Source of the DNA: Anisus vortex
Lineage: Eukaryota; Mollusca; Gastropoda; Planorbidae
Assembly (NCBI GenBank): GCA_949126835.1
Contig: OX421503.1
Span: 765,001-829,000, forward strand
Direction of reading: 5' to 3'
Length of the DNA stretch: 64,000 bases
The notes under the pieces are model-generated. The model searched no databases. It saw only the letters and a program-made list of their open reading frames with translations, and was not told the origin of the DNA. Positions within the stretch are counted from its first letter, which is position 1. Each line of letters starts with the position of its first letter. This document shows, piece after piece, positions 1 to 64,000 of this stretch. A program made the position numbers and the translations under genes.

Positions 1-1163
1 CCAACAAGGGCTCTCCAGCCATCCCGGTTCCGAGCGAGTCTTTCCAATTGTCCCCAAGAATGACCTGATCTATTGACGTCGGCATCCAGATCACGTCGTC
101 AGCTGTTACGAGGTCGGCCCTTCTTCCTCTTCCCTTGGGGGTTCCACGATAGAGACTGTCTGGTGATGTTGGATGCTGGTTTTCGGAGTGAATGCACCAA
201 CCATCTCCATCTTTTTTGCATGATCTCCAGATCGGCTGCCTATTGACCTGTGCGACTCCAGAGCTCATCGTTACTGATCATGTCCGGCCAGCGTATATGC
301 AAAATTATCCTGAGACATGAGTTTATGAAAGTCTGGATCTTCTTGGTGTTGGTAGCTGTGGTCCTCCACGTTTCAGCACCATAGAGTAAGACAGACTTCA
401 CATTTGAGTTGAAGATCTTGATCTTTGTTTTCAGGGATATTTCTCTTGAGCTCCAGATATTCTTAAGTTGGAGGAAGGCTGTCCTGGCCTTGCCAATTCT
501 TGCCCTTACATCGGCGTCGGCTCCACCCTTCTTTTTGACGACGCTGCCTAGATAGGTGAATTCTTCAATTTCTTCTTGTGCTTCACCATTGAGAGTGATA
601 GGCAATGTGTTTTCTGCGTTGACCTTAAGGAACTTGGTCTTCCCTTGGTCTTCCCTTGGTCTTCCCTGTGTGGATGTTGAGGCCAAGGCGAGGGGAGTTT
701 TCTGTCACGATGTTGGTCTTTTCCTGCATCTGTTGCTGAGGATGTGCGAGTAATGCCAGGTCATCCGCAAAATCTAGATCGTCTAGTTGTGATCATAGCG
801 TCCACTGGATGCCATTACGCTTATCTGATGTTGATGTCCTCATTATCCAGTCTATCGCTAGCAGAAACAGAAATGGCGACAGTAAACAACCTTGTCTCAC
901 TCCTGTCCGTACATGGAATGCCTCTGTTGGGTGGCCTCTATGGATCACTCTGCATTTCAATCCTTCATAAGAATTCCTAATTATAGAGGTAATTTTTGTA
1001 GTGATCCCAGAGTGTCTTAGCAGCCTCCAAAGTGATTTCCTAAGCTGTCAAAAGCCTTTTCATAGTCAATAAAGTTGACATATAGGGGGGAATTTCACTC
1101 GAGCGACTGCTCCAGGATGATGCGCAGTGTAGCTATTTGGTCAGTCATTACACATGGGATATT
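1..1163 (-). pseudogene. RTE-like LINE reverse transcriptase relic, 3' part
   Basis: Reading the minus strand from about 1163 down to 1 gives, across several frames, the palm and C-terminal part of a LINE reverse transcriptase. Visible blocks are an FIDYEKAFDS motif near 1075-1045, GVRQGCLLSPFLF near 900-860, a catalytic FADD box near 765, then a YLGS block and the LLYGAETW / NSCLRIIL / WSRTGQ tail typical of molluscan endonuclease-reverse transcriptase LINEs (open 686-240). A TGA replaces an expected Trp near 1098, and frame changes near 1030 and 690 break the ORF. The 3' end runs off the window at base 1; the 5' end breaks near 1163, so this is a truncated dead copy. The clade call is from motif style only. 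Confidence 0.8.
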
Positions 1164-1253
1164 CGTAGTAAATTAATAAACTAATTAGGGTACAAAGATT
1201 GTTTCACTTTGAGTGATATAGAAAAAGAAAGATAGGGAGAGAGAGAAAGACTT

Positions 1254-1261
1254 GAAAGAGT

Positions 1262-1302
<41 letters not shown>
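1254..1302. repeat. (GA)n microsatellite
   Basis: A run of GA dinucleotides. It separates the two LINE relics and produces an artificial Ser/Leu-rich ORF on the minus strand. Confidence 0.9.
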
Positions 1303-1304
<2 letters not shown>

Positions 1305-1305
1305 A

Positions 1306-1545
1306 TGTAGGGCTTTGGTCTACTTCGCAAACTCCTTCCATTCGTTCCTATTAATGGCTTTCTTCTCCGCCATGGCCGCACAGCAAGTTTTTGAAGATCA
1401 GCTTGTGCAGCTTCGAGACATTTTTATCTTGGTCTGCCCCTAAGCCTTTTCCCCCTTTGGCCTCTGGTGGTGTACAGTTGTACATTATTTCCAAAGGGGC
1501 CTGCCCACATCAATCTGCCTTTCTTTATTTCAGCTACCACAAATG
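1306..1545 (-). pseudogene. Second LINE C-terminal relic
   Basis: The minus strand reads GRLMWAGPFG followed by RGKRLRGRPR and, in a second frame, a block ending NRNEWKEFAK. This is the usual end of molluscan LINE ORF2 proteins (W-A-G-H-V, then G-R-P, then the DR-x-W-W/R-x-F box). A stop and a frameshift interrupt it. Only about 80 codons remain. It is distinct from the relic at 1-1163, which already has its own C-terminal region. Confidence 0.55.
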
Positions 1546-1594
1546 GATCCTCGTACAGAGTATATAATGAAAAGTAATAATAATAAAAATAATA

Positions 1595-1905
1595 ATAATG
1601 ACATTTGTATAGCGCTGCCAACAAGCATAATGCAAGCTCAGAGCGCATTTAACATACAACTAAGAACACGGATATAATCTCTAGGCTAAGAGATACAAAA
1701 CTAAATGATGATTCAAAATTTTACGAAAATGGAACAAATCAAACCACCAAAACAAAATAACCGATCTAACATATAAGTAAGACAGTATGGCTTAAAGCAT
1801 GTTAATTAAGATAAATATTGAAATAATGAGTTTTTAAGTTCTTTTTGAAGGAATCAATGGAGCTTGTTTGCCTGAGTTGAATGGGAAGTAGATTCCACAC
1901 CAGAA
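1595..1905 (+). repeat. Dispersed AGCGC repeat, copy 1
   Basis: Starts after an (AAT)n run with TTGTATAGCGCTGCCAACA and continues through CTCAGAGCGCATTTAACATAC to GGGAAGTAGATTCCACACC. Copies of the same roughly 300-bp sequence lie at 27168-27307 plus 28255-28316 and at 37352-37650. No tRNA promoter boxes are clear, so SINE status is unproven. Confidence 0.75.
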
Positions 1906-2029
1906 ACATTGATTATATTTTCAAATACTTAAGGCATAAAATTAATGTAACAATATATTTATGTTCACAATAGGCATTAGTATAATAAACAAATGTGAAA
2001 AAACATAACACATTTTGATACATTTTCAG

Positions 2030-2155
2030 ATGCTGATCCAAATAATGAAATAAACAAATCGGGAGAAATGGTACACATTATCATATCCCTTATTGTTGGT
2101 GGAACTTTGTTTTTCACCTTACTATTGATTTGTTTATGTAACAAGCATTCATTGG
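2030..2155 (+). CDS. Transmembrane exon of a type I membrane protein gene (gene A)
   Basis: A candidate internal exon: acceptor CATTTTCAG ends at 2029 and donor GTATGT starts at 2156. In phase 1 it encodes 41 open codons: a short polar juxtamembrane segment (ADPNNEINKSGE), then a hydrophobic segment of about 22 residues (MVHIIISLIVGGTLFFTLLL) ending in ICLCNK, a positive stop-transfer. The length, 126 nt, keeps phase 1 at both ends, the pattern of IgSF receptors. The next exon at 2269 joins in phase. Upstream ectodomain exons must lie left of the LINE relics, outside the window. The exon layout resembles the complete receptor gene on the opposite strand at 29614-40582. Translation is seen; receptor identity is inferred. 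Confidence 0.6.
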
Positions 2156-2268
2156 GTATGTATCCTATAATACCTTGTATGTCTTTTCCTCCTTTATTAC
2201 CTGAACATATGTTGATGTTTTTTCACTATGCCTCTACATCAAATAGTTATGATTGTATTTCCAAATAG

Positions 2269-2334
2269 ATCCATATCAACGTGTAGCCATAGCTAAAGAG
2301 ACTATAAAGAAATTGGATTCAAATGATGAAACAA
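2269..2334 (+). CDS. Cytoplasmic exon of gene A
   Basis: Acceptor TTTCCAAATAG ends at 2268; donor GTAAGA starts at 2335. The 66-nt exon is phase 1 at both ends and encodes DPYQRVAIAKETIKKLDSN followed by DET, a charged cytoplasmic segment directly after the transmembrane exon. The intron before it is only 113 bp. No domain is recognised. It joins in frame to the terminal exon at 9560. Confidence 0.55.
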
Positions 2335-4080
2335 GTAAGAGATCATTTTATATTTATATGTTTTTTATATATGCACTAGATAACTACCCGGCTCTCATAT
2401 TGTAGCTATTAAGCATGGATTGAAGAACAAATGGCACGTAGTATCACATTTATATAGCAATAAGAAAATTTGAATTTAAAAAATAATTCTAAATAGAAAA
2501 AGTGTAGATGTTTACTAATGTTCAATGTAGGGTCATTTAATTTTAATTGTTTTTATACTGTACTTGGTCGAAAATTAAAATAATATTTATCATAATACAT
2601 ATTTTTAATTATTTGTTTTCTTTGGTTATATGTGTGTCTGTATTTATAATAACGTAACATGTTTCTGTTTCGGATGGAAAAGTGTAGGCTCTATATATTA
2701 TTAAATATATTTTTAGGATTATATAGCTTTCTATTCTACGATTTTGAGTTACATATATTGAAGCAAGAGCAAAAAAATGTCTTAATTTGGAAACAAATAA
2801 ATAAATTGGCGCTTAAATCCTAAAATTGTAATAATAAAATAATAATGTTAAAATATCAAGTATTCCCTTCATACCGTTTTGATCAAAGGTCTAATAAGGA
2901 AAAATTCATAAGTTTATTTAGCTATGATATGCAAGAGAAATTACACCAGTAAAAATAGAGGTAATAGTTATACCAACAGACAACATAAAAAAATAATTTA
3001 GACAGACAGTACTTGAGGATGTTTTCTGATACAATAAACCTATCGTTATCAACATTGGGGGATTAGGTAGATGAAAGACGTACGGAAAAACATTTTTAAA
3101 AACTACAAGATAATTTATTGGATCGTATATGCCCAAAGGGAGAGAGTCCAAACTTTCGTACATTACATACTAGCCTATATAGACACAACATAAACACGCA
3201 TTGCTAATATACGTAAGGTAGCAACTGAAAGAATCACTCTTCTGGCCACATCAAATGCAATTATCCTTCTGGATCCTACAATGCCAAAAGTATTAGTAAA
3301 GCAGCCGAAGCCAGGAAAACTGCTAAAGAATTAAGCAACAACATGTAAAGCAAATGAAACAAGCGACGATAAACTGACAGTCGCAATATATATTATACAA
3401 AGAACTACAATTAAATGTTAAGTGGGTGAAACGGTTGAAAATTGTGACCTCATAATCATAAACGTATAATATGGAAATCTCTACACCAGTTAGAAGACAA
3501 CAAATCACAAATGTAATTCAAAGCCGTTGATCCCTAGGAAAACAATAGCTACTGAAATCAAGATAAACGAATACTTATTTTACAAACACTTAAGATAGCA
3601 CTTATGATTCACAATTAAGAAAACACCTGAATTGAACCTTTAAAATTATTTTGAGAAAGCAAGAAAAATCATTACCTTTTACACAACAAGATATATTTAA
3701 AAGCAAATAAAAACTCAAATCTAAGACGTCCCCAAGATCGGACAAAATAACACAAGAAATTATTCAGACATTAGGATTTATTGCTAAAGACACTCTGCTA
3801 AAATACTTGGGTGCAAGAATCATAGTCAAAAGATTGTAGTGCAGTCAAAATCATACACTAGTTCAAGTTAGATAAACTACATTGAGATCTACAAAGTTAA
3901 AGAACAATGTCATTAACATAAATTACAAGTAAACTTACTAATATAAACGGTAAATGATACCTATTAGTGTAGGCTACAACAGACACACTTATTGCACAAC
4001 AAACAATCGGTTTTAGAAAAGCTAATAGAACAGAAAATCACCATTGAAAGATTGCATTATTCGTTGATATAGTTGAGAGG
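2335..4080. other. AT-rich intron sequence without recognised features
   Basis: This is the first part of the 7.2-kb last intron of gene A. It is very AT-rich, and its short ORFs have no homology that I can recognise and no good splice context. Confidence 0.5.
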
Positions 4081-4084
4081 TTGC

Positions 4085-4540
4085 AGTCTTCCTAAAAAAA
4101 GTTGAAAGATTCCAGTCTTCATTGCAATAGTTAAAAGAGTTCTCTCTTCATTGAAATATGTGAGATATTCCAGTCTTCATTTGAAATAGTTGAAATATTC
4201 TAGTCTTAAAAAATTAAACAGTTGAAAAAATGATGTCTTCTTCGATATAGTTCAAATATCTATGTCTTTATTTAAATATTTGAAAGATTCCAGTCTTCGT
4301 TGAAATATTTAAAATATTCCAGTCTTAATTGAAATAGTTTAAAGATTCAAATCTTTAGTGAAATAGTTGAGAGATTCCAGTTTTAATTGAAACTGTTGAG
4401 AGATTCCAGTTTTAATTGAAACTGTTGAGAGATTACGGTTTTAATTGAAACTGTTGAAAGATTTCAGTTTTTATTTGAAATAGTTAAAAGATTATATCCT
4501 TCTCTGAAATAGTTGACGTATTTGAGTCTTCATTTCATCA
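4085..4540. repeat. Minisatellite, about 30-bp unit
   Basis: Diverged tandem copies of a unit close to TTGAAATAGTTGAAAGATTC followed by CAGTCTTCA. Around 14 copies are visible, with some 28-30-bp copies near 4370-4460 almost identical (CCAGTTTTAATTGAAACTGT). Confidence 0.8.
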
Positions 4541-4678
4541 AGATTACGACAGAGTAGTGTGGAAAAGATGACTATTTATGAAACTTATAAAAATGGGAAT
4601 GCATGGAAAACTGTATTTGTGGATAAAGACATTTCCATAAAACATAAGCATGAAGACTAAGTTCGAATGTGCAACATA

Positions 4679-4686
4679 AGACGAAG
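4679..4686. repeat. Target-site duplication AGACGAAG (left)
   Basis: The same 8 bases occur at 8805-8812, directly outside the second terminal repeat of the hAT-like element. Confidence 0.75.
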
Positions 4687-4964
4687 CATGGGCGCCCACA
4701 GGCAAGGGGGGGGGGCACTTGCCCCCCCCCCCTCCCCCTGGATCTTGCCCCCCCCCCCAGAGTGATTAATAAAAAAGTTTTTTAGACAAAAATAGACAAA
4801 GACATTTTTTTTTTTATATTTATAATTAATTGTATCAACTGCGACTCCTTCCATTGTCATATCGATGATCATTACCTTTGGGAATGCATCCCCCTCCGAT
4901 GCTCTACTTTTTACTCCATTCACGTTTCTCTAATAAACACTATGATGCGTGCATGAATCATTCC

Positions 4965-5290
4965 AATACGTATCTCTAGCATATCCCTGGAGATAGCTCA
5001 CTCGGACTAAATGTGAACTATTTGGACCGTCGATAGCGCGACCTAGCTTTCGCCTGACGAGGTGCGTCCTAGCCTGTGCTGCACAGTGCTGCACTAGCTA
5101 TTTGGACTGCCGATAGCACGTCCTAACTTTCGCCTGGAGTGGTGATCCTAGCCAGTGCTGCACTAATTATTTGGACCGTCGATCGCAAATCCTAGCTTAC
5201 GCTTGTAGATGTATGTTTTAGCTTCTCCCTGGAGATGTGAGTTCTATGTTTAGCCTTGAGTTGTGCATCCTAGCCTCTGCTGCACAGGGA
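4965..5290. repeat. Tandem repeat, about 80-110 bp unit
   Basis: Three to four diverged copies of a segment containing TATTTGGACCGTCGATAGCG, then CCTAGCTTTCGCCTG, then CCTAGCC-GTGCTGCACTA. It lies inside the hAT-like element. Confidence 0.7.
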
Positions 5291-5734
5291 AAGTAGACAC
5301 ATGTATAAAGCTGAACTTTTGATTCTAGTTTTTACTCTTTGCGATACGAGTGCCACGTTGTGTTGATTTCTAATTCGTTTAAAAGTTATTTTAAGATAGT
5401 TTCGGAAAATCGTGTGGACTTTTTGTTTTGGTGAAAAGTTTTGGGTAAGCATTTCCAATAATTTAATAATTTTAACCCAAAAATTGATAACAGATTAAAT
5501 TGGTCTGGCAAAACAATTGATAAAATCCGGCATAGTTATGCTAAGTTTCTGCTGGTGTCGAAAAAATTAACCATCAACTTATTATATTTGATCCTAGCCT
5601 CTATTTCGCTCTTGGCTCAGAAATTTTAGAAAACATCCAAAGCGAATGGAAATTGTCTTTGAAGCTGCCGACAGAGTTATAAGGTCTCTTTAGAAAAACC
5701 GAAAGATAGGTAACGATAGGTTTGAGCTCAGGGG

Positions 5735-7790
5735 GGGGGCATTCTCAAGCTCTGTCAGGGCACAGCCACCCCATGACACGCCGAAGGCGTGGCGTGCCGT
5801 TTAACAAAGGAAAGTCTCCGCAGCCCAGCGATCGTTAACTGAGGTCCCCACTAAAGATCATTATCGTGGTGGCTCGCCCGTATACCTGCACTGTCACGCG
5901 GTAGCACAAGTCCTATACTATAGGTGATGATGATGGCTTTCCATCGCTTCCGAAGAGGACCAACCTTTGTCTGTGTCATAGTTGCTTATTGGTACGAAGA
6001 TGGCTGGTGAGGCCTATTTTAGCCCGAAAAAGTTTGCCGCAGTGGGGGCATGGATGGGAGGCCTACTGGCCGGCAGTAGAGGGGCTGTCTTTTCCGGACT
6101 TTCTTAGTTGACGTTTTGCATTTGCGACCCTTTATTCCTCATGAGCTTCTTCCATTGGCGGTCATGCCTCGCCAACAGGATCGGTCCTCAGCCAGTCTTT
6201 CCCAATGGTTTGGTCTATTTCCAGATTTTTTAGGGAGGCCTTCAGGGTGTCTTTATACCTCTTCTTCTACCCTCCTCGCGATGCTTTCCTAAGACTAGTT
6301 CACCATAGAAGTTTTTTTTGGGGCAGTCGTACTTGTGGCATGCGCACAACATGGCCTGCCAATCTGAGCTGGGCTTTTGCCAGTTGGGTGTACATGCTTG
6401 ACATGCCGGTCCGCGCAAGGACCTCAGCGTCTAGGACCCTGTCCTGCCACCTGACCTGTGTGAGCTTTCGTAAGCCGCTCAGATGGAAGTGATTTAGCTT
6501 CCTTGCGTGACGGCTATACACAGTCCAGGTTTCACATGCGTAGAGAAGAATTGGTAGAACGGCAGCTGAATCGACTTTAAATTTTGTTTGCAGCTTAATG
6601 CCTCTCCGATTCCAAACATTAGACCGCAGTCTTCCAAAGGAGGAACCGGCTCTGGATATCCTGAGATTTACTTCATCGTCTATATGTACAGACTGGGAGT
6701 GGGAACTGCCGAGATATGTGAACCTGTCTACATTATTTAGCTTTAGTCCATTTACAGTGCTGGAAGGTTCAGTGTGTTTGTATCCAGGAGCAGGCTGGTG
6801 CAAAACCTCGGTTTTCTTGGTTAAGATAGTTAAGTAGGTGCATGCCGCTGAAAACAGGTCCACACTGCGCTGCATGTCTGCCTCCGTGGAGGCTATCAGG
6901 GAGCAGTCATCTGCAAACAAAAAGTCCCATATCGTCTCAATGCAGGTCATAGATTTGGCTTGCAGTCTCCTCAGATTGAACAGCTTACCATCAAAGCGGT
7001 ACCGGAGTCTGATCCCTACAGTACTGTCTTTGAAGGCATCCAAAAGCATGGCTGAGAATATGCGGCTAAAGAGTGTAGGGGCCAAGACACATTCCTGCTT
7101 TACGCCGTTTGTAACCTGGAAGTGGCGTAGAGAGGTACATATTGTTCCTGGCATTTCTCTTGCATTTGGCGGGCAGCGAAGATCATGTCAATGGTTCCTC
7201 TCTCCTTCCTGAAACCGCACTGGCTCTCAGGCAATAGACCCTGGTCGAATGAGATGTAAGTCTGTTTAAGAGTATCCTTGCAAGGATTTTGCTAGCGATG
7301 CACAGAAGCGATATCCCCCTATGGTTGTCGCATGCTTGCCGATTGCCCTTGCGCTTGTAGAAGTGGATGATGGTTGCATCTTTGACTTTCCGTGGGACTT
7401 TTTTTTGTTTCCACGTCTCGCAGAACATGGCCGTGAGTTTTTCCAACCAGTTTGTGTCCACCTGATTTATACATTTCGGAAGGAATAATGTCAGCTCCAG
7501 GAGCCGTGCCGCTAGACAGGAGATCAATGGCCTTTTTTGTTTCCAGCTCTGATGGAGGGGCAGCCAATCCCTCATTGATTGCTATCTGTGGCAGTCGATT
7601 GATTGCCTCATCGCTGATGGTAGAGTGCATGTTGAGGACACAGTTGAAGTGTTCTGCCCAGCGAGCCAGAATCTTTTCTTTAGATACTACAGGTACAGAC
7701 ATCCAGGCACCGGGTGGTTCTCGAGACGGGTTGCAGCGTCCAGTGCTTCCTCCCCACCGAGACCCCGTGGTCTCTTGGCATTGCAATGGA
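5735..7790 (-). pseudogene. Internally deleted APE-type LINE (craniofacial-protein-2-like family)
   Basis: On the minus strand, from 7700 to 5990, there is most of a LINE ORF2 C-terminal half: KEKILARWAEHFN, the fingers region (VPRKVKDATIIHFYKRKG, CDNHRGISLL), GFRKERGTID, then a jump to VTNGVKQECVLAPTLFS, the catalytic FADDCSLIAST box (about 6915), RFTYLGS, LLYACETWTVY, RWQDRVLDAEVLARTG, and at the extreme end a zinc-finger-like CPHCGKLF..SHLRT (about 6050-5985). The segment with the first catalytic Asp of the palm is missing at about 7122, and stops and frame shifts interrupt other parts, so it is inactive. The 3' untranslated part continues to about 5735. It is nested in the hAT-like element and therefore younger than it. 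Confidence 0.8.
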
Positions 7791-7935
7791 TCTCGGACCC
7801 ACTGCGGGGGCCGTCCCCCATGCGTTCGCCCGCCGGTGTATTCTTAATGGGAACGTATCGGCGGTTTACACACTACGCCACGATGAGGCCCATGGGTACA
7901 GTATTGCGCGGCCGACAGAAGAAAAGGTGGGAGTA
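7700..7935 (-). repeat. Dispersed repeat shared with 33065-33345
   Basis: On the minus strand the blocks TGTACCCATGGGCCTCATCG, GTGTGTAAACCGCCGATACG and GGGTCTCGGTGGGGAGGAAGCA match blocks in the same order at 33090-33250 on the plus strand. Here it replaces the expected sequence just upstream of the LINE reverse transcriptase. Confidence 0.6.
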
Positions 7936-8934
7936 AAATATAAAAGAATGGACCAGGCTGTCCTTAAATGGCGCCCAAACAGCAGCACAAAATCGTGACC
8001 ATGGCGAGTGATGACACAGGAGTCAACAATGGTCCTCTCAGAGACCAACCCACGGGTTAAGGGATGGGTGAATCCAGAAAAAAAAACTACATGTACATTT
8101 AAAATAAGTTAAATAATAAAGCGAATAGAATTGTTAAAACCAATCATTTTTATTATAAATCCTATCCAAAAACTATGATCTAGTTCTTAAATTTAAGCGT
8201 AGCTTCAATATTTAACACTCTAAACATCAAAGTTAAACAAAAAAGTAAATTTGATTTAAAAAAAAAAGACTTTATTAAAAAAAAAACTAACTGAGCATGA
8301 TACTAGCTACTGTCCCATAAATGGGACGTTTTACACGGGGGCATTCGTTGCTACGGTCCTGCTTGTGGGACGCTTGTTTGACACTTGATAAAACGAAGTC
8401 AATGTGTTTTTTTTATAATGTCTATCGTTGTATTTAATAGATAAATGATGAAATTACATATTTCATGTGGTTTTATATAAAAAATATAATCATTTTTGAT
8501 AAATGTGTTCTTACTTTTGAGAATGTTTATTTTTTTCATCAATTTTTGCAAGTTGAAAGGTCAAAATCATGTAAATCTTTTTAAAAGTACAATTTTGTTT
8601 GAAAATCAAAATTATAATTAAAGTCTATCTATCGTACGATGCAAAAAAAAAACAAATTTGTGTATTTATAAGTCATATACGTATTTAAAAGAAATTTGTT
8701 TTACGAAGTGTCCCATAATTGGGACGCTAGCAGAAAATAGGTTAAAACATTACTAAAAATAATTGTCCCCCCCCTCCCTAGAACATTTTCTGCGGGCGCC
8801 CATTAGACGAAGAGACTTTAGAGGAAGGGCCCTCACAGAGATCAGACCTTAGCTGTATTATATTCCTCATATAAATTAAAAATGAAGAGTTGAATCTGAT
8901 TTCAATAATCAAAACAGTATATGCAGAGCTACTA

Positions 8935-9190
8935 CTAATATAGACAGCAGAGAAATACTGAGTTTTAACAAACAAAAGCCACTCAGACACAGCAAAATAC
9001 ACTAGACACAATACAGAACCAAGCCCTGCGCCTCATCAGTAGAGGCATAAGAACTACACGCACTGTAGCCTATGAACTATATTCAAACATTGAGCGACTA
9101 AAAAAAGACGATACAAGGCATTAGAAAGTTGAAATAAATAAAATACTAGATAACGATCTTTTGAACAACATTTAAATAAAAATAAGAACT
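8935..9190 (+). pseudogene. Jockey/CR1-type LINE C-terminal fragment
   Basis: The plus strand reads LDTIQNQALRLISRG followed by IRTTRTVAYELYSN and IERLKKD, the thumb-region signature of Jockey/CR1-group reverse transcriptases (LD-x-IQNQALRLI). Only about 50 codons remain and stops follow. It lies just outside the hAT-like element. Confidence 0.6.
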
Positions 9191-9559
9191 GCATTATAAA
9201 TTGCAGTTCAATTATATCAGAAACATTGGGGTACGATCAGAAAATTACGGAAACTACATCAAGACGGAGTCACAAATAAACGAAATTGTAAAAATAATAG
9301 AGTATAATGTATTTAGATAAGATTTTTAAAAAAGATATAAACTATGTATATTAAATGCATAATTTTTTATACTAGTACCTACCATATAGTGAAAAAAAAC
9401 AAATACCCGTCTTTATGAGTTTAAAATATTTTTCAAAGGAAGAAATCAATGAAAAATAGAAAGTAATAAATATCTATGGTATTTTTAGTAAACTTAAATT
9501 CTCATGAATTTAACAGCCAAACTAACCAAGATGTTTTAAAATGTTGTTTCCTCATTTAG

Positions 9560-9717
9560 ATATTGTTTCCAAGGGATGGTCTAAATTTAATCATCTGATC
9601 GCAAAGATATTTAGTATCACGAAGAAGGCGTCAAGCGTGTCTGATAATGACAAGAGATACATCATCATCCAATGTACTCAAGAATCACATGTCACTTTTC
9701 CAGCAAGTGAATTATAA
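9560..9717 (+). CDS. Terminal exon of gene A (cytoplasmic tail and stop)
   Basis: Acceptor TTTCCTCATTTAG ends at 9559. In the phase left by the exon at 2269-2334 it reads 51 open codons to a TAA at 9715-9717: N-IVSKGWSKFNHLIAKIF, a basic Lys-rich middle part, DNDKRYIIIQC and a C-terminus FPASEL. The tail has no clear ITIM. It shares with the receptor gene on the other strand the layout of a short tail exon separated from the transmembrane exon by a 7-kb intron. An AATAAA at 9841 could serve as the polyadenylation signal. Function is not recognised beyond a cytoplasmic tail. Confidence 0.55.
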
Positions 9718-10116
9718 TTACAAAGTGATGCATGAATTATAATCGCTTTATTATCACATAATATGTGTTATGCTGGAATCCAAAACTATTTTTAATGTAA
9801 CTTTTTTATGTTACAAAATATAAACTCGAGACATGGCGATTAATAAATGAGTGTTTACGAAATACACCGGAAGTTCATGAACACATTACATGAACTATTG
9901 AAAAGGTTAAGCGTCATTAAGATATTTCCATTTTCTTATTGTTTTGCTTTTGCGATATCGCTTTTCTCCATGCCGGTGATCTGCGTTCTATTCCAGAGAG
10001 CAAACTTTTTTTCCTTTTCTGTACTAGCAATATAGGTAGTCTATTTGTATACATGTATAAGATAAGATGTCCATTAATATAACTTTTTTTTTAAAGATTG
10101 TAGGAAATTTCCGGAC

Positions 10117-10287
10117 TAAATAGCACTATCCCTGACTGAGAGACGAACGCTTGTCGCCCGTATGCTTAAAATTTTCTTTACTGAAAACATTTCAGGATTA
10201 AAGCTATCCTGAAATGTTTTCAGTAAAGAAAATTTTAAGCATACGGGCGACAAGCGTTCGTCTCTCAGTCAAGGATAGTGCTATTTA
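10117..10287. mobile_element. Snap-back MITE (167 bp) with TA duplication
   Basis: Two arms of about 80 bp are nearly perfect inverted copies: AATAGCACTATCCCTGACTG at 10119 pairs with its complement ending at 10285, with one mismatch in the first 20 bases and a loop of a few bases (near TAAAGC). TA flanks both ends (10117-10118 and 10286-10287), as for Tc1/mariner-type MITEs. It ends 13 bp before the giant inverted-repeat element. Confidence 0.85.
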
Positions 10288-10294
10288 TTTCTTT

Positions 10295-10300
10295 CACTTT
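10295..10300. repeat. Target-site duplication CACTTT (left)
   Basis: Identical to 25572-25577 on the other side of the giant palindromic element. Confidence 0.75.
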
Positions 10301-10369
10301 AGTAGTATAGTAGGGTCTTTTCGAGTCGCATTTGCGGGTGAGGATGACGGGTGACCCGCACGTGACCTT

Positions 10370-10660
10370 TGACCTTTGACCCGGAAGTGCCCTTTGACCC
10401 CGTCACCGGAAGTGACCCCAACCGGAAGTGACGTCATCCAAGATGGCGTCTACTCGTGTCGTTACACGACCGACCGTGACCTACTGACCCCTACTGGAAG
10501 TGACGTCACTACTGGAAGTGACGTCATCCAAGATGGCGTATCGTCGTGTTGTTACACGACCAACCGTGACCTAGTGGCCCCTTGACAGCTCGGTTATTTT
10601 GTGGTATTACACGTGCTTTGAGCACGTGCTTTAATTAAAGATGGCGGAACCAAGATGGCG
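10370..10660 (+). promoter_or_regulatory. Cluster of transcription-factor-like sites in the left tip
   Basis: Visible motifs: TGACCTTTGACCTTTGACCC (direct repeats of a nuclear-receptor half-site with 1-bp spacing), five CCGGAAGTG/CTGGAAGTG sites of ETS type, three TGACGTCA palindromes of CREB/ATF type, four ATGGCG sites in AAGATGGCG context of YY1 type, and two CACGTG E-boxes near 10610-10625. ETS, CRE and YY1 sites are combined in one module, GGAAGTGACGTCATCCAAGA, present twice, about 85 bp apart. The mirror cluster lies at 25212-25502. Confidence 0.45.
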
Positions 10661-11039
10661 TCTCGTCGTGTTGTTACACTGATTATTTTTGTCTGGTATT
10701 ATTTTTGTGTGGTATTATTTTTTCCCATTGTCATACAATGATTGACACATGTCCTTTTTTTTTTCTCCCATTGTTTTATAAGGGTCTTTCTAAGGTTCAG
10801 CGGATCTAAAATTTTATAATTAATTAATAATATTAATTAAGTAATTGATCACTTGTATAGTGTTCTTTATAATTTTCAATAGTAAAAGGCTTTTTTCAAT
10901 AAGTTTAATGTGTTTATTGCCCTAATTAGCACCTTTGAAGCGATAATTGCTGCCATTATTAGCGTGTAAAGGAACGTTTTTAAATACTAAGGGTCGTAAT
11001 TAGCACTAAATATCCCACGTTTTTTTTATACTTTTTTAC

Positions 11040-13660
11040 TTTTTACTTACTGGCATACATTAATTGTCTCTATTTTATACTTAATTAACATATTATAATT
11101 TTTATAGTTATAATTAACTTGTAAACAGGTGTTTTTAATGACTAAGGGCCGTAATTATCACTAAATAGACAACATTTTAATACGTTTTTGCCTTATTAAT
11201 TACATGGATACATTAATTGTCTCTATTTTATACTTAATTAACATATTATAATTTTTATAGTTATAATTAACTTGTAAACAGGTGTTTTTAATGACTAAGG
11301 GCCGTAATTATCACTAAATAGACAACATTTTAATACGTTTTTACCTTATTAATTACATGGATACAGTAATTTTCTTAATTTATTCTTAACTATTGAACTA
11401 ATTATAATTTTTATAGCCATAATTATCTCGTAAAGGGACGATTTTAATTCCTAAGGGCCGTAATTATCACATTTTAAGCTACAAGTCTCATGTAAGGAAC
11501 ACACATTTACTTACTTCGATACGGTAATTATCTTAATTTTATTCTTAACTAATTAACTGATTATAATTTGTATAGCCATAATTATCTCATAAAGGGACGA
11601 TTTTAATTACTAAGGGCCGTAATTATCACATTTTAAGCTACAATTCTCATGTAAGGAACGCACATTTACTTACTTCGATACGGTAATTATCTTAATTTTA
11701 TTCTTAACTAATTAACCGATTATAATTTGTATAGCCATAATTATCTCGTAAAGGGACGATTTTAATTCCTAAGGGCCGTAATTATCACATTTTAAGCTAC
11801 AATTCTCATGTAAGGAACGCACATTTACTTACTTCGATACGGTAATTATCTTAATTTTATTTTTAACTAATTAACTGATTATAATTTGTATAGCCATAAT
11901 TATCTCGTAAAGGGACGATTTTAATTACTAAGGGCCGTAATTATCACATTTTAAGCTACAATTCTCATGTAAGGAACGCACATTTACTTACTTCGATACG
12001 GTAATTATCTTAATTGTATTCTTAACTAATTAACTGATTATAATTTGTATAGCCATAATTATCTCATAAAGGGACGATTTTAATTCCTAAGGGCCGTAAT
12101 TATCACATTTCAAGCAACAATTCTCATGTAAGGAACGCACATTTACTTACTTCGATACGGTAATTATCTTAATTTTATTCTTAACTAATTAACTAATTAT
12201 AATTTGTATAGCCATAATTATCTCGTAAAGGGACGATTTTAATTCCTAAGAGCCGTAATTATAACATTTTAAGCTACAATTCTCATGTAAGGAACGCACT
12301 TTTACTTACTTCGATACGGTAATTATCTTAATTGTATTCTTAACTAATTAACTAATTATAATTTGTATAGCCATAATTATCTCGTAAAGGGACGATTTTA
12401 ATTACTAAGGGCCGTAATTATCACATTTTAAGCTACAATTCTCATGTAAGGAACGCACATTTACTTACTTCGATACGGTAATTATCTTAATTGTATTCTT
12501 AACTAATTAACTGATTATAATTTGTATAGCCATAATTATCTCATAAAGGGACGATTTTAATTCCTAAGGGCCGTAATTATCACATTTCAAGCAACAATTC
12601 TCATGTAAGGAACGCACATTTACTTACTTCGATACGGTAATTATCTTAATTTTATTCTTAACTAATTAACTAATTATAATTTGTATAGCCATAATTATCT
12701 CGTAAAGGGACGATTTTAATTCCTAAGAGCCGTAATTATAACATTTTAAGCTACAATTCTCATGTAAGGAACGCACTTTTACTTACTTCGATACGGTAAT
12801 TATCTTAATTGTATTCTTAACTAATTAACTAATTATAATTTGTATAGCCATAATTATCTCGTAAAGGGACGATTTTAATTACTAAGGGCCGTAATTATCA
12901 CATTTTAAGCTACAATTCTCATGTAAGGAACGCACATTTACTTACTTCGATACGGTAATTATCTTAATTGTATTCTTAACTAATTAACTAATTATAATTT
13001 GTATAGCCATAATTATCTCGTAAAGGGACGATTTTAATTACTAAGGGCCGTAATTATCACATTTTAAGCTACAGTTCTCATGTAAGGAACGCACATTTAC
13101 TTACTTCGATACAGTAATTATCTTAATTTTATTCTTAACTAATTAACTAATTATAATTTTAATAACCATAATTAGCTTGTAAACGGGTCTGTTTTTAATT
13201 ACAAAGGGCTTCAATTATCCATAAATAGACCACATTCTATATACGTTTTACCTTTTTACTTATTGGGATAGAGTAATTATCTTAATTTTATTCTTAATTA
13301 AATAATTGAAATTTTTTTATAGCCATAATTATCTTGTAAAGGGGCGTTTATTAATTACCAAGGGCCGTAATTAGCACTAAATAGACCAATTTTTTTTACT
13401 TTTTTAACTTTTTACTTACTTGAATATAGTCATTGTCTTTATTGTATACTTAATTAACTAACTAATTATAACTTTAAGAACCATAATTATCGTGTAAAGA
13501 GGTGTTTTTTAATTACTAAGGCCACAAAATTAGAACTAAATAGGCCACCTTTTATATACCTTTTACATTTTTACTTACTTGTATATAGTAATTATCTCTA
13601 TTTTATACTTAATTAAATAACTAATTTGTATTTTTATAGCCATAATTATATTGTAAAGGT
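11040..13660 (+). repeat. 159-bp satellite array in the left arm
   Basis: Units are phased by CTAAGGGCCGTAATTATCAC at 11451, 11610, 11769 and 11928, exactly 159 bp apart, and continue to about 13190; more diverged copies flank both sides. A variant unit (CATTTCAAGCAACAA) recurs at 12111 and 12588, 477 bp apart, that is three units, showing a higher-order duplication. Mirror array at about 22212-24832. Confidence 0.9.
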
Positions 13661-16615
13661 TTTTTTAAAATAAGATGACGTCTATTTTGTTCTTACACAT
13701 GATTTTAACACGTGATTTTTTTAAATTTAAGAATGTTTAATATTACTATTTCGGTTTGATTAAGCCTTTTCCTTATTTATTGACAATAAACAAAAGTACG
13801 ACATAAAGTATAACAGTACAACACTACAACAGTACAACAAAACAACATATAGAAAAAAAAAATAGGTTTAAGTTATGATGTGATTTTATTCATAGTATTA
13901 TATAGACATAGTACGTACATCAATTAAATAAGTTTATTTTTAATAATACTTTCATAGTATGTACATCAAACAAAAAGTTTATTTATAGCAATACATATAT
14001 ACATACAATAGCAACCAAAAAGCTTTATTTAGATCAATTCATATATACAGTATAATGTATTTATAGCAATCAAACAAGTTTATTTATAACAATGCGTATA
14101 TACAGTATAGTGTATTTATAGCAATTCATATATACAGTATAGTGTATTTATAGCAATCAAACAAGTTTATTTATATCAATTGATATATACAGTATAGTTT
14201 ATTTACAACAGTAAACAGGAAGCGTTGACAAGATCTGAAATAAATAAATGCTTGTCTTATAAAAAATTTAATAATAGTACTATGTATATATTGTAAGCAG
14301 GTTAAAAATAAAGCCACCACCTATCTATATAACGATACAAGCTAAATTAACATATTGTGATATAAAGACAAAAAATAACTTACCTTTTTTCTGTATATAA
14401 CAGCGACCTAGACACAAAAACTGGAACAAGGGTAGATTTACGATGCTAGAACAAGTGAAATTTAGCAATCTGCCTCGGACTATATATAGCGTATTTTGAC
14501 CACACCTGTATTTATCAGTATCATCTTAAAAGCCAACACTGTCTAAACCCATTTAAACATTACGTCTGGTTACGTATATTAAGCATAGGCTGAGAGTTTC
14601 GGTGTACAGGTAATTGGATTTGACTGGCCCTATGGTCAGTTTCCATTAGTTGCACTTGGCTAAGTGCATTTTACGCATTGCTGACCGAAACAGACCTGGT
14701 CAAAAATTTACTTATCTACCAACCTGAATCTCGGCTACGGCATCTGGCTCGTCACGATGATGTAACAATTCAGAAATTTTTAGTTCGCCAGCTGTTGCAC
14801 TAAGGCACTTAGTACAGACCTAAAGGTCAACTTTTTGCACTAATGGGTTTGGCTTATCAATCATCCATGTGGTCAGGTTTTTACATTTTTGCACTAAGGC
14901 ACTTAGTACAGTAAGGTCAATCCTTTTACTTATATACTTTATAATTACATAAGTCTACATTTGTATTTTGTACATTTTCTTTAAATTTTTATTGATAATA
15001 CATGTAAATACAGTTTACTTAACTCGTTTAAATTTAAATTAAATTAAAATTGAATTGTTTATTTATATAGCGCTTCTATCTATGCTATTTTAGCATGCTC
15101 AGTGCGATCTGTAAACACTTTTAAACATAAATGTTGCATATTTTAACTATTCTCTCGGCCAGATGGTCTTTAACTTGGTTGTGAGCGTTCACGCGAATGT
15201 ACATTATTTTAGTGAATGTGTATTTCGAGTATTCTTTTTTTAAATATTTCTCTTTTCAATTGAAATAATTTAAATTGTTTAATAGTTAAACGAAGTGTAA
15301 TGGTTGACTTACTATAACATCGTTATTTCCTTATTTACTTACCTAGTTTAAATGTGTATCTTTTAAATGTATAACTGCTAATAAACATCGCTTTAACTAT
15401 TAAAATTCAGTTTGATATACGTAAATGGTTGTATCTTTTCATTTTTGTCGTGTAATTTTTTACTTACTAGGGTTGAACGTTTTAAAATTTAAGTATATTA
15501 AGTGTTTCAAGTGGTATCCAATATGACGGGTCAGAAGGGGGCGGATCCAAGAGGGCCGATTCGAGTGTTCCACACACGGGTCAACTGGAAAACAAGATAG
15601 CGGCTAATCCAAGTAATATACAAGGGCAGTTACCGTGTAATAATTTTTTAAACAGTAAACATCAAGAGATTTCATTTTTTTAAATTTTTATTTGCGCGCA
15701 ATTACATCAAACAAGGAATAAAACAACAACATGACTGGTAGTTTTTTTTATATTATTTTCTTTTTTATTTTACATATCTAACTAAAGGTATATTTACAAT
15801 ACGAACACAGTCATTTATAATATAATAAATACGAGCATGGTTAATTTCTTACGTACATGAAACAAATAAAAAATCGACAATTAGTAATACGTACGTGTAG
15901 TCTGTATTTGTCTGTGTGTGCGTGTGTGTAGTATATAGGTCCTAGGGGTTCCTAAAGAAAATTATACTAGTAACGGTATTGTCTTAACATTGTCTGAGTA
16001 CATCTGTCTCTTTATGTAAAAATAAGAGCGTTAATTTCTGTGTAGTTAGTGTATGTATGAAGTAAAGGCGTTATGTGTAACAAACTTTTTTTAAATAGTA
16101 AATCAGACATCCAGGCTAAACTAAATTACCAAGTTTAATGTTTATGTCACAACTGGCGACTCTTACAAATGTTGCGACAAGGTTTTCTGTAAGAATCTTG
16201 CACAATCATCCGAGCGCTATGTGTTTCATTTGTCCCTCGGTAGTGTACTTTGAGCATGATTCCGATTGTTTACTACAGCTTTTCAACTTTTTGGTATACA
16301 GAAGTCACGGACAGGATACGACAAGTAGTAATCTATACCCAACATACTTGTTTTTAAAACAACTAGGCATATCATCTTACACGTTTATAGAACTCCTCTT
16401 GGTACATCACAGTGACGTTAATTTTTTTATACAACTAAGACATGTCAAACAATCCCAAATTTTGTGTTTGTTTCCACAATTAGAAACATTTTCAGTTTGA
16501 CAAATATTTTTAGAGACCCTTGCGTGTTTGACAGGCAATAATGTTAACTTTTACATCACGAATGACTAGTTTCTTTTTCTGCCTTGCGCAATCTTTGTAT
16601 CGCTTACTACTTTCT

Positions 16616-16674
<59 letters not shown>

Positions 16675-17393
16675 ACAAACCTGTTAGGGTAACTTTTTAG
16701 AAATCGTTTACACACGCGACAAACTTTTAAGTACATCTTCTCAAACTCTCGATAGCGCTCTCTGTCTCCAACTTTCTCTCACAAAACATCTCTCTTTCAA
16801 CAGCGTTCCCTCTTTCTGTCTTTGACTGCTTTCCTTACTATGTCTACACTTATTTATCTCTCCGTCTCTTTCTCTAACAAAACGTTAGGTCACTCCAACC
16901 TAACCATTACACGTGCTCTTTTTTCTGCATTGCTCATTATCTGTATCTCTTACTACATGCTTCTATCTTTCTCCCGCTCTCTAGAAAAACTTTATGGTCA
17001 GCAAAACCTAACACATAATTTGCTACACAGCTTTCATTATGTCTTTCGTTTTCTTTTTTTTCCGCGTGCCATCGTTTACATTCTTAGTCTCTGTGACTCT
17101 CTTTCCTTACGCGTGTCTCGAGAGCTTTCTCTCACGAAACGTTTAGTTACTCTAAGGAGCACTCTTTCAACAGCGTTCCCTCTTTCTGTCTTGTTCAATC
17201 TCTACCTTCTTACTTACTTCTTCTCTCTTTCTAAAATTGTCTTTCATTTTATGTTTTATAACGTGCAAATCGTTAAACATGGTCACTCCTAATGCTAAAA
17301 CGGTGTGTACATTACACGTAAACAAGGTTTTACAAGTAAGAGATATATAGCAAAGGCCAAGGTCAACTGAGACTAGTGTGAATTTGGGAAAAG

Positions 17394-18482
17394 CCCCTCC
17401 TCGCTCTACCTAACTATCACTGTCTAAAACTTACCAAATATTACCAAACTAGTTACGTAAACCTTTTAATTATCAAACCAACATTTACTAATAGTAGTGG
17501 GTAGAACCTTTGTAACGCATACCACTCACCAACTATACAACTCTTGTCATTCCATCACCACCCAAATATATCTTCCAACTTAAGACAATCTTGCTCGACT
17601 TAAATCCTTAGAATATTTTTATAGATAGCCCTGTCCTAACACCAACTTTACAAAACACATATCTACAACCCCGAAGTAAATTTCCCCACTTAGAAAATCT
17701 TGCTTGACTGATGTCATGGAAGATTTCTGATAGTCTATCTTTATCGATATCGCCGTCCTACCACAGACTTTACAAAACACATATCTACAACCCCCAAGTG
17801 AATTTCCCCACTTAGGAAATCTTGCTTGACTGATGTCATGGAAGATTTCTGATAGTCTATCTTTAAAGATATCCCCGTCCTACCACCGACTTTACAAAAC
17901 ACATATCTACAACCCCCAAGTGAATTTCCCCACTTAGGAAATCTTGCTTGACTGATGTCATGGAAGATTTCTGATAGTCTATCTTTATCGATATCGTCGT
18001 CCTACATCAGACTTTACAAAACATATATCTACAACCCCAAGTGAATTTTCCCACTTAGGAAATCTTGCTTGACCCAAACCTTCTAATAGACCTACTTTTA
18101 TTGATAGCCCTGTCCAAAACACTAATCTTAAAAAAAACCTTTATAGATATCCCTGTCCAAAACACAACCCAAAACATATATCTACAACACCCAATTATAC
18201 CTTCCCACTTAGGCAATCTTGCTTGACTCAAACCCTTATAATACTTCTATAGTTAGTCCTGTCCAAAACACTAACTTTACAAAACACTACACCTTCAGTT
18301 TAAAGTATTACTTTTTCACTACCCTATCCAACTTATAGTAGTAATTGCTAAAAATAATAAATACACATCCTAAAACTTATCACAATTCCTTTAAACTAAT
18401 TCTAGTGATTTACAAAACTCTTTACAATATTGACTATCAACCCCAAACTAGTACAAACAAATAAATTTTTTCTTCTACCCCA
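17394..18482. repeat. Spacer of the giant element with 122-bp tandem repeat
   Basis: Single-copy region between the arms. Units containing CTTTACAAAACACATATCTA, CCCCACTTAGGAAATCTTGC and GACTGATGTCATGGAAGATT start near 17646, 17768, 17890 and 18012, spaced 122 bp; diverged copies continue to about 18300. It has no ORF of note. It is not inverted, so it fixes which half is which. Confidence 0.85.
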
Positions 18483-19201
18483 CTTTTCCCAAATTCACAC
18501 TAGTCTCAGTTGACCTTGGCCTTTGCTATATATCTCTTACTTGTAAAACCTTGTTTACGTGTAATGTACACACCGTTTTAGCATTAGGAGTGACCATGTT
18601 TAACGATTTGCACGTTATAAAACATAAAATGAAAGACAATTTTAGAAAGAGAGAAGAAGTAAGTAAGAAGGTAGAGATTGAACAAGACAGAAAGAGGGAA
18701 CGCTGTTGAAAGAGTGCTCCTTAGAGTAACTAAACGTTTCGTGAGAGAAAGCTCTCGAGACACGCGTAAGGAAAGAGAGTCACAGAGACTAAGAATGTAA
18801 ACGATGGCACGCGGAAAAAAAAGAAAACGAAAGACATAATGAAAGCTGTGTAGCAAATTATGTGTTAGGTTTTGCTGACCATAAAGTTTTTCTAGAGAGC
18901 GGGAGAAAGATAGAAGCATGTAGTAAGAGATACAGATAATGAGCAATGCAGAAAAAAGAGCACGTGTAATGGTTAGGTTGGAGTGACCTAACGTTTTGTT
19001 AGAGAAAGAGACGGAGAGATAAATAAGTGTAGACATAGTAAGGAAAGCAGTCAAAGACAGAAAGAGGGAACGCTGTTGAAAGAGAGATGTTTTGTGAGAG
19101 AAAGTTGGAGACAGAGAGCGCTATCGAGAGTTTGAGAAGATGTACTTAAAAGTTTGTCGCGTGTGTAAACGATTTCTAAAAAGTTACCCTAACAGGTTTG
19201 T

Positions 19202-19257
<56 letters not shown>

Positions 19258-21359
19258 GAAAGTAGTAAGCGATACAAAGATTGCGCAAGGCAGAAAAAGA
19301 AACTAGTCATTCGTGATGTAAAAGTTAACATTATTGCCTGTCAAACACGCAAGGGTCTCTAAAAATATTTGTCAAACTGAAAATGTTTCTAATTGTGGAA
19401 ACAAACACAAAATTTGGGATTGTTTGACATGTCTTAGTTGTATAAAAAAATTAACGTCACTGTGATGTACCAAGAGGAGTTCTATAAACGTGTAAGATGA
19501 TATGCCTAGTTGTTTTAAAAACAAGTATGTTGGGTATAGATTACTACTTGTCGTATCCTGTCCGTGACTTCTGTATACCAAAAAGTTGAAAAGCTGTAGT
19601 AAACAATCGGAATCATGCTCAAAGTACACTACCGAGGGACAAATGAAACACATAGCGCTCGGATGATTGTGCAAGATTCTTACAGAAAACCTTGTCGCAA
19701 CATTTGTAAGAGTCGCCAGTTGTGACATAAACATTAAACTTGGTAATTTAGTTTAGCCTGGATGTCTGATTTACTATTTAAAAAAAGTTTGTTACACATA
19801 ACGCCTTTACTTCATACATACACTAACTACACAGAAATTAACGCTCTTATTTTTACATAAAGAGACAGATGTACTCAGACAATGTTAAGACAATACCGTT
19901 ACTAGTATAATTTTCTTTAGGAACCCCTAGGACCTATATACTACACACACGCACACACAGACAAATACAGACTACACGTACGTATTACTAATTGTCGATT
20001 TTTTATTTGTTTCATGTACGTAAGAAATTAACCATGCTCGTATTTATTATATTATAAATGACTGTGTTCGTATTGTAAATATACCTTTAGTTAGATATGT
20101 AAAATAAAAAAGAAAATAATATAAAAAAAACTACCAGTCATGTTGTTGTTTTATTCCTTGTTTGATGTAATTGCGCGCAAATAAAAATTTAAAAAAATGA
20201 AATCTCTTGATGTTTACTGTTTAAAAAATTATTACACGGTAACTGCCCTTGTATATTACTTGGATTAGCCGCTATCTTGTTTTCCAGTTGACCCGTGTGT
20301 GGAACACTCGAATCGGCCCTCTTGGATCCGCCCCCTTCTGACCCGTCATATTGGATACCACTTGAAACACTTAATATACTTAAATTTTAAAACGTTCAAC
20401 CCTAGTAAGTAAAAAATTACACGACAAAAATGAAAAGATACAACCATTTACGTATATCAAACTGAATTTTAATAGTTAAAGCGATGTTTATTAGCAGTTA
20501 TACATTTAAAAGATACACATTTAAACTAGGTAAGTAAATAAGGAAATAACGATGTTATAGTAAGTCAACCATTACACTTCGTTTAACTATTAAACAATTT
20601 AAATTATTTCAATTGAAAAGAGAAATATTTAAAAAAAGAATACTCGAAATACACATTCACTAAAATAATGTACATTCGCGTGAACGCTCACAACCAAGTT
20701 AAAGACCATCTGGCCGAGAGAATAGTTAAAATATGCAACATTTATGTTTAAAAGTGTTTACAGATCGCACTGAGCATGCTAAAATAGCATAGATAGAAGC
20801 GCTATATAAATAAACAATTCAATTTTAATTTAATTTAAATTTAAACGAGTTAAGTAAACTGTATTTACATGTATTATCAATAAAAATTTAAAGAAAATGT
20901 ACAAAATACAAATGTAGACTTATGTAATTATAAAGTATATAAGTAAAAGGATTGACCTTACTGTACTAAGTGCCTTAGTGCAAAAATGTAAAAACCTGAC
21001 CACATGGATGATTGATAAGCCAAACCCATTAGTGCAAAAAGTTGACCTTTAGGTCTGTACTAAGTGCCTTAGTGCAACAGCTGGCGAACTAAAAATTTCT
21101 GAATTGTTACATCATCGTGACGAGCCAGATGCCGTAGCCGAGATTCAGGTTGGTAGATAAGTAAATTTTTGACCAGGTCTGTTTCGGTCAGCAATGCGTA
21201 AAATGCACTTAGCCAAGTGCAACTAATGGAAACTGACCATAGGGCCAGTCAAATCCAATTACCTGTACACCGAAACTCTCAGCCTATGCTTAATATACGT
21301 AACCAGACGTAATGTTTAAATGGGTTTAGACAGTGTTGGCTTTTAAGATGATACTGATA

Positions 21360-21690
21360 AATACAGGTGTGGTCAAAATACGCTATATATAGTCCGAGGC
21401 AGATTGCTAAATTTCACTTGTTCTAGCATCGTAAATCTACCCTTGTTCCAGTTTTTGTGTCTAGGTCGCTGTTATATACAGAAAAAAGGTAAGTTATTTT
21501 TTGTCTTTATATCACAATATGTTAATTTAGCTTGTATCGTTATATAGATAGGTGGTGGCTTTATTTTTAACCTGCTTACAATATATACATAGTACTATTA
21601 TTAAATTTTTTATAAGACAAGCATTTATTTATTTCAGATCTTGTCAACGCTTCCTGTTTACTGTTGTAAATAAACTATACTGTATATATC
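21360..21690 (+). promoter_or_regulatory. Possible Pol II promoter with short spliced leader in the right arm
   Basis: CCAATT at about 21254 and CGCTATATATAG at 21382-21393 resemble CAAT and TATA boxes. A strong donor (AAAAAAG/GTAAGT) follows at 21489 and a good acceptor (TTTATTTATTTCAG) near 21637, then AATAAA about 30 bases on. This would give a tiny two-exon non-coding transcript directed toward the right tip. The left arm has the same signals mirrored at 14182-14512 on the minus strand. These are pattern observations only. Confidence 0.25.
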
Positions 21691-22211
21691 AATTGATATA
21701 AATAAACTTGTTTGATTGCTATAAATACACTATACTGTATATATGAATTGCTATAAATACACTATACTGTATATACGCATTGTTATAAATAAACTTGTTT
21801 GATTGCTATAAATACATTATACTGTATATATGAATTGATCTAAATAAAGCTTTTTGGTTGCTATTGTATGTATATATGTATTGCTATAAATAAACTTTTT
21901 GTTTGATGTACATACTATGAAAGTATTATTAAAAATAAACTTATTTAATTGATGTACGTACTATGTCTATATAATACTATGAATAAAATCACATAATAAC
22001 TTAAACCTATTTTTTTTTTCTATATGTTGTTTTGTTGTACTGTTGTAGTGTTGTACTGTTATACTTTATGTCGTACTTTTGTTTATTGTCAATAAATAAG
22101 GAAAAGGCTTAATCAAACCGAAATAGTAATATTAAACATTCTTAAATTTAAAAAAATCACGTGTTAAAATCATGTGTAAGAACAAAATAGACGTCATCTT
22201 ATTTTAAAAAA

Positions 22212-24832
22212 ACCTTTACAATATAATTATGGCTATAAAAATACAAATTAGTTATTTAATTAAGTATAAAATAGAGATAATTACTATATACAAGTAAGTA
22301 AAAATGTAAAAGGTATATAAAAGGTGGCCTATTTAGTGCTAATTTTGTGGCCTTAGTAATTAAAAAACACCTCTTTACACGATAATTATGGTTCTTAAAG
22401 TTATAATTAGTTAGTTAATTAAGTATACAATAAAGACAATGACTATATTCAAGTAAGTAAAAAGTTAAAAAAGTAAAAAAAATTGGTCTATTTAGTGCTA
22501 ATTACGGCCCTTGGTAATTAATAAACGCCCCTTTACAAGATAATTATGGCTATAAAAAAATTTCAATTATTTAATTAAGAATAAAATTAAGATAATTACT
22601 CTATCCCAATAAGTAAAAAGGTAAAACGTATATAGAATGTGGTCTATTTATGGATAATTGAAGCCCTTTGTAATTAAAAACAGACCCGTTTACAAGCTAA
22701 TTATGGTTATTAAAATTATAATTAGTTAATTAGTTAAGAATAAAATTAAGATAATTACCGTATCGAAGTAAGTAAATGTGCGTTCCTTACATGAGAACTG
22801 TAGCTTAAAATGTGATAATTACGGCCCTTAGTAATTAAAATCGTCCCTTTACGAGATAATTATGGCTATACAAATTATAATTAGTTAATTAGTTAAGAAT
22901 ACAATTAAGATAATTACCGTATCGAAGTAAGTAAATGTGCGTTCCTTACATGAGAATTGTAGCTTAAAATGTGATAATTACGGCCCTTAGTAATTAAAAT
23001 CGTCCCTTTACGAGATAATTATGGCTATACAAATTATAATTAGTTAATTAGTTAAGAATACAATTAAGATAATTACCGTATCGAAGTAAGTAAAAGTGCG
23101 TTCCTTACATGAGAATTGTAGCTTAAAATGTTATAATTACGGCTCTTAGGAATTAAAATCGTCCCTTTACGAGATAATTATGGCTATACAAATTATAATT
23201 AGTTAATTAGTTAAGAATAAAATTAAGATAATTACCGTATCGAAGTAAGTAAATGTGCGTTCCTTACATGAGAATTGTTGCTTGAAATGTGATAATTACG
23301 GCCCTTAGGAATTAAAATCGTCCCTTTATGAGATAATTATGGCTATACAAATTATAATCAGTTAATTAGTTAAGAATACAATTAAGATAATTACCGTATC
23401 GAAGTAAGTAAATGTGCGTTCCTTACATGAGAATTGTAGCTTAAAATGTGATAATTACGGCCCTTAGTAATTAAAATCGTCCCTTTACGAGATAATTATG
23501 GCTATACAAATTATAATTAGTTAATTAGTTAAGAATACAATTAAGATAATTACCGTATCGAAGTAAGTAAAAGTGCGTTCCTTACATGAGAATTGTAGCT
23601 TAAAATGTTATAATTACGGCTCTTAGGAATTAAAATCGTCCCTTTACGAGATAATTATGGCTATACAAATTATAATTAGTTAATTAGTTAAGAATAAAAT
23701 TAAGATAATTACCGTATCGAAGTAAGTAAATGTGCGTTCCTTACATGAGAATTGTTGCTTGAAATGTGATAATTACGGCCCTTAGGAATTAAAATCGTCC
23801 CTTTATGAGATAATTATGGCTATACAAATTATAATCAGTTAATTAGTTAAGAATACAATTAAGATAATTACCGTATCGAAGTAAGTAAATGTGCGTTCCT
23901 TACATGAGAATTGTAGCTTAAAATGTGATAATTACGGCCCTTAGTAATTAAAATCGTCCCTTTACGAGATAATTATGGCTATACAAATTATAATCAGTTA
24001 ATTAGTTAAAAATAAAATTAAGATAATTACCGTATCGAAGTAAGTAAATGTGCGTTCCTTACATGAGAATTGTAGCTTAAAATGTGATAATTACGGCCCT
24101 TAGGAATTAAAATCGTCCCTTTACGAGATAATTATGGCTATACAAATTATAATCGGTTAATTAGTTAAGAATAAAATTAAGATAATTACCGTATCGAAGT
24201 AAGTAAATGTGCGTTCCTTACATGAGAATTGTAGCTTAAAATGTGATAATTACGGCCCTTAGTAATTAAAATCGTCCCTTTATGAGATAATTATGGCTAT
24301 ACAAATTATAATCAGTTAATTAGTTAAGAATAAAATTAAGATAATTACCGTATCGAAGTAAGTAAATGTGTGTTCCTTACATGAGACTTGTAGCTTAAAA
24401 TGTGATAATTACGGCCCTTAGGAATTAAAATCGTCCCTTTACGAGATAATTATGGCTATAAAAATTATAATTAGTTCAATAGTTAAGAATAAATTAAGAA
24501 AATTACTGTATCCATGTAATTAATAAGGTAAAAACGTATTAAAATGTTGTCTATTTAGTGATAATTACGGCCCTTAGTCATTAAAAACACCTGTTTACAA
24601 GTTAATTATAACTATAAAAATTATAATATGTTAATTAAGTATAAAATAGAGACAATTAATGTATCCATGTAATTAATAAGGCAAAAACGTATTAAAATGT
24701 TGTCTATTTAGTGATAATTACGGCCCTTAGTCATTAAAAACACCTGTTTACAAGTTAATTATAACTATAAAAATTATAATATGTTAATTAAGTATAAAAT
24801 AGAGACAATTAATGTATGCCAGTAAGTAAAAA
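22212..24832 (-). repeat. 159-bp satellite array in the right arm
   Basis: Mirror of the array at 11040-13660, with the same number and order of variant units, including the 477-bp higher-order duplication (CTTGAAATG variants near 23281 and 23758). Confidence 0.9.
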
Positions 24833-25211
24833 GTAAAAAAGTATAAAAAAAACGTGGGATATTTAGTGCTAATTACGACCCTTAGTATTTAAAAACGTTC
24901 CTTTACACGCTAATAATGGCAGCAATTATCGCTTCAAAGGTGCTAATTAGGGCAATAAACACATTAAACTTATTGAAAAAAGCCTTTTACTATTGAAAAT
25001 TATAAAGAACACTATACAAGTGATCAATTACTTAATTAATATTATTAATTAATTATAAAATTTTAGATCCGCTGAACCTTAGAAAGACCCTTATAAAACA
25101 ATGGGAGAAAAAAAAAAGGACATGTGTCAATCATTGTATGACAATGGGAAAAAATAATACCACACAAAAATAATACCAGACAAAAATAATCAGTGTAACA
25201 ACACGACGAGA

Positions 25212-25502
25212 CGCCATCTTGGTTCCGCCATCTTTAATTAAAGCACGTGCTCAAAGCACGTGTAATACCACAAAATAACCGAGCTGTCAAGGGGCCACTA
25301 GGTCACGGTTGGTCGTGTAACAACACGACGATACGCCATCTTGGATGACGTCACTTCCAGTAGTGACGTCACTTCCAGTAGGGGTCAGTAGGTCACGGTC
25401 GGTCGTGTAACGACACGAGTAGACGCCATCTTGGATGACGTCACTTCCGGTTGGGGTCACTTCCGGTGACGGGGTCAAAGGGCACTTCCGGGTCAAAGGT
25501 CA
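25212..25502 (-). promoter_or_regulatory. Cluster of transcription-factor-like sites in the right tip
   Basis: Mirror copy of the left tip cluster: CACGTGCTCAAAGCACGTG, three TGACGTCA sites, CGCCATCTTGG sites, CACTTCCGGT sites and GGGTCAAAGGTCAAAGGTCA, whose repeats with 1-bp spacing resemble HNF4/RXR sites. Confidence 0.45.
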
Positions 25503-25571
25503 AAGGTCACGTGCGGGTCACCCGTCATCCTCACCCGCAAATGCGACTCGAAAAGACCCTACTATACTACT

Positions 25572-25577
25572 CACTTT
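25572..25577. repeat. Target-site duplication CACTTT (right)
   Basis: Matches 10295-10300. Confidence 0.75.
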
Positions 25578-25789
25578 AAATAAAAAGATATGCCTGTTTT
25601 ATGCCTATTGCAATTTTTATTTTAAAATACGTGCCTAAATGATTTTAGTAAATATATGATACATTATTATATTAATTATAGCTTTCTGTTCATTGTAGTT
25701 TTTAAAATTCTTATTTGTCGATATAGGTAGACTAATGGTCTATGTAATTTTTTCCCCGGGCGACACCAGGCCATTTAGCTCGAATATTA

Positions 25790-25882
<93 letters not shown>

Positions 25883-27165
25883 TTGTGGGTGTGTGTATTT
25901 ATCTATACGATACATACAATAATAACTGAAGATATAAGTTTGTATTGTAAATGTTTAAAGTTGTAATGACTATGCCAACCTTTCAGTTTATAAATTAAAT
26001 TTTATTTTAAATGTTTAAATTCAATTGAATTTTACAGCTGTTAAGTTTTTTGTCTGTATTTAATTTTGCACGTTTATAAGTAAACATTTTTTTTTAAGTC
26101 TAGCTTTTGTTTTCGTCTAATATACGTGTACATTCATTTTTTTTTGGTACAGAAAAATGTTTTAATATATTTTTTAAAGAATCTAAAATATGATGAAGTT
26201 TCTTTATATGACTTTTATACATTGACTATATTACAATTGTAAGTTTGAGTAAATAAATGTTGCTTTTATATTTTGTTGTTGTTTGCTTTTTGTTAGGCGC
26301 TTTCATTTGACTTTTTATTTTATTTTATTTTTTTAAATTGTTACAATAATTTACTTGTTCTTGTAAAGCCTGAAAAAGCAAAGGATATCATTTGTGCTAT
26401 TTAGAAAAAAAAACTTATTAGCCTACTTAAAAGTAATGTTTAGATGTGATGTCAAACTAAGACTACCATTTTGTTTATTTGGTGGAATTGTATACTAACC
26501 TGGGTAGATCGTTCCAGATACAAATAAAATAGCTAAAACACTCAACAATATGCGAATATTCTAAAAGCCAAGAACATTTACGGCTAACAATAGTTTTAAA
26601 ATATATCGATATCGATAGCTTGATTAAAAGGAGATGAATGCAAGCCACCGGTTCGCAGAACAAGATAAAAAATTTAGGGTTAGACATAGAAATTTGCTAA
26701 ACTAAATGAGATAAAGAGAACATAGGAGAACATTTACACACGCTTTAACTCACTTTTATTAATCAAAATGTAAATTGGAAAAGAACTGAAAATATTTTAC
26801 TTTTGAAATTGAAGCACAATAAAATTATATTTTTTATTTATATCAATTTATTTTTTAATGCATACAAACATACAGTATTTTTATAAATAATAGCTAAATA
26901 TTAAATATAAGGCACAATATTTTAACGGAAAATGCCGAGATAATATGACAACAGTTTTATATTACTGTTTGTAGTAAATTTCATTTTTGCTTTAAAATGT
27001 CAAATAAAAAGCATGTATTGTTTCATTTCTCAAAATAATTTAATCATAAACATACATATAAAAAGCATAGTAAACAATTTTCAAATTAAATTTTGTCACT
27101 AATTAATTACTAATTAAAATTTAACATTCGTTAAAAGAAAGGTACACAGTTTAAGATAAATAATA
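25578..27165. other. AT-rich intergenic stretch with (TA)n(GT)n microsatellite
   Basis: Holds a TA run and then a TG run at about 25788-25896. A segment ATAGCTTTCTGTTCATTGTA at 25678 recurs near 61515 and so belongs to a dispersed repeat. No exon with convincing splice signals was found. Confidence 0.6.
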
Positions 27166-27167
27166 AG

Positions 27168-28316
27168 ATTTGTATAGCGCTGCCAACAAACATAATGTAA
27201 GTTCAGAGCGCATTAAACATGCAACGAGAACACGGATATAATCTCTAGGCTAAGAAATATAAAACTAATTGATGATTTAAAACTGTACAAACATGGGACA
27301 AATCAAAGACTATAATAAGATGTATCGCTTGCTTTAATATTTGTGCTATAATATAATGACTCGAATTACTTCAAAGTTCAGCAATCGATACAATTTCTTT
27401 AATCAAATACGCCGATGATACAGCCATTGTCGGCCTTGTTTCCAGTGACGACAGTCTCTATCACAGTACGACCTCGGATTTCTACAAATGGTGCGGAGAG
27501 AACTACCTGATATTGAACATCACAAAAACGAAAGAAATGATTGTAGACTTCCGGAAGGAGAAACACAAGCTGACTGAGTTGCACATAAACAACCAAATAA
27601 TAGATCAAGTCTTGCAATATAAATATTTTGGCGTCACAATTACTGACAAACTGACTTGGTCTGACCACTGCCAAAGCCTTTGTAAGAAAATGCACCAACG
27701 ACCTTTCTGTCTTAGTAAACTAAAAACATTTCAAATAAATAAAACCATTATGAATCTATTTTACTCGGCGACTGTTGGTAGCATCATAACCTTTCCAATC
27801 ACCTGCTGGTGTGGTAATACCAACACATTGAACAAACACCGGATAGACCGCCTAATAAACAAAGCCTCTCGTACTACACAGACAGAATTACTATCTCTTG
27901 CGGATATTTTCTGTTCAAGGTGCCTGTCTATGATTGATAAAATCCTCCAAGATCATGCACACCCGCTGCATGATAGCTACTAAATATCTGGTCCAAGTGG
28001 TCGGCTTCTTTCAATAAGGACAAGAACAGAGAGATTTAGGAACTCTTTTGTTCCACTATCAGTGAGACTTTTTATTTAATCGCTATGATTTTTCAATGAA
28101 AAATAAAATTAAAATCGAAAGTTGTTTACAGCGGAAACATTTAGGCAAACGTAGGAGCGTAGAAGTAATTTAAGACAGCGTTATTGGATGCTCAGGGAAA
28201 AAGAACATACAAGCTTTAAAAATAGAGCACGCGGTCCATCTTACTATAGTTTTTGGACAAATCAAATATTAAATAAAGCATAAACCGAGCTAACATATTA
28301 GTAAGACAGTACATAA
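27168..28316 (+). repeat. Dispersed AGCGC repeat, copy 2, split by an insertion
   Basis: 27168-27307 matches the first half of the copy at 1595 (TTGTATAGCGCTGCCAACA, then CTCAGAGCGC) and 28255-28316 matches the following part (CCGAGCTAACATATTAGTAA, GACAGTA). The two pieces are separated by a LINE fragment flanked by a 12-bp duplication, GGACAAATCAAA, at 27296-27307 and 28255-28266. Confidence 0.75.
27308..28254 (+). pseudogene. 5'-truncated CR1/L2-type LINE insertion
   Basis: Begins shortly before the reverse transcriptase catalytic box: KYADDTAIVGL at about 27405, then FYKWCGENYLILNITKTKEM, VLQYKYFGVTITDKLTW, LFYSATVGSIITF and HPLHDSY. The frame is open from about 27382 to a stop at 27983; sequence after the stop still reads SGRLL..RTRTERFRNSFVP, the normal end of this LINE protein group. 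Truncation at the 5' side and the 12-bp target duplication are the usual result of target-primed reverse transcription. It is inserted in the dispersed repeat, so the order of events is clear. Confidence 0.75.
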
Positions 28317-28319
28317 AAA

Positions 28320-29600
28320 AGTAAATACACATAATAAGTGCTTTCAAGGACACGTAACCTTAATGAATCTACTTAACGTTTCCAAGTTTCGTTTTCTTTG
28401 TTCTATAACATTGCCGTTGAGTTATGACCAATTACTCATCGTAACTTATTTTAGACCGGAAGGTACACATTTAAGATGACACTATGTACTGAAACTCTAT
28501 TACACACATGTTAACAGATGACTATTATATAGGCCTATTTGTATTTCTAAGGTATTGCGTGAATGGCTCTTATAGCTCTTGAAGGGATCGCTAAAATTAA
28601 ATATAGCTACTTAAGCACAATTTATATTTAACACAGACAAATTATTCACATATTAGATATTTGCATTTTAAAATTGATAGTAAAATTAAAAAATAAATAT
28701 ATAAGTAAATATAATTAAAATATCATCACAATTCTTACATAAAAACCTTTACATATAAACAATACTTTAAGCCATTAATATCAAATTAAGGTAAGTAACT
28801 AGTTCTAATAGATTTGAGAATCGTGTTATTGTTCATTAAAGGGTTTCACTAAAGCATTGAACTTTACCCATAAAAAGCTGGTGTTTGCAAGTAGAAGCTA
28901 CATTAAGTACTAGAGACAACAATGAGGAGAGCAGCTGTAAAGTCTAGGCCCTAGGCTGACAGACGCTAATGAAAAATCGTGGAAGTAAGGTACAGGCGAA
29001 CACCCGTCTGTGTACGATACGAGTGGTGAGAACGAGTTGTAGACATATCCCAAAAAAGGTTAAAAAAAGACAGATGCCTGAGCGAGATCAGGTATAAATT
29101 ATGTGATTGTTCCATAAATAAACAGCAGTGTAGAAACAAGCAGTAGGACTAAGAACTCTAATGAAAATCGATGCAGTAAGACTGACTCTAATATAAAATG
29201 AATGCAGTAAGACAAAGATAGGAACGAGTCAGAAAGATTAAGAAATACTTATTCAAGTAAACATATAGCTAAAATTTAAAAAAAAAAAAAGTATTTACAA
29301 TTAAGCTCAATCAACAACAATGATATGTTTAAACAAAAAGGTTATGTAGATTCTAAATGTCTTGTCAATACTTTTATAAACGTTAAAAAAGATTTTTACA
29401 CATATTAATTTACATACAATTAGAAAACGTTTGGCAACACTATAAATATTAATCCGACACTTTATTATACAACCGAAAAGTAGCGTATATCTATAAGGCT
29501 CTAATGTTCTCTTAAGTAGGACTACAATTAGATGATAAAACAATTATTGTAAACGCCACCCATATTAAATAATATGTCCAACATAATACAAACAATAAAG
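28320..29600. other. AT-rich region downstream of the receptor gene
   Basis: No exon or element recognised. It includes the presumed 3' untranslated region of the minus-strand receptor gene; TTTATT at 29461-29466 is AATAAA on the minus strand, about 150 bp after its stop codon. Confidence 0.5.
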
Positions 29601-29613
29601 TTGTGATAGTTAA

Positions 29614-29807
29614 TCAAATCACAGTAATGTAGGCTGCGTTGGATTGTTCAGTGACCGTTACATTACTATACGTCACAGCATGATTAGCATATCTATAATT
29701 AGCCTCCTGGGAAGAAGTATGGATATCTTCGATTGATTCGTAGACATGGGCGTTGAATTGAGATGAACGTTCTCTACGCCTTGTAAAACGGGAATATATT
29801 TTAATTC
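29614..29807 (-). CDS. Gene B exon 6: cytoplasmic tail with ITIM-like motif
   Basis: Acceptor TTTTCTGACAG precedes 29807. It reads 63 codons and TGA (29616-29614) in the phase left by the transmembrane exon. It starts with a basic stop-transfer stretch (IKIYSRFTRRRERSS), then tyrosines at positions 22 (VYESI), 37 and 39 (NYRYA), 46 (VTYSNV) and 59 (AAYITV). VTYSNV is a full ITIM match; VYESI and AAYITV have the Y-x-x-I/V part only. Tyr density, spacing and the absence of any other domain point to a signalling tail. Confidence 0.7.
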
Positions 29808-32800
29808 CTGTCAGAAAATAAAGAGATGTGTCTAAACAATATTGTAAATATAAGATATGTCATTGTAAATGCATGCAAACTGTTATCCATTCTAGCGCTA
29901 TATGCACTAACATTTATATAAAACGTGCAAAGTTTCTTTTAATTTGTTGTTGTTGTTTTTGTCTAAGCTTCCAAGAAAGCTACTTATTATTCACCAGTGA
30001 AGTTGAATGTAATTATTGTACATAAGTTCAAGCATTATGTTCTTCTTTAAACATTCATTGAGTGGCTTGAGAGTATTATTTCATAGTGAACAAGATACTT
30101 GACGGACGACAACAGATCTGGATTTGTAACAGCTCTATATAGATATATAGATATTTTATTTTACAAATATCTTCTAATATCGGGGTGACCGATCTGAAAT
30201 CGGTCTGTATAGGCTGAAATTAATAATAGAAAAGTTAAGCATTATCATACTAATAATAATATTGTTAGAATATATGATGCATTTAATTTCTTAAACATCA
30301 AAGATCTTAAAATCAATATAGAAATTGTAAATATAGAATACATGTATATAATTTACTATTTACTTGGGGGGTATTTAATAATTTTGTAGTCATGTCTTCT
30401 TTTCCATTACAATATCTTTTTCTACAATATATTTTAATCTCCTTTAAAGGCTTTCAAAAGAACAATTATTATATATCATTTAATAAATGCTGGTTGATAA
30501 GCTGTTATTAATTGAACAAAAATCCAACTTCGGTGAGATTCCTTACGACTAAACAAGATTGCATGTCATTTCTATCAATGACTTTATAACGGTCATCAAT
30601 GAAGCCAGTAAATTGAACGACTATATCATATAGTGTAGGTTAGTGTATCAATGGGATTGTTCACGAATAAACATGCATTGTAATGTGAAGTTTGGACAAA
30701 TTATAAAAACATTATTTATAATAAAAAGAAAGTCAAATTTAAATAAAGCAGCCACAAATAAGAAGCTGCATATTTACATATCAATTGTACAGACAGGGTT
30801 CAACAATATGTGAATGTAAAGTGCATAAAAATTAAACCATATACAGAATATATTGTTTGATGTACGTCAATATCATAAATACATTATAATAGTAGTATGT
30901 ACTATTTAAAATTAATAATCATGATTTCATGATTGAGTGGATCTTTAAGTCGCTCGGTGAAGGCGTCACCGGAATCTAAGAAGTACATATTATATACGTA
31001 TTGTGGACTTTCAAATTCACCCATAACATTTTGTCTTGGATGTACTGCAATATCCATCTTATAGTAGACTTATCCTGCTGCTATGAAGCTGTAGACTCCG
31101 TGACTATTGATTGTCTGATCGTCATCTACCTTTAGCGAAGCCAGTGCGAAACATTAATTTAAGTTCCTCATACTCTTGAGGAATTTTTCTGCGAGCAAAT
31201 GACGTTTTAAAAAAAGATGCAGGCCAAAACATTTGGAAACACTGGTGGCTCTATGTTTACTTGACCAGATAAACAGCAGTCACCATAAGAGTCGCGGTTG
31301 ATTCTGTTTGACACCCGTTCTTCGGGAAAATGAAAAGCATGACAGTGAATACATACTATGTTGAAAGGTCCGAAACTTGTGTAGGTATTGTCTGAATTGG
31401 TTGCGCAAATGTAGATTGGCAACATATTTTGTTTCATAAGTAATTGTTGCCTCACATTACGGCGACGTTGCTCTTCCAATCGTTATTCACGTTGATCCAT
31501 GGTCTCTATCGATAGCCCTTGAATGGCTTTCTGTCGTTTATCTAGTGTTTCATTTTTTAATTGCCTTGCTACGTCTCAGATTGTCTAATGGTCGTTTCTC
31601 TTACATCTGTAGTTTCCTTATCTAGTTGTTTTGTCCTTCGCTTTTTTTTTTCTTCCATTCGTCTTTCTCGTTCTTCTGCAGTTTCCTCCTCTAGTTGTTT
31701 TGTCATACTCTTTTTTGATAATCCACTATCGTTTCTGTAATCTACAGATCGCGTGTTTCTGCTATTTCTTTGTTAATAAATTCTAAAATTATTCCCATGC
31801 ACCTGAGTTTGGCTGCTCTGTCTGGCTTTATAATGTATCTACTGAATTATTTATATCTAAAGACATGCAAGAAATACTTTAGAAAATAATGTCTGCTTCT
31901 GCACTATCATAAGTCTCTGCCTTTCTCTTTTTCTAGTTTAAAATAGGATTTTTTTTCGTCTGCCAGGCATTTTAATAAAGTTGTAAATGTTATAACTTTA
32001 AAGACTATATAATACTTACCATCACAACTATGCAATTAACGATATATATTTTAATGTATTCCACAGTTTTAATAGTACCCTAATAGTTAAATGTATTGGT
32101 AAGAGCCTAATCAAATGGACTCTTCAAACATATAAACTATCAAACTGTCTCTTTCCTAATTTTTTAAATTGATGACACATTTTCACGCTGATTATATTTA
32201 ATTGCGCGGCGAATCGGAAAATGGTAACGATTTAAATGCTTTAAAACGGGAATTACCGAAACGCTGATAGTAAATAAAAGTCGTCTCGACTATGACGTCA
32301 AAAGAGTTGTATTGAACGTGATCGCGCTAGATGGGGAATCCATTGACATGTTGTTTTTCTTTTAGCCCAATTTAAAAGCTATTTTTAGAAATGGTCAGTG
32401 GTTTTTCCAAAAATTGAGGGTCAAGCAGAGGTTCAAATGAAATGAGATTGATCTAAAACGCATTTTCTCACCAGAATACATCAATAGGACAATTTTCGCG
32501 AAAATCGTTGGGCCCGTTTTCGAGAACGCTGACACAAACACACAAACCCACTAACAAATATACCCCCAATTTTTTCTCGTTCAATATTATTAGATAGATA
32601 GGGGAGAGGTGGGTAATTCGTACCTACGCCGTTTTGCGTATTTAGATTGGTTGTAAGTAAAATTTAAGCCAATCAGCACATGCCAGCACATTAATTAGGA
32701 CTTCCGTAGAAAAATGGCGGACATTGACAAGACAGAAAAGAGGTAAGGACGATTTATATTTTTGTATACAAGTTGATGTTATTTTTACCAGTGCCTCTAT

Positions 32801-35800
32801 GCATACTATGTAGGTCTGGTAAAACATAGCTTGTTTATACTTGTTATGTGTGCTGACTATCCATTCTCTTAATTAATAAGTATAATTTGGTCCATTTATT
32901 ATTGCCAAGAAAAATATATCAGTAGAAAACAATGTTATATATAAGTCGGCTAAATCGTACCACTCTATGGAGGGCATTAAGTACCGGTACTAATTACCCG
33001 CAGTGGTACGTTTTAGCCGCAATAGACTTTGTGAATTGATTATATAATAACTCATAATAAAATATCTTTATAATTTGGAGTTTCTGGAACTGTTGAGTCA
33101 CTTCTGTACCCATGAGCCTTAAAGTATGAGGAAGTGTGTAAACCGCCGATACGCTCCCCTTAGAGTACACATGGGGAACGGCTGGTGGTGTACGTCTGGA
33201 GATCATTGCACTGTCGAGAGGCTCCGAGACTCGGTGTGTAGGAAGCAGTGAGTGCCGAAGGTGGCTAGTTGCGGACAGGTTATTGGCAGTGCCCTCACAT
33301 AGGGGGCGGCACTTCCAGGGGGGAGGGCGGCAAATGTAGTCTAAATATAGCAAATATTATAGCACTAAACAAGCAGTTACAGTATGCAAGGGTGCGGCGC
33401 TGAAACTTTTACCCTGGGGCGCCACATAAGCTTGTAAAGGCACTGGTTATTGGTGTTCACTCCCCCCCCCCACCTCCCACTTTTCCACTTGATCCACCCC
33501 TTAACATATAACATAAAAGCTGACATTTTGAGACACGTATAGCTAGAAACTGGTGAGTTCTTCCCTTTTTTACTCCCTTTATTTTAAGTTGCAATTTCTG
33601 TCTGTCTTTCTGTCTGTCTGGGAGCAAAACTTTGCTTCGATTTTTTGACCACTTCCCGTGGTCCGATCAAGCTGAAATTTAGACAGCAGACTTGCCCCGA
33701 CTAACAATTCATCCTATTAAATTTTCAGTTCAAACAACTTAATAATACTACACTTATGACAATATTCATTTCTTAAAAGGAAAGTATAAGAAATATTTTA
33801 ATTTCGCGTTAAAAATGCCTGTGCAACTTTCTATAGTTTTTCGGCGCAAAGCTAGAAAAAAAAAATTATGCACTACGATTTTTTTTAGAACAATTCATAC
33901 GGAGTAAGGAGATATTTTTGAGATTTGCGACACAGATATTTTTCTGTACGTTTCATTTGCAGTAAGCTTAGTCAATCAATTATTTAATTACATGATGGTA
34001 AACTTAGTTTGCAAATAAAGGGAGTATAATGAAAACTTTGTTTTTATGGTTTTCTTGTTACCTGTTTATAATATTGTAGACCTTTTACGTTCTAGCTACA
34101 CACACGTATGTCACTATCTTAGAGTGGATTCTTACATTTTCTTTTTCAGAAAACAGGCAAATGCATGGACAGAAAATCTTATGAAAAAGGCTCTTCTCTT
34201 ATTAAAAGATGGCATATGTGGTATAAATGAATGTTCTAAGATGTTTGGGATATCCAAACCCACTTTAAGACGCCACCTTCTCAGCAAAAACAAATACGCA
34301 AAAGATGGAGTAAAGGTCAGGGGGAGATCAACAAGTCTGCCACCTGAAGTAGAGGAAGATCTTGTCAAGCATATACAAATACTTGAGGGAATGATGTTTG
34401 GAATCACAAGAAAGGACCTGATGCAATTAGCGTATCAGTTAGCTGAGGCTAATAATTTGCTACATGCGTTCATCAAAACCAAAAGAACGGCAGGTAAGGA
34501 TTGGTTTAATGCATTCATGAAGCGCCACCCAAATTTAAGTTTACGCCTGGCTGAGCCCACATCTATTGCTAGTGCGTCTGGCTTTAACAGCCGGCTGGTC
34601 CAGCGGTTAGTTCACCGGACTGTCAACCAAAAACCAACTGACAGGTCGCGGGTTCTAACCCTGCCACCGACGGATCCCTGTCGCCCTGCAGGAGTTTTGG
34701 GCCTAGTGGACGTAATAATCTTCTATCTAGAAGGAACGTCTGTAAACTTATAAGAAAAAAAACAGAACATCTATGAATGGATTTTATGACAAACTTCAGA
34801 ATATATTGGACATCCATTCCATTCAGCCTAATGAAATTTACAATATGGACGAGACAAATTTATCAACAGTGCCTAAAACAAGACATAGAGTAATAGCAGC
34901 AAAAGGAAAGCGCCAGGTCGGATCTCTTTCTAGTGCAGAGAAAGGTGTTACAACCACTGGCGTTTTTTGTATAAACGCTGCAGGATATTTTCTTCCACCG
35001 ATGGTGATTTTTAAACGAAAAAGAATGAAAGATGAGCTGAAAGACGGGGCACCTCCTGGAACACCTTTTGCATGCAACGAAAGTGGATGGATGGATTCAG
35101 AACTTTTTGAAATGTGGATGGACCACTTTATATCTTGTGTAAAACCATCAAAAACCCACCCTGTCCTTTTGATCTTAGATGGACATGCAACCCACACTAA
35201 AAACGTTAACGCCATCATGAAAGCGTCTGAATCGGGTGTAATTATGCTAAGTCTTCCCCACATACAACACATTGCATGCAACCTCTGATACCCAATATGT
35301 AACTGTAACACCAGTACGCACTGAAAATTTTAGAATAGTTAAAACAACCCCTGATGGACGTTGTTTTTTCAGAAGTGTTGCTATAAGTCTAAATGAATTC
35401 CTTCAGCGAATTGACAGAGATGAAAATGGACTGATAAAGGATAATGTTAAAAGGTTTCAAGAACAAATTCTAGCTGATTCATTAAGAGCCCAAGTTATGA
35501 ATTGCATGTGCCAACATTTTAGTGAATATGAGGGGCTTGACAAAGAAATTCTTTGCTCTGATATGCCATCTTACATAAGATACAACAATTTTTCAGAGAG
35601 ACTCCAGGACATGTTAAGCCCAATCACTATGCCTGGAGAGTTGGAACTAATTGCAAAGAGCAAATGTTTGCAGAAGCCCATAATAGTTCATAACAAAAGA
35701 AACAGCTCTGTATTAAAGTATGGTATGAAAGAATATGCATCTTCAACATCAGTTGTTCTCCTGTTCACTAAGATTGGGGAGGTTGTAGGTCACTATGACT

Positions 35801-38800
35801 GCTTAGTTCTATCCGAGCCGCAAGATAAGGCAGCACCAGATCATTACATTCCTGTAAGACAAATCTCACCAATACCAGTGCCAGTTACTAGAGATAGAGA
35901 AAGAAAAAGGAAACAAGAAAGCTCCCAAATATTGACATCAAGCCCTTATAAACGACAACTTTTATTGACCCCGAAAGCTAAAAGTGCAAATTGTCGTTTT
36001 GAAAAACAACAACCTCAAATTATCAAACAAAGGAATACCAATAGGCCTACGTCTAGTGCAAAATTGAAAAAAATGCTCCAGAAAAAAGACCTAACGTTTA
36101 TCGGCCAAGAAAATAAAGATCTGCATTGGTACTGCTTTATGTGCGATGAGAACCTTGAGGAAGACATGATACAATGTTTAATCTGTAGAGAATGGATACA
36201 TGTTGCATGCTGTGCATCAGCCTAACAAAATGGATCTCTAGATAACTATACTTGTGAATTATGCCAGTGAATTAATTTTATACAATTGAGATTTTAAAAA
36301 AAAATTCAGCTAATGAATGTGAACATTTAAAAAAAAAAAGGTTTTCTTCATTCCTTTTGGTACTTATTACCCTTCCTAGTGGTACGAATTGAACGCTGGT
36401 GAGGGTAATTCGTACCACTTGGTCTTTTTTTTTTTTTATTAACTGTGCTCTTTGTTTTCATAATAACACGTTGAAATCTTGTATTTTCATTATTTTGTCA
36501 ACAATAATTGTTTTAACGTTAAAATAAACATTTTTCTATAGTTAGTTTTTTTATTGTTAATTTTTTCCCTTAGGGGGTACGAATTACCCACCTCTCCCCT
36601 AGATGTGTGTGGCTAGCCTTTAATTTAAAAGACTTTGTTAAGACATTCAATGGAATTTTGTAGCATACAAAATCTTAAGTATATTATACATAGACAAAAA
36701 AATTGAACACCTATCAACACAAGGTAGAGTCAACGAAAGTTCCGGACATCAAATTTGACTTTTGATTTCAATGTCAATTATTTTAATAGAACGTATATAC
36801 AAATAAAAAGTAGTAGCAGTACATATTTAAACAAGCCTCATACATTATAATGTATAGACCTATATGAAGGATTAATGTAAGATAATTTAATGCAAACAGG
36901 AGGCATGAAATTGTGGTCTAGAGATTGGAATCTAATCGTTTTCTGAAACATGCACACAATCAATAAAAAGCCACTTACGACATCGAAAGATAAAGAAAAA
37001 CAGCGTTATGATGAAAACCAAGAGAAAACTGACGACACTCAAAATTACAATTAGCGTCAACTGTTCTCCATTTCCATTGTTGGTGTTCTGATCATTTATT
37101 GGTGTTTTAACTGCTGTTGGTTAAAAACATTTTTAGTAATGTGCGAATAATAATACTAACTTATATTAAAGATAACTATAAAGAATTACATATATAAGTT
37201 ATATTTTAAATACTTGGAAAATAAAAATAAATTGTCTAGGCTATCACTTCATCTGGTCTTAATGTACGTTACCCGTCAAAACACTGTCAACGGTCTTAAA
37301 ATACGTTTTTGACACAGTAAGAAGACGCATATGAAATAATAATAATAATAATAATATTTGTATAGCGCTGCCAACAAACATAATGTAAGCTCAGAGCGCG
37401 TTTAACATACAACTAAGAATACGAATATTACCCTAGGCCAGGTGACAGAGCTAAATTGATGATTAAAAAAGACAAAACAAATATAAATGTAGTATAACCG
37501 ACCCAACCCATAAATAAGACAGTAAGTTTCTAAAGCATGTTGAATGTTATCTAAGGTAAATATTGAAATAATGAGTTTTTAAGTTCTGTTTGAAAGTAAC
37601 AGTAGAGCTTGTTCGCCTCAGTTGAATGGGAAATTGATTCCACACCTTCGGTATGCAGGTATTTAGGTATGGCTTACTATGAGCTCTGACATCGGTAGCA
37701 GAATGACAGAAAGTGAAATATCATGAAGGGGCCTGGATTCATGAGTTGACGATTCTACAGAGCGTTCCCAGTATAATAATATACAAAATAAAAAAGTCAC
37801 AAGTATTTTGAGAGCTCTGTGGATGGCTGTTAATGGACGATTGGCCAGCTTTTGGTCTTTAAAACCCTAAATTAGGTCTTTGAGACCGTGATCCAATATA
37901 GGTCGATCCCAGAATACCAGAATATTCAATGTTATAGACTTTGTGTTATTTTGTTTAGTTTTAGTTACTTCTAAGATCGCTTTCATTGTGATCAGTATGC
38001 AAGTTTTTTCCTCATGTATCTTTTCATATATAATATTTATATATATATATGTTATCATCTTATCTTTTATTTTATTTATGTTACCTACTTCTCAAGTGTT
38101 GATTCAATATATATGTGAAAGAATATAAGAAAATTAAGCTAAAATGCAGCTTAAAAAGTACAATAATATGCCACTAATATGCTGATATACAGATAGTTGC
38201 AGTAATCTTCAACATGTGATATATCATATCGATCTAATCGCCCTATCGAGTTGTAACAATACAAACTTTCAGAGATTTTTTTAATGCATACCTGACGTCA
38301 CAAAGACTTTAGTAGTTGTCGTAGTATCTAATAAAATAATACGACCAAATAAAGTAAGCAAAGTTATTTCATTGAAAAATAAATATTATTATGTTCATGT
38401 CAATTACTTACACATAATTTACGTCATTCTTTCACTTGGTTTAGGTAAGTGTTTCGCTATTTCGATTAAAATTGTATACAAGTATTGATAAAGTATATAA
38501 TTTCCAATTGAATGTTTGACATAGGCTAATATTCGAAAAGTAAAACCTTGTAAATTTTGCCTATAAAAATAGATTGAGGCTATGTTATAAACTAGATTGC
38601 ACAAAAAGTCTAAGGGAATAATACATAGCATATAAAATATTATATCTGCTAAATTACTTACCTATGCTAGATGTAAATAAGGTCTTAATTATTGTCGATT
38701 TCTTAATCATTTCATTAACTTGTTTTGTAGTACTGTATGCTGATGGAAATAATAAACATATCACTATTTTTATCTCTTAAATGTTATAGACGTTCCTTTT

Positions 38801-40582
38801 CAACAGATAATTATTGTGCATACTATTATCTTTGCTTGAATATAGTCTTGAACTGTGAATAGTATTTTAAATTATATCAATTAATAATACTCTTTTCTTT
38901 GTCTTCTTTTTTCTAGTGTTTGTAGGATTAGTGATATGAATACTGATGTTACAATTGTCAGATGTTAATATTCACTAGTAGTGAATTTTGTAGCTCTTTT
39001 TTAAATATTTTCTAGTTTGTTTTTTTGTTATATTTTTTTTTTTAGAATTTTTATAAAAAATGTATCTAGGGCCTATAGAGCAAGTTTCTGTAGCTTCGAC
39101 ATCACAATGTCCCGCCAACATACTTATATCCAAGTATTGTCAGGAACCCATCAGAGCTGGGTAGACTCATGCGCACCATCCAGATTGGAATTTCTATCCT
39201 TCAAGATCCAAACTAATGTTAGGTAGCATTTTAAGTTTACAATATTAAAATAGTTTTAATAAATCGAATTATACTCATAAAAAGCTTATTTTAATGGGTC
39301 AAAATGTTGTCTGTATGATTAACATTTAAGAAAAAACAGCCTCATTTTATAATAAATATATGCACATTTGTAGAACTCTTCGTCTGATGGGTTGAACGGA
39401 AATGTTTTAAAGACAATTTTCTAGACTTACCTTCAAGTTTTAACTGACACTCAAATATAGGCGCAGGATATTCCTTATTAGCTGGTCCGAAATATTCTAA
39501 AGACCATAGTCCAGCATCTGAGGTTGTAATTTGGTGAACAACAAGTTGAATCTCATAATTTCGGTTTCCTAAATCTTTTAGTGTTGTTGTAGTGTTCACT
39601 TCGTTTCTATCACTGCAGGGCAGACGAGGTATACAATGGGATACATCTTTTCCATCTTTAAGCCAGGCAATTTTCACAGGGGCATCAATGGTATGCCGAA
39701 AAACCTCACGGAATGTGTGATTGCTTCCTACTTGAGCCGATGAACATGATCTACATATAACTATTATTGAATACAGCATGATTAATTAAACAGTTAAATG
39801 ATTTCAATGAAAAGATAAATTTGAATGCTTAATGTATAGCAATGTTTAAATATATATAAAAATGTGTGCTTATAAAATGTACCTAATATTTGCAAGGACT
39901 TCCTATGATCTGGTGTTCTTACATGGAAAAATAAATAATGGTTTTTATTTGTTATATAATGGCTTTGCAACATTACTAGCCTGTGGATTAACCAGGATTG
40001 CGAAATGGTGGGGAGAGCAAACACTACAAACTAGGGAGATAGGTGCAAGGCGTGACAATAATGCAAGTTGAAAGGGTAGCGTCTTTGAAAAATCTGTGTT
40101 AATTTTTCGACTAGCAGTCTACTAGCTGTGTTTGTGCTGTGTTATTTTTTAAACATAATTCTTGAGAGTAATCAAACTCTTCAATACTTTGAATGAAAGT
40201 GGAATCGATTTCAGACATTGCCTGATATTGCTCTAATATCTCGAATTTATCGCCATTGCCACCATTCACTAGTTTCCCCTTCCACCGACCCCTTATATAA
40301 TCAGAACTATAAATATTAAAAATATATTTTTAAACCTACCTAGTTTTAGTATGGTGGTAATGTATACCAGAACTTGATAAACACAGAAGTGATGTGGGTT
40401 TAGGGTAGATAGGTTCATTTTAGTTTCTAAATAATACGTATTCAGCAAACTACTGTAGCCATCTTAGTGCAGACAGAAGTACGGGTGGGTTTTCTTATTT
40501 CACCCATCTTGTTCTGACTAGCCGTTGGCTGCATCAAGAAGATTCCCACACAGACGAAGCCAATACAAAATACATAGAACAT
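29614..40582 (-). CDS. Single-Ig type I receptor with ITIM-like tail (gene B, six exons)
   Basis: Minus-strand gene assembled from exons 40582-40504, 39727-39431, 38739-38662, 38327-38292, 37113-36979 and 29807-29614, about 272 codons in all. Every junction is phase 1, and each internal exon has AG before it and GT after it. Order of parts: signal peptide, one Ig-like domain, two short Thr/Ser-rich stalk exons, transmembrane segment, 64-codon Tyr-rich tail with stop. The tail contains V-T-Y-S-N-V, which fits the ITIM consensus (V/I/L/S-x-Y-x-x-V/I/L), known to bind SH2 phosphatases in vertebrate inhibitory receptors. The role of a cell-surface recognition receptor with inhibitory signalling is inferred. 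The last intron (7.2 kb) holds Helitron and pogo elements. The weakest joint is between the first two exons. Confidence 0.6.
29810..31010. other. AT-rich intron sequence of gene B
   Basis: No element recognised; the ORF at 29828-30025 lies on the other strand with no splice or homology support. Confidence 0.4.
31020..32598 (-). pseudogene. Helitron relic (N-terminal part of Rep/helicase gene and 5' end)
   Basis: The minus strand from about 31760 shows a charged coiled-coil-like stretch (R-x-E-E-R-x-R repeats) and then a block, open 31479-31207, with IVCIHCHAFHFPEERVSNR, YGDCCLSGQVNIEPPVFPNV and L-C-I-F-F. This Cys/His-containing region precedes the Rep domain in animal Helitron proteins. Stops and shifts follow; the Rep and helicase domains are missing. 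Upstream, the minus-strand sequence near 32600 begins TCTATCTATCTAATAATATT, a typical Helitron 5' start with TC, then a leader with ACGGGCCCAACGATTTTCGC seen in such elements. The 3' end was not located. It lies in the last intron of gene B, same strand. Confidence 0.6.
32714..32742 (+). CDS. Transposase exon 1 (pogo-like element)
   Basis: ATG at 32714 begins MADIDKTEKR; donor GTAAGG starts at 32743. The 29-nt coding part leaves phase 2 (AG), which completes an Arg codon with the first base of the exon at 34150. The next residues, KQANAWTEN, open the helix-turn-helix region, so the start is well supported by the splice phase. Confidence 0.65.
33065..33345 (+). repeat. Dispersed repeat shared with 7700-7935
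   Basis: Blocks CTGTACCCATGAGCC, GTGTGTAAACCGCCGATACG and GAGACTCGGTGTGTAGGAAG match the minus strand of 7700-7935. It sits in the transposase intron. Its class is unknown; it produces a spurious minus-strand ORF. Confidence 0.55.
34150..35288 (+). pseudogene. Pogo/Tigger-like transposase exon 2, broken by SINE and deletion
   Basis: Acceptor CTTTTTCAG ends at 34149. The first part (34150-34590) has a Psq-type helix-turn-helix (KDGICGINECSKMFGISKPT) and a CENP-B-type second DNA-binding domain ending GKDWFNAFMKRHPNLSLRLA. A SINE interrupts at 34591-34765. The second part (34773-35270) is the DDE_1 catalytic core: IYNMDETN holds the first Asp and LLILDGHATH the second. At about 35258 a one-base frame change falls in the conserved LPPHTTH-x-MQPL segment, and the remainder with the third acidic residue is gone. 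Stop at 35286-35288. This copy cannot make an active transposase. Confidence 0.85.
34591..34760 (+). mobile_element. tRNA-derived SINE inside the transposase
   Basis: The head reads GGCTGGTCCAGCGGTTAGTT (A-box region) and GGGTTCTAACCC (B-box-like), with CTGTCA in the anticodon position, most like tRNA-Asp. The 3' tail (34708-34753) matches the 3' end of the LINE at 59190-60325, then an A-rich run. The 5-base AACAG occurs at 34586-34590 and 34761-34765 as a short target duplication; the transposase frame resumes correctly after it. Confidence 0.8.
35272..36225 (+). CDS. OTU-domain cysteine protease with C-terminal PHD finger, transposon-borne
   Basis: The frame is open for about 317 codons. 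No clear ATG lies at the front: the frame is entered from the broken transposase end, so the true start or an upstream exon is unknown. Residues 20-190 have the OTU pattern: T-P-D-G-R-C-F-F-R-S-V at about 26-36 (catalytic Asp and Cys) and G-H-Y-D-C-L-V at about 172-178 (catalytic His). A basic linker with possible nuclear localisation signal (RDRERKRKQE) follows, then a PHD-type zinc finger at about 285-314 (WYCFMCDENL, MIQCLICREWIHVACC). OTU proteases remove ubiquitin; PHD fingers often bind histone tails. Position inside intact inverted tips shows that it travels with the transposon. Confidence 0.7.
   Translation: MHATSDTQYVTVTPVRTENFRIVKTTPDGRCFFRSVAISLNEFLQRIDRDENGLIKDNVKRFQEQILADSLRAQVMNCMCQHFSEYEGLDKEILCSDMPSYIRYNNFSERLQDMLSPITMPGELELIAKSKCLQKPIIVHNKRNSSVLKYGMKEYASSTSVVLLFTKIGEVVGHYDCLVLSEPQDKAAPDHYIPVRQISPIPVPVTRDRERKRKQESSQILTSSPYKRQLLLTPKAKSANCRFEKQQPQIIKQRNTNRPTSSAKLKKMLQKKDLTFIGQENKDLHWYCFMCDENLEEDMIQCLICREWIHVACCASA
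36979..37113 (-). CDS. Gene B exon 5: transmembrane exon
   Basis: Acceptor TTAACCAACAG precedes 37113; donor GTAAGT follows 36979. The 135-nt exon, phase 1 at both ends, encodes a polar Asn-rich juxtamembrane part (TPINDQNTNNGNGEQ) and a hydrophobic span of about 24 residues (LTLIVILSVVSFLLVFIITL then FFFIF) ending RC. It joins in frame to the basic start of exon 6. This is one of the best supported exons in the window. Confidence 0.7.
37352..37650 (+). repeat. Dispersed AGCGC repeat, copy 3
   Basis: Preceded by an (AAT)n run. TTGTATAGCGCTGCCAACA, CTCAGAGCGCGTTTAACATA and the later TTGAATGGGAA-TTGATTCCACACC match copy 1. It lies in the intron of gene B between exons 4 and 5. Confidence 0.75.
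38292..38327 (-). CDS. Gene B exon 4: Thr-rich stalk mini-exon
   Basis: A 36-nt exon with acceptor TTTTATTAG and donor GTATGC, phase 1 at both ends, encoding D-TTTTTKVFVTS. Its symmetric phase means that it can be skipped without frame change. Thr-rich stalks of this kind are usually O-glycosylated. Too short to be certain. Confidence 0.45.
38662..38739 (-). CDS. Gene B exon 3: stalk exon
   Basis: Acceptor TTATTTCCATCAG precedes 38739 and donor GTAAGT follows 38662. The 78-nt exon, phase 1 at both ends, encodes YSTTKQVNEMIKKSTIIKTL then FTSSI, a Ser/Thr/Lys-rich linker between the Ig domain and the membrane. Good splice sites and phase agreement support it. Confidence 0.55.
39090..39230 (+). 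repeat. SINE tail fragment
   Basis: TATTGTCAGGAACCCATCAGAGCTGGGTAGACTCA matches the segment ATGTCAGGTACCTATCAGGTCTGGGTAGATTCA at 62161-62195, which belongs to a tRNA-derived SINE. Confidence 0.5.
39431..39727 (-). CDS. Gene B exon 2: Ig-like domain
   Basis: Donor GTAAGT follows 39431. The frame encodes about 99 residues with Ig hallmarks: VKIAWLKDGKD (C-strand Trp), then YEIQLVVHQITTSDAGLWSL (E-strand hydrophobics and the D-x-G-x-W/Y signature), ending FECQLKLE. Cys residues lie in SHC, LPC and FEC; the classic B-strand Cys is not obvious, so disulfide pairing may be atypical. NHT and NTT are N-glycosylation sites. The acceptor used here (CTCAAGTAG at 39728-39736) keeps phase 1 with the signal exon; a more conventional one ends near 39754 but gives phase 2, so the 5' edge is uncertain. 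Confidence 0.7.
40504..40582 (-). CDS. Gene B exon 1: signal peptide
   Basis: ATG at 40582 begins MFYVFCIGFVCVGIFLMQ, a hydrophobic core followed by PTASQNKM, with a plausible signal-peptidase site after A-S. The donor is GTGAAA (weaker than consensus) and leaves phase 1, which matches the Ig exon. The longer upstream frame to 40786 has no signal-like start, so this internal ATG is preferred. Confidence 0.5.
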
Positions 40583-40599
40583 TCTATAAACATCTCGGT

Positions 40600-42700
40600 G
40601 GCCTAGACAAGCAACAAAAATGTAAGAAATAAAAGCAAGTAACATTTTTAAAATCAACGTAACAAGCAAATCCCGAATAATGCTAGCCGGAGACTGATTA
40701 CAAGAAGGGGAAAGTTTCACATTTGTAGGTGGCATCTTTGACAAACAAGGAGGAAGAGAGGCAGACATTAATGCTAGAACTTGCAAAGCAGACTTTTTCC
40801 AAAAGAAAAAAGTTTGAGCTCTAGAATTCTATCTTTCCAGGAAAATAAGAAAGTGTATCAATATTGGTATATGCTGGCAAAAAATAAAAACAACAACAGC
40901 AATTAAGAAAGCTGGCACAGTAGGCCTACTAAAAAGAGACATATGAAATAAGAAATTACTTTACAATTTCGGAAATGGATTGACTACACCCGTCAAAAAG
41001 CACCACACGCTTTCATTTGAAATCCCAGGGCAAGAGGAAAAAATATCGATCGAGAAACACATAATTATTATAATAAGAGATAGGCTATGGATGAAGTTGG
41101 CAAAATAATGTTGGGTGTAATTGGGGTCAGGTAGAGAAAGTAGTCCAGGATCGAGGTAATTGTTATTTATCAAATCATACTGCAAATAGTAGGCTTATTG
41201 TATAAATAAACATGTATTTTTCAGATTGTGACATTAAAAAAATAAATAATGAAGTTCACCTTAAAATATTTGAGAATCATATAAACCAAAAAAATAATAT
41301 AAACATTGGAGAGATAGAAATAGAGAAATATCAATTGAGATCGAAAGACAAACTTATAAACATATTACTTAATGGTAGATAAATTAATATTTATATTTAT
41401 TTTAAATAGTGTTTTACAACGTTACCATCAAACAAGGCATGATAAATACTTCCTTAAGTTAAACAAACATTATTCTTTACTTTTAAAACACTTTAATAAA
41501 CATGTGTTTATGATGTGCTCCCATGAAGGTCTATTTTCTTTCTTGTTTCTAGTAAGGGTGACATAATAAGGAAACGAAACTAATATAAAAAAAGATCTAT
41601 ATATATATATGTGTTCCTTTAACGGAAGTGGTGATGGGCCAATTGGAAAATAAAGGTTGTTTCTCTTTCGTAGCACGCCACCTGCATTTTGATGTCTACG
41701 AATCAAGTAAACAACTTTAGTAAGCACATATTAATACTAATTGTAGTTAAATATACCCCTTGGATATATTTCCGTTTGTAAATACTTATAAAAAAATAAA
41801 TTGGTGTATAATCTTTGTCCTCAATGTAATTCTAAATTTACAAAGAACGATACTAAATTACAGTGCTTTCGTGTTTGAAAATTAAAGCTCAAAATTGCAT
41901 TTAAATTATAACGCATTTAAAACTAGTTTTCGATTTTGTAATACAATTTCTATAGCCTATAGCCATTTAATTGACTAAATGACTAAATGAGTAACGAAGC
42001 TTCCACTTTCATTTTCCTTATCCATTATGTCTTAGAGGGAAACACTATAATAACGGGAATTCCCTTTACTATTTTTCAAAGTCAGCCATATTGGTCAGGT
42101 ATAAAAAGTCAATCGCTATTCGGTTGAATTTTTTTTTTTTACAAAAGGGCAAGTTTTCTCTATTCATTGTAACTATTATTATTTATGAAGAACCTTTTTT
42201 AATAAATTATCTATACAAATAGTAATAGCTATTCCTTAGGATGGTTAAAACGATACTATTCATGGTTCGAATGTCTGTTATGGATATACCAAAAGATTAA
42301 AGCAAAGAAAAAAAGGTACCGGTAGTCAGGAAAAGAATATTAAAATGTAGAATGATTCTGAGGTTAATAACTAGTATTTATTTTCCCCAAAATAATATTG
42401 TTATGCTTTTCTTTTTTTTTTATTAATATCACAATGTGAAGTGTAAAGTATCGACAACCTAGTAAAATTTTAAACAATAACCATATAACTCACCTGCTTA
42501 TGGAAGATTATTCTAAAATATGTTTATATTTATAATTAACTGGTTATTCGTTGTAGTATTTGTATTAGAATTATAATTACAATAGTTACATTTGAAACTA
42601 TATCATTTGCATATGTGAATACAGTTTTTATTTTAAAATACAAATAGATTGTTAAATTCGTTTAAAAACATATTAAATACCAAATGATTAAAAAAACAAC
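40600..42700. other. AT-rich region between genes B and C
   Basis: No repeat or exon recognised apart from short microsatellites. It would contain the promoters of the divergent genes B (minus) and C (plus), whose first coding exons are only about 2.2 kb apart. Confidence 0.4.
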
Positions 42701-42712
42701 ATTTATTTTCAG

Positions 42713-42813
42713 AAAATTCAAAGTAAAAAGTAAGGCACAAAGGAAAATGATATATGCATTTAAGATCACTTACTCAATTTTGTTGACACTATCTACATTT
42801 ATACTATGTTCAG
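42713..42813 (+). CDS. Signal-peptide exon of a third gene (gene C)
   Basis: Acceptor CATTTATTTTCAG ends at 42712 and donor GTATGT starts at 42814. ATG at 42747 starts MIYAFKITYSILLTLSTFIL then CS, a convincing signal peptide of 22 residues, and the exon ends in phase 1. Sequence before the ATG would be 5' untranslated. Gene B also has a signal exon ending in phase 1, and the two point away from each other. The next exon is not certain; the phase-1 exon at 63100 is a candidate across 20 kb of repeats. Confidence 0.45.
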
Positions 42814-42884
42814 GTATGTTATTGGTTTCCTTTTCCTTTGTGTTGAAAAATTCAATAAGTATTATAGACTTAATAATTCTACCT

Positions 42885-44530
42885 TGAATGGCAGACAGCT
42901 AACCCAGAACCTAAAAAAACAAAAACATTAGATTTTAGACATCTAACCCAAAGCCTAAAAAATATTAGATGTCAGACGGCTAAGACAGAATCACAGCAAA
43001 ACATTAGATTTCAGACAGATAACCCAGAGATTCAGAAAACTTTAGATGTCTGACAGCTAACCCAGAACCTTAGAAAAAAACATTAGATTTCAGACTGCTT
43101 GCCCAGAGCCTAAAAGAACATTAGATTTCAGACTGCTAGCCCAGAGCCTAAAAAAACATTAGATTTCAGACTGCTAGCCCAGAGCCTAAAAAAACATTAG
43201 ATTTCAGACTGCTAGCCCAGAGCCTAAAAAAAAACATTAGATTTCAGACTGCTAGCCCAGAGCCTAAAAAAACTATAGATTTCAGACTGCTATCCAAAAG
43301 CCTAAAAAAACATTAGATTTCAGACAGCTAACCCAGAGCCTAAAAAAAATTAGATTTCAGACTGCTAGCCCAGAGCCTCAAAAAACATTAGATTTCAGAC
43401 TGCTAGCCCAGAGCCTAAAAAAACATTAGATTTCAGAGTGCTAACCCAAAGCCTAAAAAAACATTAGATTTCAGACAGCTAACCCAGAGCCTAAAAAAAC
43501 ATTAGATTTCAGACAGCTAACCCAGAGCCTAAAAAAAACATTAGATTTCAGACTGCTAACCAATAGCCTAAAAAACATTAGATTTCAGACAGCTAACCCA
43601 GAGCCTAAAAAAACATTAACATTAGATTTCAGACAGCTAACTCAGAGCCTAAAAAAATATTACATTTCAGACAGCTAACCCAGAGCCTAAAAAAACATTA
43701 ACATTAGATTTCAGACAGCTAACCCAGAGCTTAAAAAAACATTAGATGTCAGACAGCTAAGGCAGAGCCTCAGAAACAAACCTTAGATACTAAACTAGGG
43801 CCTAAAAAAACATTAGATTTCAGACAGCTAACCCAGAGCCTAAAAAAAATTAGATTTCAGACTGCTAGCCCAGAGCCTCAAAAAACATTAGATTTCAGAC
43901 TGCTAGCCCAGAGCCTAAAAAAACATTAGATTTCAGAGTGCTAACCCAAAGCCTAAAAAAACATTAGATTTCAGACTGCTAACCCAGAGCCTAAAAAATC
44001 ATTAGATTTCAGACTGCTAACCCAGAGCCTAAAAAAAACATTAGATTTCAGACTGCTAACCAATAGCCTAAAAAACATTAGATTTCAGACAGCTAACCCA
44101 GAGCCTAAAAAAACATTAACATTAGATTTCAGACAGCTAACTCAGAGCCTAAAAAAATATTACATTTCAGACAGCTAACCCAGAGCCTAAAAAAACATTA
44201 ACATTAGATTTCAGACAGCTAACCCAGAGCTTAAAAAAACATTAGATGTCAGACAGCTAAGGCAGAGCCTCAGAAACAAACCTTAGATACTAAACTAGGG
44301 CCTAAAAAAGCATTAGATGTCAGACAGATGAACCGGAGCTTCAAAGAAAAATATTCGATGTCAGACAGCTAAACCAGAGCCTTTAATATACCGTTGGAGG
44401 TCAAACAGCTAAACCTAAGTCTTAAATGTCATAGTATGTCAGACAGCTGAACATGAGCCTAAAAATCATTACAAGTCAGACAGCTGTACCAAAGCCATTA
44501 ACAAGTACCTTGAATGCCACACCGCTGAAC
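42885..44530. repeat. Minisatellite of about 38 bp with 500-bp higher-order repeat
   Basis: More than 40 copies of a unit close to CTAACCCAGAGCCTAAAAAA plus ACATTAGATTTCAGACAG, with two main variants (GACAGCTAACCC and GACTGCTAGCCC). The block starting CAGACAGCTAACCCAGAGCC at 43321 recurs at 43821, so a 500-bp group of units was duplicated. Copies decay toward 44530. Confidence 0.9.
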
Positions 44531-44559
44531 AAGCGTTTCAAAACTATTTTACGATTATA

Positions 44560-44892
44560 TGCAGTCAAAGACTTGCTGTTCTAGCATGGTCACTCTTCTT
44601 CGCCTACGACGTCTCTGGTGGCTTGTCCGTGTTTCCAGGATAGAGGTTGGGGGAATCTCGTAAGACCTGCTAAATGATGAGCTACTGGCCGCCCCCCCCC
44701 CAACTTAGGATTAATGACGTCTGCAAGCGCGACCTAAAGGCTATAGATGTAGAGGTCAGAAACTGGGAGAAACTTGCTCAGCACAGAAGTAGTTGGAGAG
44801 GCACCTTACACACCGGTATAAATGATGCAGATGGCAAACTTCGCCTTATCGCGGGGGCTAAAAGAGCAGCAAAGAAAAAGTAAATAACATAG
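44560..44892 (+). pseudogene. LINE C-terminal relic, left part of a split copy
   Basis: Reads PRDLLNDEL-like sequence, then QLRINDVCKRDLKAIDVEVR, NWEKLAQHRSSWRGTLHTGI and KRAAKKK: the GRP/VCKRDLK/W-x-x-x-A-x-D/HR-x-x-WR tail of RTE-group LINEs. It is cut at 44892 by the LTR element and continues at 57556. Confidence 0.7.
44889..44892. repeat. Target-site duplication ATAG (left)
   Basis: Matches ATAG at 57552-57555, outside the second LTR. Confidence 0.7.
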
Positions 44893-45600
44893 TGTTACAT
44901 CCACAATTCCCTTGTGGCCAGAGCTGTGTAGATCCTGTTGATAATTCTCATTAGTCCTAGGGGAGACTTTAGTTATTATTATTTATGTTTCAGTATTACA
45001 CGAACTCTTCTTATAGTCCTGGGTACAAACTCAAAAATTGTGTTCTAACAGTTCCTTTCCTTGACGTTAGAGTAGTAGATACATATTATAGTATTGTAGA
45101 CAACACAATAGAATAGTAACTTGACGAGGAAGCTTCAGTGTATATGTTGTTGATAGTTTACTTCAGGTGATATGTTCAATATATACAATATATGTATTAT
45201 GTACAGTTAGAATAAAATAGTGCAAACACAAGCGTCCTCAAAGGAACATATCTTGAAAACTCTCTGTCTTCCAGACAAACAAATTATTAAATACTATACA
45301 AGTGGTGCAAGGGATAGACCCATTACTAGTAGGGGTGAAAATCATGGTATCATTACTAAACTCATAACAAAAACAATATGAACTTCCTTATGACATAATG
45401 AGTCGTTCCCAGACACTCTGAGAATTTGAGATCAACACAGAATCCCAACATTACCTAGAATCTTTTGTCTTCGTACTAAACGTCAGGCAATCGGAAAGCC
45501 TAAGCCCCGCCCACAAAATCGTGTGTAGTGAGAAAAAAAGAGAGGGGGGGAAGAATAAACATTGCGTGTTCCAATTCTTGGAAAAACAATATACATGACA
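44893..45600 (-). repeat. 3' LTR of the Gmr1-like element
   Basis: 708 bp; differs from the 5' LTR at about 20 positions plus small indels, consistent with an older insertion. Confidence 0.85.
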
Positions 45601-46812
45601 CGCCCCCACCCAATGAAAGAAATAATGTACCATAATTACCAAAGTAATACTCAACATGGTACATTTTTCGTACTTAACACTATCGTTTTAACAACCATCA
45701 ATCAATGAAAGATCATAAGACAATTTAAGCAAAACATGGCTCATTGGCATAATTAAATTATAAAAAAGTGTCATTACTTAATGGTAATTGTGATTATAAC
45801 GTGATTTCCCCATTAACATTAAAATTAACTAATCTCTCAACAAGTACAAATAATTCCAAAATATTCTAGTCATTCTTATTTTAACTATTTACAGTTGTGT
45901 GGATTTCCACCAAAAATTAGCAAAAAGTTTTAATCTATTTAAACAAATATAACATTGCTCAAACTCTGGCAATTTTCAACAGTTTACTTCTAATAATATA
46001 CAAACTAAAAGATAAGTAATACGTCACTCGAATCAAACTATAGGTTACTTCCCCTTTAAATTACAGTGTCAACTTGACATTAACAGGGTTCATACCTAAG
46101 GTGATGATTACTTCCCATTTTCTCAAATATGAGGAGAAATACGCTCCAGTTACAATTACTACAGTAATCTAAATATTAAAATGTAATCTACCATTATGCG
46201 TTTTTGGCAAATTTTAAAGATTGTTCAGGGTTAGATGAGTGCACACCTTTTATGTACCTTTGTTTCCCTCCATTCCCGGATATATGGAATATATAACATA
46301 GTGATAGTATCCACTAGCTTTTCCCATTATATTACCAAGATATAACAATTTAGCAATAGATTTCCAATATTATCTATTAATTTATACCAATTGCTATTAC
46401 ACCTCTTTCTTAGATAAAAATTGTACATATTATTATTTAGTTTTAAAATAAAACACGATAACAAATCAATTAGCTCAAAGTTTCCCCACTTAATTGCATG
46501 TGATGTCAATTACTTTTATCCATCCATATCAAGTAAAAACATACATATATATTTATTGCATAATGCATCCAAATTTAAATGGCATTTTCTTTCCATAATA
46601 AAATGAATCAAATGAATTTAAAATATATCAGAACATCAATATAATACATGATTATAGAAAATGATTAATATTTTAAAAAAGACTTGACTTCTGTCTGATA
46701 CAAGTATTCTATAGGTATTCCATAATCAAAATTCAAACAAATGATAGATTATCATGACACATTCTTAATGAACAAGTGAGATGATCTTAAAAAAAAACAT
46801 TGGGTTATTCAG
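45601..46812 (-). other. AT-rich 3' region of the Gmr1-like element
   Basis: About 1.2 kb between the RNase H stop codon (46815-46813) and the 3' LTR; no ORF of note. Confidence 0.6.
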
Positions 46813-47476
46813 TCAATCATGTAGCACCCGAGATAGAGTATCAGCTGTGACGTTGTCCCTATCTTGTCGATGATACGGGAATGGAATACCAGTCGGTCTC
46901 TGTCAAATTACTTAATTTCCCAAAGTCTCTATAAAACCGCAGTGTGTGGTCGGTCTTTGGTACCATCACACAGGGTGTAGACAATTCGCTATCACATTTT
47001 TCTCCTATGTCATCTTCTAGCATGTACTTTACATCTGATCTAATATGCTCAGGTCCGATGGGGTCAACTCTATATGGATGCTGCTTAATAGACCTGGTAC
47101 CCTCGGTTAACACTACATCGTGCTCTATTACATGTATCCTACTGGGAACATCTGTAAACATTAAAGTATTTTCAGGTATCAGATTCATAATCTTCTGTGT
47201 ATCCTCTACCGGAAGATATCCTAGCTTTGTATCTAAGCTCTTAGGGGCTTCTGTATTATTAAGTTTACTTTCTGCAAACGTATAGTCTATCCTCGATAAG
47301 TCGGTCGGGACTCTAGCTAATGAAATCAAGGGCGCCTCCCGTGGTTTACCCTTTTCCCTGGAAACATAGGGCTTAAGTAAATTAATATGGCATACCCTCT
47401 GCTTTTGTCTCCGGTCAGGAGTCTTTATCAAATAATTGACCTCGCCAAGCTTTGACTCTATCTCATAGGGTCCACT
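46813..47476 (-). pseudogene. Integrase end, reverse transcriptase start and RNase H end (Gmr1-like pol)
   Basis: Continues the integrase from 53195 after the nested insertion. On the minus strand: VCHINLLKPYVSREKG (end of integrase), LGYLPVED, HVIEHDVVLTEGTRSIKQHP, VKYMLEDDIGE, TPCVMVPKTDHTLRFYRDFG and TDWYSIP (start of the reverse transcriptase fingers). At about 46861 the sequence jumps to RDNVTADTLSRVLHD and a stop, which is the end of RNase H. The palm with the catalytic YXDD and nearly all RNase H are missing. This stretch proves the integrase-before-reverse-transcriptase order. Confidence 0.8.
47472..47476. repeat. Target-site duplication CCACT (left)
   Basis: Matches 53195-53199. Confidence 0.85.
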
Positions 47477-48738
47477 TGTCAGGATGTGTTTAGGGTTAGG
47501 ACATCAACCTGGCATAAGTTGGACGATGAGAGGGGTAGTAGTGGCTGGTTGTCTTGGGGTATGAGGTACCGTGACTGGAATCGCCCTGGAATAATTATTA
47601 TTTCTCTCACTGGCTCGTTAGATGTTATGACGGACACACAGATAGTTCTAAGTAGGCAAATAAATCGCTGGTTAAGTTCAGGTGTTTATTATAATTTCAG
47701 TTCTTCACTCAATGGCAAGATACATATATGAATTTGCACAGGCTTCAGTTAACACTCAACACATGGTACTGCTAGGTTATCCCAAATTTAGGCAACCGTA
47801 GCTGTGTTCATGAAAATACTTAGACTGACAAAATATCTATCTATACACATGCAGGCGGTATATCCTATGGAACAAACTGAATAAGTGGAGGCTAGAATCG
47901 AACAACCTTCTCCACCAAGCACTTGAGCCGAAGTGACTCTAAAACTCATTAAGCGCGCTTTCCTGAATTTTAGTCACGTGATCAGTGGTCAATTTGATTG
48001 GATAGCTACATTAGTTTAGAATTACATATGTTCTGGTTGGCTGGTTTGCTTGCATAAAGGATTGACTATTGGGGGGGGGGGGGGGGAATTTAGGAGTGGG
48101 TATACAATTAGTACCGCCGACTTTTGCGGGGTGGGGCCCAGGGAAAAAGGGGGGGGGGGTGGGTAGACGTTTACGAAGATACAAAGGATAAGATAATGAC
48201 TTATCTCCCCTTGATGTACCAGTTTGTATGTGCGAGACGCTTCGCTCCAGATGTCACTACTTCGAGTGGACAAAGGGTTATGCCCACGGCGCTGAGTAGG
48301 AGACGAAAAGGGGAGATAATGAAAAGGTGTCTACAGGTATGCTGAGTTTAGCAAAATAAATGAGTAGTACTATCAAAATACAACATGAATCATAATTGAC
48401 AGCATAATAGAATATATATATATATATACATACATTAAAGAATACACACACATACAATCACACATACAAATAGTGTAGTACCAATTGGCTGAATCAAGTA
48501 GCAAACTCTGAATTCGGGAATGAAAAAAGTGTAGAGAGGGTTAAAGAGAGGTGAGGAGAAGGGGTGGTTGGGGTATTCCTATTGAGTGAGAGAGAGAGAG
48601 AGGGTAATAGCTCCAGGCTACTTTTCTACTCCCTTATCTAACTCTACGCTAACCTATGTTTCTAGATCTACACTACTTCTGCGCTATGATCTATCCATGA
48701 GTACTAATAAGGTTACGGTTTAATCCAGAATCGTGACA
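47477..48738 (-). repeat. 3' LTR of the nested element
   Basis: Contains a long G run near 48071-48087 and an AG-rich run near 48588; nearly identical to 51940-53194. Confidence 0.9.
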
Positions 48739-48995
48739 ACTCACCCGGGCGATTTGGGAATCTACTCAGAAAGTGGATTCATACCTAATTTACTGTCTCT
48801 GGGGTATGGGATCTTAGTGAGAGTACCGGGATAGTATCTGCGAGTGGTATCTTGGCGTGTCCACGTGTTGGTGGTGGGTCTGTGACGGGGAGGGGTCGGA
48901 GGGAACAAGGGGACGCGTTAAGTTATCTTCTGGGGGGGGGCGAGTATGGCGCTGGGTTATATTGTACCCGGCCCATCGGGTGTATAGGGTTAACG

Positions 48996-50954
48996 CTAAT
49001 CCTCGTCGTCGGGGTGGACTCGAAATGGGTTTCGACCTAAGAAACATTTTAACAGGTCGAAAGCAAATCTGGCGTTTTCGTTCCAATGTAATTTTGGACG
49101 TGTGGTAGCATTCAGTAAATCGAATAAGGGCGTTGCGAGTTGCCGGAAGCCGCGTATAGCATTCCTTTCATAGTAACTGAACTCGTGAAGTATACGCTTT
49201 AGCTCGCTTCTGGTTTGGGGCAGTTTTGCGTTGCGGAGCCTGTCTTTAATGGACACGAATTGGGGAGGGCGGATCGGGCTGTGGGTGGGGCGCGGTGGCT
49301 CGTGGCTCACCTGTGTGGGTCGGGGCGGGAGTGGTCTGCCTACGATTGGCCTACCTAGTAGAACGTCTACTTTCCCGTCTTTAGTCACGGCTGCTTCGAT
49401 GGGGCCTGCTGTAAAGGCGGAGTCGATGTGTACGACTGCCGTCGGTAGACGCAGGATGGGGGAGTCATGGGATGGCCCTTGGAGTCGCACATAGCGGCCT
49501 GTGTAGTCGCGGGGGTCGGTCATTGATTCCGTTACTAGGGCCTCATAGCTGAGCCCGGAATCGTATGTACAAGAGCCCAGGTGGCCATTGATTCGGACTA
49601 TCTCGTCGACAAGGTTGTGGCGGGGTTCATGGGGTCTGTCTACTGAGGAGATGGAAAATACGTGATGGACTTGATCCAAGTCGCCGTATGTTTCCTGGCT
49701 ATTCCACGGGGCGGTGGTTTCGGTTATGTGGTTGGGGTGAGGGGCTTCTGTTTCTTGTCCTGTCGGACCGTTAGTATACTGCTGGTCGGCGCTTACGGGT
49801 TCTGTCGTGGTGTAAAATGCACCGGCGGCCAAATAGGGGGTGGGGTCGCGTCTGTTCCTGTCGTGTGCTAACTGAGGGGTGGGTCTGGTGTGGCGGTGGT
49901 CTCCACGTGGGTTGTGAGGACGAGGTCGCCCGTGGTGGGGCGTGTGTGGCTGGGGAGCGGCTGATTGAGGGGGAGGGTTGACGCGGTGGTTGTCCCCATA
50001 AGGTCGGTGCGGCTGTGGGTGTCCCGGGCGGGAGGATGACGCTATTAGGTTGGACTGCAGAAACCTATCTGCGCCCTGCAGGGAGGGGTTCAAACCGGAT
50101 ATTCCCTGTTGGATTAAGAAAGCCTTTAGCTTGGGGGGCATCTGGGATTCTATCTGTTCAGTCATAAGAAGGGTGACCATGCCTTCAAAGGATCGTTCTA
50201 TGTCCCCTAATTCTACCCACTTAAGTAAGTAGGCCTTAATTCGCTCCGCGAATTGCGTATAGTTCTCTCCCGACCGTAGCGTGGACGACCGAAACTTCTT
50301 TTGATAATGTGACGCGTGCAGTTGGTGTCGATTTAGCAGCGCGTTTTTCAGTGCAACGCACGACTCCCTGTCTTCTGGGGCCAGTTTACAATAGACGTCA
50401 TAATCCTCTCCTCTCAGAGTGGAGACGAGGATCCTACAATGTAATTCTGGGGGGACTTCATTTAGCTCCATACAGTCGCTAAACCGTCGGAGGTAAATGT
50501 CGAACTGTTCCAGTCGGGGGTCGTGAACTTCAGTCCATAGAGAAGCATGTCGGGGGAGGGGATGGTTGCTGGGGTTTGCTGAGCTAAATGACGAGGGGGA
50601 GTTTGGGTTGTCGCTGTTGTCCGGGGGCCTAGTGCTTGCGGCTAATTCAGCTAGTCTGAATTCATGTGTCCTGCGTGCCTCCTCATCTAGTCTAAGTCTT
50701 TCTTCTCTAGCTAATTCTAATTGCTCTGCTTCTACTCTAAGTCTATCTTCCCTAGCTAATTGTTCTATTCTACGTTTCTCCTCTAACTGTTCTATCCTAC
50801 GTTTCTCCTCTAACTGTTCTATTCTACGTTTCTCTTCTCTTGCCTCATGTACCGCTACCTGTTCAACTACGTATTTAATGATGTCTCCGTCACTGTAGCC
50901 TATCGCTATAGCCTCTTCTCTCAGCTGTTTACGCAATAGTACACCTTCAGCCAT
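48996..50954 (-). CDS. Gag-protease-RT-thumb fusion protein of the nested LTR element
   Basis: A single open frame of 652 codons. N-terminal part: charged coiled coil with three copies of EEKRRIEQL (residues about 40-66), then a retrotransposon gag domain (LEQFDIYLRRFSDCMELNEV, YTQFAERIKAYLLKW). A Pro/His/Arg-rich nucleic-acid-binding stretch follows at about 305-385 in place of a CCHC knuckle. Around residues 470-560 is a degenerate protease-like region (TYDSGLSYEALV, VDVLLGRPIVG). The last 80 residues are a reverse transcriptase thumb/connection (PQTRSELKRILHEFSYYERN, FRQLATPLFDLLNA, W-N-E-N-A-R-F-A-F-D-L-L-K). The frame crosses the deletion without a stop, which suggests that it can be translated. 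Confidence 0.8.
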   Translation of the reverse strand: MAEGVLLRKQLREEAIAIGYSDGDIIKYVVEQVAVHEAREEKRRIEQLEEKRRIEQLEEKRRIEQLAREDRLRVEAEQLELAREERLRLDEEARRTHEFRLAELAASTRPPDNSDNPNSPSSFSSANPSNHPLPRHASLWTEVHDPRLEQFDIYLRRFSDCMELNEVPPELHCRILVSTLRGEDYDVYCKLAPEDRESCVALKNALLNRHQLHASHYQKKFRSSTLRSGENYTQFAERIKAYLLKWVELGDIERSFEGMVTLLMTEQIESQMPPKLKAFLIQQGISGLNPSLQGADRFLQSNLIASSSRPGHPQPHRPYGDNHRVNPPPQSAAPQPHTPHHGRPRPHNPRGDHRHTRPTPQLAHDRNRRDPTPYLAAGAFYTTTEPVSADQQYTNGPTGQETEAPHPNHITETTAPWNSQETYGDLDQVHHVFSISSVDRPHEPRHNLVDEIVRINGHLGSCTYDSGLSYEALVTESMTDPRDYTGRYVRLQGPSHDSPILRLPTAVVHIDSAFTAGPIEAAVTKDGKVDVLLGRPIVGRPLPPRPTQVSHEPPRPTHSPIRPPQFVSIKDRLRNAKLPQTRSELKRILHEFSYYERNAIRGFRQLATPLFDLLNATTRPKLHWNENARFAFDLLKCFLGRNPFRVHPDDED

Positions 50955-51289
50955 AGTGACAGATTAAGGCGAGAGTAGGGCAGTAAACGGACAGAGATAT
51001 GACGAGATAGAAAGAGGAAAGTGTAAGAGGGGTTGGGGGGGTTCAGAGTTTATCTAATAAAATACAGCTCAAAATGGTACTCACCGGAACCGCTATTCCT
51101 AGAATTTCACACACATACACAATACACACGTATCCAATCACAAAGTTATCGTTTTTGTATGGCGCTTGGCGCTCTGTTGGTTGCAGGTAGCTTCGGTATA
51201 GTGAAAAGTTCTTTTTCCCCGTGCCGGGACTAGATAGTGTATAGTGTTATTTTCTTTTTTCCTGGTTTGGGTACCGGGACTACGGCGGT

Positions 51290-51770
51290 TCCTATGGAGA
51301 GGTTGACGGGACAGATGTCGGGTTCTCGGCGGTTTCTAGTGCTGACGTCTCGGGTGCAGGTACGTCGATGCGGTGTATCAGGTGACGATCTGGCGGTTGG
51401 GGTGGCGAATCTGGCTGCTGGTGTATCTGGGTGACGATCTGGCGGTTGGGGTGGCGAATCTGGCGTAATGGGATGACGCAGGTTGCGTAGGGCGACGAAT
51501 CTGGCTGCTGGTGTATCTGGGGTGACGTAGATTGCTTAGAGTGGCAAATCTGACGTAATGGGTGCCTTGGTTGGCGTTGGGGTGACGAGTCTGGTTTCTG
51601 GCGTGTTTGGGGTGGCGATCTGGCGTAACGGGTGACGCAGGTGGCGTAGGGCGACGAATCTGGCTGCTGGTGTATCTGGGGTGACGTAGAATGCTTAGAG
51701 TGGCGAATCTGACGTAATGGGTGCCTTGGTTGGCGTTGGGGTGACGAGTTTGGCTTAATGGGGTGACTTG
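51290..51770. repeat. GC-rich tandem repeats in the leader of the nested element
   Basis: Units with GGTGACG-ATCTGG, GGCTGCTGGTGTATCTGGGG and GGGTGCCTTGGTTGGCGTTG; a 158-bp block starting near 51488 is repeated near 51646. Lies between the 5' LTR and the gag start codon. Confidence 0.8.
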
Positions 51771-51939
51771 GCTTGCGTTTGAGGTGGTGGATCTGTTTGC
51801 TGCTTAGAGTCTTCGTGTTGTAGAGAGATGAGCCCCCAATCCAGGGTCGGTTTCAGTAACGGCGTGGTCCTCGGGTTGATTGCTGTTGTTAGTGCCCTGA
51901 ACGGCTTGAGTTCAGGATCCCGCGGCGAGGTCCCCACTT

Positions 51940-53194
51940 TGTCAGGATGTGTTTAGGGTTAGGACATCAACCTGGCATAAGTTGGACGATGAGAGGGGTA
52001 GTAGTGGCTGGTTGTCTTGGGGTATGAGGTACCGTGACTGGAATCGCCCTGGAATAATTATTATTTCTCTCACTGGCTCGTTAGATGTTATGACGGACAC
52101 ACAGATAGTTCTAAGTAGGCAAATAAATCGCTGGTTAAGTTCAGGTGTTTATTATAATTTCAGTTCTTCACTCAATGGCAAGATACATATATGAATTTGC
52201 ACAGGCTTCAGTTAACACTCAACACATGGTACTGCTAGGTTATCCCAAATTTAGGCAACCGTAGCTGTGTTCATGAAAATACTTAGACTGACAAAATATC
52301 TATCTATACACATGCAGGCGGTATATCCTATGGAACAAACTGAATAAGTGGAGGCTAGAATCGAACAACCTTCTCCACCAAGCACTTGAGCCGAAGTGAC
52401 TCTAAAACTCATTAAGCGCGCTTTCCTGAATTTTAGTCACGTGATCAGTGGTCAATTTGATTGGATAGCTACATTAGTTTAGAATTACATATGTTCTGGT
52501 TGGCTGGTTTGCTTGCATAAAGGATTGACTATTGGGGGGGGGGAATTTAGGAGTGGGTATACAATTAGTACCGCCGACTTTTGCGGGGTGGGGCCCAGGG
52601 AAAAAGGGGGGGGGGTGGGTAGACGTTTACGAAGATACAAAGGATAAGATAATGACTTATCTCCCCTTGATGTACCAGTTTGTATGTGCGAGACGCTTCG
52701 CTCCAGATGTCACTACTTCGAGTGGACAAAGGGTTATGCCCACGGCGCTGAGTAGGAGACGAAAAGGGGAGATAATGAAAAGGTGTCTACAGGTATGCTG
52801 AGTTTAGCAAAATAAATGAGTAGTACTATCAAAATACAACATGAATCATAATTGACAGCATAATAGAATATATATATATATATACATACATTAAAGAATA
52901 CACACACATACAATCACACATACAAATAGTGTAGTACCAATTGGCTGAATCAAGTAGCAAACTCTGAATTCGGGAATGAAAAAAGTGTAGAGAGGGTTAA
53001 AGAGAGGTGAGGAGAAGGGGTGGTTGGGGTATTCCTATTGAGTGAGAGAGAGAGAGAGGGTAATAGCTCCAGGCTACTTTTCTACTCCCTTATCTAACTC
53101 TACGCTAACCTATGTTTCTAGATCTACACTACTTCTGCGCTATGATCTATCCATGAGTACTAATAAGGTTACGGTTTAATCCAGAATCGTGACA
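51940..53194 (-). repeat. 5' LTR of the nested element
   Basis: 1255 bp; see the whole-element entry. Confidence 0.9.
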
Positions 53195-53952
53195 CCACTA
53201 AACTTTGCACTTAAAGGCTGATTTTGCAAAGGTAGAAACACAAGAACTTTGTCACCTGGTGCAAAAGTTCTAGCTGTAGCTTTCCGTTCATAGTTCTTTC
53301 TCATACGCTCCTGCATCTGTGGAAAATGAATCTTTACATGGTTAAAAGCATGATAAAGCCTATTTTTAAATTTATCTACATATGACAAAAGTCCAATCGG
53401 TTCACTGTCCGTTAGCCAAGTTTCATGTAGAAGTTTCAACGGACCTCTGACTGAGTGTCCATACACAAGTTCGAATGGGCTAAACCCCACGGATTCCCTT
53501 GCAGCGAACAGTACATAAGGCACACCCTTATCCCAGTCTTTCTCGTTTTCATAACAGTACTTTTTAAGCATCGATTTTAATTGCTGATGAAACCTTTCCA
53601 GAGCTCCCAGGCTCTCAGGTTGATAGGCACTTGAAAGCCTATGGCTTATCCCTAATTGTTCCATGACTTGCTTGAAAATGTTCGAAGTAAAGTTAGTCTT
53701 CACTGTTGTTGTGTTCCGCAACGGAATGGCTTCCGGGAAGCGAGTGGATGAACACATAACTGTGAGCAGGTATTGGAAACCGGCTTTTGTTTTCGGCAAC
53801 GGGCCCACACAATCAATGAGTATATGACTGAATGGTTCGTCGAACGCTGGTATCGGCTGGAGTGGAGCGACAGGAATTCGTTGGTTAGGTCGTCCTACCA
53901 TTTGGCATACGTGGCAAGTCTTGCAGTATTGTTCGACATCTCTCTCAGTCAT
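53176..53952 (-). pseudogene. Integrase of the Gmr1-like element, internally deleted
   Basis: The frame from 53952 reads the HHCC finger's Cys pair (YCKTCHVCQM), then the catalytic core beginning SHILIDCVGPLPKT (first Asp), RFPEAIPLRN, and HRLSSAYQPESLGALERFHQ (the Glu). Between them the stretch that normally holds the second Asp (S-D-Q-G-S) is missing: TTTVKTNFTSNIF joins directly. C-terminal chromatin-binding-type region FAPGDKVLVFLPLQNQPLSA reaches the nested LTR at 53194. Loss of one catalytic Asp makes it inactive. Confidence 0.85.
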
Positions 53953-54919
53953 GGCCAGTAGAAGTAAGGGAGGATACGATGGTGCGTTTTTCGGACTCCC
54001 ATGTGACCAGCGAAAGGAAGATCATGCGCCATACGCAGTATATCTTGACGATAGCACTTACAATCTGGTGAATACTGCCCCACTCATTTGTACCTGAGTT
54101 GAGCGGTTTCGACTTTCTCATCAACACGTCATCTTTCATGTAGAAACATTCCGCCATTGCACCTGCAGTCTTTTCATCAACAGCTTTCATTCTGAGTTGC
54201 ATTATTACTTCGTCATTCAATTGTTCTTTCACCAATTTCTGCTTTGGTAACAAAACGTAATCGTTCTCTGTTGCATCACCAGTTGTTAGTTCAGCAAAGA
54301 ACGTAGCACTTAAATCGATGTCAGGTGTTTCTGTTATCACTGTTTCATTCGCATGTGTGTCTTCAGAACAGACAAACACATCTTTTGTTGCACTACACGG
54401 CGTAGCAGGAGTCTTTACCGACTTCTTTTTCTGCATTGCTCTTGTCAGTGCACATGTTGGGCGTTCATTGGCAGGACGTAGGTTTGTGTCCTCCGCCATC
54501 TTCGTCTCCAACACTTTAACCATGGGCTCGACAGTTACTCTGCCGCCCATAATGTCATTTCCTAATATCATGGAAACGCCTTTGACGGGTAGTGCGCGCC
54601 ACACTCCCACTACAATGTTACGTGTAAAAATCTCCGACTCGAGTTTTATTCTGTGCAGTGGAGCTTCCACAGCCTCCATACTAGCACCTCTCAGCACAGC
54701 AGACTCACCGGTACTGGTGGCATCTGTTAACGGCACACTGCCCTCCAGAATCACGCTGACAGCAGAACCAGTGTCACGTAATATCTGTATTTTCTTCTTG
54801 CTGAGTACATCGACTTCTGTCGACACTGTCCCCTCGTAGACAAAGGGTCGAAAATCGGATAGGTCGTCCTCTTCCGGGACTTCAGGAACTATCTGTTCCT
54901 CACGGCCTTCTGAATGCAT
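53945..54919 (-). pseudogene. Protease and integrase N-terminal region of the Gmr1-like element
   Basis: Open for 324 codons. An aspartic protease lies near residues 30-130: QILRDTGSAVSVI (the DTG catalytic triad) and GVSMILGNDIMGG (flap/ILG motif). A variable linker follows, then QLRMKAVDEKTAGAMAECFY and VLMRKSKPL before the integrase zinc finger. A frame change near 54055 moves the H-x-x-x-H part of the finger (AHDLPFAGH) into another frame. Confidence 0.8.
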
Positions 54920-54959
54920 AATAGATTGAGTACAGCTATTCTCTTTTACCTTAGATAGG

Positions 54960-56312
54960 CTGTTCTAAGAAATCATTGACTCCACGACTATGGGCGATGT
55001 GGGCCGCATTTCTTTTGAGTTTCTTGACCCTGTGTTGCACACTTCTTCTGTCTGCTTGCTGTCTTTCTGCACTCTGGCACAGTGTAGAATAGCACCTTGC
55101 TTCTTGGTAAGGATCCAACAATATTTCTTCATGTGGCCCTCTTTCTTGCAGTTGAAACATACCACCTTTGCTTTATTTACATCTGTCTGCATCCCTAAAT
55201 GAACTAAGTTACTATTATTATTTACACTACTGTTCTTATTATTGTTTTCAATTGTCACTTTCGGTTTACTAGCCTCCTTGGGCTCTTGTTTGTGCACTTT
55301 GGGTTTTTCAGCATAATATGGCTTTATGCTAGCCTGAATTATGGCATAGTTATCTGCCAATCTAGCAGCTACATGCACATCTTCAACCCCTTGGTCTGAG
55401 ATGTGAGTTTTAATATCCACTCGAATACAATCATTGAATTCCTCAAACAATATTAGGTTCTTGAGTTTATCAAACTCACTTACATTCTGTGACCTTAGCC
55501 ACTGTTCTAACATTTTCTCCTTTTGTCTCAAAAAGTCTACATGAGTTTGATCATATGTCTTATTTCTGTCTCTAAATAGCTTTCTATATTTTTCTGGTGT
55601 CAGGGAATAACTTTTTAGGCACCCTATCTTTGATCACTTCATAGTCATTTATTTCCTCGGGTGTTAAACTCAACACTACGTCCAATGCTTTTCCTTTGTT
55701 GAGAGTTGATCTTAACAATAAGGCCATCTTATCATCAGGGAACTGATAATCTACAGCTATCCTCTCAAAAAGCAAAAAGAAGTCTTGAATATCTTCTTCT
55801 CTGAATATAGGCAAGTGTTGCTTCATTGCGCTAATATCCATACCATTACTGTCCCTACGATGGTCAGGTCTGTTCATGCGTGTCATCTCTATCCTTTCTC
55901 TACTTTCAATCCTGATTCTTTAATTTCCCCTTTCAGTTTCTATCCTAACTCTCCTTTCCATACTTTCTAATTCCATTCTCTTCATAGCTAATTGGAATTT
56001 TAGGTTTTCACTCAACCCTTTATTTTCATCATTGTTTGATGATCTAGATGACATATGTTGTACCTCGTCTCCATGGGCTACCTCACCCCCACTGGGAGTT
56101 ACATTACCTTCATTGATATCGTTTTGGCCCACTTCAACTACATTACCAGTGTTCATGGCATTCTGCCCGTTCAAACATGTCATCATTTCTTTGATCAAAC
56201 GATTACGATTAGGTCTTGCCTGTCCTGCCTCAATCCCAAAGGACTCAGCTAATTCTTTTAGTTCAGCCAATGACATGGCATTAAGTTCCTCACTTGATAT
56301 ATTCGAAGCCAT
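54960..56312 (-). pseudogene. Gag of the Gmr1-like element, interrupted
   Basis: Starts at 56312 with MASNISSEELNAMSLAELKE, a SAP-like N-terminal helix (LAELKELAESFGI), then an acidic linker and helical segment. A TAA at 55922-55920 and a frame shift near 55580 break the frame; the next pieces are 55886-55584 (HLPIFREEDIQDFFLLFERI, KMALLLRSTLNKGKALDVVL) and 55531-54965 (LKNLILFEEFNDCIRVDIKT), ending with the zinc knuckle CFNCKKEGHMKKYC (C-x2-C-x4-H-x4-C). The order and SCAN-like capsid style fit Gmr1/412-type gag proteins. Confidence 0.8.
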
Positions 56313-56599
56313 AGTATAGCGTTCGTAATATTTGTGATAGTAGAGTAATATATATGGTATAGTAAAATATAAAGTCCCAACTTAAGATTTGTCCAGAAAT
56401 TTGCACACTATAATATTACACACTTCGTGGAATCTTCGCACTTCCAAACGAATAAATATGCAAACCATTTCTTTCCTCTTATAAAAAAAATAGTTTCACA
56501 GTCCTAGAAAACGAAACTAGTTTGTTGACTAGTTTACACACCTCATTAGTCCTAGAAAACGAAACACAACTATGCCGCTCTCAGTACTACTAATGTCAC

Positions 56600-56843
56600 A
56601 AAATATTTCTAGTCCTAGGTCAGGAAAAATATAACTCAAATTTTCCGGTACAAGCCAACAAATTTTTTCCAATCCCAGGTCAGGAAAAGTAGAACTCAAA
56701 TATTTCAGACGAGATCAACAAATTTTATCAATCCTAGGTCAGGAAAGGTAGAACTCAACTATACCGAACGAGACCACCAAATTTTATCAATCCTAGGTCA
56801 GGAAAAGTAGAACTCAACTATACCGAACGAGACCACCACATTT
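56600..56843 (-). repeat. Tandem repeats in the Gmr1-like leader
   Basis: Four diverged copies of a roughly 62-bp unit with CCTAGGTCAGGAAAAGTAGA and ACCGAACGAGACCACCA next to the 5' LTR. The TGGTGGTCTCG of the last unit, 4 bases from the LTR, may be the primer-binding site. Confidence 0.65.
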
Positions 56844-57551
56844 TGTTACATCCACAATCCCCTTGTGGCCAGAGCTGTGTAGATCTTGCTGATTATTCTC
56901 ATTAGTCCTAGGGGAGACTTTAGTTATTATTATTTATGTTTCAGTATTACACGAACTCTTCTTATAGTCCTGGGTACAAACTCAGAATTTGTGTTCTAAC
57001 AGTTCCTTTCCTTGACGTTAGAGTAGTAGATAAATATTATAGTTTTGTAGACAACACAATAGAATAGTAACTTGACGAGGAAGCTTCAGTCTAAATGTTG
57101 ATACTTTACTTCAGGTGATATGTTCAATATATACAATATATGTATTATGTACAGTTAGAATAAAATAGTGCAAACACAAGCGTCCTCAAAGAAACATATC
57201 TTGAAAACTCTCTGTCTTCCAGACAAACAAATTATTAAATACTATACAAGTGGTGCAAGGGATAGACCCATTACTAGTAGGGGTGAAAATCATGGTATCA
57301 TTACTAAACTCATAACAAAAACGATATGAACTTCCCTATGCAGACATAATGAATCGTTCCCAGACACTCTGAGAATTTGAGATCAACACAGAATCCCAAC
57401 ATTACCTAGAATCTTTTGTCTTCGTACTAAACGTCAGGCAATCGGAAAGCCTAAGCCCCGCCCACCAAATCGTGTGTAGTAAGAAAAAAAGAGAGGGGGG
57501 GAAGAATAAACATTGCGTGTTCCAATTTATGGAAAAACAATATACATGACA
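56844..57551 (-). repeat. 5' LTR of the Gmr1-like element
   Basis: 708 bp; pairs with 44893-45600. Confidence 0.85.
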
Positions 57552-57555
57552 ATAG

Positions 57556-57720
57556 GCTGCCCCTGACCAACTCCAACGGTCCCGCTTTCAAGTCCCAGAG
57601 ATGCAACAGAGCCTGTCTCTCAAGGATAGTTCCCCACAGACACAGCCAATGCTGAAAGGCTGGTCAAATGACAAGATTGCAAATCTAGTTTTTTTCCGAG
57701 ACTATGAAGCTGTGTAAAAT
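57556..57720 (+). pseudogene. LINE C-terminal relic, right part of the split copy
   Basis: Directly after the ATAG duplication the sequence reads AAPDQLQRSRF and, in the next frame, FKSQRCNRACLSRIVPHRHS, the degenerate C-terminal zinc finger of the same LINE as 44560-44892. This shows that the LTR element landed in a LINE copy. Confidence 0.65.
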
Positions 57721-57724
57721 GATT

Positions 57725-58054
57725 GAGTAACTATGCACTGGCTGATACCTTATAACACAGTTGACTGTATTATTGTTATATTTAACATGGAAATTATTGA
57801 TCTGCTCACCTATTTATATATTGATTGGGTGGACTTAGTTATTTGTTTTGAAGATTTTTTTTATTAGGTAGAATGGTTTATAAGTAGTTTAAAAGCGAAT
57901 TTACCTATTAAATGCACAGACTTTTCGGCGCCGCCAAAAGTCAAAAGGCAGGACCAAAGTATTTGCGCTTGAAAGAGAAATTGATTAACTCAGTTCAAAA
58001 TTGACAAAAATAACAAAACAATATTTGTAACTATATTATCTCTTTCCCACCTTT

Positions 58055-58098
<44 letters not shown>

Positions 58099-58950
58099 TT
58101 TTTTTTTTAAATACAACGTGAGATACAAGGTAAATGAGTGTTTTTTCATCACCTGATACTAAATCTATAATAGGCTTAAAAAAAAAATTGCCTAAATTAA
58201 ATTCTAAATAGTATCAGGCCTATTTTAAAAATAGTAAATATCAATTAGAACTACTATATTTAAGGGTAGGGACGGCAGTGAAATTGATCTAAATGCCAGA
58301 AAATTCAATATTTAAGTTTTTGCCTAAGTTGTATACTTTAACTATTCCCAGATCTAAAACATATAGTTTGGAAATTTTAGTAACATTATTTAAATGTATA
58401 AATTGCACTTATAATAGGTATACATCAGAAGTTTATTTTTTTTTTAAACATATTTACACTACAGTAATATAAAAAATAAGTTTAATTATATATCAATATA
58501 CCTCAAATTAAAGGTTAACATCTTGTCTTTGTGGGGGAAAAATCTTACAACAAACCATTAAGAAATAGATGAGAAAATTGCATTTTTCAATTTTACTCCC
58601 AAATTATTTTTTTCCCTAAAATTGTCAGTTTTTCCGGTTTTTCTCAAAATACTACTTTTTTTTCTTCTTTTTGTATTAACTTCCTTATTTATGAACCAAT
58701 CTTTATGAAATTTTTTACATACATTTATCACATGTTATTAATCATAGTTACAGGATGAATTTTTGATATGAGTTATAGTTTTCCTTTAATTAAATTTTAA
58801 TTGTAAAAAATTGCAATTAAATTATTTTTTTTTTCATATGTCCTACTAAGAAATTCATATAAATTTTATTTATCAATTTAACCAAATTTCATCCACAAAT
58901 TTTATAAAGATATAGCTTATAAATATTTCCGCCACATTGCAATACATTAT
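57725..58950. other. AT-rich region with poly-T tract
   Basis: A run of about 45 T lies at 58048-58107, interrupted by one A. The rest, to 58950, is AT-rich with no exon recognised. Confidence 0.5.
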
Positions 58951-59189
58951 CTTGATAAATAATCAAGTTGATACATTTTGTATTGCGTGGTAAATCGTTA
59001 ATCAAAAAATCCAAACTGGCCGCCATTCCCATCACAACCATCAGAAATTATTTTTTTAAGGTATGCTTACTCGGACCTGATAATACTATCTATATACCAA
59101 AAATGGTCATGATGCGTGCACAAATAAAAAAAAGAGCTCTCTACTGGCTCCCCTACCCTTAATAATATAATAAATATATTAAACTATTA

Positions 59190-60325
59190 GGTATTAAGTA
59201 AATGAAACTATTAGTTCTAATCCTAGCCCTATTTCTGGTAAGGGCACTAAAACTACCAAACTATGAATATGATAATGTCCATGTTAAACAGATAATACTT
59301 AACCATCACAACAATAAGGATATTGACAACACACTTATTTGTATCACCCTTTAAAAAATCAACCTAAACCATTTTAAACACAAAATGTGCAGGTACAGAC
59401 AAAATCATTTAGTATTATTGTTGCTCTTGGCTGGTGATGTAGAATCTAATCCAGGCCCAGTCAAGACAGTTAGAGATAGATGTAATATTTGCAGTAAGCC
59501 ATGCACAGCAAAACACCGAGCCATTCAATGTGACACCTATGATGAATGGTACCATGCATGGGTGCATATGAACACCCCAATTTATATAGCGTTAGGCAAT
59601 AAAGACGCCTCTCGGCACTGTGTACAAACTTAAAAGCAATAACGGTTGATTTTGTGCCAACAAAACACACATCAAATACAATTAACAAATGTTGGTTTAA
59701 TACTAAACTAAAAAGACTGTGTAAACAGAAAGAAAATTTATTAGGATCCACAAAAGGAACTTTTACAAATGTAATAAGAATATAAAACTAAAATGCTATC
59801 TCACATTAGTAAGGACTATACTAGAATATGCAGCATCTGTATGGGACCCATCAACTAAAGAAAACATAAAAAAAATAGAACAAATTAAAAAATGAGCTGC
59901 AAGGTTCATAACTAGTGACTATTCCCAATTAACAAGAGTAACACCATTAGTAAAATCACTAAACCTAGAAACACAGGAGGACAGAAGGGCAAAGAGTAAA
60001 GTAGTAATAATACATAAGGCCTTAAACTCTAATTTAGAAATCCAACACAATAACAACCTGTTGCAAAGCTCAGTTAAACATAAAGACAAAAACACTTTCC
60101 TTGTCCCTTATGCGAGAACAAAAGCATATAAGTACTCTTTCTTCCCGAGTGGCGTTCGGGCATGGAATGGGTTGCCTGAAAAAAACAGGAAAACCAATAA
60201 CTTAACATCATTTAAAACATTAATAAAAATGCAAGGCTAGACTCGGACCACGGATGAGCGTAGGACGCAATAATCTTCTTTATAGAAGGAGCGTCTGTAA
60301 TGTATAAGATAAGATAAGATAAGAT
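59190..60325 (+). pseudogene. Internally deleted CR1/L2-type LINE with N-terminal 2A peptide
   Basis: 5' part: a 50-codon ORF at 59202 with a signal-like start (MKLLVLILALFLVRA), then the main ORF at 59385. 3' part: from about 59660 pieces of reverse transcriptase (WFNTKLKRLCKQKE) and, from 59800, the thumb and C-terminus (LEYAASVWDPSTKENIKKIE, a TGA, VTPLVKSLNLETQEDRR, YKYSFFPSGVRAWNGLP). The endonuclease and palm are missing between. The 3' end at 60262-60325 has a hairpin (GACGC..GCGTC) and a (GATAA)n tail. This tail matches the SINE at 34591-34760. Confidence 0.75.
59385..59633 (+). CDS. 2A peptide plus PHD-like finger ORF of the LINE
   Basis: 82 codons from ATG 59385. A hydrophobic N-terminus (LVLLLLLA) runs into G-D-V-E-S-N-P-G-P at residues 17-25, a full match to the 2A ribosome-skipping consensus D-V/I-E-x-N-P-G-P; skipping would fall between G24 and P25. 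A Cys/His-rich PHD-like motif follows (CNICSKPCTAKHRAIQC, EWYHAWVHMN, with one expected Cys replaced by Trp). 2A peptides at the N-terminus of CR1/L2-type LINE proteins, ahead of such fingers, are documented in sea urchins and molluscs, where they may also act as signal sequences. The ORF ends at a deletion, so this copy is defective after the finger. Confidence 0.75.
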   Translation: MCRYRQNHLVLLLLLAGDVESNPGPVKTVRDRCNICSKPCTAKHRAIQCDTYDEWYHAWVHMNTPIYIALGNKDASRHCVQT

Positions 60326-60329
60326 AGCT

Positions 60330-62050
60330 CAATTTTATTTTATTTTTTAAAACTCAATCCAATGGTCATTAAAAAGATTTATATTAAGTATTAAGTGCGA
60401 AAATAGTCCATTTTGAAATAAAGAACTTTATTCTGGTAATAACTAGAACTGAATAATCGTTTGTTTCAAGTATATTGTAGTCCTTTGCTTGGATAACAAA
60501 TATTTACACTATTAGACTTTATCACAAGCCCTTTAAAAGGGATCAAATCGTTAGTTCCAATAACGTTCAATTTACCATTAGGCTAATTACACTGTTAAAT
60601 CAGGCAGAGAGTAGGGATATATAACATACAGTAACACACAAAGCTATTCGGGTGCGTTTTTAACAATTAGTGATATTAGTCTAACCGGGCCTCGTTTTTG
60701 GAAAGTCGATTCACCGATAGCATAATTATAAACTATTAAAAAATATGTTTAAAGTAACACCCTGTATTTTTTCATGTGTAAAATGGCCTATAAATGATTA
60801 CACTCTAATACCGGGTACCATAAGCTTGACAGTAACAATATAAAATAAAAACTAAATACCGAAAGAATCATTATCAATACTGTTTTATTGATACAATAAG
60901 CAAGAACAAAAATTAAATACCGAAAAAAATCTTTCTCAATTTAGTTTTTATTGCATTGAAATATTATTTTCTACCCTTTTTTTATTTTTTACCTTTTTAT
61001 TGTTTGGTATTGTGGTTTTTTTTTCTTTTAGATAGTATATTATTGTTAATTTAATAGGCTTATTTTTAATAACAAGTCAAGTCAACACAACTGTTCGCTA
61101 CGTTTTAATACCAGACGCTTGACAGTTACAATTATTATGCATATGCCAGGTCAGAAACAATTAAAAAGAACAAAAACTAAATACCGAAAAGAAACGTTCA
61201 TTGTATTTATTGTAATAGTCTCTTTTCTTTCACTCTTAACAAAACATATTTTAGTCGTTCGTTTCTCCGTCATTTTGACGGGCATAACCACTAGTATATA
61301 TATAAATAAATAAATATATAAAAAAACATATAAACAAAGTCACGGTAATTATATATGTTGATAATTATATTTTTGACGCGCGCGTAAGACGGGTGTGATT
61401 TTCATCGACAGACATAGTTTAAATTAAATAAAAAGGCATGCTTTTTTTTTAACCCGATTACAATATTTATTTTTTTCTTAAATGTTTTCAGTAGGCATAA
61501 ATAATTATTTTATTTTTAAACTTAGTATAGCTTTCTGTTCATTGTCGCTTATACATTTTAACCCTTACAGTCCCGGGCGCGTATATAGTGGAACTGAAGG
61601 CAGCATAGATAGAAGTAGGTCGGTACGGGAAGGGTTAATCTATAGCTTTAGACCTAAGCCTATGTAGCCTATAATTATTGTCTCGAGCGCGGCCGGACAA
61701 TCTTTTGGTTTAATTTTTAACCCGATTATATTTATTTTCAATTTCGTTTCTAAATGTTTTCAATAAATAATAATGATATTTTTAAAATTATTAGATCAAA
61801 GCTTAGCTCTTTCTGTTCATTAGAGTTATGAAATGTTGATCTGACCCTTATACAGACCTTTTTTATTTTCCCACGGGCTATAAAATTATTATAGTTTTAT
61901 GTTCAATGTAGTTTATAAAATGTGTATCTGTAGCTATAAGCCTATGTAGTTGTTTTTTGCCAGGGTAACGCAGGACTATTTAGGTTAACTTAGGCCTAAT
62001 TGCATTTTTAAAGCTTTCCTATAAAATTTAGTAAAGTACCCGTCGGACCG
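60330..62050. repeat. Diverged repeats with AAATACCGAAA and CTTTCTGTTCATTG motifs
   Basis: GCTTGACAGTAACAATATAA..ACTAAATACCGAAA recurs near 60825, 60905 and 61110-61190. ATAGCTTTCTGTTCATTG recurs at 61515, 61805 and, diverged, 61888, each followed by a similar stretch; another copy is at 25678. No exon was recognised. Confidence 0.5.
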
Positions 62051-62159
62051 AAATGATCCATAGGTCCAATGAAGCAGCGTTCACCAGTTTCTGTGGCCAC
62101 GACATACTAGGGGATTGTGTGAACATCACTATGCACAGTCGCCTTTACTTTACCCCAAC

Positions 62160-62305
62160 TAATGTCAGGTACCTATCAGGTCTGGGTAGATTCAGAGACA
62201 CCATCGAGACCCGCGAAAAAAAAACTAGCCTGCACCAGGATTCGAACCCAGGACCTTCGGTATGCCAGCCGAACACACTGCCGCGCGGCCACCGTGCTTC
62301 CTCTA
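62160..62305 (-). mobile_element. tRNA-derived SINE
   Basis: The minus strand from 62300 reads GGTGGCCGCGCGGCAGTGTG (A-box region) and GGTTCGAATCC (perfect B box at about 62237-62247), then an A-rich run and a tail with CTGATAGGTACCTGACATTA that also occurs at 39090-39230. It lacks a tRNA acceptor stem, so it is not a working tRNA gene. Confidence 0.75.
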
Positions 62306-62379
62306 TAACAGTGGCTATACCGGTGGCGGGTGTGTTATACTCTCACCAATTTGCGTCTACTACATTCGCACATCCCTAC

Positions 62380-62575
62380 ATAGCTACAAACAAGGAACTG
62401 GGCGTTTGTCTGCTTAAATCCCAATCGGTCAACCCTGTCGGGAAGGCTGACCTTATTTCCGACTCTATCGTGGAGAAAAATCTTGACATAATGTTTGTCA
62501 CCGAGACATGGCTACGGCCCGGGGACGACCACAAGATTCAAGATTTTACTCCGGCTGATTATATTCCCCAACATT
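62380..62575 (+). pseudogene. LINE APE-endonuclease N-terminal fragment
   Basis: Reads KADLISDSIVEKNLDIMFVT followed by ETWLRPGDDHKIQDFTPADY. The T-E-T-W motif is the conserved N-terminal block of APE-type LINE endonucleases. The frame stops at 62583 after a junction with an LTR relic. Confidence 0.7.
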
Positions 62576-62832
62576 TACACTGAAGCTTCCTCGTCAAGTT
62601 ACTATTCTATTTTTGTTTCATTGTTTACAATACGATAATATATTTATTTACAACTACAACGTCAAGGAAAGGAACTGTTAGAACGCAAATCCTGAGTTTG
62701 TGCCCAGGACAATAAGGAGAGTTCGTGTAATACTGAAATAAAAGTAATAATAACCAAAGTCTATTCTAGGACGAACGAGAATTATCAACAACATTTACAC
62801 GACTCTGACCACAAAGGGATTGTGGTCGTAAC
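62574..62832 (+). repeat. Diverged LTR fragment related to the Gmr1-like element
   Basis: Its reverse complement runs GTTACGACCACAATCCCTTT..GTGG..AGAG and TTTCAGTATTACACGAACTC, GTTCTAACAGTTCCTTTCCT and GACGAGGAAGCTTCAGTGTA, matching the first third of the 44893 and 56844 LTRs in the opposite orientation. Confidence 0.7.
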
Positions 62833-63099
62833 ATTATATTCTGTAAAATCATAAATTGTATGTTGCGCTTAGCTTGGTTGGACTGAAACGCTTAAAAATG
62901 TAGGGGAATAAATGAATTGTATTTTACATTTTTAAAAGAATGGGGATGTCAATAAAAAAAATTATTGTGTGGGGCCTCCTGTTCCAATGGAACTTGTAGA
63001 AAATGCCTTAATACGCCACTGTGTATGTATACAATAACTTTTTTGCGTCATGTTTTCCTCACTTACAATAACTAATACAGTTATGTTCTCTCATTCCAG

Positions 63100-63305
63100 A
63101 TGGCTTACTTACAGAACCTTTACTGAAGGATTTTGAGTACCATGAGGGCAAAACGAAATGCAGCAAATATCTTCTGCAAGGCGACACAATAGTTGTTCAT
63201 GGCAATGTTACTTTTGTTGATTTAAATTATGTCAAGCTTAATCAGTCAAAAGGAATTTTAAAATTATGGTGGGAAAACAATTCCAGTGACAAAAAAAGGA
63301 AACGA
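63100..63305 (+). CDS. Candidate extracellular exon (possibly gene C)
   Basis: Acceptor TTCTCTCATTCCAG ends at 63099. In phase 1 the frame is open past 63300: GLLTEPLLKDFEYHEGKTKC, then YLLQGDTIVVHGNVTFVDLN and ILKLWWENNSSDKKRKR, with N-glycosylation sites (NVT, NQS, NSS). Donor GTAATT at 63306 is one option; GTGACA at 63286 would keep phase 1. No domain is recognised; the G-D-T..V-H-G-N-V-T-F run resembles a beta strand pattern of Ig-like domains only loosely. Phase 1 fits the signal exon at 42747-42813. Confidence 0.35.
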
Positions 63306-64000
63306 GTAATTGTGCTTACATTATTTTTTTCTATCGTTACCTATCTCGTACTCTCTCTCTCTCTCTCTCTCTATTAATTATATATATATATGTATGTATG
63401 TATTATTATGTATTAAGCATACATTATGTTTGGCTCGTTTAATAAACGTAATATAGAAAAGAGTATTATGGAAAGAAACCAAAAATCTAAATTAAATTTG
63501 GAATCTATATTAAAATTAAGAAAACGAAACACACAAAATGTAAGAGTTAAGATACCATCAATAACATTTTAACAAGTTAAACGTATAACTAATAATTGCA
63601 AATTCTAAGAAATAACACATTCTTGAAACTAGTGGAAAATTAGCTAAAAAAATTTAAATAATTAAATGCTTACAGTAAATATAAACTTTTTACAAAAGCG
63701 AAGTGTACAGAAAACTGAAGCATACAAAAAATTTATACAAAAAAAATATTCCGCACACAAAGACTCCACGGTACAAAAAGATTCCTCAGTACAAAAAGAC
63801 TCCTCCATACAAAAGACTCCGCTGTACAAAAGGACTCCTCTGTACAAAAAGACTTCTCCGTATAAAAAGACTCCTCGGTAAAAAAAAGACTCTCCTAAAT
63901 CTAGAATTGTTCTTCTTATATAGTCTATAACATGGTAAATTCTAGACACGGACTACTCTAGAACATCACATCCTCACTACTAAAAATAACAACATTTGTG
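63306..64000. repeat. Microsatellites and 19-20-bp minisatellite
   Basis: (CT)n at 63349-63372 and a TA/TG run after it; at about 63755-63890 seven copies of a unit close to AAAGACTCCTCCGTACAAA. The small ORFs here are products of this repeat. The rest is AT-rich without recognised features. Confidence 0.7.

Follow-up and report, generated by a model that had tools for sequence, protein, structure and literature searches.

A giant palindromic element with Maverick/Polinton-type ends in Anisus vortex

The 64,000 nucleotides of the gastropod Anisus vortex analysed here (hereafter the window) contain a very long, near-perfect palindrome, which raises the questions of what kind of element it is and how it could have come to carry the same end on both sides.

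Architecture of the palindrome and its surroundings

The element spans positions 10301-25571 (15,271 bp) and consists of inverted arms around a single-copy spacer, as determined by self-BLAST and base-by-base alignment (Table 1). Self-BLAST returned a single inverted match (7,112 columns, 99.8%; 10282-17393 versus 25590-18483), the outermost bases of which fall outside the tips, and the arm limits were taken from the alignment. A sequence-only reading of this DNA had described a giant near-perfect palindrome with two arms of about 7.09 kb, a non-inverted 1.09-kb spacer and a flanking 6-bp CACTTT duplication; all of this was borne out, both copies of CACTTT abutting the tips. Going inwards from a tip, a GC-rich 0.4 kb is followed by a 159-bp satellite, smaller AT-rich repeats, some 3 kb of largely unique sequence and finally the spacer. 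No weight was given to another CACTTT (18481), where the spacer meets the right arm, as the hexamer occurs 20 times on the plus strand of the window.

Table 1. Features of the palindromic element and its target site (window coordinates)
Feature	Position	Strand	Basis or remark
Left target-site duplication CACTTT	10295-10300	.	adjoins left tip
Left arm, 7,093 bp	10301-17393	+	self-BLAST, alignment
Left tip AGTAGT, Maverick-type (AGT)2 end motif	10301-10306	+	
GC-rich subterminal region, repeated GGAAGTGACGTCA and AAGATGGCG motifs, 90-bp duplication	10301-10680	+	
159-bp AT-rich tandem repeat, ~17 copies	10952-13659	+	self-BLAST, tandem-repeat scan
Shorter AT-rich tandem repeats, units 46, 55, 87 and other lengths	13907-14205	+	
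126-aa stop-to-stop ORF	16120-16500	+	no Pfam family, no relative
TC microsatellite with 4-bp arm difference	16616-16673	+	
178-aa stop-to-stop ORF in pyrimidine-rich stretch	16756-17292	+	one database relative
Spacer, 1,089 bp, single-copy, non-inverted; putative fold-back loop	17394-18482	.	self-BLAST, alignment
122-bp tandem repeats within spacer	17614-18287	+	TRF array 17614-18073; diverged copies to ~18287
Right arm, 7,089 bp, left arm inverted	18483-25571	-	self-BLAST, alignment
178-aa ORF, right-arm copy	18584-19120	-	
159-bp tandem array, right-arm copy	22213-24920	-	
GC-rich subterminal region, right-arm copy	25192-25571	-	
Right tip ACTACT	25566-25571	-	
Right target-site duplication CACTTT	25572-25577	.	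adjoins right tip

Two base differences and one 4-bp microsatellite difference had initially been counted between the arms. The 4-bp indel, located in the TC microsatellite, is indeed the sole indel between the arms, but the alignment gave four substitutions rather than two (left/right): (i) 13113/22759 A/G, (ii) 13534/22338 A/C and (iii) 13877/21995 G/T outside the microsatellite, and (iv) one C/T change within it (16637/19235). At 13113, the left arm has an A and the right arm a G, as do the 10 satellite copies within 3 mismatches; A is also found at the equivalent position of two more distant copies (7-8 mismatches). Judging from these copies, the A at 13113 looks like a mutation later than the arm duplication, and the same comparison gave no polarity for 13534 or 13877. 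The 159-bp arrays, which in both arms combined make up 35% of the element, match end to end with two substitutions only, which suggests either that an entire arm was copied recently or that the arrays were homogenised.

The possibility of an artefact of assembly or reads, either a fold-back chimera or a mis-join of haplotypes, has to be weighed, since long palindromes are difficult to assemble, this locus is known from the assembly alone and the three substitutions outside the microsatellite fall within 765 bp. However, a fold-back chimera would have inverted the left flank too, whereas here the inversion ends at the tips, the flanks differ and CACTTT matches; in addition, one arm difference resembles a CpG-to-CpA change, judged by the satellite copies. 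An artefact is considered highly improbable.

The window as a whole is AT-rich and rich in eukaryotic transposon remains. Among 10 ORFs scanned in it, Pfam matches above cut-off were to DDE_1, Tc5-type HTH, OTU, PNMA and SCAN, and those below cut-off to reverse transcriptase, integrase and PHD; neither the Rfam nor the tRNA scan of the whole window found anything. A near-perfect hairpin of 171 bp (10117-10287; 95% self-complementary), separated from the left CACTTT by 7 bases, has the appearance of a small foldback MITE. Adjoining ORFs at 34019-36225 match a Tc5-type HTH, DDE_1 and an OTU protease, with a PHD finger below cut-off; they could represent a single pogo/Tigger-like element, with an OTU gene either inside it or next to it. 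Among named relatives, the one closest to the DDE_1 ORF comes from Hydra vulgaris (82% identity over 79%). Further along lie a long tandem array (42921-44382; 38-bp unit, 37.9 copies) and nested LTR retrotransposons (44887-57551), with outer LTRs at 44887-45600 and 56838-57551 (96.2%) and an inner pair at 47472-48738 and 51934-53194 (99.4%; TGTC...GACA ends, CCACT on both sides). The inner LTR element holds GC-rich tandem repeats at 51372-51756 (units of 49-159 bp among others), which are spanned by a 186-aa minus-strand ORF.

Ends, target site and coding content

The palindrome is regarded as an inserted transposable element because the inversion goes no further than the tips, each of which has CACTTT immediately beside it. 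That CACTTT is a genuine duplication, as initially proposed, withstood comparison with chance (about 0.06% for a flanking 6-bp repeat): within the window, 30 of the 48,717 position pairs at a spacing of 15,271 bp are flanked by such a repeat, and among 2 million random pairs the share is 0.056%. The AGTAGT motif is present at 0.029% of positions when both strands are counted, and the joint chance of the tip and the 6-bp duplication is about 1.6e-7, the boundary being fixed independently by the inversion end. A Ginger2 transposon was excluded, as the AT-rich 6-bp RTATAY targets and TGTNR ends of that group (PMC2836005) do not fit.

The ends were compared with those of Mavericks/Polintons, as given in a vertebrate survey (PMC8097293). 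According to that survey, (AGT)2//(ACT)2 is the commonest vertebrate end motif, and such a repeated motif is tied by its authors to 'jumping-back' in protein-primed replication; 134 intact vertebrate Mavericks have 6-bp target duplications and a mean length of 16.9 kb. Their TIRs measure 46-1,447 bp, and vertebrate Maverick lengths of 12.7-24.6 kb are described as constrained (about 17 kb with about 10% variation). The element from A. vortex has exactly the same AGTAGT...ACTACT ends, although the motif statistics are those of vertebrates; it shares the 6-bp target duplication, and its length lies inside the published range (z = -0.95 against the vertebrate mean). The Polinton/Maverick hint first taken from an AG tip, the 6-bp duplication and the length is thus stronger than claimed, the tip being the full AGTAGT motif. 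In contrast, the inverted arms, at 7,093 bp, are 4.9 times the published vertebrate TIR maximum, and recognised polymerase, integrase, ATPase, protease and capsid genes are absent from the scanned ORFs.

Indeed, no Pfam family was found at cut-off in the 30 ORFs scanned out of 51 of at least 40 aa that overlap the left arm and spacer; weak matches below cut-off were to four families, all from a single low-complexity ORF, and to one further family from another. These 30 ORFs include no Maverick gene (protein-primed PolB, integrase, ATPase, protease, capsids), in agreement with the first reading, and no transposase family. Because this gene set is missing from them, the element is called Maverick-tipped and non-autonomous, not a Maverick, and it is the tips, the duplication and the size alone that suggest the link to Mavericks.

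The earlier description of the element as being without coding capacity holds for Pfam families in the scanned ORFs, but two stop-to-stop ORFs, both without Pfam match, are longer than expected by chance. None of 500 shuffles of the non-satellite arm produced an ORF of 178 aa, and 5 of 1000 local shuffles did; 126 aa was attained by 1 of 1000 local shuffles, while the number of ORFs of at least 60 aa is as expected (8 versus 7.3 in shuffles). Given these two lengths, a lost or unusual gene is possible. The 178-aa ORF, which could be a gene, lies in a region (16601-17300) that is 63-83% pyrimidine and in which stops are rare. Of 157 candidates, a single relative of this ORF passed E <= 0.01 (P0001, 146/150 identical), and it comes from a 1,375-bp ENA contig; going by this match, inner-arm sequence occurs elsewhere, as an allele, as a second copy or in another species. 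The match is no proof of coding, because a near-identical DNA copy would match equally well without coding. By tblastn, this ORF had no match in 64 pattern stretches of viral contigs or in 313 of prokaryote-only genome contigs, and the 126-aa ORF had no database relative at E <= 0.01.

Relatives of the element itself were sought by pattern in viral contigs, where the 21-base tip, a subterminal 25-mer and a satellite 16-mer were each found 0 times and a 15-base tip in 16 stretches. These 16 loci were taken as chance matches: BLAST found no inverted repeat of at least 30 bp at the tip match, the only inverted repeat listed (L002) being a local hairpin away from it, and the one longer tip match (L015; 24 bases, 91.7%) lies inside a 452-aa ORF. 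Among open-licence papers, a few search wordings found no mention of non-autonomous Polintons or Mavericks, and no open-licence title retrieved under broader wordings names such a palindrome.

The first 400 bp are GC-rich (52%), with CpG not depleted (31 versus 26.5 expected). Strand hits there, with the mean of 300 shuffles in brackets, are 6 for TGACGTCA (0.007), 3 for GGAAGTGACG (0.003), 4 for AAGATGGCG (0.003) and 2 for TGACCTTTGACC (0); the motifs were chosen after inspecting the sequence, so that these figures are no blind test, and the local 90-bp duplication accounts for part of the excess. The motifs resemble CRE/ETS, YY1 and nuclear-receptor sites, and may form a promoter or a protein-binding array.

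Such repeated motifs could also be transposase-binding sites in a foldback DNA transposon of another or unnamed superfamily, making a 6-bp duplication and mobilised in trans by a standard DDE transposase. Long inverted arms, internal tandem repeats and lack of genes give the element a foldback look, judging from the description of Galileo (PMC4168063), but the exact (AGT)2//(ACT)2 ends and the 6-bp duplication match Mavericks, and Galileo duplications are of 7-8 bp. This origin is judged improbable, and the exact tip makes the unnamed foldback class raised in the first reading a less likely, if conceivable, alternative.

Possible origins of the palindrome

The preferred reading, given roughly an even chance, is that a non-autonomous element with Maverick/Polinton-type ends became palindromic by snap-back in protein-primed replication and was integrated in trans at CACTTT; its parent, helper, fold-back step and mobility are what we infer. 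In brief, (i) a linear parent, already without recognisable genes in the duplicated half, would have been under protein-primed strand-displacement replication, (ii) a single strand of the replicating parent would have broken or stalled, (iii) its 3' end would have turned back, leaving a loop of 1.09 kb, and used its own strand as primer and template for synthesis as far as the terminus, (iv) both sides of the product would have carried an identical end and thereby one and the same signal for replication and integration, and (v) a helper Maverick polymerase and integrase could have acted in trans, for replication and then for insertion with a 6-bp duplication. The tip, the duplication and the length fit the earlier idea of a giant non-autonomous derivative with a protein-primed or integrase-based partner, in which the partner and the mobility are presumed.

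Protein-primed replicons expose long displaced single strands, so that fold-back would yield a molecule with the same end twice, competent for both replication and integrase. In adenovirus symmetric recombinants and yeast pGKL1 palindrome-hairpin plasmids, which are extrachromosomal, half of a linear protein-capped replicon is doubled, and Streptomyces palindromes are palindromic derivatives of protein-capped linear replicons. In general outline, the half-doubling into a two-ended palindrome would be similar, whereas the element sits in the genome between the copies of a 6-bp duplication and bears no recognised gene, the protein-capped palindromic replicons being extrachromosomal.

Fold-back priming and hairpin replication have been described (PMC10622511), and the signature of fold-back synthesis, a single-copy spacer between inverted copies, was reported for all 21 human junctions that were sequenced, with spacers of 766-70,466 bp (PMC3907307). 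The same arrangement is found here, with 1,089 bp of single-copy sequence between the inverted copies, although the human duplications are chromosome rearrangements without transposon ends or target duplications. The annealing site is unreadable, because the paired bases would be the innermost arm bases. Several points count against the preferred reading: (i) the duplicated half has no recognisable genes, whereas a fresh snap-back from an autonomous Maverick would show genes, (ii) the arms far exceed the longest vertebrate TIR, (iii) the scanned ORFs include no Maverick gene, (iv) the 178-aa and 126-aa ORFs are above usual shuffle lengths, and (v) the pattern and protein scans of viral contigs and the protein scan of prokaryote contigs yielded no relative.

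Alternatively, an asymmetric element could have been inserted first, and break repair could later have replaced its right half, in place, with a copy of the left, with no mobility of the palindrome. The flanking duplication would then be retained because the ends are inverted repeats, and fold-back events that leave single-copy spacers are known from chromosomes (PMC3907307); on the other hand, repair synthesis would have to begin at the loop and end within the far end of the element. This course of events is rated very unlikely.

A Maverick-like parent with very long TIRs could also have lost its gene-bearing middle, leaving the 1.09-kb spacer, its TIRs having lengthened as tandem repeats expanded and internal sequence was recruited, and their identity being kept by gene conversion or replication. 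Galileo, of the P superfamily, offers a precedent: its longest copy in Drosophila willistoni has TIRs of 4,246 and 4,680 bp with tandem repeats of about 140 bp and no transposase segment (PMC4168063). The arms of the element likewise carry large tandem arrays, and Galileo/Foldback-type elements and this one have in common that their inverted arms are very long and contain tandem repeats, and that there are non-coding copies. However, vertebrate Maverick TIRs do not exceed 1,447 bp, and the 159-bp arrays match in length and nearly in sequence, whereas Galileo arrays are unequal between sides (PMC4168063); moreover, no version of the element with a larger middle is known. The element also differs from Galileo in its 6-bp target duplication, those of Galileo being of 7-8 bp, and in its longer and nearly identical arms; the absence of a P-type transposase from the scanned ORFs weighs little, as non-coding Galileo copies lack it too. 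TIR growth is a possible but rather unlikely origin.

A possible defective Maverick genome and its significance

Pursuing the Maverick-ended snap-back reading further, the element could be the integrated copy of a natural 'gutless' defective Maverick virus genome, i.e. a genome-length, gene-free palindrome with an origin at both ends and satellite filler, which a helper polymerase would copy, helper capsids would perhaps package and a helper integrase would insert. This proposal is tentative and, on balance, unlikely. By analogy, such a genome would be the DNA counterpart of copy-back defective interfering genomes. Stuffer DNA is needed in gutless adenoviral vectors (PMC7279171), which, together with the constrained size of Mavericks and the size of the element, makes packaging conceivable, if speculative; Maverick particles have not been observed according to the vertebrate survey (PMC8097293).

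If confirmed, the finding would mean that Maverick-type elements, like many viruses, shed parasitic defective genomes that depend on a helper, and that one replication accident can make a new mobile element in a single step. It would also provide physical evidence of strand-displacement replication in Mavericks.
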